This document shows, one piece after another, positions 1-64,000 of a stretch of 64,000 nucleotides of DNA. Numbering within the stretch: position 1 is the stretch's first letter; each line of letters begins with the position of its first letter. Below the pieces are notes generated by a model, which was not told the origin of the DNA, ran no database searches, and saw nothing but the letters and a program-made list of their open reading frames with translations. The stretch is from the NCBI GenBank assembly GCA_039566865.1, contig CM076947.1:8935501-8999500 (forward strand), read 5' to 3'. The stretch is from Aurelia coerulea. Lineage: Eukaryota; Cnidaria; Scyphozoa; Semaeostomeae; Ulmaridae. Position numbers and translations under genes: made by a program.

Positions 1-1
1 C

Positions 2-256
2 TCCTTTGCAGAAATAACAAAGGTATTGACAAAATTAGGAAAAGAAAGTGAAATGGAGATCATCAATGATTGGATCCAGATCACCAAAAAACATTTATAC
101 TGGAGTGCTTCCTCAACCAAAGATGAAAATGGGAAAGTTATTCTTGCCAAATACAAAGCATTCTTGAGCCATGTCATATATAAACATACTGATCTACCAG
201 ACCCGCTTTTCAATAAATGCTACCATGGACCAAAGATCGCAAATGGCTTGTGAAAG
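2..256 (+). pseudogene. Exon fragment of a conserved uncharacterised animal gene (frameshifted)
   Basis: An open frame runs in from the left edge. It contains INDWIQITKKHLYWSASS, then AKYKAFLSHVIYKHT and FNKCYHG. This resembles a block (HLYWxA ... KWxSLxNHxxNxH ... F..CxHG) that I remember from many uncharacterised fish and invertebrate proteins; I know no function for it. After CYHG the frame stops at 251-253, but another frame reads RKWLVK, which suits the family, and ends at a GT donor (257-258, AAAG|GTATTT). That implies an indel near 227-231. The start lies outside the window. It could be a live gene with an assembly error, but decay is more likely. Confidence 0.45.
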
Positions 257-604
257 GTATTTTTTATTTGATTAAATTTTCTATTAGTACAGCAATAAGG
301 TGTATTTTGATTGTGGTATTTAAACAGGTAAAATAGGTTGAACAGAATGTTTCAAAAGTGGAAGGGCCATGAGGTATTTTAGTCCTAGATAAAACCAGAA
401 GTGATATAAATATGATGGCAAAAATGAAAGATTTTACGAAAAATTGCCCCCTCATTCATGACCATCATGTGGTCCCTGTAGTACAGTTTATCCAAGTACT
501 GTGAACACAGCTTCATGCTTGTGGAACATGTCAAAATTCACCATTGCTGGACTCTGAAAAGATGTATATTCCACTCATCAATTGTGTATAATTTCTTTTT
601 TAAG

Positions 605-720
605 ATTCTCCTCAACATGAGAAACTACAAAAAGCCCTTCTTAGTCCAAGCCTAGTTAAAGGAATTGAGCAAGTATCTAGTGATGCACAGGCAAGCAGTC
701 TTGAAGGGTTGCGACTCCTT
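605..720 (+). pseudogene. Second exon fragment of the same conserved gene
   Basis: A pyrimidine-rich acceptor (ttcttttttaag, ending at 604) is followed by an open stretch reading SPQHEKLQKALLSPSLVKG and then IEQVSSDAQASSLEG. This matches the next block of the family remembered for the first fragment (HEKL ... LLKDI..LSPDAQTSCLEGF). The split codon across 256/605 is consistent, with G plus AT giving Asp. After LEG the expected continuation (HSTLNHWHPKM-like) is not visible and the frame reaches TAG at 748-750, so the copy looks broken here. The tail to 930 holds short open stretches that I cannot assign. Confidence 0.4.
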
Positions 721-750
721 GCGATGATATGGAAACCAGGCTTAATCTAG

Positions 751-3632
751 CTCTACACTACACCACTGCCCTCAAATGTGCCACATGTCCACATTGTACC
801 AATGTTAGCCTAACCAGGGAAATTTTACCCAAAATTGATATTATTGTAAGAATATTTTGAAGCCTCAGAGCATCTGGCAGGAGAGTTGAAATCGCAAATT
901 TCAAGCCAATTACTTAAGTTCTAAATATCTATTCTAAATTAATGCTGAAGCAACCTCCCTCCTATGAATTGCTACAAAACGATATACTGTACTGTTACCA
1001 GCAAAGGACAGTTCCTCTCCTCTGTGAGGTTTAATTTCCTTTCACGTGCCGTTGGTAGATTTTTTGTTGTCTTCAACAGACAGCTTCTGCTCCCTTGAGG
1101 GTTAATGATCATATGGTTCCATTGTATAGACCACACCAAATGCCTGAGCCTTAAATAAACAAAGGCGACTCCCAATTTTTCTATGAAAGTCACAGAGATG
1201 CAAAAAGCATAGAAGACCGCATATGATTTCACTGAAGATATGACCACATGGAACATTTCAAAAATTTTGAAATTTTCAAGGATCAAATCTTGATATGTTC
1301 TTTGCAACCATCTTAGCACAATCATCCCACGCAAAATTACTTTATTACTCCTGGCTGCAAACCACAACCTTGCCCAAGTGTAAATGAATGACTTCTTTCA
1401 GTCACCACAAAGCACATAAATGACACACATTTTCAAGGTAGCAGCACCTCATTTTTCAAAAAATCATATCAAAGTAGTTTCACACAAATTCTGCTGAATA
1501 CTGGAATACTATACAAAACAAAAGTAAAAAAAATGCTATGAATCAGTGGTGGACAATTAGAAGAAAAGGGTTATCATCACCCCCCCCCCCCCCTTCCCCT
1601 AATGTTGGTCAGAAAAGCTGTGTTGTTTGAAAACGATGGTGATGAATATTCTTTCTGACTGAAACAATAGCTAATTGGCCATCAATATCTAGCAAAATTC
1701 CCAGCACTGCTATGAATGTCAAATACAGTATATGCTATGGATTTAATTGATACAAAAAATCTTTCAGTAAATTGTCCACATTGAATTATTGAATCCGAGT
1801 TGAGCTTCCTTATGAAAACTATTTTCAGTGTATAGAATCATGATTGTTAGGGTCTGCAGAGGTTAAATGGGTAGGCTGGGGGTAAAAAAATGTTAATAAT
1901 TGCTGAAATGGTAGATCATGGACTGTTTGATCAACATTCAATACTTCAAGGAGGGTGGCTATATTATACTAATGTGTGTAGCTAGATAAAATCTGAATCA
2001 GATTATTTTGATGAGAAAAAATCGCATTTTTGCCTTGCATATTTTACCAAAACCCATCAGACTTATGCAACAGATTTCCCGCCTATTGCATGAGTTAGGA
2101 GGATGTGCAATCCTAGCTAATAGGCTTGTATATAAAAAGAGGAAATAAGGAAACAGAAGGATAGGCCCTCATGCCCGCATCAGCTGCATAGCTGCCATAT
2201 ACCCAGCCTGTGTTAACAAGTAAACATTGGTTCCTTGCTTGCGAGGACACAAGCAAGTGTTTATTCTTAGTTGATGGTGTGGCCAATTTGAATTTCAATC
2301 AGTCTGTTTATTGTCAATACAAGGTCTCTGCAATCTCTACAACAGTACCTACTCCTGAAATGAATAGATCAAATGCAAATAGGGGTTTATCTACAAACGC
2401 CACATATTTAATGAAACCATGTCTTTTATTCCTCGATCCTTCAACCTTTTGTATTTGTTGTTGTTCTTCCGTTCTTTGTTGGTGTGGTTGGTCAAATTGG
2501 CTTAACCATATCAGCACAGTCTTCAGGCCTACCCTAACAAGCCAGCCATGTCAAGAAGAATTTGTGGTCTCAGCTTGTTCTGGCGTCGCCTTGGCTCATT
2601 TCTCGCTTCTCCATTTTAATTTGTTTGTTCGTTGACACAAAGAAGAACGGTAACAATCTGAATATTATTCCTCTCAGCTGCGCTTCCAGTACATAAAACT
2701 TTTGATAGAATAACCCCTGATTTCAAGAGAACCTATTGTGAAATTCCTATCGTTATCATCCGCCACCGCAGCAAAATTGTTACGCACACCTACAAAATCG
2801 CTGTCATGTAAAACCACTTAGTTACTTACCCATTCAAATCTTCTCAAGCGCTAAACAAAACTGGGTCGAACTTGGGTTAGTTCTAACCTGAGGCGAACCC
2901 AGGTTAGTTGTTGTAGTGTAAACAGGGCTATAGAGAAAAGGCATAGGGGGACCAAAGTGGGTCTCACTTTTGAGAAAAAATGCATGGTCCAAATTTAACA
3001 TTTGAATTAATCTCAAAACGAGGCCAGGGAGCAAGGGGCAAAGTTGTTTTATTAATTATTCTGAAGCTAATGCATGCAAAAGAAATTTGAGACAAACTTT
3101 CCTACATTAATGTGTTGAGAATGCAAAAATCTCAGAAACATGTGTGGTTGAATGGTAAATTGCCAGAGAATAACATAAAGTATCTGAAACCATGGATGTT
3201 TGATGAAAGCAAAATTAAAGAAAATGAGAATAAAAAAGAATGTGAAGCTGCAGCCCTGGGGAAACTAAAAATATCAAACAAAAAGATTAGTCAAAGATAG
3301 GAAAATGAGAAGGAAGGGATAAATTCACAGAAAATAAGGTACACAACTACGAAGAATGGGTTAAAAATGAAACCGCCAATAAAAAACGTAATCAAGGAAT
3401 TGCAAACCAAGGAATTTGACAATTATGCATGGAGATGGACAGACACCATCCGCATAAACTGAGACAAACAATCTCTGAGCATTTAAAGAAAATGATGTCG
3501 GAATAAAAAGGTGGACCCTTAGGGCCAGTACTGAAAATTCCCTATCAGATTTTCAATGGTATGGTCAGAGTTTCTTAAAAGTTCCATTGACAGTTACAAT
3601 CAGAAAAAGGGTACCAACGAGATGCCTTGTGT
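751..3632. other. Region without a recognised gene
   Basis: No ORF here has recognisable family content or flanking splice sites. There is a run of about 14 C at 1578-1593. The short inverted motif aacttgggttag / ctaacc...gaacccaggttag at 2868-2912 may be a small MITE. Open frames on both strands at 2113-2635 overlap one another and look like chance. Confidence 0.4.
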
Positions 3633-4067
3633 CTAAAGTTCAAAATAAGATTCCAAAACCCGCTTGCCTGAGCCACTTCTTGAACCACCTGTCACGGCAT
3701 GCAAAAATTTTTGTCGCAGTTCTTTAATTTTTCCCATGACTCTTTTATATCCAGTTTTAACATATATTTTATTCTTCTCCTCAGGAGCTGCATTATCGCT
3801 GTCTGGCCCAAATGATTCTGACTGCCCGCATAATTTTCTTCTCAAAATTCCCCTGACTTTGTTGTACTGCCTGGGTTTGTCGGCGTTAAAATCAAAATTG
3901 TTGAATTCAATCATCGGTTTGAACTCTTTCAAAATATCAAGCAATTTTAGAACCATCTCGTTATTCCATTTAAACTTTGCTGCAGTTGACACAGACTTCT
4001 CTTTGGAGGCCTTTGCGTTAAGTTTAGCGGCAGCAGCAGCAGCAGATTTACTGTTTTTGTCAGCCAT
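3633..4067 (-). CDS. Myb/SANT-like DNA-binding domain protein, C-terminally truncated
   Basis: 144 residues. I chose the ATG at 4067 because the protein from there (MADKNSKSAAAAAAK...) looks natural, while the open frame upstream is low-complexity repeat. An Ala/Lys/Ser-rich N-terminus (about residues 1-28) is followed by a helical DNA-binding region (about 32-135): KFKWNNEMVLKLLDILKEFK, FNNFDFNADKPRQYNKV, GYKRVMGKIKELRQKF and AVTGGSRSGSGKRVLE. The FNADKPxxY and SRSGSGKxVLE blocks are, from memory, hallmarks of Myb/SANT-like proteins abundant in cnidarians and often carried by transposons. Family members usually continue with a Trp-Gly-Gly motif after VLExY; here the frame ends at SYFEL, so the C-terminus is lost. 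A LINE fragment lies immediately upstream at 4351. No transposase is seen nearby. It may be a domesticated gene, a transposon passenger or a pseudogene. Confidence 0.5.
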   Translation of the reverse strand: MADKNSKSAAAAAAKLNAKASKEKSVSTAAKFKWNNEMVLKLLDILKEFKPMIEFNNFDFNADKPRQYNKVRGILRRKLCGQSESFGPDSDNAAPEEKNKIYVKTGYKRVMGKIKELRQKFLHAVTGGSRSGSGKRVLESYFEL

Positions 4068-4350
4068 TTTGATTCCTGTGACACGTTGATGAAAAGAAAC
4101 TGGGCATGCTCGATTGTGTATTTTCAGCCAACTTGCCGGGCTGGCTCGGTTTGTTGCGATTGCATAGAGGCGAGACAGCCAGTTGAGCGATCCAGCCCGC
4201 TTGCAGCAAAGCGGGCCAGCTCGCTTACCGGGCTGGCTAACTTCCATGTAATAGCAACTGACTTTTTTATGTGCAATAGGCCAGGGAAGTGTGCTGGATT
4301 TGTCTAGAGAGTAGATGTGTACCGTCAATATGGTGGAAAGTGCCATCTCA

Positions 4351-4775
4351 CTCATTCACAAATATGGTAATAAAATGGACCCGGAAAATTACAGACAAAC
4401 ATGTGTTATTAGTTGTCTGGCGAAACTGTTTTGCCTGGTTCTAAATAACAGGCTAAAAATACCTAATGGACAATAAGATAATTAACTCCTCTCATATATC
4501 TTTGAGTCACAAGAAAAGTTTGTGAAATGCGACGGCACTCAAGCTCAGAATAATCGCATTACTGACATGGAAGTAGCCGAGACACTCATTGAATTTTGCA
4601 AGGAGGATCATAATAGTGTAATGCGAAATGACAGTGATGATTTGGAAATATCAAATACCCTTATCAGCCTATCTAAGACCAATAATCTTGAAGGTTCTTT
4701 TGAAGACATAACCTATGAGAATAATAATATTTCAAATATGTCTACTGGGACACAGACAGCAACACATACAATGTC
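4351..4775 (+). pseudogene. LINE (non-LTR retrotransposon) reverse-transcriptase scrap
   Basis: 4351-4466 reads LIHKYGNKMDPENYRQTCVI and then SCLAKLFCLVLNNRLK, which is the N-terminal RT block (IPLHKKGD..DPxNYRGI...S...K.F..IL..RL) of non-LTR retrotransposons. From 4522 an open frame (KCDGTQAQNNRITDMEVAET...) follows that has a close relative on the minus strand at 41,540-41,742. There, too, it adjoins the same RT scrap (41,760-41,895). The shared order shows one repeat family, already rearranged before it was copied. Confidence 0.6.
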
Positions 4776-4974
4776 AAGTCCATATTACGCAGCCATTTTG
4801 TTGATGGAATTTTAAATGATACTATGCATTATACCGGGGTGAAGAATAAGCAGGTATTGGAGTATATTTTCAGCATAGTTAAAACAAAGGCAAGTCATAT
4901 TACAATTTGGCGTGGCAAAGACTGAATCAACAAAAGAACTCCACTCTCCGCTTTTTGCCATTTTGTGATGAATA

Positions 4975-5846
4975 CCGCGTGCGCCAAAATAAACTATGCA
5001 CTTTTGGCAGGCCACGATAAATCGTACACTGAACCGATTTTGAAGATATATCACTTAATCTTTAGCAGAAAGCCTGAATTAGATTCTAAGATTTTTTGCA
5101 AATTTTTCCATTTTCAATTTTTAGAGCTACAGGCGAGTTTCTTAAAATTTTCGTTTTCGAAAACACTGAAAACGGTCAAAAAACGTTGATCAAATTTTCT
5201 AAAGACTCATCATGAATGGACAAAGAGAAAATGTTTTCAGCGTGATTTGGGGATTTGGAAATTGATCATTGTAAACTTCTGCACGAGTGTTATTTCAAAG
5301 ATTGGCTTGTTGCGAAATTCTGTAGTAGTTTCAATAAAGTGCCGCCCCAAAAGCCGTCATAAATCAAAAATGTAACAAAACCCCATGCTTGCTGGCCCCA
5401 TGACTCTTCCTCGCTTGTCTTTTAACCCCCTTGATACAGGAACACAGCCTGCAGCAAAGCATACATTCAATGACATTACAAAAGAAAAGAAATTTCCTTA
5501 TATTCTTGAAAATATTATTACATTTCTCACAAGATAGTACAAACTCTCGTACAGCAGCTTACAATTAGTCGATTTCTAAATCCCAAATCACCACGAAAAA
5601 GTTTTCTCTTTGTCCATTCATGTCGATTCTTTAGAAAGCTTGATCGACGTTTTTTGATCATTTTCAGTGTTTTCGAAAACAAAAATTTTAAGAAACTCGC
5701 TTGTAGCTCTAAAAACTGAAAACACAAAATGCTAGAATCTAATTCAGGCCTTCTGCTAAAGATCAAGTCTTAAATCTTCAAAATCGGTCTTGTGTATGAT
5801 TTATCGTGGCCTGCCAAACGTGCATAGTTTATTTTGGCGCACCCGG
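4975..5846. mobile_element. 872-bp fold-back element with long terminal inverted repeats (TA target)
   Basis: The left arm (4975 to about 5285) begins CCGCGTGCGCCAAAATAAAC. The right arm (about 5530-5846) is its reverse complement with a few changes and ends GTTTATTTTGGCGCACCCGG. Both ends are flanked by TA (4973-4974 and 5847-5848), as in Tc1/mariner-type insertions. The arms are about 310 bp and no transposase is encoded, so it is non-autonomous. A piece of one arm recurs at 21,867-22,010. Confidence 0.75.
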
Positions 5847-5910
5847 TACAGCCTATACATTCTTCAAACTTGGGCAATAGAATATTTATCATTGATGTCT
5901 GTGCGCACAG

Positions 5911-6480
5911 CTATGTAATCAAAGAGCCCGACAAAATTTTTATCTTCAGCAATGGAGGTACCATGTTCAGTAGTAGTTGATGATTGCACACGAATAAGTC
6001 TGTCTGCTGATACTTCCCCCTATGTGCAAGTTCTGAAACAACTTGTGATTTGTACTTTACTGCATTTAAAGCGGGGACACATATTTTCAAATCGAACATT
6101 GCATCTCTCATTTGATCTACATCTTCGATGGCATCAGATTCTTGAGTTAAGGCATTTTGACATTCATTAATTAAAGATTGATCGATACTTTCATTGATCA
6201 CGCTCTCTTCCTTGTTTTCTTCAAAAGATAGAAATCCATCTTCATTGTTGAACGCTGACTGTCTCACACCTGATGTAACTTCTTCTTCTCCCAGCATTTC
6301 ATCCAACATGATTTCAACTTGAATGAACTTAAATGGGTCTTGAATCCAATCATTATCAACTCAAGCATCCTCTTCTGTGTGCCATTTCTATAGCTTTGTC
6401 TACCTCTTCTTTCCAGGCAATTGCTACCTCTGCCTTTGATAGATATATTTTTTTGTAAATCAATCAATTTAGCATTAAGC
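5911..6480 (-). pseudogene. Decayed, frameshifted gene of unknown family
   Basis: Read on the minus strand, three overlapping frames give one plausible protein only if frameshifts are allowed: AWKEEVDKAIEMA near 6385-6425, then WIQDPFKFIQVEIMLDEMLG near 6285-6350, then an acidic stretch (FLSFEENKEESVINESIDQS) down to about 6170, and a tail to 5911. The pattern of sensible residues switching frame at about 6425 and 6360 is typical of an inactivated gene. I do not recognise the family. The 5' side is cut by the inverted-repeat element that starts at 6494. Confidence 0.35.
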
Positions 6481-6493
6481 TGCCTCCTTTTCA

Positions 6494-7970
6494 CTTTTTT
6501 CCGGGTTTCGGGTTCAGGTCTCGGATTCAAGGTTTCGGGTTTAAGGTTTCGGGCTTAAGGTTTTGGGTTTAAGGCTTCGGGTTCAAGGTTTCAACTTGTA
6601 ATTACTTGGAATTGCTTGGAATTGCTTGCAATTGCTTGCAATTGGAATTACTTGGAATTTGTAATCATTTGGAATTGGCAGCTCTAGAAAAGTGACTAAT
6701 GTACACCCACCTTGTTTCTCACCATTTAACATCAAGTAATAAACTATAAGAACGAACCAAAAAATAGTCTTCTTTGCAATCGAACGTGAACTGAAACGAT
6801 AATAATACGGGAGACTTCACTATCGGATCACACTGGTGTGTATGCGCCAGAATGATAATGATTTATGATCGAAGATTTTACAGTTAACGCAAAACACCTT
6901 TTCCATAAAATAAACTACTGATGCAAATCCCCGTGTGAGCGGATAGTGGAGCCCCCCCCCCCAGGCATTAACGTAACAAAACGAAGCAGCAAACTGCAAT
7001 AGGCAGCAACAATAAACTTAATAGTAATCTCAAAATCAATTTTTCTGTCCATGTAACTTCTAAAGTGACATTGTTATTTTGCAGTCAACAAATCTAATTT
7101 TCAAATTTCTTTAACACACCTTTAAATAAAGTTATCACTAGTACTAGAGAGGTTGGTAAACTGATTTCTCGTTGATAGCGCCCACTCTCAAATAAGCCCC
7201 TCTTCTACATATTGTACCATGCGCATACTACCCACTTTTTATAAGAAACTGGTTTATAAGAAACTAGTACTATGATGACCAACAATTGAAGAAACTCTAG
7301 TACTACGCTCAAGAACAGATAAGAAACACTAAAACTTTATTTCTGTATGTCTCTCCTATTCTATATCTCTCTAACAAAGGTACCTTAATCTTTTCTTGAC
7401 TTTTAGCTGCAAAATTGGTAAATTTTTGCCTTGATGTGCATCGCTTCTTCTTGATGACAATGTCAATGCAAAGTGGAAGCCCTTTGTCGAGAAGAAGGCT
7501 CAACTTCGGACAATACCGCAATTTTAGGCCCAAAAATAAGAAACTAATTAAGAAACTTTTACTACTAAAACACCAAAATTTTCATGCGAAATTAAGAAAC
7601 TTTTAGTACTAAGTCCTGATCCAAGTTTCTTATAAAAAAAGTGTAACCGGTTTTGTGTTGCACATGACAATATAAAACCTGAGGTCTTAAAAGTACAGAC
7701 CGAGCTTGCGAGGCTCCTTATTACTAACCATAGTCTAAAAATATAAAATAATTCACTAAAGCTAATTGTCAAAAGAACAATTGGCATGAGTTTATTGTTA
7801 TATCTCTTGTAGTATCTCTCAAAAAACGCCGCCCCCCCCCCCCCCGCTCAAAAACATCAAAATTTCAACCCGGTCCAAATAGGGTTAAACCCGAAACCTT
7901 AAACCCGAACCCTTAAACCCGAAACCTTGAACCCGAGACCTGAACCCGAAACCTGAAACCCGGAAAAAAG
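6494..7970. mobile_element. 1.48-kb element with telomere-like iterated terminal repeats
   Basis: The left end is CTTTTTTCCGGGTTTCGGG followed by iterations of a 14-bp unit (GGTTTCGGGTTTAA, degenerate) to about 6590. The right end (about 7881-7970) is the inverse and ends ...CCCGGAAAAAAG. The interior holds no protein-coding evidence; it contains a smaller MITE (7233-7643), a G/C-capped fragment (about 6808-6965) and a C run at 7830-7845. This is inferred to be a non-autonomous DNA transposon with subterminal arrays. I could not define a target duplication. Confidence 0.55.
7233..7643. mobile_element. MITE with CACTTTTTATAAGAAACT termini
   Basis: The left end CACTTTTTATAAGAAACT and the right end AGTTTCTTATAAAAAAAGTG are inverted repeats, with internal AGTACTA palindromes. 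It sits inside the larger element of 6494-7970. Related TTATAAGAAACT sequence recurs at 42,506-42,710 and, in tandem, at 46,741-46,915. Confidence 0.5.
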
Positions 7971-10006
7971 TTTGTCCGCTATGAACTAGAAGTAACGAAC
8001 CGTTGATGAGTGCGTGCATTCCTTTTCTAAATTTTAGTTGCCATAAATCCAGGAATCATGTATGAAGCAATGAAAGTTGACCAGAAATCCTTCACAGAAG
8101 ACAAATTTAACTCTTGAATTGTTTCAAGATAGAAATGTGGTTTTGAAATTTGTTTTCAGATTCTTGTGACATCCAGTGATTCTCTTTCATGATTCTTTAT
8201 TTTGTTACTTTTGCCCGATTCTTGTAGTTTTATGAGGATTCTGCAATTGAAAGAAATTTGTACTATGAAAAGTAGCTATTTGCTCCTTGCACCCTTTAGT
8301 TGATTTGATGAAAGCATGGAAGTGAGTAGCCTACGCGTAGACCCATTATCCCAAAGGAGGAAAGGCACTGACAGTCCTTGAATAATCTAACTCCAAAATG
8401 TATTACCTAGCTAGGGCATCAAACGGCTTCAAACACAACATGGACACAAGTACTTTCACAAGCTACTTGCACCAAGGAAAACTAATCGTCCGACCTTACT
8501 TAGCCTAACTTATCCGGTCACTAATTAAGGAAATATCTTCTGCATATCATGAATAACTTTAGATAACTTTGGGGAACAACAAGATCGAAATTTTAGCTGT
8601 ATTACATACCTCCCTATCGTAAAAAAAAGGAATCGTCCTCGATTCTGACTTAATCTAGATCTAACAAAAAAAAAATGATGTCTGACTCTAATTGTACATA
8701 CGATTGTCTCGTTTCCTTTCTTGACTCTGCGGTAAAACATAAATAACGATAGTAATGTTGCTCCGATTCGTTAAAGTTGCGATATATCATTCCGTGCATC
8801 CGTTTCCTGATATCGTTCCCGTGGTATTCTTCTTTGCTCGTCCATCGTTCGTTCTTCTCTGCTCAGGCTCGTGGTGAAAACATCGTATCAAAGACAAATG
8901 CAAATCTTACTAAATTTCAGTCGGGTGTTCAGGGCGTTCGAGCTCTTAAATCAAATGCATGACAAGTGTTCGTCGCCTTCCTCAGTCGAAATCCGGGCTG
9001 TCTCTCAAATTTGAAGAAATCAGCGGCGTGTTTAGGGTGTTGGTTTCTCTCCAGACAAAAAATGAAAAGAGCATTTGCGCCTTAGACCAAAGATAACATT
9101 TCAAATATCAATGTCTCAGCTAAAGCTTGATAAAGGTCATAACCAATCTTGAATCTTCTTCAGAATGGGTTCGTGGTCTGTTTCCAGCACCAATAACAAT
9201 AATAATCCCGCTCCTGTCACCAAATGTAAACTGGTTATTTTTGTTCCAAGAGCGTTGTCACAATACTAAGGCCAACTAGATGTCACAAAATGTGATCTTC
9301 ATGGAACCAAATGTAATAGCGGATGTATGCGAGCGGTCTGACAAAGAAAGTCAATCAGCAAAGACAACTACTAATTATATCTTAATTCTTTTCTCTCATA
9401 TTTTCTTTGAGTATTCCGTTGAACGTATATATATATCTAGATATATTACTGTCACCAAATGTGAACTGATGTGTGTGTGCGGTTCGGCGAGGTGACTTGC
9501 GTCCCTGCCATTGAACCTGAAGACTTCGTTATTCTCCAAGCAAATATGTTTATAATGCTACACAAACAATAGTTACTTCGCGACTATCAAAACAAAGGAT
9601 CTTATTGGTTGATGCATGATCTTAATGTGTCAAATCTGATGTCAATGATAAACAATATTGCAACAAAAGAGTATGTTCTGGGGAATTCTAGCTAAAGGAA
9701 TAATAGCAATCATTCTACAACGAGATGCAAAGGAATCATTCAGTCTAATTATTCCTGTGATGACTGAAGATCTTAATCCGATCCAAAGATTAACTTGTTT
9801 CACATTCTTAATGGACCATACAAACAAATATAAATGAATCTAGCAACTGTGGACTTCTGCAACTTTGTTGATCTAAGTTTAATTGGTTTCTAGGCGTTAC
9901 CTCTACTCTTGCATACTATGTGACGTTTTCTGTTTCTAAGGCTAGAGTAATTCTGTTGGCTCATCTTTCAGAGCATCCTAAATAGCACAGAATTAACTGC
10001 GTCTAG
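7971..10006. other. Region without a recognised gene
   Basis: There are only short open frames with no recognisable content. 'CTGTCACCAAATGTRAAC' occurs twice (near 9215 and 9450), suggesting old repeat copies. A TA-rich tract lies near 9427-9446. Confidence 0.35.
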
Positions 10007-10014
10007 GGTAATGC

Positions 10015-10387
10015 CCGGGGGGGGGGGGCACTCCCATACTTGACCTGACGGGATGTGCCGCTCAACAGGGTGTCCTTTTACGGTAAAAATTATGCGACAG
10101 GGTGTCCTTTTCTAACGAAAATTATGCGACAGGGTATTATAATAGGTAAAACATTTATGCGACAGGGTATCACAAGCAAAAATTGCGTTCTACACTATAT
10201 TTGAGATGAAAAATTTCTATGTGACAGGGTATCACAAGCGAAAATTGCGTTGTACACTATATTTGAGATGCAAAATTTTTATGTGACAGGGTATACTTTT
10301 GGCCTATTTTTTATGCGACAGGGTGCAGGGTGTGGAGAGGTTTTCCGCACACCCCCGTCACTTCCCTAGTCAAGTACCCCCCCGGGG
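10015..10387. mobile_element. G/C-homopolymer-capped MITE with 8-bp target duplication
   Basis: The left end CCGGGGGG... is followed by CACTCCCATACTTGAC; the right end GTCAAGTACCCCCCCGGGG is its inverse. Flanking GGTAATGC at 10007-10014 and 10388-10395 is a perfect 8-bp direct repeat, the target size of hAT elements. The interior repeats TTATGCGACAGGGTRTC about six times. No ORF. An end of the same kind is at 22,437-22,500. Confidence 0.7.
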
Positions 10388-10889
10388 GGTAATGCTACAG
10401 TTATGAAATCTTGCATGTAATGCATCATTTTGAAAATACTCCATGCACGTCTGTAAGGCTTGTAACCGAATGCAACAAAGCATAGTTCTTCAAACACTCT
10501 AGCAAATACAGCAAACAAAATGTCCAAATAATGCAACTGATATGTTTTTCCATGAACCAATTTCATGTGTTTCATGTGGTTCGACCACGACTGTAAGATT
10601 CTAACAGCCATCATGTATCTTTCTTTGATGCCATGTCATAAATCAGCTTTTAGCTGGCCATTTCTCTCTGGTGTGTCTCAACAATGCATATCGTTTCCCA
10701 AAAGCACTCCAAAATGGGCATCATTAAATATAATTGGAGTTATGCATTAGCAATATGTTTTGTTGATGCTTCAAACAATTTAGCAAACATGAACTGGGAA
10801 AATACTTTGCTAGGAGAAGTTTTCCAGACACTGAAAGATGCCGGAAGAAGAGAAGATGGCAGTCACACTTCAGCAAACTTGCCATAACC

Positions 10890-10986
10890 ATGGATGGTAG
10901 ATATTTTTGGATCTGCACATTTATGTGCTGGTCTACAGTCAATGTTTACTGCACAAAGTTAAACTTCTCCTCCCGATTTTACCTGG
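10890..10986 (+). CDS. Exon 1: start codon and signal peptide
   Basis: The ATG sits in a strong animal start context (ATAACCATGGA). The encoded MDGRYFWICTFMCWSTVNVY has a hydrophobic core (YFWICTFMCW) and small or polar residues after it, as in a cleavable signal peptide. TKLNFSSRFYL follows. The exon ends at a consensus donor (CCTGG|GTAAGA, GT at 10987) after 97 nt, i.e. phase 1. With exon 2 the split codon becomes GCG (Ala). An internal acceptor-like CTACAG at 10937 would give a 48-nt phase-1 exon, but the ATG-led reading is preferred because it supplies the start. The 5' UTR and promoter upstream were not identified. Confidence 0.5.
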
Positions 10987-12872
10987 GTAAGACCATTCCG
11001 CTCGAAGACCACGCATTTCAGATCATACTGTGGATATTTTGCATCTATGATATTTTATCTCTATATTCATATCAGACATACGACGTATGTATAAACCAGG
11101 CGGAGAAAGGGGGTATCGTCCCCCAGAGGCGAAATTTATGAGATAGGGTGGATTTGGTCAATCTCGGGGTACTGATGTCGAAAATCAATGTTATACGGGC
11201 AAATTCTGGGGCTTTTAGCCTCGTTTTGATGTTCAAAGTCTCGTTTTCAAGCCATTGAACAATTTCTCCGTTTAATGGTCTTAAAACGTAGCAATTGCTA
11301 TTTAAAATGACTAAAAGTGATACAAGATAGAGCCCGTGGATAGATAGATAGTTACTGTAACTTTTTTGTGGCAATATTTTCTTTTTATAGCCTCACTTTC
11401 CTTTTTAGATTCAATATTAGTAGGAAAATCAATCTCCTTTCATATACATAGGGTCATTTACCAATAAAAACCATTCAAATTAGTTCAGAGAAGAATCGAA
11501 GTACCGATAGCGATGTTTCAACTTCCTTTTGATTGTTGTTAGTGAAAAAAGGACCAGGCCTCGTTTTCATGTGATGCTAAAAGCTGCAAAAGGAATCTGG
11601 CAATCACAAATTCTTCCTGTGGTATAGATTTGCAACCTTTTCTTGGGAGTTTTGCAACTTCGCAAAAAATTCTGGAATGGTTCCCAAAATTAATCCTAAG
11701 TTTTAAATGATATTTTAATAATACATTCAAGCTATATCTTTCTTATAATTGTATATGTATAGGTGTAATTTAGTTTTATGTTCTCTATGCAATGACCCTA
11801 CGGTAGTCATATGTTCTTGCTTCCCGGTTCATCATCCTTGTTATGTAGTTAGGTAGTAAGTATAAAGGGTATCCCAAAAAAATTGTGCCCCGTTTAACTG
11901 AAGATTGAGACAAAACGGCAAAAGATTCTTGCCAAACATTTGCATGATGTTGCTCTTTAGATAACAGACATTCAATTAAAGATTGCTACCATCCCCATAA
12001 AAATCCGTTGAAAAATGATGGAACTATAACTTTCAGGAAACCAAATTTGCCAAATTTGGATAATGAACTGCATTGTCCATATTCTGATTAGGCTAAATTT
12101 GATTTTTAGACAGTTTGAAATTGCAGCATGCCAGCAAAAGACCCTGGATGACAATGGCTCCTTTGACGATTCTTTCGGATTCTATCGGATTTTAACAAAA
12201 TAATGCAAGCCAACTTGGAAAGAAGCACCCTGCTACAATTTGTTGAGTTAACATCGATTAGAAAAAGGTTGGGAGGGAGGCCTTTTCACTCACTACGTAG
12301 AATAGGGCTAACACTATCGCCAGTTAGTTATCCATGCCAACACAGATATCAACAATGATTAAACTTTTTTCCCATTCCCAGACCCCAAACATTGATATCT
12401 TTTTTATGTTTTCATTCCTGCACCCCTGCTACTGATTTAACATTCAATTATACATGACCACAATTGAGAAGACGTTCCTGTATTCAAATACAAGCAATAC
12501 ATGTCATGTGGCACTATATTAGAAGTACCTCCTCACTGGAATAATGGTCTCATAGCAGCACTACTCAGTTTCACAAGTACATTTGAGAGTACTTTACCAA
12601 ATGCCTTTTGAATAATTCAATTAATTAGGTTGAAAGAGGTCCACACACAAGGAAAACATCTCTTGAAGCATGAGGAACCTCCCCATAACTTCATGCATAC
12701 TTGTTGCGGAGTGATGGGTCGCAGCAGCACTTTTCAATTTTACAAGTACTATTGAGGGTCCTTTCCATATGCCTTTTGAATAATTAAGCAATTAGGTAGG
12801 TTGAAAGAGGTAACGCACAACATACTTTTTGTATATGCATGGTTACCCTTGTAATAGGACATATTGTTTCAG

Positions 12873-12962
12873 CGGAAGATAAAGTGCGAATTCCGAAGAC
12901 TGATCAAAGGAAAAAGACAACTTTAGCAAGGAAAAATGGAGATTGCTGCTTGTTCAATCGTG
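12873..12962 (+). CDS. Exon 2: basic linker and first cysteines of the head domain
   Basis: The acceptor ATATTGTTTCAG ends at 12872. The phase-1 reading is EDKVRIPKTDQRKKTTLARK and then NGDCCLFNR, a basic stretch (DQRKK, LARK) followed by a Cys pair. I prefer the donor G|GTGAGG at 12963 (90 nt, phase 1-1). A weaker donor TT|GTAAAA at 12978 gives 105 nt, also phase 1-1, adding GEARS and forming a Cys codon with exon 3. The frame is also open from an ATG at 12839 (MVTLVIGHIVSA), so an alternative first exon with a short hydrophobic leader is possible. No family recognised. Confidence 0.42.
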
Positions 12963-13895
12963 GTGAGGCCAGATCTTGTAAAATCATTAATCTTTTTCAT
13001 GTTTACAAAATGCACCTATTGATGAAGCAAAGTCCGTTCATGCGATTTTTCTGTTATATCTATTGCCCATTTTGCATATATGTAATAATGTAGCCCTTGA
13101 TTGGCTGTAAATTAGCAATTTTTAATTGCTGCCTACTGTAAATGACGTAATGAGGATGATGGTTATGAGGATTATTTCTCCAAAAGTTAAGAAACATGCA
13201 GTCAAAATCGAAAAATGGTTATTCAACCTCAACGAGATTCTAAAGAGACTAGAGAGAAATTTGATATATCCTTGACGCATGCCTGAAGATCCTCAGAAGC
13301 AGTGTTTAAAGTTTAAAGTATAAATGAGTTTAAAGTATTTCTATCCAATTAAACCGTATGTCTTTATTGAAGGTTTTTCTCTGCTTACTGGCATTCAAGC
13401 TCACCTTCGCAAATGAACCATCAACTCGTAAGTAATTGCCTTTGTAAATTCCTGCAGATACAAATTCACAGGTGCATAAAAACGTAACTCCCAAACTCTC
13501 TCCACAGATAAAAACGTTCTGAAAATTTTCTCCAGTCTCTCCATAGATAATAAGCTTCTGAAAATTTCTGAATTGACAACTTTGAAGAAATCTATAATGG
13601 CAATAAATGCAACATGAAACACACCTACTAGCAGAATATCAGTTCATTATTGCTTGTAGTTACATAGAAACGGGTCTTTTGAACAAAGATTGTGACGAAA
13701 AGCATTGTAGCATAATCAATAGCCATCCGAAGTACAAATTGACAAATATTTCCAATACGAGAAATTGTTCCCTTGACATGCATTGGCTCCACCTCTGCTC
13801 GCATCTTTCTGCAAGAATAGTCACTAAATTACTGCTACCAAATGGGCGGCATTGAAACATAATGATAGAGCACTACAAATAAACTCTCTTTGTAG

Positions 13896-14081
13896 GTATC
13901 ATGATTAAACATGGAGACCATTACGTGTCGCTGAAGAGTGAAAATGACAGGCTGTTTTTATCTAAAAAAGATCCTCCTGCTCCTGTGATATTGTACAAAG
14001 ATTCCTATGGGAGCTTACACAATAAGGAAGGGAACAAGTGCATTGGATTAGGAGAGAGTCAAGGATTATATCTCCGCGCAG
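13896..14081 (+). CDS. Exon 3: head domain, possibly beta-trefoil-like
   Basis: 186 nt, phase 1-1, between acceptor AACTCTCTTTGTAG and donor GCGCAG|GTAAGC. It reads IMIKHGDHYVSLKSENDRLF, LSKKDPPAPVILYKDSYGSL and HNKEGNKCIGLGESQGLYLR. The alternating hydrophobic pattern with GSLHNKEGNKCI and GLYLRAGGC (completed in exon 4) is reminiscent of ricin-B/beta-trefoil repeats (GSL.N....KC.......L.L..C). That comparison is weak and from memory; the fold needs a structure search. Codon content and splice sites make this one of the more convincing exons in the window. Confidence 0.65.
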
Positions 14082-14632
14082 GTAAGCTTTTCACAATGAA
14101 ATATAATCAATCCACGAATTTTGTGATTTGATTAATGTTATGACTTTAAGAACTTTGCTGTCAGCAAATCTAGTCGAATTTAGTTACCTGAAAGCAAATT
14201 TATCTGAGTTGTCTACGTTGGCTGACCCAGAATGTGGCAGCAATAGGGGTGGGGGTTGGCATGGATGAGTCACATCTGATCAAAGTCGACTTTCCAATTC
14301 GTCTTAATCCGTGGAAGAATGGTTTGGGTGTTTTCATCACAAAGTCCACTTTGTAATGTAAGTCACTCGAGATCAGAGAGAAAGGAAGAGCAGAAGACAG
14401 TTAGCCTGCGTGCAACCTCAAATCCTCCTCGAAGGAAAACTTTCCTTTGAGGAGGAATTGAGGCTGCACTCAGCCTAACGACAGTCCGTAATTGGTCATA
14501 TTGATTATCGTTTTATCTCTGCTAATGAGCACTGAAATAAAGAAAACTCTTAAGCCTGTTTTTCACCGGGCGACAAATGTAGAAGCCCCCTGGGGAAGCA
14601 ATTTTTTTTCGCCGTGAGAATCTTTTTCTGCA

Positions 14633-15383
14633 CAGAGTGTACCAGAAAAATTTTTCGATGATTGTTTAAATATTAAAAAGTAACGATAGAATGCGCAGGC
14701 TCCTGGTTATATAGCCCTTTCTAAGATTTCAATAAATCTTTGAAGCCAGAATCTTGCGAATCCGCTAAGAATTCATGGAGTTACAAGCATCTAAAGTGCA
14801 AGTGCGTGCGAAAGCTGAAACAAGACGCCCCTACCTGACTTGTTTTTCATAAAGACGTATCAAAATCGACGTAGAAGAAGACGGTCTAATGTTTAACCTC
14901 TCGTTGTTATCAGAGCAAACCAAACAGGTCTTCAAAAAGTAATTCAATTCTTTTAACTGTTGCCAAAATTTACTTGAGAGTGCAAGTTACCAAAAACACG
15001 GAATGAAAACTTAATCGATGAGAGACGGGGCCATTCCAAATTGTGCTCAACAAGATTCCCGCAAGCATCCTTACCCTGGATTCAATGTTACAGAGAGCTA
15101 GTTTATCGATAGTGTTTTTCAAATTCCATTGGATTCGCTTTGAATAAACGAAATTCTACGTTTAAAATACATATACAATATAGGGGAGTCTGGTTTCTGC
15201 TTTCGCACAAACTTGAACCTCAAAAGCTTGTACCTCCGTCAATATTTAGCCGATTTGCAAGCGTCTAGTGTCTAAAATTAATTTATAACCTCAGCAATAT
15301 GGCTATCTTTCCGTGGCGCTCGTTCATTTTCGTCATCTATTAACAATTAATCAAACGTCGAACAGTTTTGTTGGGACACCCTG
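14633..15383. mobile_element. Tc1/mariner-type MITE (CAGRGTGTMCCA ends), decayed copy
   Basis: The left end CAGAGTGTACCAGAAAAATT continues ...TTCGATGATTGTTTAAATATT. The right end ...AATCAAACGTCGAACAGTTT ends TTGGGACACCCTG followed by TA. It is about 750 bp and its interior matches the copy at 38,659-39,410 in reverse orientation (for example, GAGAGACGGGGCCATTCCAA here against the CCCGTCTCTCATC stretch there). It lies in the intron between exons 3 and 4. Confidence 0.7.
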
Positions 15384-15516
15384 TAGGGTAAGGGTAAGGT
15401 GGGGGTAATTTGAGTCTACGAGATAATTTCGGTCCATTTGCTTTTTTCGCTATTTAAGTTATCGTAAGTTGAAAATTCAATTCATGGTTCAGTGGGTGAT
15501 GAAATCTATACTTTAA

Positions 15517-16935
15517 CCCTATCCAGACTGGGCTTTTTGAGCTACTAGAAGACTGGGGGAGAGGAGGGGCTCATTCAGCCCCCCTCTCTAAAATCACCAT
15601 TCCTTCACTTACGAAGACGAAACTCACCTTGCAGGTAGCCGTGCTTATGATCTATCATTTTTCACAAAAATATTTCTAAAAATAGATATGACGTCATAAT
15701 TATTCAAGACCAACTGGCACATGTCCACGAAAAAAAATGAAAAAACCACTTTTTTAACCTTTATAATTTTCTAAGATTGATTCATGAAACCAAATTATGC
15801 CAATCAAAGCATTGTTAGAAGGGGAAAATATACTTATAAAGTGAAAAATTTGATTTTCGCAAATCCAAGATGGCGGATAAAGAGATTAAAAATCTTGTCT
15901 TTCGGAACAATGACAAATGCAGCCATAATAGAGAATTTCTCCATATATTACAATGAAAACTACTTCAATGATAAGTGATCGTTGCATACTTCGTTTTTCC
16001 TTTTGAAACTTTTGTTTTGATTATTGCATTTAAGTTGAAGACCAGCAAATGTAGCCATGAATTCAAAATGTCCCGAAATATTATCGTTTGTAGCCTTGTT
16101 GAGTCAAAAGGGGGTACTTTTTTTTGAGACACCCGGTATTACAATGAAAACTACTTCAATGATAAGTGATCGTTGCATACTTCATTTTTCCTTTTGAAAC
16201 TTTTGTTTTGATTATTGCAAAAAAGGTGGAAGGAAGAAGAAAGGGGGAAATAGGGGGTTGAGGATAGTTACTTGGTGAAATTTTGATAATATCTTGACAA
16301 ACTAAACACTTTCAAGTCAAAAATTCTCACTGCAAAACAGATTCTCAAGATATGCATGAAAACTGATGGCGAGTAGTACTATGTGAGGATACCACCGGGG
16401 AATCTTATACCGTTTGCGACCAATGGTGCACAAAATTCAAACAAAATTACACAACTTAGGTGGAAACAATCTCGTTGATCAGTTTTAATCTATTTATTGC
16501 CACTGTTAAAACATTTGAGGTCGAAATATCCTTGCACAAAGACCGCTAACTAATTTTTGCCATTTTCTTAAAGATGATGTCATTGATGAGGTCACGTGAC
16601 ACATAATTGTTCTATTGTTCCCGGAAAAAAAATAAAGAGACCTTACGAATTATAAGGTCACAAATGAAAAAGGATACTATCAAAGGATTATGAGGTGATC
16701 TGGAATTACATCCATAAGCAGCTTACCTAAAAGTTGGCCACGACCACTTTGCTTAAAACAGCCACCCCCCAGCCCCCTGAATTTTTTCTCAAAATTTCAC
16801 ACAAAATCACACTTCAAAAGGATAGAAACTAAAAGTCAAAAAACCATTTCCTGGTTCGTTGAACCAATTTGGAGCAGTGTTCAGTTAAGTATGTGGGGGG
16901 GGGGGGCTGAATGAGCCCCCCCAGTCTGGTTAGGG
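15517..16935. mobile_element. piggyBac-type MITE flanked by TTAA with G/C hairpin ends
   Basis: The left side is TTAA (15513-15516) then CCCTATCCAGACTGGGC. The right side is CCAGTCTGGTTAGGG then TTAA (16936-16939). Both ends carry a hairpin in which a C/G run encloses CTCATTCAG/CTGAATGAG. A TTAA target with CCCT ends is the piggyBac signature. A second right-type end (AGTCTGGATAGGG|TTAA) occurs at 17,024, so this may be a nested or duplicated insertion. The interior also holds a duplicated 80-bp segment (15,947-16,027 and 16,137-16,220) around a GACACCCGGTA end. No transposase. Confidence 0.6.
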
Positions 16936-17028
16936 TTAAAATGGACAATAGGCATATAGTTTGAAAAGGTCAAACAACGGATATCAAGAATGGACTAGGG
17001 AGCAATTGGATAGTCTGGATAGGGTTAA

Positions 17029-18238
17029 GGAGTTGTTTACGTGTTTTCGAAGAATTATTGGATAATTTCTGATCGTTCAATTTCCAGATTTTCCCCGACT
17101 AACGTTTGATTATGATCTGACAGCGTACTAGGAAACTTTCGATTTTCACCAACTTATGATTTCTTTTTGTCAACAAATCGTTATGATTGCAAGTTCAATT
17201 ATTTGGAAAGGTGTTGAAAGCCTTCTGAAATATTTTTGTGAATCCGTAAATTTTATTTTCATTATTGGGATAATTTGGGCCAACTGAGGCTTTGTTCAAC
17301 GAATCAAGTTCATGCAAAATTTTACAATGACTCCAAAATCAAAACAAAAATGAGGATGATACTGCAACTGAATGCATACATCGACAACACTGTTTGTTAC
17401 ACTTTCATTAAATACGCAAGGATTTATTTCCCTTAACTTTTATTTGGAATGAAAACTTTGTTTACATCTCCATTCTTTCAAGAATTGGGCCTAGGGTATT
17501 GCAGTATTATGCTGGTACGGTTCATCTTTAAGTTTCTCTGTGCCGTGCCAGTTCTCGAGTCTTTGACTTCGAAACTCTAAAGATTCAATCACAGATATCT
17601 ATAGAAATATTCTAAAATTTTAGTTTATTGATGGAATAGATACTGATTTTCTCGAATAGACCCAAATTTTCAGCCGACAGTTTGAATTATATACACCCAA
17701 AGTGAGGAAAGTAAATAATTCCAAAAAATTATTCAAACTTCAAATTAAGGAACGGGATAAACTTCATAACAACGACAAGAGGTTCAATGTAGGTAAAACG
17801 AAAAAGTATCTTCAGTATCAGTATTTCTAACGGTTCCATGAGGGTATTCTGTTTGTTCTGAAAAATGTCGATTTTAAACCCAAATTACCCTAGAAACGTA
17901 ATTGTATTTAAGTATATTTTCTCCTGACAAACTTTCTTCAAAATTTTCCGCTCGACGTTTGTCGTGTCGTGACACTTGTCGCCTCTATGCGCATATTTCC
18001 AGCAAATTCCCGCGTTCCTTGGAAAACTTGATGTCGGCCTAATTCACGTTGGGCTGCACTTGCTACAAGTCTCATCCTCTGATCAACGAGAAAAGGGAGG
18101 GGGAACAAGAGAAGGAAGAGAAAAAGAAAGGACAAAGAAAGAAAAGGAAACAATAATGATATCATTCAACATAAATCAATGACAGTACAACGAATTATTA
18201 TTCGGATACTCTACATAAAAATACATCAGTTTGGTCAA
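17029..18238. other. Intronic stretch without a recognised feature
   Basis: Lies between exons 3 and 4 of the candidate membrane gene. No coding or repeat signal beyond a purine-rich tract at 18,091-18,160. Open frames here overlap on both strands and lack splice sites. Confidence 0.35.
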
Positions 18239-18712
18239 TCCCCCCCGGGGGGGGAGGTTCTTCACTATCGGATTAGACGGGAATGTGCGCCAGTTTTGGG
18301 TAGTTTTAGTTTTGGGCCTGATAATTTTGCAATTGGGATATACTTTTACTGGAAATTTATATGATCGGGGAATACCTTCATTTGAATTTTCTGGGATTGG
18401 GGGTTGACTGTTATACTAAAAATTCCGCCTGTGGGTGTTGAATGTCCCCATTGATTCAGATTTGTTTTGCTTGTGACCAGAACTGAAAAAAATACTTTCC
18501 TTCCGCTTGAACTTGAATGCCCTTTAACGTTGAATTGTTCTTTGTTACTTCTTCAAAATTCTAGTATTGGGTATCAATATCTGACCTTTATTCTAGGATA
18601 TGGTATAAATATCTGACCAAAATTCTAGGATTCCTGAAATCCTGGCGGGGAAACCCCTGTATGAATTATAGTGAAGTACCCCCTCCCCGGGCAATCCCTG
18701 AGTTCTGATTTA
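18239..18712. mobile_element. G/C-capped MITE carrying TTCACTATCGGAT ends
   Basis: The left end CCCCCCCGGGGGGG is followed by AGGTTCTTCACTATCGGAT; the right end TAGTGAAGTACCCCCTCCCC is roughly inverse. Interior phrases (GGGATATACTTTTACTGGAA, TTGGGGGTTGACTGT) recur in reverse at 60,480-60,600, defining a family. No coding potential. Confidence 0.55.
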
Positions 18713-19054
18713 CGAAGGGGACTGCATCAGCCCCCTGTGGACATCAAGATATCAAAAATAGCCTGATCCAGATGGGGTTAAGAAACCTTGGCCGGCAAAT
18801 GCGCAGATAACGCGACAATCCTGAGTACAAAATCATAGATCAGGATGGAATTTGTAATAAATATGCGAAAGGCTTCTATGTTTTATATTTGCGACGAAAT
18901 AGGGAATTTCTTCTGGAAAAAGGATGTCATTTAAACAAAAGAATGGGGCTCTTCTAAGCATTCTTTGAGACCACGCACCATATGGTACAGGCTATGAATC
19001 TTTGATTAAGACATAAGATCCCTTTGAATCTGTCCTGTGTGACTTTCTCTCCCA

Positions 19055-19342
19055 CGGGGGGGGGGGGGGGGGTACATGACTTGAGGATGGACGGGGGTCT
19101 GCCGCCCGGCTTTCAGAAAGCTACCCTCTTCTAATTACCGAAACTTGCTTTTGATACCCACTTTTATGATGAATTTTGGCGGGAAACTGCCCATTTTAAC
19201 CATTTTTGTCGAGTTTCAGCTAAAACCCACCCATGTTTATGGAAAATCTGCCGAAAAAGGACCCTTGTTTAGAGTATTTGGGGCCCAAAAACCCACCCAT
19301 ATGGAAGGCACATACCCGTACCATAAACCCCCCCCGGGCCTT
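19055..19342. mobile_element. G/C-capped element just upstream of exon 4
   Basis: Begins with about 18 G after CTCCCAC and ends ACCCCCCCCGGGCC. The interior has repeated AAACCCACCCAT and a weakly open frame (19145-19414) that runs into exon 4 but lacks gene-like content. Fits the homopolymer-capped group. Confidence 0.45.
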
Positions 19343-19414
19343 CTCCGTGAAAGCTTTCATCTCATCTCAGTAAAATATATCGCGAGTCCCCTAAAAGGTC
19401 AATTTGATTCGTAG

Positions 19415-19549
19415 GTGGATGCATGGACTTCGCTTACAAAACGACTACTACCGCTTACAAAAACAATTTATTTCAATTATGTTGGAACAGCGATGTTGAA
19501 GAGATCAGACTTGAGCCATGCACAACAAAGCGATATGGATTTATCGAAG
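19415..19549 (+). CDS. Exon 4: cysteine-containing head domain continuation
   Basis: 135 nt, phase 1-1, between acceptor TTTGATTCGTAG and donor TCGAAG|GTAATC. In phase 1 it reads GCMDFAYKTTTTAYKNNLFQ, LCWNSDVEEIRLEPCTTKRY and GFIE, with Cys at GCM, LCW and EPC. The frame-0 reading (VDAWTSLTK...) is also open, but phase 1 is preferred: it matches neighbouring exons and yields three spaced Cys and balanced composition. With exon 3 the split codon is GGT (Gly); with exon 5 it is GTG (Val). Confidence 0.6.
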
Positions 19550-20888
19550 GTAATCATTATTCATGTTCCCCACGAAATGTCTTTTAATTTAGAATTTAGT
19601 AGAGAATAAATACTGTGCAATCGCACTTAGCTATAGATAGTTCCGGCTATTTTAAAGAGAAATGTCAGAGAAATAAGGCAACATATGTTAGGGGCCTTGA
19701 CAATTAGGGCATTCTAACAACAGTTTATTATTTTTCATTGTACTTGATGATGTTGAGCTATCATCAAATCAATTGGACAAATTAAGGCTCTCAGCCATCC
19801 TTTGTATACCGGATGAGTAAAAAAGGCTTGGCGTTTGAGAAGCTACTGCTCGCTAGTCGCTGGACATACAAGCAATGATATTTTGCAACATCTGATTGAA
19901 TATCCAATATTTTCAAATATTCTTACAACGTTTCTTGGTTGAAACTGGTCACTCCGTTCAGATTTTACAAGGGATTTCCAGAAAAAGTTCCTTCGAGAAA
20001 CCTTTAGAACGTGCTAAAATTTGGGGCAAGTTTCCTGATATTTCTAGCTTACAGCAATGTCTTCAGCACTCTTTTGCACGTGCTATCCTCTTGGGCTAAT
20101 GCAAAAACATTCAACGAGAGGATTCCATTCTTGCAAGAGGACAATATACATGAATGTATCTGAATGCCATTACTGCCACGAAGGAAAATAAAGGGAAACT
20201 ATGCTCTTCGTCTTCATCAAAGTCGCCCATATCAACAGGAAGGAATTGCCAAGTAAAGACGGGTAACTTACTGAACCTAATTGGACAAGTAAGGTTCCAA
20301 ATCTTTAAAGAGGTTGGTGTAAAATTCAATGATCTATTTCTTTCAACTGAATTACTTCAAAGAAACTTTGTTTTTTTTGTTATGATTCTGCTGTTGAACT
20401 TTTTCTGAAATCTACAATACTTTCAGAATTTGAGTTTTTTCTCCTTTTTCGAGAATTCAAGAAAAATGTTCAAAACAACTTAAAACCATCGTAATTTCTA
20501 AACTGTTTGATGTAAAATGAAATAATTTCCAAGAAAGGCTTAGTTTATGAATTTCTACAATTTATAATCAAGCAAAAGTCTGTCACTTACATGGTTTATG
20601 ATTTAGAAATTTGATGACGTCCCATCAACAAATGAGGTGTTTTTTGACAAATTGTCGTTGAAAATATTAAATTTTTAGGAGGAGATCCGAGAAAAGCAGA
20701 TCTCGATTGATTTTGCGTTGCCTAGCAACAGATCATGTGACTAATTAGCACAACACTTTCGCCTAGCAAACCATGACTTCTCTACAGATGCATAATTAGA
20801 ATACAACATGTTGAAGATGGCAGATCAATTCATTTAAGTTTCCTATCGCTGTTAACTTGCTGAAACATTTCGGTATTTTCTTTTGCAG

Positions 20889-21866
20889 TGGTGATCCCAG
20901 ATGCAACGCTGTCGTCTTTGCCCAACCCAGCAACATCTAACCCATCATCCAACCCATCGACATCCATAGACACCCATCGACATCCAACCCATCGACATCC
21001 AACCCATCGACATCCAACCCATCGACATCCAACCCATCGACATCCAACCCATCGACATCCAACCCATCGACATCCAGCCCATCGACATCCAACCCATCGA
21101 CATCAACTCATCAACATCCAACCCATCGACATCCAACCCATCGACATCCAACCCATCGACATCCAGCCCATCGACATCCAACCCATCGCCATCGACATCC
21201 AACCCATCGACATCTAACTCATCAACATCCAACCCATCGACATCCAACCCATCGACATCCAACCCATCGACATCCAACCCATCGACATCCAACCCATCGA
21301 CATCTAACTCATCAACATCCAACCCATCGACATCCAACCCATCGACATCCAACCCATCGACATCCAGCCCATCGACATCCAACCCATCGACATCAACCCA
21401 TCGACATCCAACCCATCGACATCCAACCCATCGACATCTAACCCATCGACATCCAACCCATCGACATCCAACCCATCGACATCTAACTCATCAACATCCA
21501 ACCCATCGACATCCAACCCATCGACATCCAGCCCATCGACATCCAACCCATCGACATCTAACTCATCAACATCCAACCCATCGACATCCAACCCATCGAC
21601 ATCCAACCCATCGACATCCAGCCCATCGACATCCAACCCATCGACATCTAACTCATCAACATCCAACCCATCGACATCCAACCCATTGACATCCAACCCA
21701 TCGACATCCAGCCCATCGACATCCAACCCATCGACATCTAACTCATCAACATCCAACCCATCGACATCCAACCCATCGACATCCAACCCATCGACATCCA
21801 ACCCATCGACATCAATCGACATCTCATCGACATCGACATCTCATCATTTTGAAGATTCGTTATTGG
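20889..21866 (+). CDS. Exon 5: Ser/Thr/Pro-rich stalk encoded by a 15-bp minisatellite
   Basis: A strong acceptor (TATTTTCTTTTGCAG, ending at 20888) opens phase 1 with VIPDATLSSLPNPATSNPSS and then (Asn-Pro-Ser-Thr-Ser)n from the unit AACCCATCGACATCC. As sequenced, three units (near 20970, 21104 and 21393) are 14 bp, so the frame passes NPSTS to THRHP to IQPID (TAA at 21215-21217) and back to NPSTS. The three single-base losses sum to three. From 21393 the NPSTS frame is open to SIDISSTSTSHHFEDSLLDL and a TAG (21872-21874) that lies in a transposon fragment beginning about 21,867. No consensus donor was found at the 3' side. The reading is therefore a stalk exon with allele- or assembly-level frameshifts and a transposon-damaged end, or a secreted form ending here. 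Confidence 0.5.
20940..21838. repeat. 15-bp minisatellite, about 60 copies
   Basis: Unit AACCCATCGACATCC with variants AGCCCATCGACATCC, AACTCATCAACATCC, a TCT-ending form, one 21-bp copy near 21180-21200 and three 14-bp copies. A higher-order pattern is visible: an AACTCATCAACATCC unit recurs about every 75-105 bp, always after a TCT-ending unit. On the minus strand it gives long open frames of (Gly-Leu-Asp-Val-Asp)n, a consequence of the unit being 5 codons without stops. Confidence 0.95.
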
Positions 21867-22010
21867 ATCTTTAGCAGAAAGCCTGAATTAGATACTGGGA
21901 TTTTTGCAAATTTTTTTGTTGTCAATTTTTAGAGCTAAACACGAGTTTCTTAAACTTCACGTTCTCAAAACACTGAACACGATCAAAAAACGTCGATGAA
22001 ATTTTCTAGT
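21867..22010 (+). mobile_element. Arm fragment of the 872-bp fold-back element
   Basis: ATCTTTAGCAGAAAGCCTGA and onward matches 5069-5210 of the element at 4975-5846, in the same orientation as that element's left arm. Only one arm portion is present. Its TAG supplies the stop that closes the minisatellite frame of exon 5. Confidence 0.65.
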
Positions 22011-22873
22011 GAATTCTAAAAATTCAAAACTCGTGCATGATTCCAACCTTTTCATGAAATTGCAAATTATTCCTTTTTTAGCTAAAAATGCAAATTATTG
22101 CTCAAATGCTGAAGATTCATCGTGCCGTAGCTCTGTCGTTTCTGTCCCGAAAGAACTAACCTTGGTGCTATTGTGATGTAGGGACTCTTGGACACATATG
22201 TTCGTATTGTCGTTCAAAGCAATAGTTGTTTACTTGATGTTGTGTAAAATGGCGAGGCGTGATGTGAGTTCATTGCCTTGTTCCGTCTACGTTCAAACAC
22301 GATGATAGGTACCAGACTCTCTAAAGATTTGAGAGTCTGGTACCCAGGTAGCGAAAGGACAAAATAACGACCACCTGTTCACTCTGTTTGGTCTTTGCCA
22401 TTTTTCAAACAAATATTAAAAGATGGGTTTGGAACCCGGGGGAGGTACTCCGATACTTGACCTGACGAGATGTGCCGCTCAACAGTGTGTCCTTATAGTA
22501 AGCAAAAAGTGCAATTGTCCTCAATTATGACGTCATAGTGACGTCATGGATATAATGAAGAATTAAAAAAGTAGCCTATTGTGTGGATTTTGTTCCTATA
22601 CACCATTGTACTAAGTGTCATCCTCATATGTACAATATTGGCGAAGTTACGGAGGGGGGCACCTGTTACTAGGATGGTCGAAAAAGCCCGGTAGTAATAG
22701 GGTTAAAAAGACAACTATTTGCATAGTCAGTAAATTGGGAAGTATAAAAGTGGGAGGTCTCGTTGAATACAAATTAAAGCAAATAATAATTAGAATCAGA
22801 TAATTAGAAGATTGTTTAATCAATATTCTTGTCAATGTCGTCTTGCTGAAAGATTTTGGTGTCTTTTTTCCAG

Positions 22874-22921
22874 TCACAGAGCCGACTCCGACAACAACCA
22901 ACAACAAACAACAAACAACCG
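22874..22921 (+). CDS. Stalk exon R1 (48 nt, phase 1-1)
   Basis: Acceptor GTCTTTTTTCCAG, donor CCG|GTAAGACTC. Encodes TEPTPTTTNNKQQTT plus split codons, so it inserts 16 residues. Thr/Pro-rich and likely O-glycosylated if extracellular. Because length is a multiple of three and both sides are phase 1, inclusion or skipping keeps the frame. Confidence 0.6.
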
Positions 22922-23977
22922 GTAAGACTCAGACATGTAGTCACAGGGGCTTCGTTATAAAAGTAGCAAAGAAGAAACAATGCGCAAAACGAGTATGGAT
23001 CATTTCTTCTTGCTCCTTCGCAGATGTCACGTATCAACCAATACTTAGTCGTTCTATTTCTGCTACTTTAGAAGGGAGCTCCTTGTGGCTTAGATGGTTA
23101 CAATTGTCCATCTTATTGATAATGCATTAACATTTAGAAATATCTTGCATGTTGTAAAGACAAGACCCCTAGACCCTAGAACCCCTGAGACTCCTAGGAC
23201 CCTTCCGTACTAAAATTCATCAGAGCGTCAAACAATTTATAGAAATATACCTTTAATTACGGTCTTATTCTGCAGAACAAACGTAAGAAACTATCCTATT
23301 CCATATGAAGCCCTTAAATTTGGTCGAAGCATACTTCCCCTTGTTTTTTGTACTTTGGTACTCGATATTCAGTTCAAGAAATGAAAGATTAAGAAACTTC
23401 CCAGTGGGTGATTTCTGGTAAACAGAATAACACAAGATCTAATAATGTCAAAATTTTATCACGGTTATCGTTGATATATCCGCTGTTCCTTAAGAAATTG
23501 CTTAGTCCAAAAGGTTAACAGCTCTGGTTTCCAGGAAGATGAAAATTTGGGTTTTCAAGATTAACACGTCTGCTCTCAAAGTACCAATATCAACAAATGA
23601 GCTATCTATGTTCTAGTTAACTGTGGAGGAACATTTTTAGAGCTATTAGACATTGATTGGAGGTAAATTGACAGCATTGGAGCCAATCAAATCCATATAC
23701 ATTTTTTGGGACACCCGGTACTTTACATAAAAACTTTTGGCCAGCAGCTATCTTAGCCTTGTGTCCTCAACATTACATTGAATTTTTCGAAAGTGTTATC
23801 TATGGAAGAAAACTCATCTTAAAAAGACCACCATTTGCATAGTCAGTGAATTGGGTAGTATAAAAGTGAAAGTCTCGTTGATATCAAATTAAAGAAAATA
23901 ATCATTAAAATAAGATTGTTTAATCAATATTCTTGTCGGTGTCGTCTTGCTTAAAGATTTTGACGACTTTTTTCCAG

Positions 23978-24025
23978 CCACAAAGCAGACTCCGCGAACA
24001 ACAAACAACCAACAACCAACAACCG
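23978..24025 (+). CDS. Stalk exon R2 (48 nt, phase 1-1)
   Basis: Second array unit. Acceptor CTTTTTTCCAG, donor CCG|GTAAGACTC. Encodes TKQTPRTTNNQQPTT, a variant shared with R7: Lys-Gln replaces Glu-Pro, and Arg replaces the first Thr of TTT. The reading frame and length are conserved despite the substitutions. Confidence 0.58.
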
Positions 24026-25085
24026 GTAAGACTCAGACGTGTAGTCACAGGGGCTTCCTTATAAAGTAGCAAAGAAGAAACAATGCGCAAAACGAGTATG
24101 GATCATTTCATCTTGCTCCTTCGCATATGCCACATTTTAACCAATTCTTAGTCGTTTTATTTCTGCTACTTTAACAAGGGGGCTCCCTGTGGCTTAGATG
24201 CTTACAATTGTCCATCTTATTGATAATGCATTAACATTTAGAAATACCTTGGATGTTGTAAAGACAAGACCCCTAGACCCTAGAACCTCTGAGACTCCTA
24301 GGACCCTTCCGTACTAAAATTCACCAGAGCGTCAAACAAATTATAGAAATATACCTTTAATTACGGTCTTATTCTGCAGAACAAACGTAAGAAACTATCC
24401 TATTCCATATGAAGCCCTTAAATTTCGTCGAAGCATACTTCCCCTTGTTTTTTGTACTTTGGTACTCGATATTGAGTTGATGAAATTAATGAAAGATTAA
24501 GAAACTTCCCAATGGGTGATTTCTGGTAAACAGAATAACACAAGATCTAATAATGTCCAAATTTTGTCACGGTTATCGTTGATATATCCGCTGTTCCTTA
24601 AGAAATTGCTTAGTCCAAAAGGTTAACAGCTCTGGTTTCCAGGAAGATGAAAATTTGGGTATTCAAGATTAACACGTCTGCTCTCAAAGTACCAATATCA
24701 ACAAATGAGCTATCTATGTTCTAATTAACTGTGGAGGAACATTTTTAGAGGGATTATACATTGATTGGAGGTAAATTGACAGCATTGGAGCCAATCAAAT
24801 CCATATACATTTTTTGGGACACCCGGTACTTTACATAAAAACTTTTGGCAAGCAGCTATCTTAGCCTTGTGTCCTCAACATTACATTGAATTTTTCGAAA
24901 GTGTTATCTATGAAAGAAAACTCATCTTAAAAAGACCACAATTTGCATAGTCAGTGAATTGGGTAGTATAAAAGTGAAAGTCTCGTTGAAATCAAATTAA
25001 AGAAAATAATCATTAAAATAAGATTGTTTAATCAATATTCTTGTCAATGTCGTCTTGCTGAAAGATGTTGGTGTCTTTTTTCCAG

Positions 25086-25133
25086 CCACAGAGCCGACTC
25101 CGACAACAACCAACAACACACAACAAACAACCG
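25086..25133 (+). CDS. Stalk exon R3 (48 nt, phase 1-1)
   Basis: Third unit (the shortened one). Encodes TEPTPTTTNNTQQTT between a TTTTTTCCAG acceptor and a GTAAGACTC donor. Same peptide as R5. The deletion in this unit lies downstream and spares the exon. Confidence 0.6.
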
Positions 25134-25651
25134 GTAAGACTCAGACATGTAGTCACAGGGGCTTCCTTATAAAAGTAGCAAAGAAGAAACAATGCGCAAA
25201 ACCAGTATGGATCATTTCTTCTTGCTCCTGCGCAGATGCCACGTTTCAACCAATTCTTATTCGTTTTAATTCTGCTACTTTAACAAGGGGGCTCCTTGTG
25301 GCTTAGATGGTTACAATTGTCCATCTTATTGATAATGCATAAACATTTAGAAATATCTTGCATGTTGTAAAGACATTTTTTGGGACACCCGGTACTTTAC
25401 ATAAAAACTTTTGGCAAGCAGCTATCTTAGCCTTGTGTCCTCAACATTACATTGAATTTTTCGAAAGTGTTATCTATGAAAGAAAACTCATCTTAAAAAG
25501 ACCACAATTTGCATAGTCAGTGAATTGGGTAGTATAAAAGTGAAAGTCTCGTTGAAATCAAATTAAAGAAAATAATCATTAAAATAAGATTGTTTAATCA
25601 ATATTCTTGTCAATGTCGTCTTGCTGAAAGATGTTGGTGTCTTTTTTCCAG

Positions 25652-25699
25652 TCACAGAGCTGACTCCGACAACAACCAACAACACACAACAAACAACCG
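25652..25699 (+). CDS. Stalk exon R4 (48 nt, phase 1-1)
   Basis: Fourth unit. Encodes TELTPTTTNNTQQTT; one Pro to Leu change against R3. The splice sites are intact. Confidence 0.58.
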
Positions 25700-26760
25700 G
25701 TAAGACTCAGACATGTAGTCACAGGGGCTTCCTTATAAAGTAGCAAAGAAGAAACCATGCGCAAAACGAGTATGGATCATTTCTTCTTGCTCCTTCGCAT
25801 ATGCCACATTTTAACCAATTCTTATTCGTTTTATTTCTGCTACTTTAACAAGGGGGCTCCCTGTGGCTTAGATGGTTACAATTGTCCATCTTATTGATAA
25901 TGCATTAACATTTAGAAATGCCTTGCATGTTGTAAAGACAAGACCCCTAGACCCTAGAACCTCTGAGACTCCTAGGACCCTTCCGCACTAAAATTCACCA
26001 GAGCCTCAAACAAATTATAGAAATATACCTTTAATTACTGTCTTATTCTGCAGAACAAACGTAAGAAACTATCCTATTCCATATGAAGTCCTTAAATTTG
26101 GTCGAAGCATACCTCCTTTTTGTTTTTTGTACTTTGGTACTCGATATTGAGTTGATGAAATTAATGAAAGATTAAGAAACTTCCCAATGGGTGATTTCTG
26201 GTAAACAGAATAACACAAGATCTAATAATGTCCAAATTTTGTCACGGTTATCGTTGATATATCCGCTGTTCCTTAAGAAATTGCTTAGTCCAAAAGGTTA
26301 ACAGCTCTGGTTTCCAGGAAGATGAAAATTTGGGTATTCAAGATTAACACGTCTGCTCTCAAAGTACCAATATCAACAAATGAGCTATCTATGTTCTAAT
26401 TAACTGTGGAGGAACATTTTTAGAGGGATTATACATTGATTGGAGGTAAATTGACAGCATTGGAGCCAATCAAATCCATATACATTTTTTGGGACACCCG
26501 GTACTTTACATAAAAACTTTTGGCAAGCAGCTATCTTAGCCTTGTGTCCTCAACATTACATTGAATTTTTCGAAAGTGTTATCTATGAAAGAAAACTCAT
26601 CTTAAAAAGACCACAATTTGCATAGTCAGTGAATTGGGTAGTATAAAAGTGAAAGTCTCGTTGAAATCAAATTAAAGAAAATAATCATTAAAATAAGATT
26701 GTTTAATCAATATTCTTGTCAATGTCGTCTTGCTGAAAGATTTTGGTGTCTTTTTTCCAG

Positions 26761-26808
26761 CCACAGAGCCGACTCCGACAACAACCAACAACACACAACA
26801 AACAACCG
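26761..26808 (+). CDS. Stalk exon R5 (48 nt, phase 1-1)
   Basis: Fifth unit. Encodes TEPTPTTTNNTQQTT, identical in peptide to R3. The surrounding unit is nearly identical to unit 3 as well, indicating a recent copy. Confidence 0.6.
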
Positions 26809-27868
26809 GTAAGACTCAGACATGTAGTCACAGGGGCTTCCTTATAAAAGTAGCAAAGAAGAAACAATGCGCAAAACCAGTATGGATCATTTCTTCTTGC
26901 TCCTGCGCAGATGCCACGTTTCAACCAATTCTTATTCGTTTTAATTCTGCTACTTTAACAAGGGGGCTCCTTGTGGCTTAGATGGTTACAATTGTCCATC
27001 TTATTGATAATGCATAAACATTTAGAAATATCTTGCATGTTGTAAAGACAAGACCCCTAGACCCTAGAAACCATGAGACTCCTAAGACCCTTCCGTACTA
27101 AAATTCATCAGATCGTCAAACAAATTATAGAAAAATACCTTTAATTTCTGTCTTATTCTGCAGAACAAACGTAAGAAACTATCCTATTCCATATGAAGCC
27201 CTTAAATTCGGTCGAAGCATACCTCCTTTTTGTTTTTTGTACTTTGGTACTCGATATTGAGTTGATGAAATTAATGAAAGATTAAGAAACTTCCCAATGG
27301 GTGATTTCTAGTAAACAGAATAACACAAGATCTAATAATGTCCAAATTTTATCACGGTTATCGTTGATATATTCGCTGTTTCTTAAGAAATTGCTTAGTC
27401 CAAAAGCTTAACACTCTGGTTTCCAGCAAGATGAAATTTGGGTTTTCAAGATTAACATGTCTACTCTAAAAGTACCAATATCAACAAATGAGCTATCTAT
27501 GTTCTAGTTAACTGTAGAGGAACATTTTTAGAGGGATTATACATTGATTGGAGGTAAATTGACAGCCTTGGAGCCAATCAAATCCATATACATTTTTTGG
27601 GACACCCGGTACTTTAATAAAAAACTTCTGGCCAGCAGCTATCATAGCCTTGTGTCCTCAACATTACATTGAATTTTTCGAAAGTGTTATCTATGGAAGA
27701 AAACTCATCTTAAAAAGACCACTATTTGCATAGTCAGTGAATTGGTAAGTATTAAAGTGAAAGTCTCGTTGAAATCAAATTAAAGAAAATAATCATTAAA
27801 ATAAGATTGTTTAATCAATATTCTTGTCAATGTCGTCTTGCTGAAAGATTTTGGTGTCTTTTTTCAAG

Positions 27869-27916
27869 CCACAGAGCCGACTCCAACAACAACCAACAAC
27901 AAACAACAAACAACCG
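27869..27916 (+). CDS. Stalk exon R6 (48 nt, phase 1-1)
   Basis: Sixth unit. Encodes TEPTPTTTNNKQQTT, identical in peptide to R1 although the nucleotides differ (CCA for CCG). The acceptor reads TTTTTTCAAG, slightly weaker than in the other units. Confidence 0.55.
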
Positions 27917-28985
27917 GTAAGACTCAGACATGTAGTCACATGGGCCTCCTTATAAAATAGCAAAGAAGAAACAATGCGCAAAACGAGTATGGATCATTTT
28001 TTCTTGATCCTGCGCAGATGCCATGTTTCAACCAATACTTAGTCGCTTTATTTCTGCAACTTTACAAGGGAGCTCCTTGTGGCTTAGATGGTTACAATTG
28101 TCCATCTTATTGATAATGCATTAACATTTAGAAATATCTTGCATGTTGTAAAGACAAGACCCCTAGACCGTAAAACCACAAAGTCTCCTAGGAACCGTCC
28201 GTACTAAAATTCATCAGATCGTCAAATAAATTATAGAAAAATACCTTTAATTACTGTCTTATTCTGCAGAACAAACGTAAGAAACTATCCTATTTCATAT
28301 GAAGCCCTTAAATTCGGTCGAAGCATACTTCCTTTTTGTTTTTTGTACTTTGGTACTCGATATTGAGTTGATGAAATTAATGAAAGATTAAGAAACTTCC
28401 CAATGGGTGATTTCTGGTAAACAGAATAACACAAGATCTAATAATGTCCAAATTTTATCACGGTTATCGTTGATATATCCGCTGTTTCTTAAGAAATTGC
28501 TTAGTCCAAAAGCTTAACACTCTGGTTTCCAGGAAGATGACATTTGGGTTTTCAAGATTAACATGTCTGCTCTAAAAGTACCAATATCAACAAATGAGCT
28601 ATCTATGTTCTAGTTAACTGTAGAAGAACATTTTTAGAGGGATTAGACATTGATTGGAGGTAAATTGACAGCGTTGGAGCCAATCGAATCCATATACATT
28701 TTTTGGGACACCCGGTACTTTACATAAAAAATTCTGGCCAGCAGCTATCTTAGCCTTGCGTCATCAACATTACATTGAATTTTTCGAAAGTGTTATCTAT
28801 GAAAGAAAACTCATCTTAAAAAGACCACTATTTGCATAGTCAGTGAATTGGGAAGTATTAAAGTGAAAGTCTCCTTGAAATCAAATTAAAGACAATAATC
28901 ATTAGAATAAGATAATTAGAAGATTGTTTAATCAATATTCTTGTCGGTGTCGTCTTGCTGAAATATGTTGACGTCTTTTTTCCAG

Positions 28986-29033
28986 CCACAAAGCAGACTC
29001 CGCGAAAAACAAATAACCAACAACCAACCACCG
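28986..29033 (+). CDS. Stalk exon R7 (48 nt, phase 1-1)
   Basis: Seventh unit. Encodes TKQTPRKTNNQQPTT, related to R2. Acceptor TTTTTTCCAG, donor CCG|GTAAGACTC. After it the array decays at about 29,788. Confidence 0.55.
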
Positions 29034-29889
29034 GTAAGACTCAGACATGTAGTCACAGGGACTTCCTTATAAAGTAGCAACGAAGAAACCATGCGCAAAA
29101 CGAGTATGGACCATTTCTTCTTGCTCCTTCGCAGATGCCACGTTTCAACCAATTCTTAGTCGTTTTATTTCTACTACTTTACAAGGGAGCTCTCTGTGGC
29201 TTAGATGGTTACAATTGTCCATCTTATTGATAATGCATTAACATTTAGAAATATCTTGCATGTTGTAAAGACAAGACCTCTAGACCCTAGAACCCCTGAG
29301 ACTCCTAGGACCCTTCCGTACTGAAATTCATCAGAGCGTCAAACAAATTATACAAAATACCTTTAATTACTGTCTTATTCTGCAGAACAAACGTAAGAAA
29401 CTATCCTATTTCATATGAAGCCCTTAAATTCGGTCGAAGCATACTTCCTTTTTGTTTTTTGTACTTTGGTACTCGATATTGAGTTGATGAAATTAATGAA
29501 AGATTAAGAAACTTCCCAATGGGTGATTTCTGGTAAACAGAATAACACAAGATCTAATAATGTCCAAATTTTATCACGGTTATCGTTGATATATCCGCTG
29601 TTTCTTAAGAAATTGCTTAGTCCAAAAGCTTAACACTCTGGTTTCCAGGAAGATGACATTTGGGTTTTCAAGATTAACATGTCTGCTCTAAAAGTACCAG
29701 TATCAACAAATGAGCTATCTATGTTCTAGTTAACTGTAGAAGAACATTTTTAGAGGGATTAGACATTGATTGGAGGTAAATTGACAGCGTAAGAAACTAT
29801 CCTATTCCATATGAAGCCCTTAAATTCGGTTGAAGCATACTTCCCCTTGTTTTTTGTACTGTGGTTCTCGATATTGAGTTGATGAAATT

Positions 29890-31379
29890 AAGCGCTTCGC
29901 AAAGAGAAGGGACTTTAAGCAACCAGGACAGCATCGCCAGCCAGAAAATCGACTTTTATGAAACAAACTATTTATAATTTTGTGTACATTACGTTCTTAT
30001 GATATTGAAAATGGCAAGAGAAAACCTCCCACTTCAGTTAAATACGTTGGAGCAATATTCTTCCTTGAAAATTAATATTTATACCAAGAGAGTTTTACAT
30101 CACAGCCCTAAAGTTGAAGAAAAGCACGTCAGAAATTCGATTACCAAGTTGTGCAATTGAAAAGGACAACACTGTGGTCTCTCAGGGGAAGCAAATTTGC
30201 ACGAAAAAACAAGGAATCATTTGTAGCCGAAATTTGGAAAGAAAAGCAAGAAACACTGCGATGCAGTTGCATCACCAGCTTGGGGCCTTAAAGTCCCCAA
30301 AAACACGAGTATGATGACGAGTGTATTCAGGCCATTAGGTTACCATAAGGTTTTCCTGCCAAGCGCGTACGTAGCTGCCATGTAGACGCGGTCTATGGGC
30401 AAATGTCGGCGCTGGGTTGTTGCAATGCAAATTAAACAATGACCACTAGACTCTATTTGTGTTTAGATATTGCAAAAACAAAAAAGTGGTACATAGCTAA
30501 TGTTTTGCTGCCTGAGAATGCGTGCGCTGCAATTTTTGATTTTGGAAAGAAAACTGGCCTTCCTTCGTTTTGAGAAGCAGAAGTGAATTTTCAAAAAATT
30601 TGGTAAGTATGACATCTGCCTTAATTTTCTCATTTCTTACAAATATGAGATTCTCTTATCTTCTCTGCTGTTTTGATTATTCATGGTTTTACAGACAAAA
30701 GGACTATAACAATGAAGGGTCTATGCCTGGTAGGCATTGCTTGAGTTTACACTGATAAACTGCAGGCGTGCCACTGAAACAAGACGATATCAATGAAGGG
30801 CCTAGACTGATTATATGTTCGTAGGTTATCGCTATTGATAGGCTGATGGACGCTATAACTACGACTCATGGACTTACGCTTCCAGAAACGGACATGGCCT
30901 AAATCACCTGCTATTTTTTCTTGAAACCACCGACCCTAAATCGCCGCAAAAAGTGGTTTTCCTGAAGTGCTACACTGCAAAACAAGCTATCAGTACTTAG
31001 ATGAATGTTTCTTCAAGCTATTAAAGCAAAAAAATCCTACCTATAAGTGCTATTTTCGTTGTTTGGGGACGCAAAAGATCTCGTAAATTCGTTCGCTACT
31101 TTGAGATTTTGATCGTTGGAGCAGTTCAGTCGAACGCGTTGTTCGAATTCGTTTGTTTGCCTTTGGCGGGAAGTTTAAATTGAAGAAGAATCAGCCAATC
31201 CAATCAAGTTATGACAAGTCTTGTATCCTGATTGGTCCAGGAACAAATTTGTTCCTAGCGAGAATTTTTTTGCCGTTTTGAGAAGAGTTGGTCCATAAGG
31301 CCCTTGACTGGAGCGACAACAACAACATTAATTCACTTCAATTAGATGAGCGTAAGTTGAGGGTCCTTATGTAGTGAGG
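29890..31379. other. Intronic stretch without a recognised exon
   Basis: A single diverged copy of the 82-bp repeat lies at about 30,690-30,800. The open frame at 30,114-30,314 has no splice sites or family signal. Nothing else recognised. Confidence 0.35.
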
Positions 31380-31384
31380 CTATG

Positions 31385-31800
31385 TAAGGGCCTATGTCTG
31401 GAAGGCACTGCTTGAGTTTCCACTGCTGACTGCTTGAGTTTACACATTGAAACAGGACGATATCAATGAAGGGCCTATGTCTACCAGGCACTGCTAGTTT
31501 ACACTAATAAACAGCACGCATGCCACTGATACAGAACGATATCAACGAAGGGCCTATGTCTACAAGGCACTGCTTGAGTTTACACTAATAAACAGCACGC
31601 ATGCCACTGAAACAGAACGATATCAATGAAGGGCCTATGCCTGGAAGGCACTGCTTGAGTTTACACTAATAAACAGCACGCATGCCACTGAAACAAGACG
31701 ATATCAATGAAGGGCCTATGTCTACAAGGCACTGCTTGAGTTTACACTAATAAACAGCACGCATGCCACTGAAACAGAACGATATCAATGAAGGGCCTAA
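31385..31800. repeat. 82-bp tandem repeat, five copies
   Basis: Units begin GGGCCTATGTCT and contain AGGCACTGCTTGAGTTTACA and GCATGCCACTGAAACA. Starts are near 31,387, 31,468, 31,549, 31,631 and 31,713. No reading frame is conserved, so it is treated as non-coding. Confidence 0.85.
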
Positions 31801-33139
31801 GGGCATTGTGAAAGACGACACTGATAATGTTCGGCATTTATTTGATTCATTTACCAATCTCATCCCAGAGTGAGTTCGTTGTTTTACATCCACTCTTGGA
31901 CACAAGAGGCCATTCAACAATTTGATTGGCTATTCGAAAACAATTAAAAAAACACAAACCACTTCTCGAAAACTTCCTAATCATTCGAATAACAACAATG
32001 TAATTTTGTCACTAAGAAATGTTGACAAACGTTGCTATTTTGGACAGATTACGTACAGATTAAAAATGTTGCTATTTTGGACAGATTCGATCGAAGCGTA
32101 CAAGGGTGTTCATTCCGCTTCCCAATCAGCTTATGACGTAAAACACCCTGGGAAAGAGGTTGATGATGTGTGGAAAACATTCGATAAAATATTTGGGAGG
32201 ATGATATAGGCCAGTCAAAAGGAAACTCGGAAAGTTTCGCATTGCAATTTTTATGAATAATACATTTTTCCCTATTTTTAATCATATCTCACATACACCA
32301 TTAAATTCATTTTTAAATTTTGAACTGTTAATAATTTCATTTACTTAATCAATCATTTTTAACTTTCCTTTAGAGTTTCTCCAATTAACAGTTTGCGAGA
32401 ATCTAAAGGAATATTAAAATGTGAACAACTTGAACAATGAATTGGTTAATAAATTGTTTAAATAATCAACTATAAAACAGCATGAAGTACGTTATTTCTA
32501 TCAAATATTAATGTTAACAGCATGGACTCAATCCGACAGTGGTACAAAGGGCGGACACCTTTCCTTTTCTGAATTCAATCTGTTCATTGACATGGCGTGT
32601 TTGAAAGTACACACTGTTCATTCAAGAATCGCTCTACCCAACTACCTACTCTAGCCTCTAATCCACTTAACACTCTACTCTTTACTTTGTAATCTACTCA
32701 AGGGCATTGTATGGATTGTGTTTTTCTTCGCAGTCATGTTTTCATAACACTTTACACAGACCAACTGGTGTCCTTTCAAGAAGATGCAAGAATACTTGCA
32801 TGGTTTCAAATTCCGGTGTTCATGTAAAACCAGATCAACTGTTATAAGAGATGAAAACAGGGAACAAGACAGTGCAATTTTTGATAGGTCAACTCTGATA
32901 GTCATTTAACGGGATCACGGGGGGGGGGGGGTCATTTCTTTCATTTCTATTCTTTATACACGTAATCCCTTCAGCTACAAAATAAATTACAAAATAAATA
33001 CATAATTATGTACATAGTAGATTGATTTTTGAATTTATACATAAATAAATGTGTCTAGATGCTGTTCTTCGAGGGAGTCGTGTTTTCGTTTTCAGGCTCA
33101 AGACAATTTCTTAGATTTTTTTTTATTGATAGATCAAGG
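31801..33139. other. Intronic stretch, no recognised gene
   Basis: Two copies of TGTTGCTATTTTGGACAGATT lie near 32,029 and 32,068. A minus-strand frame at 32,675-32,905 has CKYSC...HQLVCVKC, which could be a decayed zinc-binding motif, but nothing around it supports a gene. A run of about 12 G lies near 32,919. Confidence 0.3.
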
Positions 33140-33412
33140 GGAGTTATGTAACTTCAATTGGACTGTTATTCCACACGCTAAGACAAGTGTAGTGAGAGCC
33201 TTTTTCCATCTTTTCTAAGTTCATCTTTGGGATTTCGAGGTTCCTACAGTTTCTGGTATTATAACAAGAGATCTCACATCTTTGCTGAAATTTATTGCAC
33301 AAGCTTTGTGGGCATAGTTTTTTGTTGAATTTGAAAATCATTACTGCCTGGTCAAACTTGATGAGATCCTCAACTTTTAACCACTTTCCTGGCCATTCAT
33401 CTTTAATTCTTG
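33140..33412 (-). pseudogene. LINE C-terminal remnant
   Basis: The minus strand reads WPGKWLKVEDLIKFDQAVMI, then KLCPQSLCNKFQQRCEISCY, NTRN and LSVWNNSP. This is the C-terminal segment of Jockey-superfamily RT proteins (WL....R......MYK..N...P.YL...F......NTR......S.WN.LP). Only this piece is present; substitutions suggest an old copy. It sits in an intron of the candidate membrane gene, antisense. Confidence 0.55.
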
Positions 33413-33630
33413 TATTTCATTATAGACGAAGCTCGGTCCTCAAAAACGTTGTAGGGTATGCAATTTAGTCTGAGATAGGTTACCCCAAATGAATGGAGAA
33501 AGAACTAGAGCGGAAAGCAGAGTTACTTTTGATTTTACATATTTTCTTTAGCTACAACCGTTTAGAAAACCTTCCTTGCTCATGTCATTGTTGATTTATC
33601 AGTTCACAATGTAAGCCTAACAACCTAACA

Positions 33631-33716
33631 ACTTAACCCTATCTCAATTGGGACTTTTGAAGCGGTCAATACCTAGGGGGGGTGGATTCCATATCCACCC
33701 CCCCCTTTCTTTCTTC
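33631..33716. mobile_element. piggyBac-type left end with G/C hairpin
   Basis: TTAACCCTATCTCAATTGGG followed by a hairpin whose GGGGGGGTGGA / TCCACCCCCCC arms enclose TTCCATA. It has the same layout as the ends at 15,517 and 45,124. No matching right end nearby. Confidence 0.45.
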
Positions 33717-33795
33717 ACTATTATAGTAGCTATAATCTTTAAACTTTGCAAAAGGATGGAATTGGATGCAAACAATCAAAATCACGTGATTTGAT

Positions 33796-34583
33796 ATGCA
33801 TTTCAGGTTATTTGATATGCATTTCGACATTCCGCGTCTAAAACTGATTAGGCCAAATCGCTTCCGTCACATTGTTGACAAAGCTATTAAAGGAAGCTTC
33901 GAGTCTTTCTGGAGAAAAAGAATCAACTCATCAGTTGGGCCCTCCAAATTAGGAGGAAACAAGCTTCGCCATTATAAGCTCTTTAAATGTAGGTTCCAGG
34001 CAGAAACTTACACCAAGTTAAAAGATAGAAGCCTTATTAAGAGTATGGCTAAGCTTCGCTGTAGCAATCACAATTTGCGCATTGAAACAGGCAGAAGAGA
34101 CAATACCCCCCCAGAGTTGAGACATTGTCGCCTTTGCAACAATCAAGAGGTGGAAAATAAACTTCACTTTCTCGTTGAATGTCGAGCATATGGCGTTCAA
34201 CGAAAAAAGCTTTTCGAAACAGCTGAAAACGAAGTTAAGTCATTCGGTACAATGGACCCGAGACAAAAATTCATATACCTCCTCTCAACAGAAAATATAA
34301 AGTTGGTACAAGAAGTTGCTAAATACACCAGAGACGCTTTCGAGCCTCGAAATAACAGTTTACAGACCGGACCGTGACCGCGACAACTACCATTCTGCTT
34401 TATTACCACTAACTTAGATTTAGTTATTTGTTCATTTATTATTATCTTTATTCACTTTTTTACTTGTTATTACATTTGCCGTAATCGTAATTGTTTAGAT
34501 TAATTAGTTTGTAGTTTTGTTAGGACGACGCTCCAGTATTGTGTAGCAAGTCTAGATGTTAAAATGAAATGAAAATGAAAATG
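33796..34583 (+). pseudogene. 5'-truncated LINE: C-terminal ORF end, 3' UTR and ATGAAA-rich tail
   Basis: The 193-codon frame to 34,377 carries a Cys/His motif (CRLCNNQEVENKLHFLVEC) typical of the region after the RT domain in non-LTR elements, preceded by LRIETGRRDNTPPELRHC. A 3' UTR follows and ends in an AAATG-type simple repeat (34,563-34,583), the usual LINE 3' end. This is a dead-on-arrival copy. The related layout at 56,724-57,131 suggests the same clade. Confidence 0.75.
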
Positions 34584-35092
34584 TACTTTCCTGGAGAAGC
34601 ATTATTGAGATGGAATTGCGCACACTGCAGACCAGATTGCAGGGCTCTCACTGTGGTGTACTGGATGGGAGTTTTAGAGTCAAAGCAAATCCTAAGAGCT
34701 TCCAAGATGTAGGGTCACCAAAGATACTCAATAAAACTAATAACTATGGTTCCCTGTGGTCGTCTCGTATATGTAACAGTTGATCTCGTATTACATCAAA
34801 ACCAGAATTTGAAACCACACAATTATTTTATATCATCGACCTTCTCAGGACAGACTCTGTGAAAACAGTTCCAGTACTGAGAATAAACATAGTACCTACA
34901 AGGAAGGTAGGCGACCTTGGTTTAGACTTCAAATTCGTAACGGTCTCATTGGCATCATGTATTCGATTACATTCGTTTCCACTATTTCCCATTCTCTGAT
35001 AGATTGCCTCATAAATGTAGTCTTGAGGGCAATGGCACGTTAGATATGAACGAAGGTGTTGCTCTATCTCCTTCAGGGGGGCACTTAGCCCA

Positions 35093-35403
35093 GCCAGGGG
35101 TGGATCCAACCCGAAGTTGAAGGGGGGGGTAACTTGCAAAGAGGGCGCCAAAGATATGATGGAAAGTGAGCGTGCCGAAGGCGCGTGAACAATTTTTTGG
35201 ACGCTCTTAAAAAAAATTCTTTGATTTGCTACTAAATAACGCCTTGATTTATATGTTTCTCCCATATTCAAATCAAAACAGTTAAAAGATTGTGCGTTAG
35301 AGTGAGGATTAGGGGTGCTTTTCTCGCCAAAAAAGAAGCACCAAGCTGAGTTTTCATCGTGAAGGGGGGATTGCCCCCAATTGCCCCCCCTAAATCCACC
35401 ACT
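35093..35403. mobile_element. Short TIR element (GGTGGATCC / GGTGGATTT ends)
   Basis: The left end CCAGGGGTGGATCC and right end TAAATCCACCAC are near-inverses, flanked by TTAGCCCAG and TAAGCCCAG (a 9-bp near-duplication). The minus-strand open frame 34,828-35,439 that spans it starts inside the element and reads typical translated repeat, so it is not called a gene. Confidence 0.45.
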
Positions 35404-35450
35404 AAGCCCAGGCACATGTGGATCTGGATTTGTCATCACTGTAAATCGAG

Positions 35451-35875
35451 CCCAGGGAGGGGGGAGGGTACTAATTGACTATCATAACTGTCCCTGCCAA
35501 TATTTGGGGTCCGAAATTTTATGTCAATCAATATTTGGGGTCTGTACATTACAGCATGGACAAGAGTTGGATATTTGGGGTCCACAAATCTGACGAAAGG
35601 AAGAACCCTGCAATTTTGCCCTGAAGTGGCAAATCATGAAATAATTTTTTGGTATTATTCAAAAACTGAGAAAGATCAAGAAGCTCAAATTGAGATCATT
35701 CGAAAACCTTTTAGGAGCCCCAGAAATAAATAACAATATTTGGGGTCTCCAAAACATTAGACTCAATATTTGGGGTCCCAAAAACATTAGGCTTAATATT
35801 TAGGGGTCAGCAAAGAAATAGTGGAATGGACCCCCTCCCCCGTGTTGAAAGTTAGGGAGTACCCCCTGGGAAGTC
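35451..35875. mobile_element. G/C-capped element with internal AATATTTGGGGTC repeats
   Basis: The left end CCCAGGGAGGGGGGAGGGTA and the right end ...GGAGTACCCCCTGGG are inverted. The interior repeats AATATTTGGGGTC six or so times at 30-40 bp spacings. No coding content. Confidence 0.6.
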
Positions 35876-36002
35876 AAGACGCTGTACAGCTTCAACATAA
35901 ACAAAAATCAGCAAGGCAGTCTTCCATTTGCTACACATCAATTCAAAGATGGGTTTTTCATCTGACATCATGTAAAGTTTTCCAGCAGATAACACAAAAT
36001 CC

Positions 36003-36342
36003 CAGGGGGCATTCAGCACATCCGCGTGGGGTGGTCAGTCAGAGAAATTTCAGGCAACCCAAAAATATCAATTTAGTTTCATTGCAACCCAAAAATATCA
36101 GCTCATTGCATACATTGAGGCCTGTAAACGATCATAAAAGTACCTGAAACAATGCAGATTATTGAGGACAGGATTGTCTCTAGCGATCATTTTAATTATA
36201 TTTGTTGCCCAAATATATCATTTCCATAATTTCAGTTAATTTAGACCCAAAAATATCACTTTTGGCAATATTCTGACCCAAAAAATATCTGACTTACCTC
36301 CCCGTATGTGCATGTACTGAGTGCCCCCCCCCCCCTGGGCAA
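36003..36342. mobile_element. G/C-capped element with internal ACCCAAAAATATCA repeats
   Basis: The left end CCAGGGGGCATTCAGCACAT and the right end, reading inward on the other strand as CCCAGGGGGGGGGG then CACTCAGTACATGCACATAC, are inverted. ACCCAAAAATATCA-like repeats fill the interior. End fragments of the same family are at 42,576-42,640 and 63,129-63,205. Confidence 0.6.
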
Positions 36343-37026
36343 AAAATAATAGTCTACTACAAATAAGCTTTATTTCAATCCTCGATCTTCTAGTCTCGTG
36401 CTTCGGACAAGACAACAACTTTGGCGCATGTGCAATATAACATTTAAACAAGGCTAATGATGCAATGTCACAAAGACAACGGCTGCGATCACACTTGACG
36501 TTTTTACCCCGTTGTATCCCCTTGAAAACAACGGGTTAACTACGCTGTGATATGTGACTGCATTTGGTTTTCACATACAACGCTGTTACAGCGCTTTGGT
36601 CCTGAGAGCTGATTCCATAAGAAAATTATTACATGCAAAGCAACGGGCAAAACAAGGTCCCGACCTATATTTCAGCGTTATTTTGGAGAATGAACCAGTC
36701 ACAGCCTTGCGTAGCTGCCACATGATAAATCATATCACTGTGTGACCGGGTGTCATTGTACCGTTATGTTGCCGTACTTCCTGGCGACAAAAACAAATTG
36801 CAAGAAAGTGAAGCAATTCATGTTACAACGGGAAAATACAGTAGTGTGACCATAGCCAACATCACAGAAAGAGAAAGAAGAATTTCCGATCAAGCTCTCG
36901 TTTAAAATTATGCTACAAATTATGCAGCGCCCATCAAGTTTATGCAATATTTTCTGCAACGGAGGATCCACTTTCAGTATACTTTTTTTTCAATTGAAAT
37001 TTGAAACTATCTACTTTGCGTTGTAG

Positions 37027-37185
37027 GCAAGGAAAGAAGCGTTCTTAAATCGCCAATTTTTCAAGCAACGGTAGTCAGCTTAAGTTTGCTGCTTATCGTT
37101 GTTTTCGCGTTTGGAATTAGACAGTGCATGAGAAACAGAAGACTTCGCCGAATGATTTGGCCAGCAAATTTTACGGGAACGAACG
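37027..37185 (+). CDS. Transmembrane exon of the candidate type I membrane protein
   Basis: 159 nt, phase 1-1, acceptor TTTGCGTTGTAG, donor AACG|GTAAGA. It reads KERSVLKSPIF, then a 19-residue hydrophobic span (QATVVSLSLLLIVVFAFGI), then a basic stop-transfer (RQCMRNRRLRR) and MIWPANFTGTN. The charge pattern places the N-terminal side outside and the basic side in the cytosol. The phase matches all upstream exons, so it would join the Thr-rich stalk directly. The rest of the cytoplasmic tail must lie in a downstream exon, which I did not find in the next 5 kb (all MITEs). Assignment to the same gene as exons 1-5 is inferred from strand, phase and architecture. Confidence 0.68.
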
Positions 37186-37787
37186 GTAAGAGTACTCTTT
37201 TTTAACCCTATCAATATACCAGGCTCTTTGCAGCCTTGTAGCCTCGTAGGTTTGAGCTAGTAGTTTCCTTTCCGCATATTATAGTGTCTAATGTTGCATT
37301 TGTCGGTTTATTATGATCTCTACATACCTGAGGTCCAAATGAAAAGCAATCCCGTTTAAAAATCACCTAGATTCGATTTTGAAACAAATCAAAACGTTTT
37401 CTTTTTATCTCCGTTGTCAATAATCCAACTATATTTTAAAAGGATAGAATGCTTGTTTTCATCAACTAAATGGGATAAAATGATACATTAAAAATCCTTA
37501 TTCTGAGCTATATTCTTCAAGCAATATTGTAATCTTGCCATTATTATGAGACTTTTCACTGTGATTCAAATTTACAAAGATAGTTTGATTTTCTCTCTGA
37601 CATTTTTTGATATACTGGAAGCTCAATGACCAAAGAAAAATTAATCTAGTAATCAGGCAGTTAAAAAAAAACTAAATTTATTAAATTCAAAACCAACCGA
37701 AAGATTACCTTTACCTGGGAAATTATTTGGTCTTTGATATACTTGCCAAAGGTTTCAAGTCATAGACTCTTGTCATAGACTCTTGTG
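37186..37787. other. Sequence after the transmembrane exon without a recognised feature
   Basis: AT-rich, with no splice-bounded ORF. A TTTAACCCTATC motif at 37,201 resembles a piggyBac-type end. A solo CAGAATGTCCCAAAAAATTG end of the mariner-type MITE family lies at 37,788-37,841. Confidence 0.35.
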
Positions 37788-37859
37788 CAGAATGTCCCAA
37801 AAAATTGTTTGACGATTGATTAAATCATGGGCGATGATGCACCGATTTTGTGGGAAGGA

Positions 37860-38623
37860 AAGGTAATAATTGTAGAATTCCTTACCCATTAGTTGACCAG
37901 TTCTCTAATTTGCATCCCTATTGATCAATTTGAGTGAACAAGATCAGTAAACGTTCGTTTCTTTGCAGTATCTTTCTTGACTCTGTTCAGTTAGGCCCCC
38001 ACGAGTTCGAACTGTTGTTGTAACTGTAAAAGTTTTTCAAGAAAAAAAATCTTCCTCCCCTGCGCTTTCCCTTTTACGTCGCTACGAGGGAGAGGCTTGA
38101 AAAACTTTTACAGTTACAACAACAAGTCGACCTCGTGGGGGGCCTAACTGAACAGAGTCGAGAAAGATACTGCAAAGAAACGAACGTTTTCTGATCTTGT
38201 TCACGCAAAATAATTGTAGAATTTCTTACTCATTAGTTGACCAGTTCTCTAATCTGCATCCCTGTTGATCAATTTGAGTGAACAAGATCAGTAAATGTTC
38301 GTTTCTTTGCAGTATCTTTATTGACTCTGTTCAGTTAGGCCCTCACGAGTTCGAACTGTTGTTGTAACTGTAAAAGTTTTTCAAGAAAAAAAGATCTTCC
38401 TCCCCTGCGATTTCCCTTTTACGTCGCTACGAAGGAGAGGGTTGACAAACTTTTACAGTTACAACAACAGTTCGACCTCGTGGGGGGCTTAACTGAACAG
38501 AGTCGAGAAAGATACTGCAAAGAAACGAATGTTTACTGATCTTGTTCATTCAAAATGATCAACAGGGATGCAAATTAGAGAACTGGTCAACTAATGGGTA
38601 AGGAATTCTACAATTATTACCTT
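37860..38623. mobile_element. Fold-back element with internally duplicated palindromes
   Basis: The left end AAGGTAATAATTGTAGAATT has its inverse at 38,604-38,623 (AATTCTACAATTATTACCTT). The interior contains two successive palindromes (about 37,947-38,200 and 38,284-38,550) whose arms include CTTTGCAGTATCTTTCTTGA and its inverse. The left arm is present twice (37,862 and 38,205), showing an internal duplication. No ORF. Confidence 0.7.
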
Positions 38624-38658
38624 TCTAATTGACGTGGCAACTGATACATACATACGTA

Positions 38659-39410
38659 CAGGGTGTCCCAAAGAGATTGTTCGACGTTTGATTAAATATT
38701 AAACAATAGCGAAAAAATGAATAGATTCCATGGTAAAATAATCATATTGCTGAGATTTTAAATTGATTTTAGACACAAGAAGCTAGAAAAACGGCTAAAT
38801 ATTCAAGAAGTTACAAGCTTTAGAAGTTTAAATTTTTGCAAAAGCTGAAATCAGACGCCCCTAAATTGCATATTTTGTGAAAATAGCATCTCGCCTATTC
38901 AAACTAAATCAAATGGAGTTGAAAAAGAACTTTCGATAAATTGGCTTTCGCTAACATTCAATCAAAGTTATGGATGCTTGGAGGAATCCTGTTGAGCACA
39001 ATTTGGATTTGCCCCGTCTCTCATCGATTAAGTTTTCATTCCATGTTTTTGGATCCTCACATTCTTAAATAGATTTTGGTAACGGTTACAAGAATTGAAT
39101 TACTCTTTATGTCATATTTGGTTTGCTCTGACATCAGCAAGCGTTTTTACATTACACAGTTTTCTTTTACATCGATTTTGGGACGTCTTCGTGAAAAACA
39201 ATTCAGTTAAGGACGTCTTGTTTCAGCTTTCACACAAACTTGAACTCCAAAGCTTGTAACTCCGTGAATTCTTAGCGTATTCGCAAGATTCTGGCGTCAA
39301 ATATCTATTTAAAATCTTAGGAACAGGGTTGTCTAACCAGAAACCTGTATTTTTTATTATTAATTTTTAATATTTAATCAAACGTCGAAAAAATTTTCTG
39401 GGACACCCTG
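38659..39410. mobile_element. Tc1/mariner-type MITE (CAGGGTGTCCCA ends), well preserved
   Basis: The left end CAGGGTGTCCCAAAGAGATT continues to TTCGACGTTTGATTAAATATT. The right end is its inverse and ends TCTGGGACACCCTG. TA flanks both sides (38,657-38,658 and 39,411-39,412). 752 bp, with no transposase frame. Same family as 14,633-15,383. Confidence 0.82.
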
Positions 39411-39719
39411 TACATACTGCTTAAGTAAGCATGTATCCAAAAGCGTCAAAAGCGTCAAAAGTGTTCCAAGACAGAGTAGGGGTTCTTAGTGCAAATTTTT
39501 TTAGAAATGCACTGGCGCACAAGGGATCCAAGGGATCTCCTGAGCCAAAATCAATTGTTTTTATTCAAAAACGTTCCTGGGGGATGCTGCTCCATGAAAA
39601 AAGTTACAAAATTGTCAAAATCCCAATTCAGAACTGGCAAACATAGGGCCGTGAAAGGCATTCTTAGCAAATGTATAGGGCGTGTCATCAAGAATTTTCC
39701 TGGGGGGGGGGGCTCGCTC
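39411..39719. other. Repeat-rich spacer, no gene
   Basis: Short overlapping frames only. AAAAGCGTC is tandemly repeated near 39,438-39,452 and a run of about 10 G lies near 39,702. Confidence 0.3.
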
Positions 39720-40660
39720 CCAGAGTCCTTGCAGCTATTGGACCTACCTTCAGAATACATTCTTGGCTCTTTCTATCAACTGCTGAATATAAATAGTTTT
39801 GAAATCTGATATACATATTCTCTTAGCACATTTAAGGAGCCTAGTATGTCCGGTCTTCCAGCAAAACACCTGAAAAGAAAAGCATTTCCTAGACTCGGAA
39901 AATTGACGGTCCTTGCCCCTCCATTCAAAAAGCAGAATTTCCGCCACTGTATTTGAGGGTGAGATGTAGTAAAATGGTAAACAGTACCAGAATTTATACA
40001 ATGTGGCATTTTTTAATTCTTCATTACATCTCTGATGTTTCAATGACGTAAAGCAAAAATCAGCATTCGAATCAGTTTCGATATTTTTTCAATGTTCTCC
40101 TTTGTTTCTTATTTCTGATTTGTTTCTTTTCCTTATCCCCGATGTTTCTCATTTCTGATGCGCAGAGAATCAGAGGGCCAGCAGCAGCAGCAGCCAACAA
40201 GTAGCAGTAACAACTAACACAACAACAACCAACAACAACCAGCAGCAACAATATAACCAGAGCACAAATAACATACAAGCCAAATGCGACGCAGGCGTGG
40301 TATACGTCACGCCTGCGGCACAGTCAAAAATGACATTTATAAACAATTGGGTGGACAGCAAAACAATTATAGGGAGAAAACAGGAGGAACTCCGCATATT
40401 AAAATTAGATCCGCACGAAGTTTCTGGCCCAAGCGGCCAGAACGCCGTATATGTGCCTTAGACTTATGACAGTGAGTCTCTTGTTTCCCTGTGCTCTTTG
40501 ATTTCAAAATGGCAACTCGGTCAACAGAGACTCATATAATTTCTCTGAAAAACCTTACCCTATTAGGCCAAATATACTGGTTTCATTATGAGTCCCTGTG
40601 AGCAAGGTAACGCAGGGATACGAGGGACTCATCGTCATAAGTCTATGTGCCTAGCACCAG

Positions 40661-41405
40661 GGCCTTGTTGGGGATACGTGCAAGCTCAAGTTGACGTGGA
40701 TATCCTCTCGGGGACTATGAACGCATGCGAAGTGTGTAAATTTTTGCTTATTCGATTACGTATTGCCACTATTTTCATCACGAACTTTTAGTCATTCGAC
40801 AGGCAACCGGAAGTCAGACATTGAAACGAAACCACATCCGCTACAGAACAAGTAATTTTTGATGAGAGAACATTGAAAAGTTTTCATTCAGAATCACTCG
40901 CGATAGCGCTTCATGAAAGCTTGGCAAAGGAATGTATTCATCTGGCTAAGAAATGATATTCATATGCCAACTTACTTAGCTTTGCTTGGTTTGTTTCAAA
41001 TGGCCTCCTTTAAATGTTGTCGAAATAGTACAGAGCGCTGCCGCTATCTTGTTTTGCCTAGGCCAATTTATCAACGCAAGACCAAAAACATTTACTTGTG
41101 CCAAGTTTCCAGAAAGGTCCATCATGAAATCTTTGTTTGCAGCTTCTTGTAGGCATATATCAAACATAACTGCAGTTAAGAATTGATAAAATATAAGCTA
41201 AGTTTCCCACATATCGAGCTGCGAATCTTCCCCGACAGCTTGCTGTCACTGCAACTTTCTTCGCAACGGCTGCAAATATTTGAATGATTGAATTATGTCC
41301 ACAGCGCATGCGTTCATAGTCCCCGTGCTGATTGGCTGTCAAGTTGACCCAAAAAAACAAAGCTGAAAAACAATACGGGGAGTACCATGTATCCCCAACA
41401 AGGCC
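40661..41405. mobile_element. TIR element within arm A (GGCCTTGTTGGGGATAC ends)
   Basis: The left end GGCCTTGTTGGGGATACGTG and right end CATGTATCCCCAACAAGGCC are inverted. Subterminal GGGGACTATGAACGCATGCG and its inverse reinforce this. The sister copy in arm B is at 61,526-62,214. No transposase frame. Confidence 0.65.
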
Positions 41406-41742
41406 ATGTAGTAGGAATGCACATCTGCACCCACATCACGTGCACACCTTGAATCACGTCCACCCAAACACTTGCAGATTTCAGCTCGTTTGGTAGGCCA
41501 TTCCAAATCTGTGGGCCAATAGACATATTTGAAATATTATTATTCTCATAGGTTATGTGTTCAAAAAAACCTTCAAGATTATTGGTCTTACATAGGCTGA
41601 TAAGGGTATTTGCTATTTCCAAATCATCACTTTCATTTCGCATTATACTATTGTGATCCTCCTTGCAAAATTCAATGAGTGTCTCCGCTACTTCAATGTC
41701 AGTAATGCGATTATTCTGAGCTTGAGTGCCGTCGCAATCCAC
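41314..41742 (-). pseudogene. LINE-derived open frame within arm A
   Basis: 142 codons beginning MDCDGTQAQNNRITDIEVAE, close to the frame at 4522-4740, then SNMSIGPQIWNGLPNELKSA, which is the C-terminal LINE block also present at 61,284-61,340. The open frame then continues into the TIR element. It is a chimera of repeat pieces, not a host gene. The RT scrap lies upstream at 41,760-41,895. Confidence 0.55.
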
Positions 41743-41895
41743 AAACTTTTCTTGCGACTCAAAGATATTTGAGAGGAGTTAATGATCTTATTGTCCATTA
41801 CGTATTTTTAGCCTGTTATTTAGAACCAGGCAAAACAGTTTCGCCAGACAACTAATAACACATATTTGTCTGTAATTTTCTGGGTCCATTTTATT

Positions 41896-42889
41896 ACCGG
41901 CTTCTGTAAAACGCGGGTCTGCAGGTCCCATAAAATGCGGGTCTGCGGGTCCCTTCAACTGTAGGTCCCATGGTCATATACAAAGGGCCGCTATATGTGG
42001 CAAGGAGCCGTTTGTAAAAACAAAGCGATAATTACCAATTTTTATGAGTTTTTCATGCTGAGACGTCTGACCTCCGCTGCAATTGATCAGGTAACACCAT
42101 TGCGATGTGGGGAATTTCAACAGTTATTTCTGGGTGGGCATTAGTGGTGATTGCAGATCGACACAAAGGTCCCAAATAGGAAAGTCATTGTGAAAGCATC
42201 GTCACAAGATATGCTTGCAGATTGCAAATAATTTCGATGCCAATACATACCTAGATAATAGATAGTTGCCATGGAAGTGTCATGCAATGCAAGGACTTTG
42301 TACTTTCGGAGGGGATCCCCTCACATGGGGAAGTCCCTGCACATCGTTCGATACAGAATACACACTCGCACGTGTGTTTTGTGAGAAGTTTCATCATGAA
42401 CATGTTTGGCTACTGTACTTAGTTTCTTATGACGTCTCTAGTGTTTCAATTAATTGTCATACAGTTTCTTGACACCACTGCAAATAGTAGATGTTATTTT
42501 TACTGGTTCATAAGAAACTAGTACTACGATGACCAACAAATTTAAGAAACTCTAGCTACTACGTATGCACTAACCCAGGGGGCACTCAGCACATGCACAT
42601 GCGGGGAGGTAGACTCATTTTTTTTATAAGAAACTAAGGTCCGGGGCTGGTAGGCAGTTTCTTAAATTTTTGGGCCATTTTGCTACCACAAGTTTCTTAC
42701 GTGTTTCTTATATTTTTATTGCCGGAAGTTTAGAGTTGATTTATTCTTGTCTAAAGGGCTCCCAAATTACTTAGTAAAATCTCAAAACGAGTAAATAACA
42801 TGATTCGCACTCAAAATAATATCCAAACAGTTGCTTTAACTGCACAATGTCAAAATATTATATTATAGTGTCTATCAAATTATAGTACT
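41896..42889. other. Repeat fragments, no gene
   Basis: GCGGGTCTGC...GGTCCC repeats at 41,910-41,970. A CCCAGGGGGCACTCAGCACA end of the G/C-capped family lies at 42,576-42,640. TAAGAAACTAGTACTA motifs at 42,511 match the MITE at 7233. The sequence 42,757-42,860 is homologous to the left part of the MITE at 47,276. Confidence 0.5.
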
Positions 42890-43387
42890 GAAAAGAAATG
42901 TCTGCTATTGGGTGATTCTCGTGTTAGAAGACTAGACAAGGCCAAATTAAAGAACACAACATGTGCAGGAATTGGAGGTTTGATGAGCCAAAACTTTATC
43001 CAGAGACATTCTAACACTATAAACAAAGAAATTGCTACATCCAATGAAGTTATAATTCATGTGGGCTCAAATGATATTGCAAGAAATGTTGCTGTGGAAA
43101 GCATTGTTGATAACATTGACACTGCAGGTATGAAACTCTTAGAAAAGAACCCATCTGTTAACATTACAATATCATCTATTCTTCTAGAAAAATACAATCC
43201 ATCATTGAATGTAAAGATTGTTGAAGCAAATGAAGCACTCAGGCGCTACTGTCTTGGAAAGGGATGGGATTACATCACTCATGGGAATATTGCTTTCAAG
43301 CATCTCTTGAGGGATGGCATGCACCTTAACCAGGACGGGTATCGCCTCTTTGCTCAAAACTTGACAGGCCATATTACATCTGGGTAA
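42890..43387 (+). pseudogene. LINE ORF1: SGNH/GDSL esterase-like domain
   Basis: The frame reads LLLGDSRVRRLDKAK (block I, catalytic Ser in GDS), HVGSNDIARN (block III GxND) and RDGMHLNQDGYRLFAQNL (block V DxxH). These are the motifs of the SGNH hydrolase superfamily as found in ORF1 of CR1-like non-LTR retrotransposons. In the family such esterases are proposed to deacylate lipids or esters; their role in transposition is unsettled. There is no in-frame Met before GDS, so the copy is 5'-truncated or begins within older sequence. ORF2 follows 55 bp downstream, confirming the assignment. Confidence 0.75.
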
Positions 43388-43442
43388 CTTTCCAAACAGA
43401 GAGGATGCCAACAGTAATGCAGCACTAGCAAAATCAACTTCA

Positions 43443-44690
43443 TTGAAGAAAACTGGTCACGGTAATAATAACCCAGTGACTGGGTGTCGTCAGCATATAG
43501 GCTACAAAAAAGGCATGGCAATTGCATCCCTGAATGTTAACGGTCTACGTAGTCACCTAGATGAGGTTCAGTTACTGATAAATAATTTAGGGATACATAT
43601 TCTTGCCTTGAATGAGACTAAGCTTGATCCTAATAACCCAAAAGAGTTGACTAGCATTGCAGGCTACCAGCAAGAACGCCTGGAAAGGACTTGCAATGGT
43701 GGTGGAGTCTCTATCTATATTAGAGACTCTATCAAATACAAACCTCGTTCTGATGTTCCAGTTGATGACTTAGAAATCATATGCATTGAAGTGGAACCTC
43801 CTAAAAGTAAGTCCTTTCTCGTTCTTGCCTGATACAGACCACCAAGTGACCCTGTTGCCTCTTTTGATAAGCTGGAAAAGGTTCTTTCTTTCTTGGACAA
43901 AGAGGGTAAAGAAATAATCCTCCTAGGAGACACAAACTGTGATCTCACTCCAAAACAAGCTGAACAGCCTATAGACAACAACTCAAAGCACATGCTTGAT
44001 CTCTATGGGTTGTTCAGCTTCAAACAGCTTGTTGAGGAGCCAACTAGGGTCACTCTAACAACTTCCTCTATTATTGATCATATTGCTACAACATGTGCAA
44101 GAAACATTGTAAAATCAGGGGTACATGAAGTTTCCATGAGTGATCATTATATGGTTTACTGCATTCGTAAATTCAATGGTGCTGTAGAAAAAGACCATAA
44201 AATGATCAAAACCCGCAAAATGAAAAATTTCAATGAGGATGCATTTTTGGCAGATGTCTCTGGCATATGCTGGGAGCAAATGCTTACTGAAACAGATGAC
44301 ATCAATACTCTTGTCAATAATTGGTCGAACCTATTTTCCTTGATCATAGACAAACATGCTCCAATAACTGAAATGCGTGTTTCAGAGAAATACTGCCCAT
44401 GGATAGATAAAGACCTTAGGGACCTAATGCAGACTAGGAATAAGTTAAGAAAGGCTGCTTCCAAAAGAAAATCCCAATTTCTTATGGATTCATATAGGCA
44501 GGTCCGCAACAAGGTCAATTCTAGGAATATTCAGTTGAAGAAGCAATATTTCACTGATAAGATCTCTGCATGCCAAGGCAACATGAAAGAACCTTGGAAG
44601 GAGATCAGAAGGTTTGTTCGCCTTGCTGCCAAGGAACAGGTGGAAAGTACCATAGCCTGCGCGCAGACTCAACTGGTAACGCCGAAGTAA
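43443..44690 (+). pseudogene. LINE ORF2: AP-endonuclease domain, RT lost
   Basis: The endonuclease motifs appear in order: ASLNVNGLRSHLDEV, ALNETKLD, YRPPSDP, ILLGDTNCD, SIIDHIATT and SMSDHYMVY (the SDH catalytic His). The linker that usually precedes RT follows (YCPWIDKDLRDLMQTRNKLR). One TGA at 43,831-43,833 replaces the Trp of the expected WYRPP, splitting the frame. The frame ends at 44,690 before any RT block, so the copy is 3'-truncated as well. The endonuclease piece recurs in the tandem chimera at 50,386-51,405. Confidence 0.82.
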
Positions 44691-44799
44691 GTTTAGTTGA
44701 ATTGAAATTTGATGGTATTGCCTCCAGTAGAGTCTGTGAATCAGCGGCAGAATCCAATTCCGCTGATCTCAGCATTCTCATGACGCGAGGTTGAGTAAA

Positions 44800-45115
44800 A
44801 TGGCGGCTAGATCGAGAGAGCTGCGAAGAGAAACTGCCTTTTCTAATATGCATGATACATGTGTTATATGCAACGCTTTAATTATCGAGAAACACAATTT
44901 TAATCTAATCAAAGGTAAGAATAACTGTGAAGAAGAAATTTCAGCATTATTCTATTCCCTTCTGCCTCAAAATATTATTGTGTGCGGCGGTGTTAGTGAT
45001 AAGATAGTGGACCTATTGGACCTATGTTTGCAAGCAATGTTTCAGACTTCTTAAAAAGCGAACGAATCTGAAAGCCAGTCTTGAAATCGCCGAAAGTGAG
45101 TTTATCAATCGCATG
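44800..45115 (+). pseudogene. Zinc-binding N-terminal domain fragment (CxxC...CxxC), frameshifted
   Basis: The ATG at 44,800 opens MAARSRELRRETAFSNMHDT and then CVICNALIIEKHNFNLIKG. After a one-base shift near 45,025 the expected second pair appears (VCKQCFRLLKKRTNLKASLE). The CVIC ... CKQC spacing and helical tail resemble a ZAD-like zinc domain that I remember at the N-terminus of cnidarian and fish proteins linked to transposons. The fragment ends at the piggyBac-type end at 45,120. Only the N-terminal domain remains. Confidence 0.45.
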
Positions 45116-45119
45116 AGAC

Positions 45120-45192
45120 CCTTAACCCTATTTGTGCTGGGCGATTTTTGTTGTACTGGGGGGAGGGCGTTTTTGGCCCCCCCCCTCTTTCT
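45120..45192. mobile_element. piggyBac-type left end with G/C hairpin
   Basis: TTAACCCTATTTGTGCTGGG followed by GGGGGGAGGGCGTTTTTGG and a C run, the same layout as 15,513 and 33,631. It terminates the zinc-domain fragment. A possible right end (ATAGGGTTAA) lies far away at 47,268 inside another element, so pairing is doubtful. Confidence 0.45.
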
Positions 45193-45273
45193 CCAAAACT
45201 ACAAAAGACATAACAATAAGACTTACCCCTATTGTTCTTTAGACAATTGGCTATTCAAATATAACAATGACAA

Positions 45274-45507
45274 TTAATAAGTCACATTTTCACATATTGT
45301 TATATCATCACTTAGTGCATTCCAAAGGATGCTGCCTCTGAAGGTTACAGAGTGTATTCCAAAAGTGTGTGTATTTATTTGAGGCAATTTTACCAAATTT
45401 TTGATCCTGATGTTATATTCCACTTGCTTCGTTCTGAAAAAATCCCAAAGGTATGATGGTGTAATACCGCTACTTTTGCAGCCTCGCTTAGTCAGCCTCG
45501 TTTGCAT
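45274..45507 (-). pseudogene. LINE C-terminal remnant
   Basis: The minus strand reads ITPSYLWDFFRTKQVEYNIR, then FGIHSVTFRGSILWNALSDD. This is the conserved end of a LINE RT protein (P.YL...F......YN.R.......N...FGI.S..FRG..LWN.LP..I). Only about 75 codons remain. Confidence 0.7.
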
Positions 45508-45599
45508 ATTTTTCCTTTGGTTCCATTCATTTGCACTTTCCCATATTAGTAATACTTGTTTGTTACTAGCTTTGCGTCACTAGACTTTGCGCGCGCTTT

Positions 45600-45995
45600 G
45601 TGAGTAAGACTTAATGGTTCTACTAGGAAACCATATTGCTTTTAGAGCTTATGCCACCTGTAGTTCAGGTAGTAATTCTCATACCTATCATTGTGACTCA
45701 ACCCGAGGACTCACAGGTTAGACGCCTTACCCACATTTAGGTATCCGCCGCAACCAACACAAAGATTATGATTAGTGTTAATGAGTATTACCTCCAGGCA
45801 AACTTGTAGCATAAATAGTGCATCGTAACATTGTTGATTTAACTTCAGTAACTTGAGTTCATTGAGTACACGTGGTGCTTGAGAAAGACCTCGTGGTACG
45901 TCAGATTATTCGATATACGTTTGAGAAAGCTATATCTGTGTGTCTATTCGTGAAGACTCTGCTCGGAACTTGCCGTAATCAGAAGCCGATTTACA
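45600..45995 (+). mobile_element. Probable 5' LTR of the Ty3/gypsy remnant, with adjacent primer-binding site
   Basis: The right boundary is inferred from GATTTACA|GTGGTGGCAGTTG: an LTR ending in CA followed at once by a GTGGTGGCA-type primer-binding site (45,996-46,013), common in Ty3/gypsy elements. The left boundary is uncertain (about 45,600, TGTGAGTAAGAC). No 3' LTR is in the window. Gag follows after a leader of about 210 bp. Confidence 0.5.
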
Positions 45996-46208
45996 GTGGT
46001 GGCAGTTGTCGCGGGATATTTGAAGACTGAAAAGTTTCAGATCGCTGCCGAAAACCGAAGTGAAGCCGAGAGATTGCCGTACGCCGTCATAAAGGGAGGT
46101 AAGTGATCACTGTATATATATTTTCGCAGCTGCCTATATTTTGTACATACAACTTTGAACTTGTTTATACCAGAACTTTCTTTGAACTTTTCGACCAATT
46201 TTTGCAAA

Positions 46209-46370
46209 ATGAGTAAAAGAAGAGGAACACGAGCTAGGACATACGACTTAGAATTGCCTACCACAACAACTTTTACCACCAGTACGAGTATCACCGCTCA
46301 AGACGACTAGCCAAAAACTGTCGTTCAGCCAAGTAAATTTTTCAGAGAACCAGGTGAAGACATTGAAAAG
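46209..46370 (+). pseudogene. Gag N-terminal portion, split by insertion
   Basis: The ATG at 46,209 opens MSKRRGTRARTYDLELPTTT. An in-frame TAG occurs at 46,308-46,310 and the frame then continues PSKFFREPGEDIEK. At 46,371 a 2,050-bp DNA transposon interrupts it and the same gag resumes at 48,421 (IEKWLKGFERVAKANNW). The stop plus insertion make it non-functional. Confidence 0.65.
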
Positions 46371-48420
46371 GGCCAGGTCGAAAACTCGGACGTCTCGGAC
46401 ATCTCGGATATCTGGGACCAGATCGTCCGAGTTTTCTAAGTCCGAGTTTTCGAATTAGCCCTAGTTCAAACTCGAAAACACAGACTTCTCGGATGAAATG
46501 GTCCGACTTTTCCTTTCTCCAACTTATCGAATTTCTCCTATGCTCTAGAAGAAAACTCGGACATGTCGGAACTCGAAAACACGGACTTCTCGGACGAAAT
46601 GGTCCGATTTTTTCCCAATTTATTGAATTTCATTTTCTACATTTTCCACAGGAAAAACATTAGATACAAACAAGGGACCAATTGCCTAGCTAGCTGGTAT
46701 GTTAAAGAAGGCCCTGATTTTGAATCCAGTGGCAATCGGGCAATGTAGAGTCTGCCCCGTTATTTACACGTAATTTCTTCATAAGAAACTGCTTATAAGA
46801 AACTGCCCTGTTATTTACACGTAATTTCTTCATAAGAAACTGCTTATAAGAAACTGCCCCGTTATTTACATGTAATTTCTTCATAAGAAACTGCTTATGA
46901 GAAACTCAACATTCAGATCGTCAACAAATTAAAAAAGTATTTTTGCTTCATTCTGACTTGTTTCTTGCATCATATTACTCGGAAGAAATTTGAGTAATAT
47001 CTAAACATTGCAACGGCTTGAAAAATCATGTCTTTAACTGTTCAAGGAGGAAATCTGAAAGCGTTGAGAAACTTGGCCACGATTCTTAATTTCTTACGAG
47101 AATATTCGTGTATTGCATCTTGCATGGGGGGGGGGGGGTACTTGACCAGGATTTGGTCGAGGACGTGCCATCCAACCTTCAAAAACACGCCCGTTCCTTA
47201 TACCAATTTTCCGAAAAAGTACACCTGACCTTATACCAATTTTCTGAACATTTTTTACACGGTTAAAATAGGGTTAAAGGGCTCCCGAATTACTTGGTAA
47301 TGGTAAGATATCAAAACAGGTAAATAACACAATTCGCAATCAAAATAATTTCCAAACAGTTGCTATAACTGTACACTGTCAAACATTTTTGAGTGCGAAA
47401 GGAAAATTAAAATTGTAAATTACAAAAGTTTCCTAGCTTTTTCAATTAGGTAGGGTCGTTCCTTGACTTTCGAAAAATTGAGCCTACAGTTCCTGATAAG
47501 CGGTTTCTGATTTAAAAAAAAATGAATGTACCAGCGTCTATCGTCGAATCCGAAGATGCTTTCGGTGACAAACGAGTGAATAAATTCGAAGGCAGAAATA
47601 CGGCAATACGACGAAAAAACAACAGCAATTGAGTGTTAATTTATAGAATATATGTATTATCAATATTTCATCTTGCCATGCAATATTACCAATATTTCAC
47701 CCTGTTATGAAACTACAGTACCCTAATGTGAATTAAAAAAGACAAGGTATTTTTTAAATTTGCAGCTTTAATTTTCCCAGGTCACTCATAGATTTGGGAG
47801 CCCTTCTAACAAAACAAAAATTAACTCTACGCTTGCGGAATTAGAAATAAAAGAAACTCATTCAGAAACTGTTGGAAGCAATACATAGTGTCCCAAAATT
47901 TGAGAATTAAAGAAACTCATTCAGAAACTGTCTGAGGCAATAGTGTCACAAAATTTTAGAAACTAACTATCAGCCCCCCGGGGGGCATTTGACGTTGTAT
48001 TCGAACTTGGATTCGTACCGGGTTGTGCCCACGAATAAACGCTTTCTTATCTGCTCTAGAACATAACAATTTCTAAAAAGATTCCCTTTTGATCTACATA
48101 ATCAGATCCAACAAAATATTCCCTTTTCACATGTTTGTGACAGCCTGCTCTTGCAAAATTTCCTGCTTTTGATACCCAGAAAGTCAGGACATTTCGTCCG
48201 AGAAGTCCGTGTTTTCGAGTTCTGACATGTCCGAGTTTTCTTCTAGAGCATAGGAGAAATTCGATAAGTTGGAGAAAGGAAAAGTCGGACCATTTCGTCC
48301 GAGAAGTCTGTTTTTTCGAGTTTGAACTAGGGCTAATTCGAAAACTCGGACTTAGAAAACTCGGACGATCTGGTCCCAGATGTCCGAGATGTCCGAGAAG
48401 TCCGAGTTTTCGACCTGGCC
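46371..48420. mobile_element. Mutator-like non-autonomous element with long iterated TIRs and 10-bp TSD
   Basis: Left terminus GGCCAGGTCGAAAACTCGGA, right terminus the inverse ...CGAGTTTTCGACCTGGCC. The TIRs are about 240 bp (46,371-46,610 and 48,183-48,420) and are built from repeated GTCCGAGTTTTCGA blocks. The 10-bp CATTGAAAAG at 46,361-46,370 is repeated exactly at 48,421-48,430, so the insertion and its target duplication are clear. Long TIRs with 9-10 bp duplication fit Mutator-like elements; the family is inferred. The interior holds three 51-bp repeats (46,741-46,915), a G run (47,126) and another MITE. No transposase. Confidence 0.8.
47276..47812. mobile_element. Nested MITE with GGGCTCCC ends
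   Basis: The left end AGGGCTCCCGAATTAC and right end ATTTGGGAGCCCTT are inverted. It lies within the Mutator-like element. Its left part (CAAAATAATTTCCAAACAGT) is homologous to 42,757-42,860. Confidence 0.5.
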
Positions 48421-49219
48421 CATTGAAAAGTGGTTAAAAGGTTTCGAACGTGTTGCCAAAGCTAATAATTGGACCGAGAAACGTCAGGTCGATATTTTGC
48501 CTGCATTTTTGAGGGATAGAGCGGCAGAAATTTTCGATGAACTGCCTGATGGGAGTAAAAACAATGTAGATGAGTTAAAAGAGGCTTTAACTGAACATTT
48601 TATGCCAAAAGAAGCCCGAATATTTTATTATGCCTATCTCTATGCCCGAAAGCAAGGGAACACAGAGTCAGCCGCCGATTTCGGGAGGGTCATCCAACAA
48701 CTTGTCCGCAGAGCCTATGCTGAAATGCCCTTAGAACACCAAGACACCTTGATGAGGGAACATTTCGTAAACGGCCTTAGGCCGGATTTGCAAAGAATCA
48801 TTTTGATCAGCGACCCGAAAACGTTTAATAAAGCTGTCAACGTTGCCAAAAGGGAGGAGATCAACGAACAGGTTACGAATGGATCTGCTCCATGGGTTAG
48901 GCCAAAATCAGCTATTTCCACCCATTCAAATGCCGTTGCCGCCAGCCCTGTTACCGCCATTTCTGGGGAACAACGAATGAATGAACGCCTTGATCGTTTA
49001 GAGGGTGCCATTGAAAAACTTGCCCAAACAGTAGCAGAAGCGAACTCTAGCAAAAGAACAGGCAACCGTAATTTTGGGAATGGAAGGAGATACAATTATG
49101 ACGATCAAAATCTCCGTACAAGTGATGGCCGCCCCATTTGCAACTATTGTAAAAAGGTTGGACATTATGAATCCATGTGCCAAGAGAAGAAAAGTGCAGG
49201 ACAATATTCAAAAAACTAG
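48421..49219 (+). pseudogene. Ty3/gypsy gag (capsid and zinc knuckle)
   Basis: About 265 codons. The capsid-like region (IEKWLKGFERVAKANNWTEK ... FMPKEARIFYYAYLYARKQG ... LMREHFVNGLRPDLQRIIL) is followed by a coiled stretch (ERLDRLEGAIEKLAQTVAEA) and a CCHC zinc knuckle, CNYCKKVGHYESMC, at 49,139-49,180. The open frame extends left into the transposon TIR (to 48,380), which is not gag. The frame ends at TAG 49,217-49,219, immediately after the heptamer AAAAAAC. The N-terminal part lies upstream of the insertion. Confidence 0.85.
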
Positions 49220-50076
49220 AAATTGCTGCTCACGGAACATCATCACTGGGGTGTGATGCAGCAAACAGTAACATTTTAAATCCCCAAACTTTATCGGATA
49301 ATGTCTTTATTAAACCTTTACAATGTGTAACATTTACCGGATTAGTCGAAAATTTTGAAACAGAAATTGTAATTGATTCTGGTGCAGGTATTACTATCAT
49401 GAGTTTAGATTTGTATAATCTAGTAAACAAATATGCCAGAACACCGTTAGAACTTAGTAATAATTCTGTATTTGCTAAAACCGCCACAGGAGAGAGTTTA
49501 ACTATCTTAGGTACGACTTGTGTAGAATTAGATGTTGGAGAAAGTAAATAGTATGTAGATTGCTATGTTGCCCGCAATTTTCGTTACTCGTTCTTGTTAG
49601 GTACAGCTTTTCTTATTAAGACTGGTGCGAGCATAGACTTAGGTAATTTGCAAGCGACCTTAGGCCAGCATAAGATACCCATCAGCGTAGTTAAACGGCC
49701 TAACCAAGTCCAAATATGCGTTGTAGAATCTTTAGAGATCCCTGCTCGTAGTGAAGCGCTCCTTACGGGTCATATTTCTGGGTTACAGGGAACAGTCTTG
49801 GTCGAGCCTAAGTACGAGATATCGAGTAATAACTCTTTGCTATATCCTGCTAGATCTGTTGCTTATGTTAACGATAATCATATTCCAGTTAAGGTTTTCA
49901 ATGCTAACGATTTTCCAGTGAAGATTTTTGAAGGAACATGCGTAGGAATGGCAGAAACTCTGGAGGAGGCACAGATCGACGACAACAATGGTGAGTTGAA
50001 TTCTCAATCTACTTCAAATTCTAATTCTTGGATTGATGACGTTGATTTAACGAACTGTTCTATTTCAGTTTCATAA
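49177..50076 (+). pseudogene. Ty3/gypsy protease region, polymerase missing
   Basis: Frame -1 to gag. The retropepsin active site is IVIDSGAGITIM (catalytic Asp at 49,375), with the later LLGTAFLIKTGASIDLG block, then the linker that precedes RT (VPI/PARSEALLTG-like repeats: IPARSEALLTGHISG, NDNHIPVKVFNANDFPVKIF). One in-frame TAG at 49,549-49,551 splits it. The frame stops at 50,074-50,076 and no RT, RNase H or integrase follows; the PP2C/LINE tandem repeat begins within about 20 bp. The element is 3'-truncated. Confidence 0.8.
49210..49216 (+). promoter_or_regulatory. Putative -1 ribosomal frameshift site, A AAA AAC
   Basis: In the gag frame the codons read tcA AAA AAC TAG. This is the canonical X XXY YYZ slippery heptamer set directly before the gag stop, and the protease frame is exactly -1 relative to gag and open across it. 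It is the expected way to make a Gag-Pro fusion in such elements. A downstream pseudoknot was not assessed. Confidence 0.7.
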
Positions 50077-50084
50077 TGTCACCT

Positions 50085-51735
50085 GTTCTACAACAGGTGA
50101 AGTTTCAAAAAGGTGCTGAAGGCAATGGTGCAAAAAGCAGCAGCAATTTTATGGAAAAGTAGAAAGCAGTTGATTAGCATGAACACATATTTCAATAGGC
50201 AATGTCAAATTATAGATAACACATTGCTAATGAAGGTGAAGATCTTTATATGATTCTGGCCTCCGATGGGCTGTGGAATGTCGTGCGGCCTCAAGAAGCC
50301 GTTGACATCACTACTCGCTACGAAGAGGGCAAGCCAGAAAACCAAGATGCATCTGCAATCTGTCAAGTGCAAACGTTGTCTTAATGTCCCTACTGATGAC
50401 CTGGAACTCATTTGCATTGAGGTTAAACCACCTAAAAGCAAGTCCTTTCTTGTTCTCGTTTGGTACCGGCCACCCAGCGACCCTGTTGGGTCCTTCAATG
50501 AGCTGGAAAAGGCTCTTCCTTTTTTGGGCAAAGAGGGTAAAGAATTAATCCTCTTAGGAGACACTAATTGTGATTTCATTCCAAAGCAAGCTGATCAGCC
50601 CATGGACAATGATTCAAAGCACATGCTTGATCTCTATGGGTTATTCAGCTTCGAACAGCTTATTGAGGCACATATTTCACTGGCAATGTCAAATTATAGA
50701 TAACACAGTAGTCTGTCAATGGCTGGACCCTTTTTGACTCACTAAGGAGGAACCAAGGTCTTTCTCCTAAATGTGCTGAAGAGAAATGATAAAGGCTTTG
50801 GTGTGCCCAACTGTTCTACAGGTGAAGTTTCAAAAAGGTGCTGAAGGCAATGGCGCAAAGGGCAGCAGCAATTTTATGGAAAAGTAGAAAGCAGTTGATT
50901 AGCATGAACACATATTTCAATAGGCAATGTCAAATTATAGATAACACATTGCTAATGAAGGTGAAGATCTGTATATGATTCTGGCCTCCGATGGGCTGTG
51001 GAATGTTGTGCGGCCTCAAGAAGCCGTTGACATCACTACTCGCTACGAAGAGGGCAAGCCAGAAAACCAAGATGCATCTGCAATCTGTCAAGTGCAAACG
51101 TTGTCTTAATGTCCCTACTGATGACCTGGAACTCATTTGCATTGAGGTTAAACCACCTAAAAGCAAGTCCTTTCTTGTTCTCGTTTGGTACCGGCCACCC
51201 AGCGACCCTGTTGGGTCCTTCAATGAGCTGGAAAAGACTCTTTCTTTTTAGGGCAAAGAGGGTAAAGAATTAATCCTCTTAGGGGACACTAATTGTGATC
51301 TCATTCCAAAGCAAGCTGATCAGCCCATAGACAATGATTCAAAGCATATGCTTGATCTCTATGGGTTATTCAGCTTCAAACAGCTTATTGAGGCACATAT
51401 TTCACTAGGCAATGTCAAATTATAGATAACACAGTAGCCTGTCAATGGCTGGACCTTGTTTGACCCACTCAGGAGGAACCAAGGTCTTTCTCCTAAATGT
51501 GCTGAAGAGAAATGATAAAGGCTTTGGTGTGCCCAACTGTTCTACAGGTGAAGTTTCAAAAAGGTGCTGGAGGCAATGATGCAGTTGATGGAAAAGTAGA
51601 AAGCAGTTGATTACCATGAACACATATTTCAATAGGCAATGTCAAATTATAGATAACACATTGCTAATGAAGGTGAAGGTGAAGATCTGTTCATGATTCT
51701 GGCCTCCGATGGGCTGTGGAATGTAGTATCAAATA
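50085..51735 (+). repeat. Tandem chimera: 265-bp repeat + PP2C fragment + LINE endonuclease fragment
   Basis: Three copies with period about 720 bp. The marker GCTAATGAAGGTGAAGATCT starts near 50,226, 50,951 and 51,663. Each copy has (a) a 265-bp repeat shared with 58,120-60,235, (b) a phosphatase-like fragment, and (c) in copies 1 and 2, a LINE endonuclease piece (NVPTDDLELICIEVKPPKSK ... LLGDTNCDFIPKQADQP) matching 43,740-44,030. Copy 3 stops inside the phosphatase fragment. Open frames across the junctions mix frames, so no fused product is implied. Confidence 0.85.
50229..50378 (+). pseudogene. PP2C-type phosphatase domain fragment, copy 1
   Basis: Reads NEGEDLYMILASDGLWNVVR and then PQEAVDITTRYEEGKPENQD and ASAICQVQ. 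This matches the C-terminal signature of PP2C (PPM) Ser/Thr phosphatases, (F/Y)(L/M)ILASDGLWDV.S..EAV, whose Asp helps bind the catalytic metals. About 50 of the usual 250 or so residues are present, with no start or splice sites, so it is a captured fragment. Copies at 50,954-51,103 and 51,666-51,735; the third reads ...FMILASDGLWNVVSNN, closer to the family consensus after NVV. Confidence 0.7.
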
Positions 51736-52423
51736 ATCTTAAAACAAGGCAGCTTAGAATCTGACAAAAATCTTAAAACTAGAAAACTTGCTCTGCGATA
51801 AGATCTCATTTAAGTTGGTAAGAAAACAATTCTTAAAACAAGTATCCCTCCTAATATCAAGAAAATTTTTCTTGAAAGTAGAAAAGAGTGCATTTGGTTG
51901 AAATCATACTTTATCTTATCAAGAAAAGAAATCTTAAAACAGGCATTTTTTCTTAAATTTAGAAATATTATCTCAAAACAAGAAAACAAATCTAAGCTAG
52001 CTTTTGGAATTTTTCAGTGATGATGAGGACACACTCCGCAAGGCCTCAGCGTGTCAACATTATTCTTGTATTTGTGATCGTCCAACATCTCTGAGTCAAG
52101 TTGGCATATATGTAGTTCTAGTAAACATGTATGTGGTTTTTCATGACTCTTGATTCTCTCTTTAAAGATTAAGAAACGTGATAAAATTGATGAAGATAGA
52201 GGCCAATCCTTAAAAAGAAAACAGTTGGTAAGTTGCAACTCATTTCCTTATCTGATAAAAGCGAGCAATTATTTGCAATCTTCAGGAGGGGAATCAATTT
52301 CATGTCTGTTATTTCAGCATAATGTCCTTTTCTGTGTGTGGACACATCGCAACACGTTAACAGATGGGACATTAGACACCGATTAAGTCTGTTGAGGGAC
52401 ATTATTTAAAAGAATGATATGAA
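51736..52423. other. Spacer with TCTTAAAAC iterations, no gene
   Basis: ATCTTAAAAC-type motifs recur about eight times at 51,740-51,990 in both orientations. The short frames at 52,014-52,402 overlap on both strands and show no family signal. Confidence 0.35.
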
Positions 52424-53215
52424 ATGTTTACTGCAAATGGTATTGTCTGCAAGATCATGGAACATGTTATTGTTAGCAACATAATGTCTCATGCTGCTTC
52501 TAATTCCATTCTGTATAATCTGCAACACGGATTCAGGGACAAACGTTCATGTGAAACACAGCTCTTAGAATTTCAAGAAGATGTGTTAAACAATCTAAAG
52601 GGAAGAAAGCAAACAGATGTGCTTATAATGGACTTTTCCAAAGCATTTGATAAGGTGGGACACTTAAGGCTGTTGGAATAGTTGAAATACTACGGAATTA
52701 GAGGTAAAACAAATGCATGGATTAGCAGTTTTCTTATGAACAGAAAACAGACAGTGCTGTTAGATGGGGAATGCTCATACGAGGCAGATGTCCTCTCTGG
52801 GGTCCCTCAAGGCTCAGTATTAGGTCCATGTTTATTCCTCTTTTATATAAATGACCTGCCCAAGACACTAAATTCGACAGTGAGACTCTTTGCTGATGAC
52901 ACAATAGCGTACCTAGCAATCAATTCGGAAATAGATTCAATAAGCCTACAAAATGATCTTGAAAAGTTGGCAAAATGGGAGGAGAAGTGACAGATGGAAT
53001 TCCATCCAGAGAAATGTCAAATTTTTACCATAACAAGAAGCAGGTCACCAATGATATACGATTACACCCTCTATGGGGAAAGTATATGCCATGTAAGCTC
53101 TGCCAAATACCTAGGAGTAACATTATCAAAGGATCTAAGCTGGAATCAACATATCAGACACACTGCCAGCAAAGGCACAAGATCCCTTAATTTTCTCAAA
53201 AGGAATTTTTAACTC
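52424..53215 (+). pseudogene. LINE RT domain remnant (FADD box intact)
   Basis: RT blocks in order: NLQHGFRDKRSCETQLLEFQ, VLIMDFSKAFDKV, LSGVPQGSVLGPCLFLFYIN, RLFADDTIAYL and SAKYLGVTLSKDLSWNQHI. The FADD catalytic box and the upstream DFSKAFD Asp are conserved. Two in-frame stops (TAG 52,679-52,681 and TGA 52,987-52,989) and loss of both ends make it dead. The 3' break (after SLNFLKRNF) coincides with the start of the 76-bp minisatellite. Confidence 0.85.
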
Positions 53216-53915
53216 TCTGTTGGTGTGCATGTAGGTATCTATCTGTATGAGACCCTCGAGACCCAGGAGACCCACTTTCTGACTCTCTGTTGGTGTGCAT
53301 GTAGGTATCTATCTGTATGAGACCCTCGAGACCCACTTTTAACTCTGTGTTGGTGTGCATGTAGGTATCTATCTATATGTGACCCTCGAGACCCAGGAGA
53401 CCCACTTTCTGACTCTCTGTTGGTGTGGATGTAGGTATCTATCTATGTATATATGTGACCCTCGAGACCCAGGAGACCCACTTTCTGACTCTCCGTTGGT
53501 GTGGATGTAGGTATCTATCTATGTATATATGTGACCCTCGAGACCCAGGAGACCCATTTTCCGACTCTCTGTTGGTGTGCGCATGTAGGTATCTATCTAT
53601 GTATATATGTGACCCTCGAGACCCAGGAGACCCACTTTCTGACTCTCTGTTTGTGTGGATGTAGGTATCTATCTATGTATATATGTGACCCTCGAGACCC
53701 AGGAGACCCACTTTCTGACTCTCTGTTGGTGTGGATGTAGGTATCTATCTATGTATATATGTGACCCTCGAGACCCAGGAGACCCACTTTCTGACTCTCT
53801 GTTTGTGTGGATGTAGGTATCTATCTATGTATATATGTGACCCTCGAGACCCAGGAGACCCATTTTCCGACTCTCTGTTGGTGTGCGCATGTAGGTATCT
53901 AGTATGTGTCCATAT
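53213..53915. repeat. 76-bp minisatellite, about 10 copies
   Basis: Unit contains CTCTCTGTTGGTGTGGATGT, AGGTATCTATCTATGTATAT and GACCCTCGAGACCCAGGAGA. The first copies are shorter (57-71 bp). Open frames exist in several frames with no codon bias, so it is treated as non-coding. Confidence 0.92.
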
Positions 53916-54190
53916 GTCTATGCATCTGGTATGTGTCCATATGTCTGTGTCTGTATGCATCTAGTATGTGTCCATATGTCTATGCATCTGGTATGTGCCC
54001 ATATGTCTGTGTCTGTCTGTGTGCATTCGTTTTGTGTCCATATGTCTGTGCCTGTATGCATCTAGTATGTTTCCATATGTCTGTATGGATCTATGCGTAT
54101 CTATGTGTTCATATGTCTCTGTCTCTGTCTGTGCATTCTTTTTCTGTCGTTATGTCTGCGTCTGTGTTCTATTGTATGTATATCTAAAAT
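53916..54190. repeat. Degenerate CATATGTCTGTGTCTGTATG repeat
   Basis: Imperfect repeats of a 20-40 bp TG/TC-rich motif with TATGCATCT. Continues directly from the minisatellite and looks like its more decayed edge. Confidence 0.7.
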
Positions 54191-54304
54191 CTAAAAGATT
54201 TTTAATCTTTTCTATTGTATGCAAATGAGAAAATTCAAATTGGCCAATAGGAGGGCCTGTTAGATTCTAGTACATGATGCCCCGATTGCAATACCAATTC
54301 ACAC

Positions 54305-57300
54305 GTTGTGCCCTTGAGAAAATCTGAAGATAATGTTGAAACATGTAGAGGAAGAGACCTCATTGATTTTTGCATTTCACAAGACATGTTCATAGAAAAC
54401 GGGAGGAAACTAGGGGATACTTTTGGTAAATCAACATGTTTTCAATGGAATGGTACCAGTGTAGTGGATTATCTACTTGCCTCTAAACACACTTTTGATA
54501 TGATTAACTACTTGGAGATTCAAACATTGAAACCATCCCTTTCAGACCACTGTGCATTAAGGTTTTCATTGGAAATATTAAATTCATCTTTAGAGCAAGA
54601 TAAAACAAAACTTTACAGCTTGCCTGGAAAATATAAATGGGATCAAGACACAAATACACCATTTACAAAAGAACTAGAAAAAACTGAAACTCTAAATTGC
54701 TTAATCACGATCAGCAACAAAATCTCACAAAATAGCTTCAAGGATGACTGTATTTCATCTGTAAACCAACTTTCTAATATATTGATTAACATTTCTCAAA
54801 ACGCAGGAATTAAAACAAAGAAGAAAAGGTCTAATGGCTTGGCCAAAAAACATAAGATGTGGTTTGATAAAGAAGAATGTACGGATAAAAGAGCTGAGCT
54901 CTGTAATAAGCTAGCATCACGAGAACCTAAAGTTTCGCAAACTAGAGTGGATCTTCACTCTGAAAAGAAAACCTTCAAAAAACCTGTAAAGAGAAAAAAG
55001 CTTATGTTTAAAAATGACGTCATAAGCAAAATGCGTGACACAAAAAATGACCCCAAAAGATTTTGGCAACTGCTAGAGTTGCTTGAGAAAAAAACAAAAA
55101 CTGACTATGTTCCAACAATAACACCCTCCAAATGGACAAATATGTTTGAAAAATTACTGTTCAACTCGGAATTAACAGATTTCGAAATAAAGAAGAATGA
55201 CGAGGAGCATGTAATCATGAACAAGGAGATTACAAAGGAAGGACTGTTAATAGCAACAAAGAAAATAAAAAAGACCAAAGCTTCAGGTTTAGATAAAGTC
55301 TTGGACGAAATTATATTATGCACTGTAAATATGTACCCAGAGATTTTCTTAAATCTTTTTAATAGTTTACTTGACAACGGTATTTTCCCCAAGCATTATT
55401 ATACCTCTTCATAAAAAAGGCTGTAAAACTGATGAAAAAAATTACAGAGGTATAGCTCTGACCTCATGTCCTGGAAAATTCTTTAACTTGATCATCAATG
55501 AGAGATTAACAGAATTTGCTTCATCAAAAAACATCTTTAAACCAGAACAAATTGGTTTCATAAGAGGAAATAGACCATTAGAAAATCTTTTAATATTACA
55601 TTCATTATTCAATCAGTACTGCAACGTCAAAGGAAAGAAATTATACACTGCATTCATTGATTTCGAAAAAGCGTATGACAAAATATCAAGAGAAAGTTTA
55701 CTGAAAAAGTTATATAGTTTTGGTATAAAAGGAAAACTATTTAATGTGATTGAATCTATGTAAAAAAATGACCAATCCTGTGTTCAAATTGGAAATAAAA
55801 GAACATACTTTTTCCCAGTTAACAGTGGAGTTAAGCAAGGTTGCATATTAAGCCCTACCTTATTCAACATTTTTTTATCGGACTTACCACAAGTCTTCAA
55901 CAAAAATGTAAGCACTCCTGCACAGTATGAAAATATAAACATAGGATCCTTATTCTGGGCTGACAATATTGCCATTCTTTCAGAAACAAAAGACGGATTG
56001 CAAAAATCTTTAGATTGTCTGAACACGTTTTGCACAGAAAATAAATTGAAAGTCAATATTAATAGAACAAAGTGTATGATTTTTAACAAGGGAGGCCGAC
56101 TTTTAAAAACAAATAAATTTTTCTTCGATGATAAAGAAATAGAAGTTGTTAGACGTTTTAGTTATTTGGGTTTCTTGCTTTCCCCATCTTTCAGCATAAA
56201 AGAACTACTCAATGACCTTTACAAACGAGCTCTCAAGGCGTACTATAAACTTAAGAACATTCTTGGCCCAGTGTTTAGAAAGGATATTCAGCTAACCATT
56301 AAACTTTTTGACGCCCTGGTGCGGCCGATTTTGCTCAATGGGGTTGATGTTTGGGGCTGTTTCAAAGCGAGTTCCAAAAACACAAATCCTATTGAGAAAC
56401 TGAATATTAGATTGTGCAAAAATCTATTGGGAGTAAAGAGGGATACCTCCAACATAGGATGTCGATGTGAACTAGGTAGACACAATCTTACTGCAAAAGG
56501 ATTCAAATCAACAATCAAAAATTGGTTACGCATAGCTGGTGGAAACAGAAATAGGATCATAAGTAAGTTATATAGGAAAAGCTTAGCAAATATTCGTTCT
56601 TGGGAGACTAACATAAAAAATATTCTTTTTAAACACGGGATGGGAGATTTATAGGAAACATATCACGATACTGAAAGTGACACCATCAACAATAGTTTAG
56701 TTAGGAAAATCCATCAACGAATCATGGATTGCAAGCTACAAAGTAAATTCACAGAACTGCATAAACAACCTAAGATGTGCACTTATCGCCAATTTAAAAA
56801 CGACTTTATCATGGAACCGTACTTATCTGAAGTAAACTCATTGCCTTCGCGAGTGATGGTAAGTAAATTTCGACTTTCTGATCCTCGCTTGCAGATAGAA
56901 ATTGGAAGATATCATAGGCCTAGAAAAAAACCGGAAGACAGAAAGTGCCAAACATGTGGTATTCTTGAAGACAAAAAAGACTGTCTTTTAAGTTGTCGCA
57001 TTAACGAAAAAATGACGGAAACAACGTTCAATACCATTTCAAAGTTTAAACCTACTTTCAGTCACATGGATGCTTCGTCAAAATTCTTATATTTAATGAC
57101 AGCACGTGATCCAAACCTATCAGATGTTATACCGGGTGAGTCAAAAAAAAACGTGGGGTGTTTGGCAGACTGTGACGTCGCTTGTAGCCACCCGATCGTT
57201 GTGAAATAAATGTGTCCGTGCAGCAAAGGTCTAACTTAGATTATAAGCCTTACCCCATTAAAATCGGTCACTTGGTGCATTAGTTAAAACGTATTTTCTT

Positions 57301-57740
57301 TGCAAGGCCTTGTATGGGAGTCTTGCAAACTGATGGAATCTTTAGCCAGCAAGGCCATTCAGCATTATAGCCTTGCCAAAGTTACAGATACACGTGGTAT
57401 TATCAGAGGAGAATGAAATAGTTAGGAAATAGTGTTTTCTCTCCTGATAATACCACATGTATCTGTAACTTTGGTAAGGCTAAAATGCTGAAGGGCCTTG
57501 GCTAAAGATTCCATCAGTTTGCAAGACTCCCATACAAGGCCTTACAAAGAAAATACGTTTTAACTAATACACCAAGTGACCGATTTTAATGAGGTTAGTC
57601 TTATAATCTAAGTTAGACCTTTTGCTGCATGGACAAATTTATTTCACGACGATCGGGTGGCTGCAAGCAATGTCACAGTCTGCCAAACACCCCACGTTTT
57701 TTTTGACTCACCCGGTATATGAATATATCAATACATGTTT
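54305..57740 (+). pseudogene. LINE: endonuclease end, RT and C-terminal domain, with decay and an insertion
   Basis: 54,308-55,414: endonuclease C-terminus (SVVDYLLAS, LKPSLSDHCALRF) and pre-RT linker to KKTKASGLDKVLDEII. 55,371-55,763: RT blocks (IIPLHKKGCKTDEKNYRGIA, FIDFEKAYDKI) to a TAA at 55,761-55,763. 55,764-56,654: SGVKQGCILSPTLFNIFL, a catalytic box reading FWADNIAIL where the second Asp is Asn, then thumb and C-terminal regions. 56,724-57,131: a Cys motif (CQTCGILEDKKDCLLSC). Frame shifts near 55,390 and stops at 55,761 and 56,652 show decay. A palindromic MITE interrupts the end at 57,132. Clade not assigned; the C-terminal layout resembles 33,796-34,377. Confidence 0.85.
57132..57715. 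mobile_element. 584-bp near-perfect palindromic MITE (TA target) inside the LINE
   Basis: The left end CCGGGTGAGTCAAAAAAAAA has its inverse at the right end (TTTTTTTTGACTCACCCGG); TA lies at both sides (57,130-57,131 and 57,716-57,717). The arms match over almost their whole length (for example GCAAGGCCTTGTATGGGAGT against ACTCCCATACAAGGCC), leaving a centre of only a few tens of bases near 57,415. Non-autonomous; younger than the LINE it interrupts. Confidence 0.88.
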
Positions 57741-57959
57741 AACATCATCCTATGAACAGAATGATAGTGCTAGCAATCCATGATCCATAGTATTGTCAAC
57801 ATTTTAAATCTCTTTAGTTCTATTTTAGTTATCTTTAGTTCGCAATGTTATGTTCGTTTTACAGTCTTAAAGTAGCTGGTAAAATATACTATTTCTTCAA
57901 ATGTATTAGGCTATTTTGAGTTAATGAAAATCTGAAAATCTGAAAATCATGAGAAATAA

Positions 57960-58085
57960 AAGTTTTGTCCACTGAAGTTAAAGTTTTGTCCAGTGAAACA
58001 AGAGTTTTGTCCAGTGAAACAAGAGTTTTGTCCAGTGAAGTTAAAGTTTTGTCCAGTGAAGTTAAAGTTTTGTCCAGTGACATAA
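57960..58085. repeat. 21-bp minisatellite, six copies
   Basis: Unit AGTTTTGTCCAGTGAAGTTA (21 bp with the next A), alternating with an AAACAAG variant. A frame encoding (VLSSEVK)-type repeats is open but isolated. Confidence 0.85.
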
Positions 58086-58119
58086 ACGTTTTTTTCTGGC
58101 CCTTATGGGCCACCGAAAC

Positions 58120-60235
58120 CGGTAGAGCAGTGAGGCACACCAAAATCTTTATCATTTCTGTGCAGCGCATTTAGCAGAAAGACCTTGGTTCCTTCTGAGT
58201 GAGTCAAAAAAGGTCCAGTCATTGAGAGGCTACTGCTACATGACTCCATTAGCAATGTGTTATCTATAATTTGACATTGCCTATTGAAATATGTGTTCAT
58301 GCTAATCAACTGCTTTCTACTTTTCCATAAAATTGCTGCTGCTTTTTGCACCATTGCCTTCAGCACTTTTTCAAAACTTCACCTGTAAAACAGCGAGGCA
58401 CACCAAAAGCTTTATCATTTAAGTTCAGCGAGTTTAGCAGAAAGACCTTGGTTCCTTCTGAGCGAGTTAAAAAAGGTCCAGCCATTGAGAGGCTACTGCC
58501 ACATGACTCCATTAGCAATTTGTTATCTATATTTGACATTGCCTATTGAAATATGTGTTCATGCTAATCAACTGCTTTCTACTTTCCATAAAATTGCTGC
58601 TGCTTTTTGCACCATTGCCTTCAGCACTTGTTTTGAAACTTCACCTGTAGAACAGTGAGGCACACCAACATCTTTATCATTTCTGTTCAGCGCATTTAGC
58701 AGAAAGACCTTGGTTCCTTCTGAGTGAGTCAAAAAAGATCCAGGCATTGAGAGGCTACTGCTACATGACTACATTAGCAATGTGTTATCTATACACTTAC
58801 CTCACATAAGTATTGCACCACCTAACACAAAATGGCGCCCAAAAGTGTCTTTCAGCCCAGCCAATAAAATTTGCATAACAAAAGCATCAGCATTTAAGGG
58901 TTTCTCTACCGGGTGTTTTGCCGGAAAATAATTGTTAATTCGTTTGCTTTTCATTCATAAATAAAATGAAACGTTATTTTGTTGGTTTCTTTGATAAATT
59001 AGCAAAAACCTCCAGGCAACACTGCACGAGATTTTGGCAGTATAGCTGGAGGAGTAGGCTAAAACAAAATGAGAAACGGATAGATATCTGAGGGCAAAGA
59101 AAACAAAGTTTAGTGTTTTCAAATTAGGAATATGAAAACTTTATCCTGATGATATAATTTTTCCACTTTGAATGTGATAAAAGAAGAAATTTCAAATAAA
59201 TAACAAGGCCGTCATTCATTGTAGCTGAACTTGTATTTCTCTAAGAAGGAGTCACATTAAAAAGACATGCTCCAGTCAATTGTTAAATTTCAAAATTATC
59301 TTCAAACTAAATTAAACCGTAGCGATTCCGTTAAGCGCATCAAAATCCATATATTTAAGTGTCAACCACCTGCCTAAAGTCTTCCAGGAAGCAAAATTAA
59401 TGTTAACGTGATAAAAGTGATATCAAGGATATTCTTACCTTGGAATGGTTTATTTCCGTTTTCCCTTTGTGTTTATCCTTCTTGCCTTCCTCACTTTTGT
59501 CATAGCGATAAAGTTTGTTGAATCCTAATTTGAAAACGCTAAAATATTGTTATCTTTGGCCCCAGATATCTATCCGTTTCTCATTTTGTTTTGGCCTACT
59601 CCTCCGGCTACGCTCCCAAGATCTTGTGCAGTGTTGTCCGGAGGTTTTTGCTAATTTATCAAAGAAACCAACAAAATAACGTTTCATTTTACTTATGAAT
59701 GAAAAGCACACAAATTAACAATTATTTTCCGGCCAAAACACCCGGTAGAGAAACCCTTAAATGCTGATGCTTTTGTTATGCAAATTTTGTTGTTTGGGCT
59801 AAAAGACACTTTTGGGCGCCATTTTGGGTAAGGTGGTGCAATACTTATGTGAGGTAAGTGTAGTTTGACATTGCTTATTGAAAAATGTGATCAAGCTAAT
59901 CAACTGCTTTCCACTTTTCTATTAAATTGCTGCTGCGTTTTGCACCATTGCCTTCAGCACTTTTTTGAAACTTCACCTGTAGAACAGTGAGGCACACCAA
60001 AGTCTTTATCATTTCTCTTCAGCACATTTAGGAGAAAGACCTTGGTTCCTCCTGAGTGAGTCAAAAAAGGTCCAGCCATTGACAGGCTACTGTGTTATCT
60101 ATAATTTGAAATTGCCTAGTGAAATATGTGCCTATAGTTGCCAATCAACTGCTTATTTATTGAGAGCCATATCTACTTTTCCTTACAATCGCTGACGTTG
60201 TTTGGACCATTACCTTCGCCACTTGTTTTTAAGGT
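58120..60235 (-). repeat. 265-bp tandem repeat, about four copies, interrupted
   Basis: Units start at AGTGAGGCACACCAAA (about 58,128, 58,390, 58,654 and 59,985) and contain GAAAGACCTTGGTTCCTTCT and CTAATCAACTGCTTTCTACT. It is the inverse orientation of the 265-bp part of the 50,085-51,735 chimera, but without phosphatase or LINE pieces. A TIR element splits one unit at 58,794. Confidence 0.85.
58794..59860. mobile_element. 1,067-bp TIR element (CACTTACCTCACATAAGTAT ends, TA target)
   Basis: The TIRs are about 300 bp (58,794-59,100 and 59,560-59,860). TA flanks both sides (58,792-58,793 and 59,861-59,862). Across the insertion the host repeat reads TGTGTTATCTA then GTTTGACATTGC, agreeing with uninterrupted copies. 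The central 460 bp lack an ORF. Confidence 0.85.
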
Positions 60236-60239
60236 TACC

Positions 60240-60750
60240 TATAGAGGCTAATGGTATTCAACGAAATAGCGAAATGATGAAATAGCAATTTACGAAATAC
60301 CCAATCCCAGAATATTTGTCAGATATTGATACCCAATCCCATAATTCTGAAGAGGTAACAAAATCAATTCAATGTTAAATATCATTCAATTTCAAGGTGA
60401 AAGAACGGATTTCCTCTCGGTTATGGTCACAAGCAGAACAAATAAATCTCTTCTGAATCAATGGGGACATTCAACACCCATTGCCAGAATTTTTAGTACA
60501 ACAGTCAACCCCGATTCCAGAAAATTCCAAGTGAAAGTATACGCCAATCACAGAAACTTTCCAGTAAAAGTGTATCCCAATCCCAGAATTTTTAGGCTCA
60601 AAACTACCAATAACTGGCCCACAGCACATCCCTTTCTGATTGACACGCATCTGAAAAATGAAAATGTTATACATTGAATACTTACCCTGTATAGATATTA
60701 TAAAATGAAATGAATTAATGATTTGATAGTGAAGTACATACCAGCGGAGA
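60240..60750 (-). mobile_element. G/C-capped family element, reverse copy of 18,239-18,712
   Basis: GAAAGTATACGCCAATCACA, AAAGTGTATCCCAATCCCAG and GGGGACATTCAACACCCA match the reverse complement of 18,290-18,450. Ends are decayed (the TAGTGAAGTAC end is near 60,728) and the homopolymer cap is lost. The open frame at 60,372-60,677 is a by-product. Confidence 0.6.
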
Positions 60751-60766
60751 ACAAAATAACATTAAT

Positions 60767-61432
60767 GTGAGAATGATAAAATCTGAGGAGACCGTGAAAC
60801 TTCTAGGAGTTATGTTGGATTATAAACTTGATCTCGATCCTCACATTTTGAATCTTTGCAAAAAAGCTGCCACGTAATTGAATGTTCTTAAAAGATTAAA
60901 TACTTTTATTGGCTTTAAAGAGAAAAATATTCTTGTTCAGAGCTTTGTATATTCTAATTTCAATTACTGTCCGTTGGTATGGTATTTTTCATCTTTGAGA
61001 TGATTACAGAAAATTGAACAGTTACAAGAACGTGCTTTAAGATTTCTCTATAATGGTCATACCAGTTCTTACAGCGAGTTGCTCTTGAAGTCGGATAAAT
61101 GCACAATGCTTATTGCTCGTCAAAGAACCCTTTGCATTGAGCTATTCAAAACAGTGAAACAGTTAAATCCACCTTGTATGCAGAACATATTTAAATTACG
61201 GTCTTCAAATTATTCAGTAAGAAATCCAAAGAACTTAGCCCATGTTAGGCCTAATCAAACAACATTTGGGTCCAACATTCTAATGTCTATTGGCCCACAG
61301 ATTTGGAATGGCCTACCAAACGAGGTGAAATCTGCAGATAATTTGAAAAATTTTAAGAATCTAATAAAACAATGGGACGGACCGACTTGTAAATGTAGTG
61401 CCTGTCAGTGCCTGCCTGTCAGTGCAATTTAA
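60767..61432 (+). pseudogene. LINE RT thumb and C-terminus
   Basis: Reads VKLLGVMLDYKLDLDPHI, LKRLNTFIGFKEKNILVQSF, YSNFNYCPLVWYFSS, EQLQERALRFLYN, then from 61,079 an open 117-codon frame with MSIGPQIWNGLPNEVKSADN and CKCSACQC. These are the terminal blocks of a Jockey/CR1-type RT protein. Two in-frame stops (TAA near 60,875 and TGA near 61,000) precede the open part. This belongs to arm B of the inverted duplication. Confidence 0.82.
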
Positions 61433-62903
61433 TGAAAATTAAAGTGTTTGGGTGGACGTGATATTAGGTGCACGTGATTCAAGGTGTGCATGTGATGTGG
61501 GTGCAGATGTGCATTCCTACTACATGGCCTTGTTGGGGATACATGGTACTCCCTGTATTGTTTTTCAGCTTTGTTTTTGGGTCAACTTGACAGCCAATCA
61601 GCACGGGGACTATGAACGCATATGAGCTCGATATGTGGGAAACTTAGCTTATATTTTATCAATTCTTAACTGCAGTTATGTTTGATATATGCGTACAAGA
61701 AGCTGCAAACAAAGATTTCATAATGGACCTTTCTGGAAACTTTGCACAAGTAAATGTTGAACGGTTTTGGTCTTGCGTTGATAAATTGCCCTAGGCAAAA
61801 CAAGATAGTGGCAGCGCTCTGTGCTATGGAAAGACCCGTTATTAGACCCATTTTGACAAAATTTAAAGGAGGCCATTTGAAACAAACCAAGCAAAGCTAA
61901 GTAAGTTGGCATATGAATATCATTTCTTAGCCAGATGAATACATTCCTTTGCCAAGCTTTCATGAAGCGCTATCGCAAGTGATTCTGAATAAAAACTTTT
62001 CAGTGTTCTTTCATCAAAAATTACTTGTTCTGTAGCGGATGTGGTTTCGTTTCAATGTCTGACTTCCGGTTGCCTGTCAAATGACTAACAGTTCCTGATG
62101 AAAATAGTGGCAATACGTAATGGAATAAGCAAAAATGTACACACTACGCATGCGTTCATAGTCCCCGAGAGTATATCCACGTCCTCGTCAATTGCACGTA
62201 TCCCCAACAAGGCCCTGGTGCTAGGCACATAGACTTATGACGATGGGTCCCTCGTATCCCTGCGTTACCTTGCTCACAGGGACTCGTAATGAAACCAGTA
62301 TATTAGGCCTAATAGGGTCGGGTTTTTCAGAGAAATTATGAGTCTCTGTTGACCGAAGCGCCATTTTGAAATCAAAGAGCACAGGGAAACAAGAGACTCA
62401 TTGTCATAAGTCTAAGGCACATATACAGCCTTCTGGCCGTTTGGGCCAGAAACGTCTTGCGACTCTAATTTTAGTAGGCGGAGTTCCTCCCGCTGTTTCC
62501 CTATTATTATGGTGCTGTCCACCCAATTGTTTATTGGTTTTGCTTTGGACTGTGCCGCTGGCGTGACGTATACCACGCCTGCGTCTCATCTGGCCTGTAT
62601 ATTATTTGTGCTCTGGTTATTCCTTTCATTTTGTTGCTGCTTGTTGTTGGTTGTTGTTGTTATTGTTACTACTGGTTGGCTGCTGGCCCTCTGATTCTCT
62701 GCGCATCAGAAATGAAAAACATTGGTGGTAAGGAAAAGAAACAAATCAGAAATGAGAAACAAAGGAGAACATTGAAAAAATAGGCTCCTTAAATGTGCTA
62801 AGAGAATATGTATATCAGATTTCAAAATTATTTATATTCAACAGTTGATAGAAAGAGCCAAGAATGTATTCTGAAGGTAGGTCCAACAGCTGCAAGGACT
62901 CTG
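61270..62903 (+). repeat. Arm B of the large inverted duplication
   Basis: Reverse-complement partner of 39,720-41,530. It has the LINE 3' end, the TIR element 61,526-62,214, then the GTATACCACGCCTGCGTC and TTGTTGTTGG-rich tracts and a terminus at ...TGCAAGGACTCTGG. Arm B keeps LINE 3' sequence missing from arm A and lacks arm A's 240-bp extra piece. Confidence 0.7.
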
Positions 62904-64000
62904 GACATTACAACCCACTTCTTCAGGGCTGTTATGTGTCACATTAGAGCCCTGAAGAAGTCCTGCATGGCAGGACGAAATATTGGCAAAAATTTAATTA
63001 ATCGTATTTGCTGTTGTTTTTGTCGTGTTGCGGTGTTTCTGTCTTTAAATTTATTCATTTTTTCGTCACCGCAAGAATCTTCGGGTTCGGCAATCGACGT
63101 TGGTATCGTGGCCTTACTTTTTCAAACTATTATTTTTGCCCAGAGGGGCACTCGGCACATGCACATACGGGGAGGTAAGTCAGATATTGTCCAAATTTTC
63201 AAAGAAACATCACAATCTTTGCACCAAAAAATGAGACACAAATTAATGAACTCTTGGCATGTAAGTGTGGACATTTTCATCAAACATTTAGAAACTTTTA
63301 GAACTTGTTGGTCATTTGACTTTCTTATCGAAAGTGTGTATTCCAGGGCTTGCAACGTTGCTAATGTGGTAGAAAGTTAAGAAAAACCAGGTCAAAATCA
63401 TACAATTTTTGGCTGAATAATATTCACTACAATTTTGTCTCCTACAAGTTGTCTTTCTTCATGTACTGCTAGCAGAAAGTTTGGATGATGCTTCACATAG
63501 TTAGAATTAACTTCAAATTGGCCAGTGTGCTGGTTGTAACGGGGTTGAAAACATTAAACATCATTTACAGTATAATCAGTACCGTACCTCTCAAGGCTGA
63601 CATAAAATTTGTCAGGATTTCAAATCTTTTAGCCTGACTAAGGGGAAAAAGGTTTGAGTGACTGTGGTATACCAGTAAGATGAAGTACAGATATAACTGT
63701 ACACATTTTCAGTCTTACAATTATTGTGTTTGAAATTTGTATCATAAAATTGGAGGCTATAGATAAATATATCTGGTATGAATTAAAAGTACTGAACATC
63801 CTGATTAAGGTCAATACCAGATTTTTGTACATACCGTACTTAAGATAGCAAGGTCTACCAGTGCATGCAAAGTACTAAAACGCCAACTAAAGCTACTTTC
63901 GTGCCAATTAGAAAAATAATGCTGATTGCAGGCATCACAGAAGTTGATTATGCCTGATGAAATTTTTGACCCCCTGCTATGATGCTCAAATGGTGTGGCT
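62904..64000. other. No recognised gene; one G/C-capped element end
   Basis: 63,129-63,205 (GCCCAGAGGGGCACTCGGCA, ACATACGGGGAGGTAAGTCA) matches the right end of the element at 36,003-36,342. CTGAAGAAGTCCTGCATGGC with an inverse GCCCTGAAGAAG motif lies near 62,920-62,970. The open frame 62,808-63,380 crosses arm B's edge and this repeat end and is not gene-like. Confidence 0.4.

What the first reader, a model, noticed from the sequence alone, without database searches (positions are those of the whole stretch)
22697..29889. Satellite-scale tandem array in which every unit carries an intact in-frame 48-nt exon
Seven units of about 1.1 kb each keep a 48-nt exon with polypyrimidine tract, AG acceptor and GTAAGACTC donor. 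All seven are the same length, symmetric phase 1, and encode variants of one Thr/Asn/Gln-rich 15-mer. Exons change at the peptide level (TEPTPTTTNN, TKQTPRTTNN, TELTPTTTNN) while length and frame are kept, even in the unit that lost half its intronic part. This would let unequal crossing-over add or remove 16-residue stalk steps in a surface protein without touching the frame.
Basis: partly seen in the sequence, partly recalled or inferred. Interest (0 to 1): 0.9.

Follow-up and report, generated by a model that had tools for sequence, protein, structure and literature searches.

The report
Tandem mini-exon array in membrane-protein gene
Seven near-identical DNA blocks each carry one small exon-like piece with intact splice signals, apparently part of a fast-changing family of animal membrane-protein genes in which such pieces can be added or removed without disturbing the reading frame; whether they are really spliced and translated still has to be shown.

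Summary
Confirmed: seven units (six ~1.1 kb, one 566 bp) each keep a 48-nt segment with AG acceptor and GTAAGACTC donor; only the phase-1 frame is open in all seven. Arrays of the unit lie at seven other places of this 574-Mb genome. At 8 of 8 array loci a transmembrane-exon region lies 7-23 kb downstream on the same strand. Upstream is a mucin-like (PSTSN)n exon of the same frame whose intron end resembles theirs; its relatives elsewhere precede a different, 51-nt, phase-1 tandem exon. Most likely the 48-mers are stalk exons of a large single-pass membrane-protein family. Not supported: selection for exon length or sequence. Of 40 exons at five loci 3 are broken; indels are as dense in exon as in intron; synonymous changes match the neutral expectation and the two exon classes differ more than their introns. 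In this window the mucin exon is frame-broken and lacks its 3' end, so this copy may be partly dead. No transcript evidence. Known mechanism (tandem exon duplication), unusual variant.

The parts
13358..13427 (+). candidate first coding exon: signal-peptide-like MSLLKVFLCLLAFKLTFANEPST ending in phase 1 at CTC|GTAAGT; TATAAAT just upstream
   Evidence: 3 copies in the genome (3 of 3 candidates scored); D copy carries a stop. Link to the array is weak; the scan required a phase-1 donor
20791..20888 (+). 3' end of the intron before exon E1; resembles the 3' end of the array introns
20889..21840 (+). exon E1 (mucin-like): G|TGGTGATCCC.. = VVIPDATLSSLPNPATSN followed by a 15-nt minisatellite; frame-broken in this copy and without its 3' end and donor (end approximate); (PSTSN)n open at D and G
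22694..29898 (+). array of seven tandem intron-exon units (ends approximate)
22874..22921 (+). 48-nt exon 1, class A, VTEPTPTTTNNKQQTT
23978..24025 (+). 48-nt exon 2, class B, ATKQTPRTTNNQQPTT
25086..25133 (+). 48-nt exon 3, class A, ATEPTPTTTNNTQQTT, in the shortened unit
25652..25699 (+). 48-nt exon 4, class A, VTELTPTTTNNTQQTT
26761..26808 (+). 48-nt exon 5, class A, ATEPTPTTTNNTQQTT
27869..27916 (+). 48-nt exon 6, class A, ATEPTPTTTNNKQQTT (acceptor CAAG)
28986..29033 (+). 48-nt exon 7, class B, ATKQTPRKTNNQQPTT
23380..23720 (.). dispersed, palindromic (MITE-like) repeat inside the intronic part of the unit; given here for unit 1
   Evidence: many hits elsewhere in the genome to this part only, with adjacent hits on the opposite strand
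37027..37185 (+). transmembrane-type exon, 159 nt, phase 1-1: KERSVLKSPIFQATVVSLSLLLIVVFAFGIRQCMRNRRLRRMIWPANFTGTN, donor ACG|GTAAGAG

Best explanation
The units are tandemly duplicated intron-exon modules of a gene for a single-pass membrane protein. Each 48-nt exon, phase 1 at both ends, adds 16 T/N/Q-rich residues to a likely O-glycosylated stalk next to the membrane; the last array exon could join the transmembrane exon directly in frame (G|GC at W, G|TT at G). Unequal exchange and conversion between ~1.1-kb units changes unit number and spreads exon variants; since every exon is symmetric in phase 1, any number of units keeps the frame. Shown from sequence: modules, frame, splice signals, paralogous arrays, number differences between loci, co-location with the transmembrane exon and phase match at the two loci read. 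Inferred: splicing, joining of these exons, surface location, glycosylation, use of length as a trait.
For: 7 of 7 units intact; no other + strand match to the strict exon pattern. Paralogous arrays: six on C1 at 42.66-43.82 Mb and one at 48.85-48.88 Mb, besides the window (40 of 3187 candidates scored). At 8 of 8 array loci a match to the transmembrane-exon region lies 7-23 kb downstream on the array's strand (for G; the exon itself was read only at W and G among these eight). At W and G the only open frame of that exon is phase 1 and holds one hydrophobic helix followed by basic residues; three further family copies read hold a helix too, in the only open frame of L041 and L043 (99% alike) and in one of two open frames of L042. 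Exon E1 upstream has the same frame and a related intron 3' end (unit-only model on E1: E 0.001-0.004 at seven loci; E1-only model on the seven units: 0.013-0.53). At five related loci a 51-nt phase-1 exon follows E1: of 8 copies found 8 are 51 nt, 7 have no stop, 7 have a GT donor; their intron ends match that of E1 (E 1e-12 to 1e-16 for the three second copies, 0.004-0.25 for the five first ones).
Against: No transcript or protein evidence. E1 is broken and lacks its 3' end in the window. E1 is absent from the 50 kb read at A and at F and was not among the scored hits at B, C and E (40 of 550 candidates scored). The signal-peptide candidate has 3 copies and is damaged in D. No sign of purifying selection on the 48-mers. 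Relatives of E1 or of the array peptides in the protein database: one weak fungal match (1.4e-4) and two matches above E 0.5. No folded ectodomain found (10 Pfam scans, part of the sequence); cytoplasmic exons not settled. The transmembrane exon starts in phase 0 in the three family copies without known 48-mer arrays.
Confidence: 0.62

Rival explanations
1. Decaying relic: the exons were once coding, but this window copy (and perhaps most copies) is a pseudogene; unit changes are neutral turnover.
For: E1 is frame-broken and donor-less in W; synonymous fraction is neutral, 6 of 23 distinct within-class changes against about 0.26 expected; 3 of 40 exons are broken; the G array has gaps of 8.4 and 4.4 kb between neighbouring exons, whose content I did not examine.
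Against: In W 7 of 7 exons, and 37 of 40 over five loci, keep AG, 48 nt and GT; the transmembrane exon is open at W and G; E1 could be skipped in frame, since the signal-peptide candidate, the array and the transmembrane exon all use phase 1.
Confidence: 0.25
2. Non-coding satellite: a CAAC-rich tract flanked by chance AG and GTAAG, amplified with a repeat-containing 1.1-kb unit.
For: Low-complexity AACAAC[AC] 7-mer make-up; exon more variable than the unit average (13 of 48 against 114 of 906 sites); indel rate as in intron; a dispersed repeat makes up part of the unit; looser splice patterns do occur elsewhere in the window.
Against: The strict exon pattern is otherwise absent from the + strand; related intron ends before three different exon types; transmembrane-exon region on the same strand at 8 of 8 loci.
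Confidence: 0.1
3. Cassette-exon regulator: the array serves alternative splicing (choice among 48-mers) more than copy-number change in the genome.
For: Two peptide classes (A, B) in conserved order, A first and B last in 5 of 5 arrays read; symmetric phase permits any choice.
Against: Exons within a class encode nearly the same peptide, so choice among them would matter little; no regulatory elements tested.
Confidence: 0.1

Closest known systems
Tandem exon duplication with symmetric (class 1-1) exons in extracellular protein genes (recalled, from no call)
   Same: phase-1 symmetric exon units duplicated in tandem, frame kept for any copy number
   Different: exon is only 48 nt inside a ~1.1-kb unit that includes a dispersed repeat; eight paralogous arrays; a 51-nt sister exon, in two copies at three related loci
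Mucin coding VNTRs (recalled, from no call)
   Same: S/T/P/N-rich repeats of variable number; E1 (PSTSN)n is of this type
   Different: the 48-mers are repeated as separate exons with introns, not inside one exon
ASSET, accelerated segment switch in exons of snake three-finger toxin genes (PMC2474615, passages read; PMC2711939, search listing only)
   Same: introns alike while exon segments become unrelated; here the transmembrane exon of W and G is at chance identity (0.41; shuffled mean 0.45) while BLAST matches in the introns are 82% and 92%
   Different: a transmembrane exon in a membrane-protein family, no relation to venom; the whole exon differs; the 28-42 intron bases right at the exon are less alike (0.71 and 0.82)
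Sp185/333 immune genes of sea urchin (PMC5103432, search listing only)
   Same: clustered, fast-diversifying genes with many repeats
   Different: no sequence relation tested; different exon layout (recalled)

Membership tests
Symmetric tandem exon duplication | duplicated exons flanked by GT-AG introns, same phase at both ends | tested here: met
   7 of 7 in W; 37 of 40 with AG, 48 nt and GT at five loci
Symmetric tandem exon duplication | exons spliced into one mRNA | not testable with these tools
   no RNA data at hand
Single-pass membrane protein gene | transmembrane helix with stop-transfer residues in a phase that fits the array | tested here: met
   W and G, phase 1; the other three copies read start in phase 0
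Single-pass membrane protein gene | signal peptide in the first exon | tested here: inconclusive
   candidate at 13358, 3 genome copies; other hydrophobic ATG frames with a donor exist on both strands
Mucin-like protein | S/T/P-rich tandem repeat in an open frame | tested here: inconclusive
   E1 repeat open as (PSTSN)n at D, G, L033, L034, L035, L037, L038; one stop in L036; broken in W
ASSET-type exon divergence | exon unrelated while introns stay alike | tested here: met
   transmembrane exon, one pair, W against G. For the 48-mers only a 2-3 fold excess between classes
Invertebrate allorecognition or immune receptor | Ig or other recognition domain, or extreme allelic polymorphism | tested here: inconclusive
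   no ectodomain family in Pfam on the + strand of window 8.0-23.0 and 29.8-64.0 kb; rest of the window and the - strand not scanned; polymorphism not testable

The most novel reading that the evidence does not exclude
A large, undescribed family of membrane proteins, with 28 genome places matching the transmembrane-exon region, in which exons turn over faster than introns and in which separate phase-1 mini-exon arrays (48-nt and 51-nt types) act as adjustable rulers for stalk length in fast-evolving recognition receptors.
Probability: 0.25. Interest if true: 0.8.

Novelty: new variant of a known kind. Interest (0 to 1): 0.6.

Why it matters
If spliced, this is a natural system in which the length of a cell-surface stalk is set by the number of separate mini-exons, changeable by unequal crossing-over in steps of 16 residues. 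Eight paralogous arrays in one genome would allow direct tests of how exon copy number evolves. The transmembrane exon, unalignable between W and G although the introns beside it still match, is a second sign of exon-specific change in this family.

Tried and rejected
Selection on the 48-mers: sought as fewer indels and as a synonymous excess; neither found. Pfam ectodomain: none in 10 searches. Found were retroelement domains, an Extensin_1 match on the minisatellite, a GDSL-lipase match beside the retroelement endonuclease, protein-phosphatase-2C pieces, and sub-threshold matches (CT_C_D, CC_PcsB, Fn3_Dep-1, PAN, Zip, Toxin_cobra-type). Not scanned: window 1-8000, 23003-29799 and the whole - strand of the window. 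The weak PAN matches in L036 were looked at and dropped. Codon-position scan of paralogous blocks: too few changes to tell; its output was cut. Exon-like stretch after D 41480: stop after 23 codons in phase 1, dropped. Extra D/A segment at W 34638: no open frame, dropped. W 40159-40458: changes by codon position [6,10,17] hint at coding, strand undecided. Rfam and tRNA: nothing. Papers: six answered searches listed no description of this array; that covers only the held open-access library. My notebook gives E1 as starting at 20890; the answers give 20889. It also calls the transmembrane exon 'proof' of coding, which is too strong.
Full report
OBSERVATION. The window is G000:C5:8935501-8999500 (+) of an unnamed 574-Mb assembly in 294 contigs. 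The array is real: seven units, six of 1093-1117 bp and one of 566 bp, each with one 48-nt exon-like segment, AG acceptor, GTAAGACTC donor, and phase-1 frame open in 7 of 7. With a strict pattern (pyrimidine-rich YAG, GTAAG, length divisible by 3, phase-1 open) the + strand yields only array exons (6 of 7) and the - strand one unrelated pair; a looser + strand scan gave 22 pairs, with 10 in the array and 5 outside it among those listed at 15-45 kb. Within the unit, the part matching 23380-23720 is a dispersed palindromic repeat with many hits elsewhere in the genome.

PARALOGOUS ARRAYS. The unit occurs in arrays at six places on C1 between 42.66 and 43.82 Mb (- strand) and at 48.85-48.88 Mb (+), besides the window (40 of 3187 candidates scored). 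I call them A, B, C, E, D, F in the order of C1, and G. I read 50 kb at four of them (D, F, A, G), later 70 kb at G; B, C and E were not read. Forty exons were found in W (7), D (8), F (8), A (6), G (11). 38 of 40 are 48 nt; F4 has one extra base, D6 an insertion and a displaced donor, F6 an AA in place of AG; 37 of 40 are intact. Two peptide classes exist, A (ATEPTPTTTNN[KT]QQTT) and B (ATKQTPRTTNNQQPTT); the first exon is class A and the last class B in 5 of 5 arrays, which suggests that the array is older than the duplication of the loci. Seven consecutive copies in G share one private variant, as expected of local homogenisation.

SELECTION. In the six full W units 13 of 48 exon sites vary against 114 of 906 elsewhere. 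Over the 40 units, in the 464 aligned bases round the exon and leaving out the rearranged D6 and F6 and the alignment ends, I count one indel event in the 48-nt exon and seven in about 400 nt of intron; the numbers are small. Among the 38 exons of 48 nt, distinct within-class changes are 2 synonymous of 8 (A) and 4 of 15 (B); with all single changes equally likely 0.255 and 0.262 are expected. The phase-1 frame has no stop in 38 of 38, phase 0 has two, phase 2 one; few are expected by chance, so this is weak. Exon divergence between classes is 0.178 against 0.064-0.088 in introns; within class A the exon (0.037) and the 59 columns before it (0.026) are less divergent than the rest (0.069-0.092), within class B they are not. 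So there is no evidence that amino acids or length are held by selection, some excess change between classes, and a hint of conservation of exon and acceptor within class A.

UPSTREAM EXON E1. At 20889 a phase-1 acceptor opens VVIPDATLSSLPNPATSN followed by the 15-nt minisatellite. At D and G the minisatellite reads as (PSTSN)n; in the window it is frame-shifted with stops, and its 3' end is replaced, as in D, by repeat-like sequence. Sixteen places match this exon over query 192-359 at 92-100% (C5, C22, C1, C11) and one more in part (40 of 550 candidates scored). At five of the C5/C22/C11 loci read (L033, L034, L035, L038, and C22:7.24 Mb = L036/L040) E1 is followed by a 51-nt phase-1 exon (VNLATQTPAHINTSTAH), two copies 569 nt apart in L033-L035; none was seen in the 3 kb of L037. 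Of 8 copies found 8 are 51 nt, 7 have no stop, 7 have a GT donor. The intron 3' ends of the 51-mers and of the 48-mers resemble that of E1, significantly for the second 51-nt copies, marginally for the others, but in the right place and strand each time. In L033, L034, L035 and L038 E1 runs into the tail of the next intron without a visible donor.

TRANSMEMBRANE EXON. A scan of 29.85-45 kb for phase-1 hydrophobic or S/T-rich exons gave three rows at two places, of which 37027-37185 has a phase-1 donor. Among exon-like stretches with a helix and a GTAAG donor on both strands of the window in any phase (4 rows + strand, 2 rows - strand) only this one (two overlapping rows) has a length divisible by 3. 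At G, BLAST matches in the introns are 82% over 155 nt before and 92% over 108 nt after (the latter beyond a 1.9-kb insertion in G); the 42 and 28 bases right at the exon are 0.71 and 0.82 alike; the exon is unalignable (0.41; shuffled mean 0.45) and it too encodes a helix with basic residues in its only open frame. Twenty-eight places in the genome match the region (28 of 28 candidates scored): nine nearly over the whole query, nineteen only in intron parts, ten of these on both sides of the exon. Three of the ten were read: exon of 142 nt, one helix each, starting in phase 0; L041 and L043 are 99% alike; L042 has a second open frame. L041 against L042 is 75% alike in the exon, 98% in the intron before it and 82% in the intron after it. 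At 8 of 8 array loci this region lies 7-23 kb downstream of the array on the same strand.

FIRST EXON. A signal-peptide-like ATG exon at 13358-13427 ends in phase 1 (a scan that required this). Without the phase condition the window gives 12 such rows on the + strand, many in one minisatellite, and 4 on the - strand; the D copy has a stop, and three genome copies were found. It is a candidate only.

DATABASES AND PAPERS. Neither E1 nor the array peptides has a credible relative among 5.8 billion proteins (one fungal match at 1.4e-4; two matches above E 0.5, only the 7994 candidates sharing most words scored). Passages of PMC2474615 describe introns alike (>85%) and exon segments switched in snake toxin genes, the nearest described pattern that I found for the transmembrane exon.

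VERDICT. Most likely a tandem mini-exon array for the stalk of a single-pass membrane protein in a large, fast-changing gene family (0.62), with a real chance that the window copy is partly dead. The frame-neutral addition and removal of 16-residue steps follows from the anatomy; that it happens in individuals, is spliced, or is selected has not been shown.

Noticed in passing
window 39720-41526 and 61464-62904 (inverted): Long inverted duplication about 20 kb apart, mostly 95-98% alike, but only 83% in 40188-40536, where changes lean to one codon position; matching sequence also follows the transmembrane exon at G. Perhaps the 3' part of a second, opposite family gene.
   Followed up: partly
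window 46360-48431: Element with 252-nt inverted arms (95%); an 89-92% copy sits inside the E1 exon of the C22:7.24 Mb locus, L040 263-2687.
   Followed up: partly
window about 50223 and 50948: Short protein-phosphatase-2C-like pieces in repeated blocks that also carry endonuclease-type retroelement fragments.
   Followed up: no
window 31448-31799: 81-bp tandem repeat just downstream of the array, also present at D, F, A and G.
   Followed up: no
C1 16.79-17.51 Mb and 22.55-25.33 Mb: Places matching the transmembrane-exon region recur at steps of 160-196 kb in the first cluster; in the second at 281 and 284 kb, but also 561, 699 and 954 kb, as if large blocks were duplicated in tandem.
   Followed up: no
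window 31825-32770: Stretch whose scored matches (40 of 3340 candidates) lie only at the window and the six C1 42.6-43.8 Mb array loci, 96-99% alike; role unknown.
   Followed up: partly
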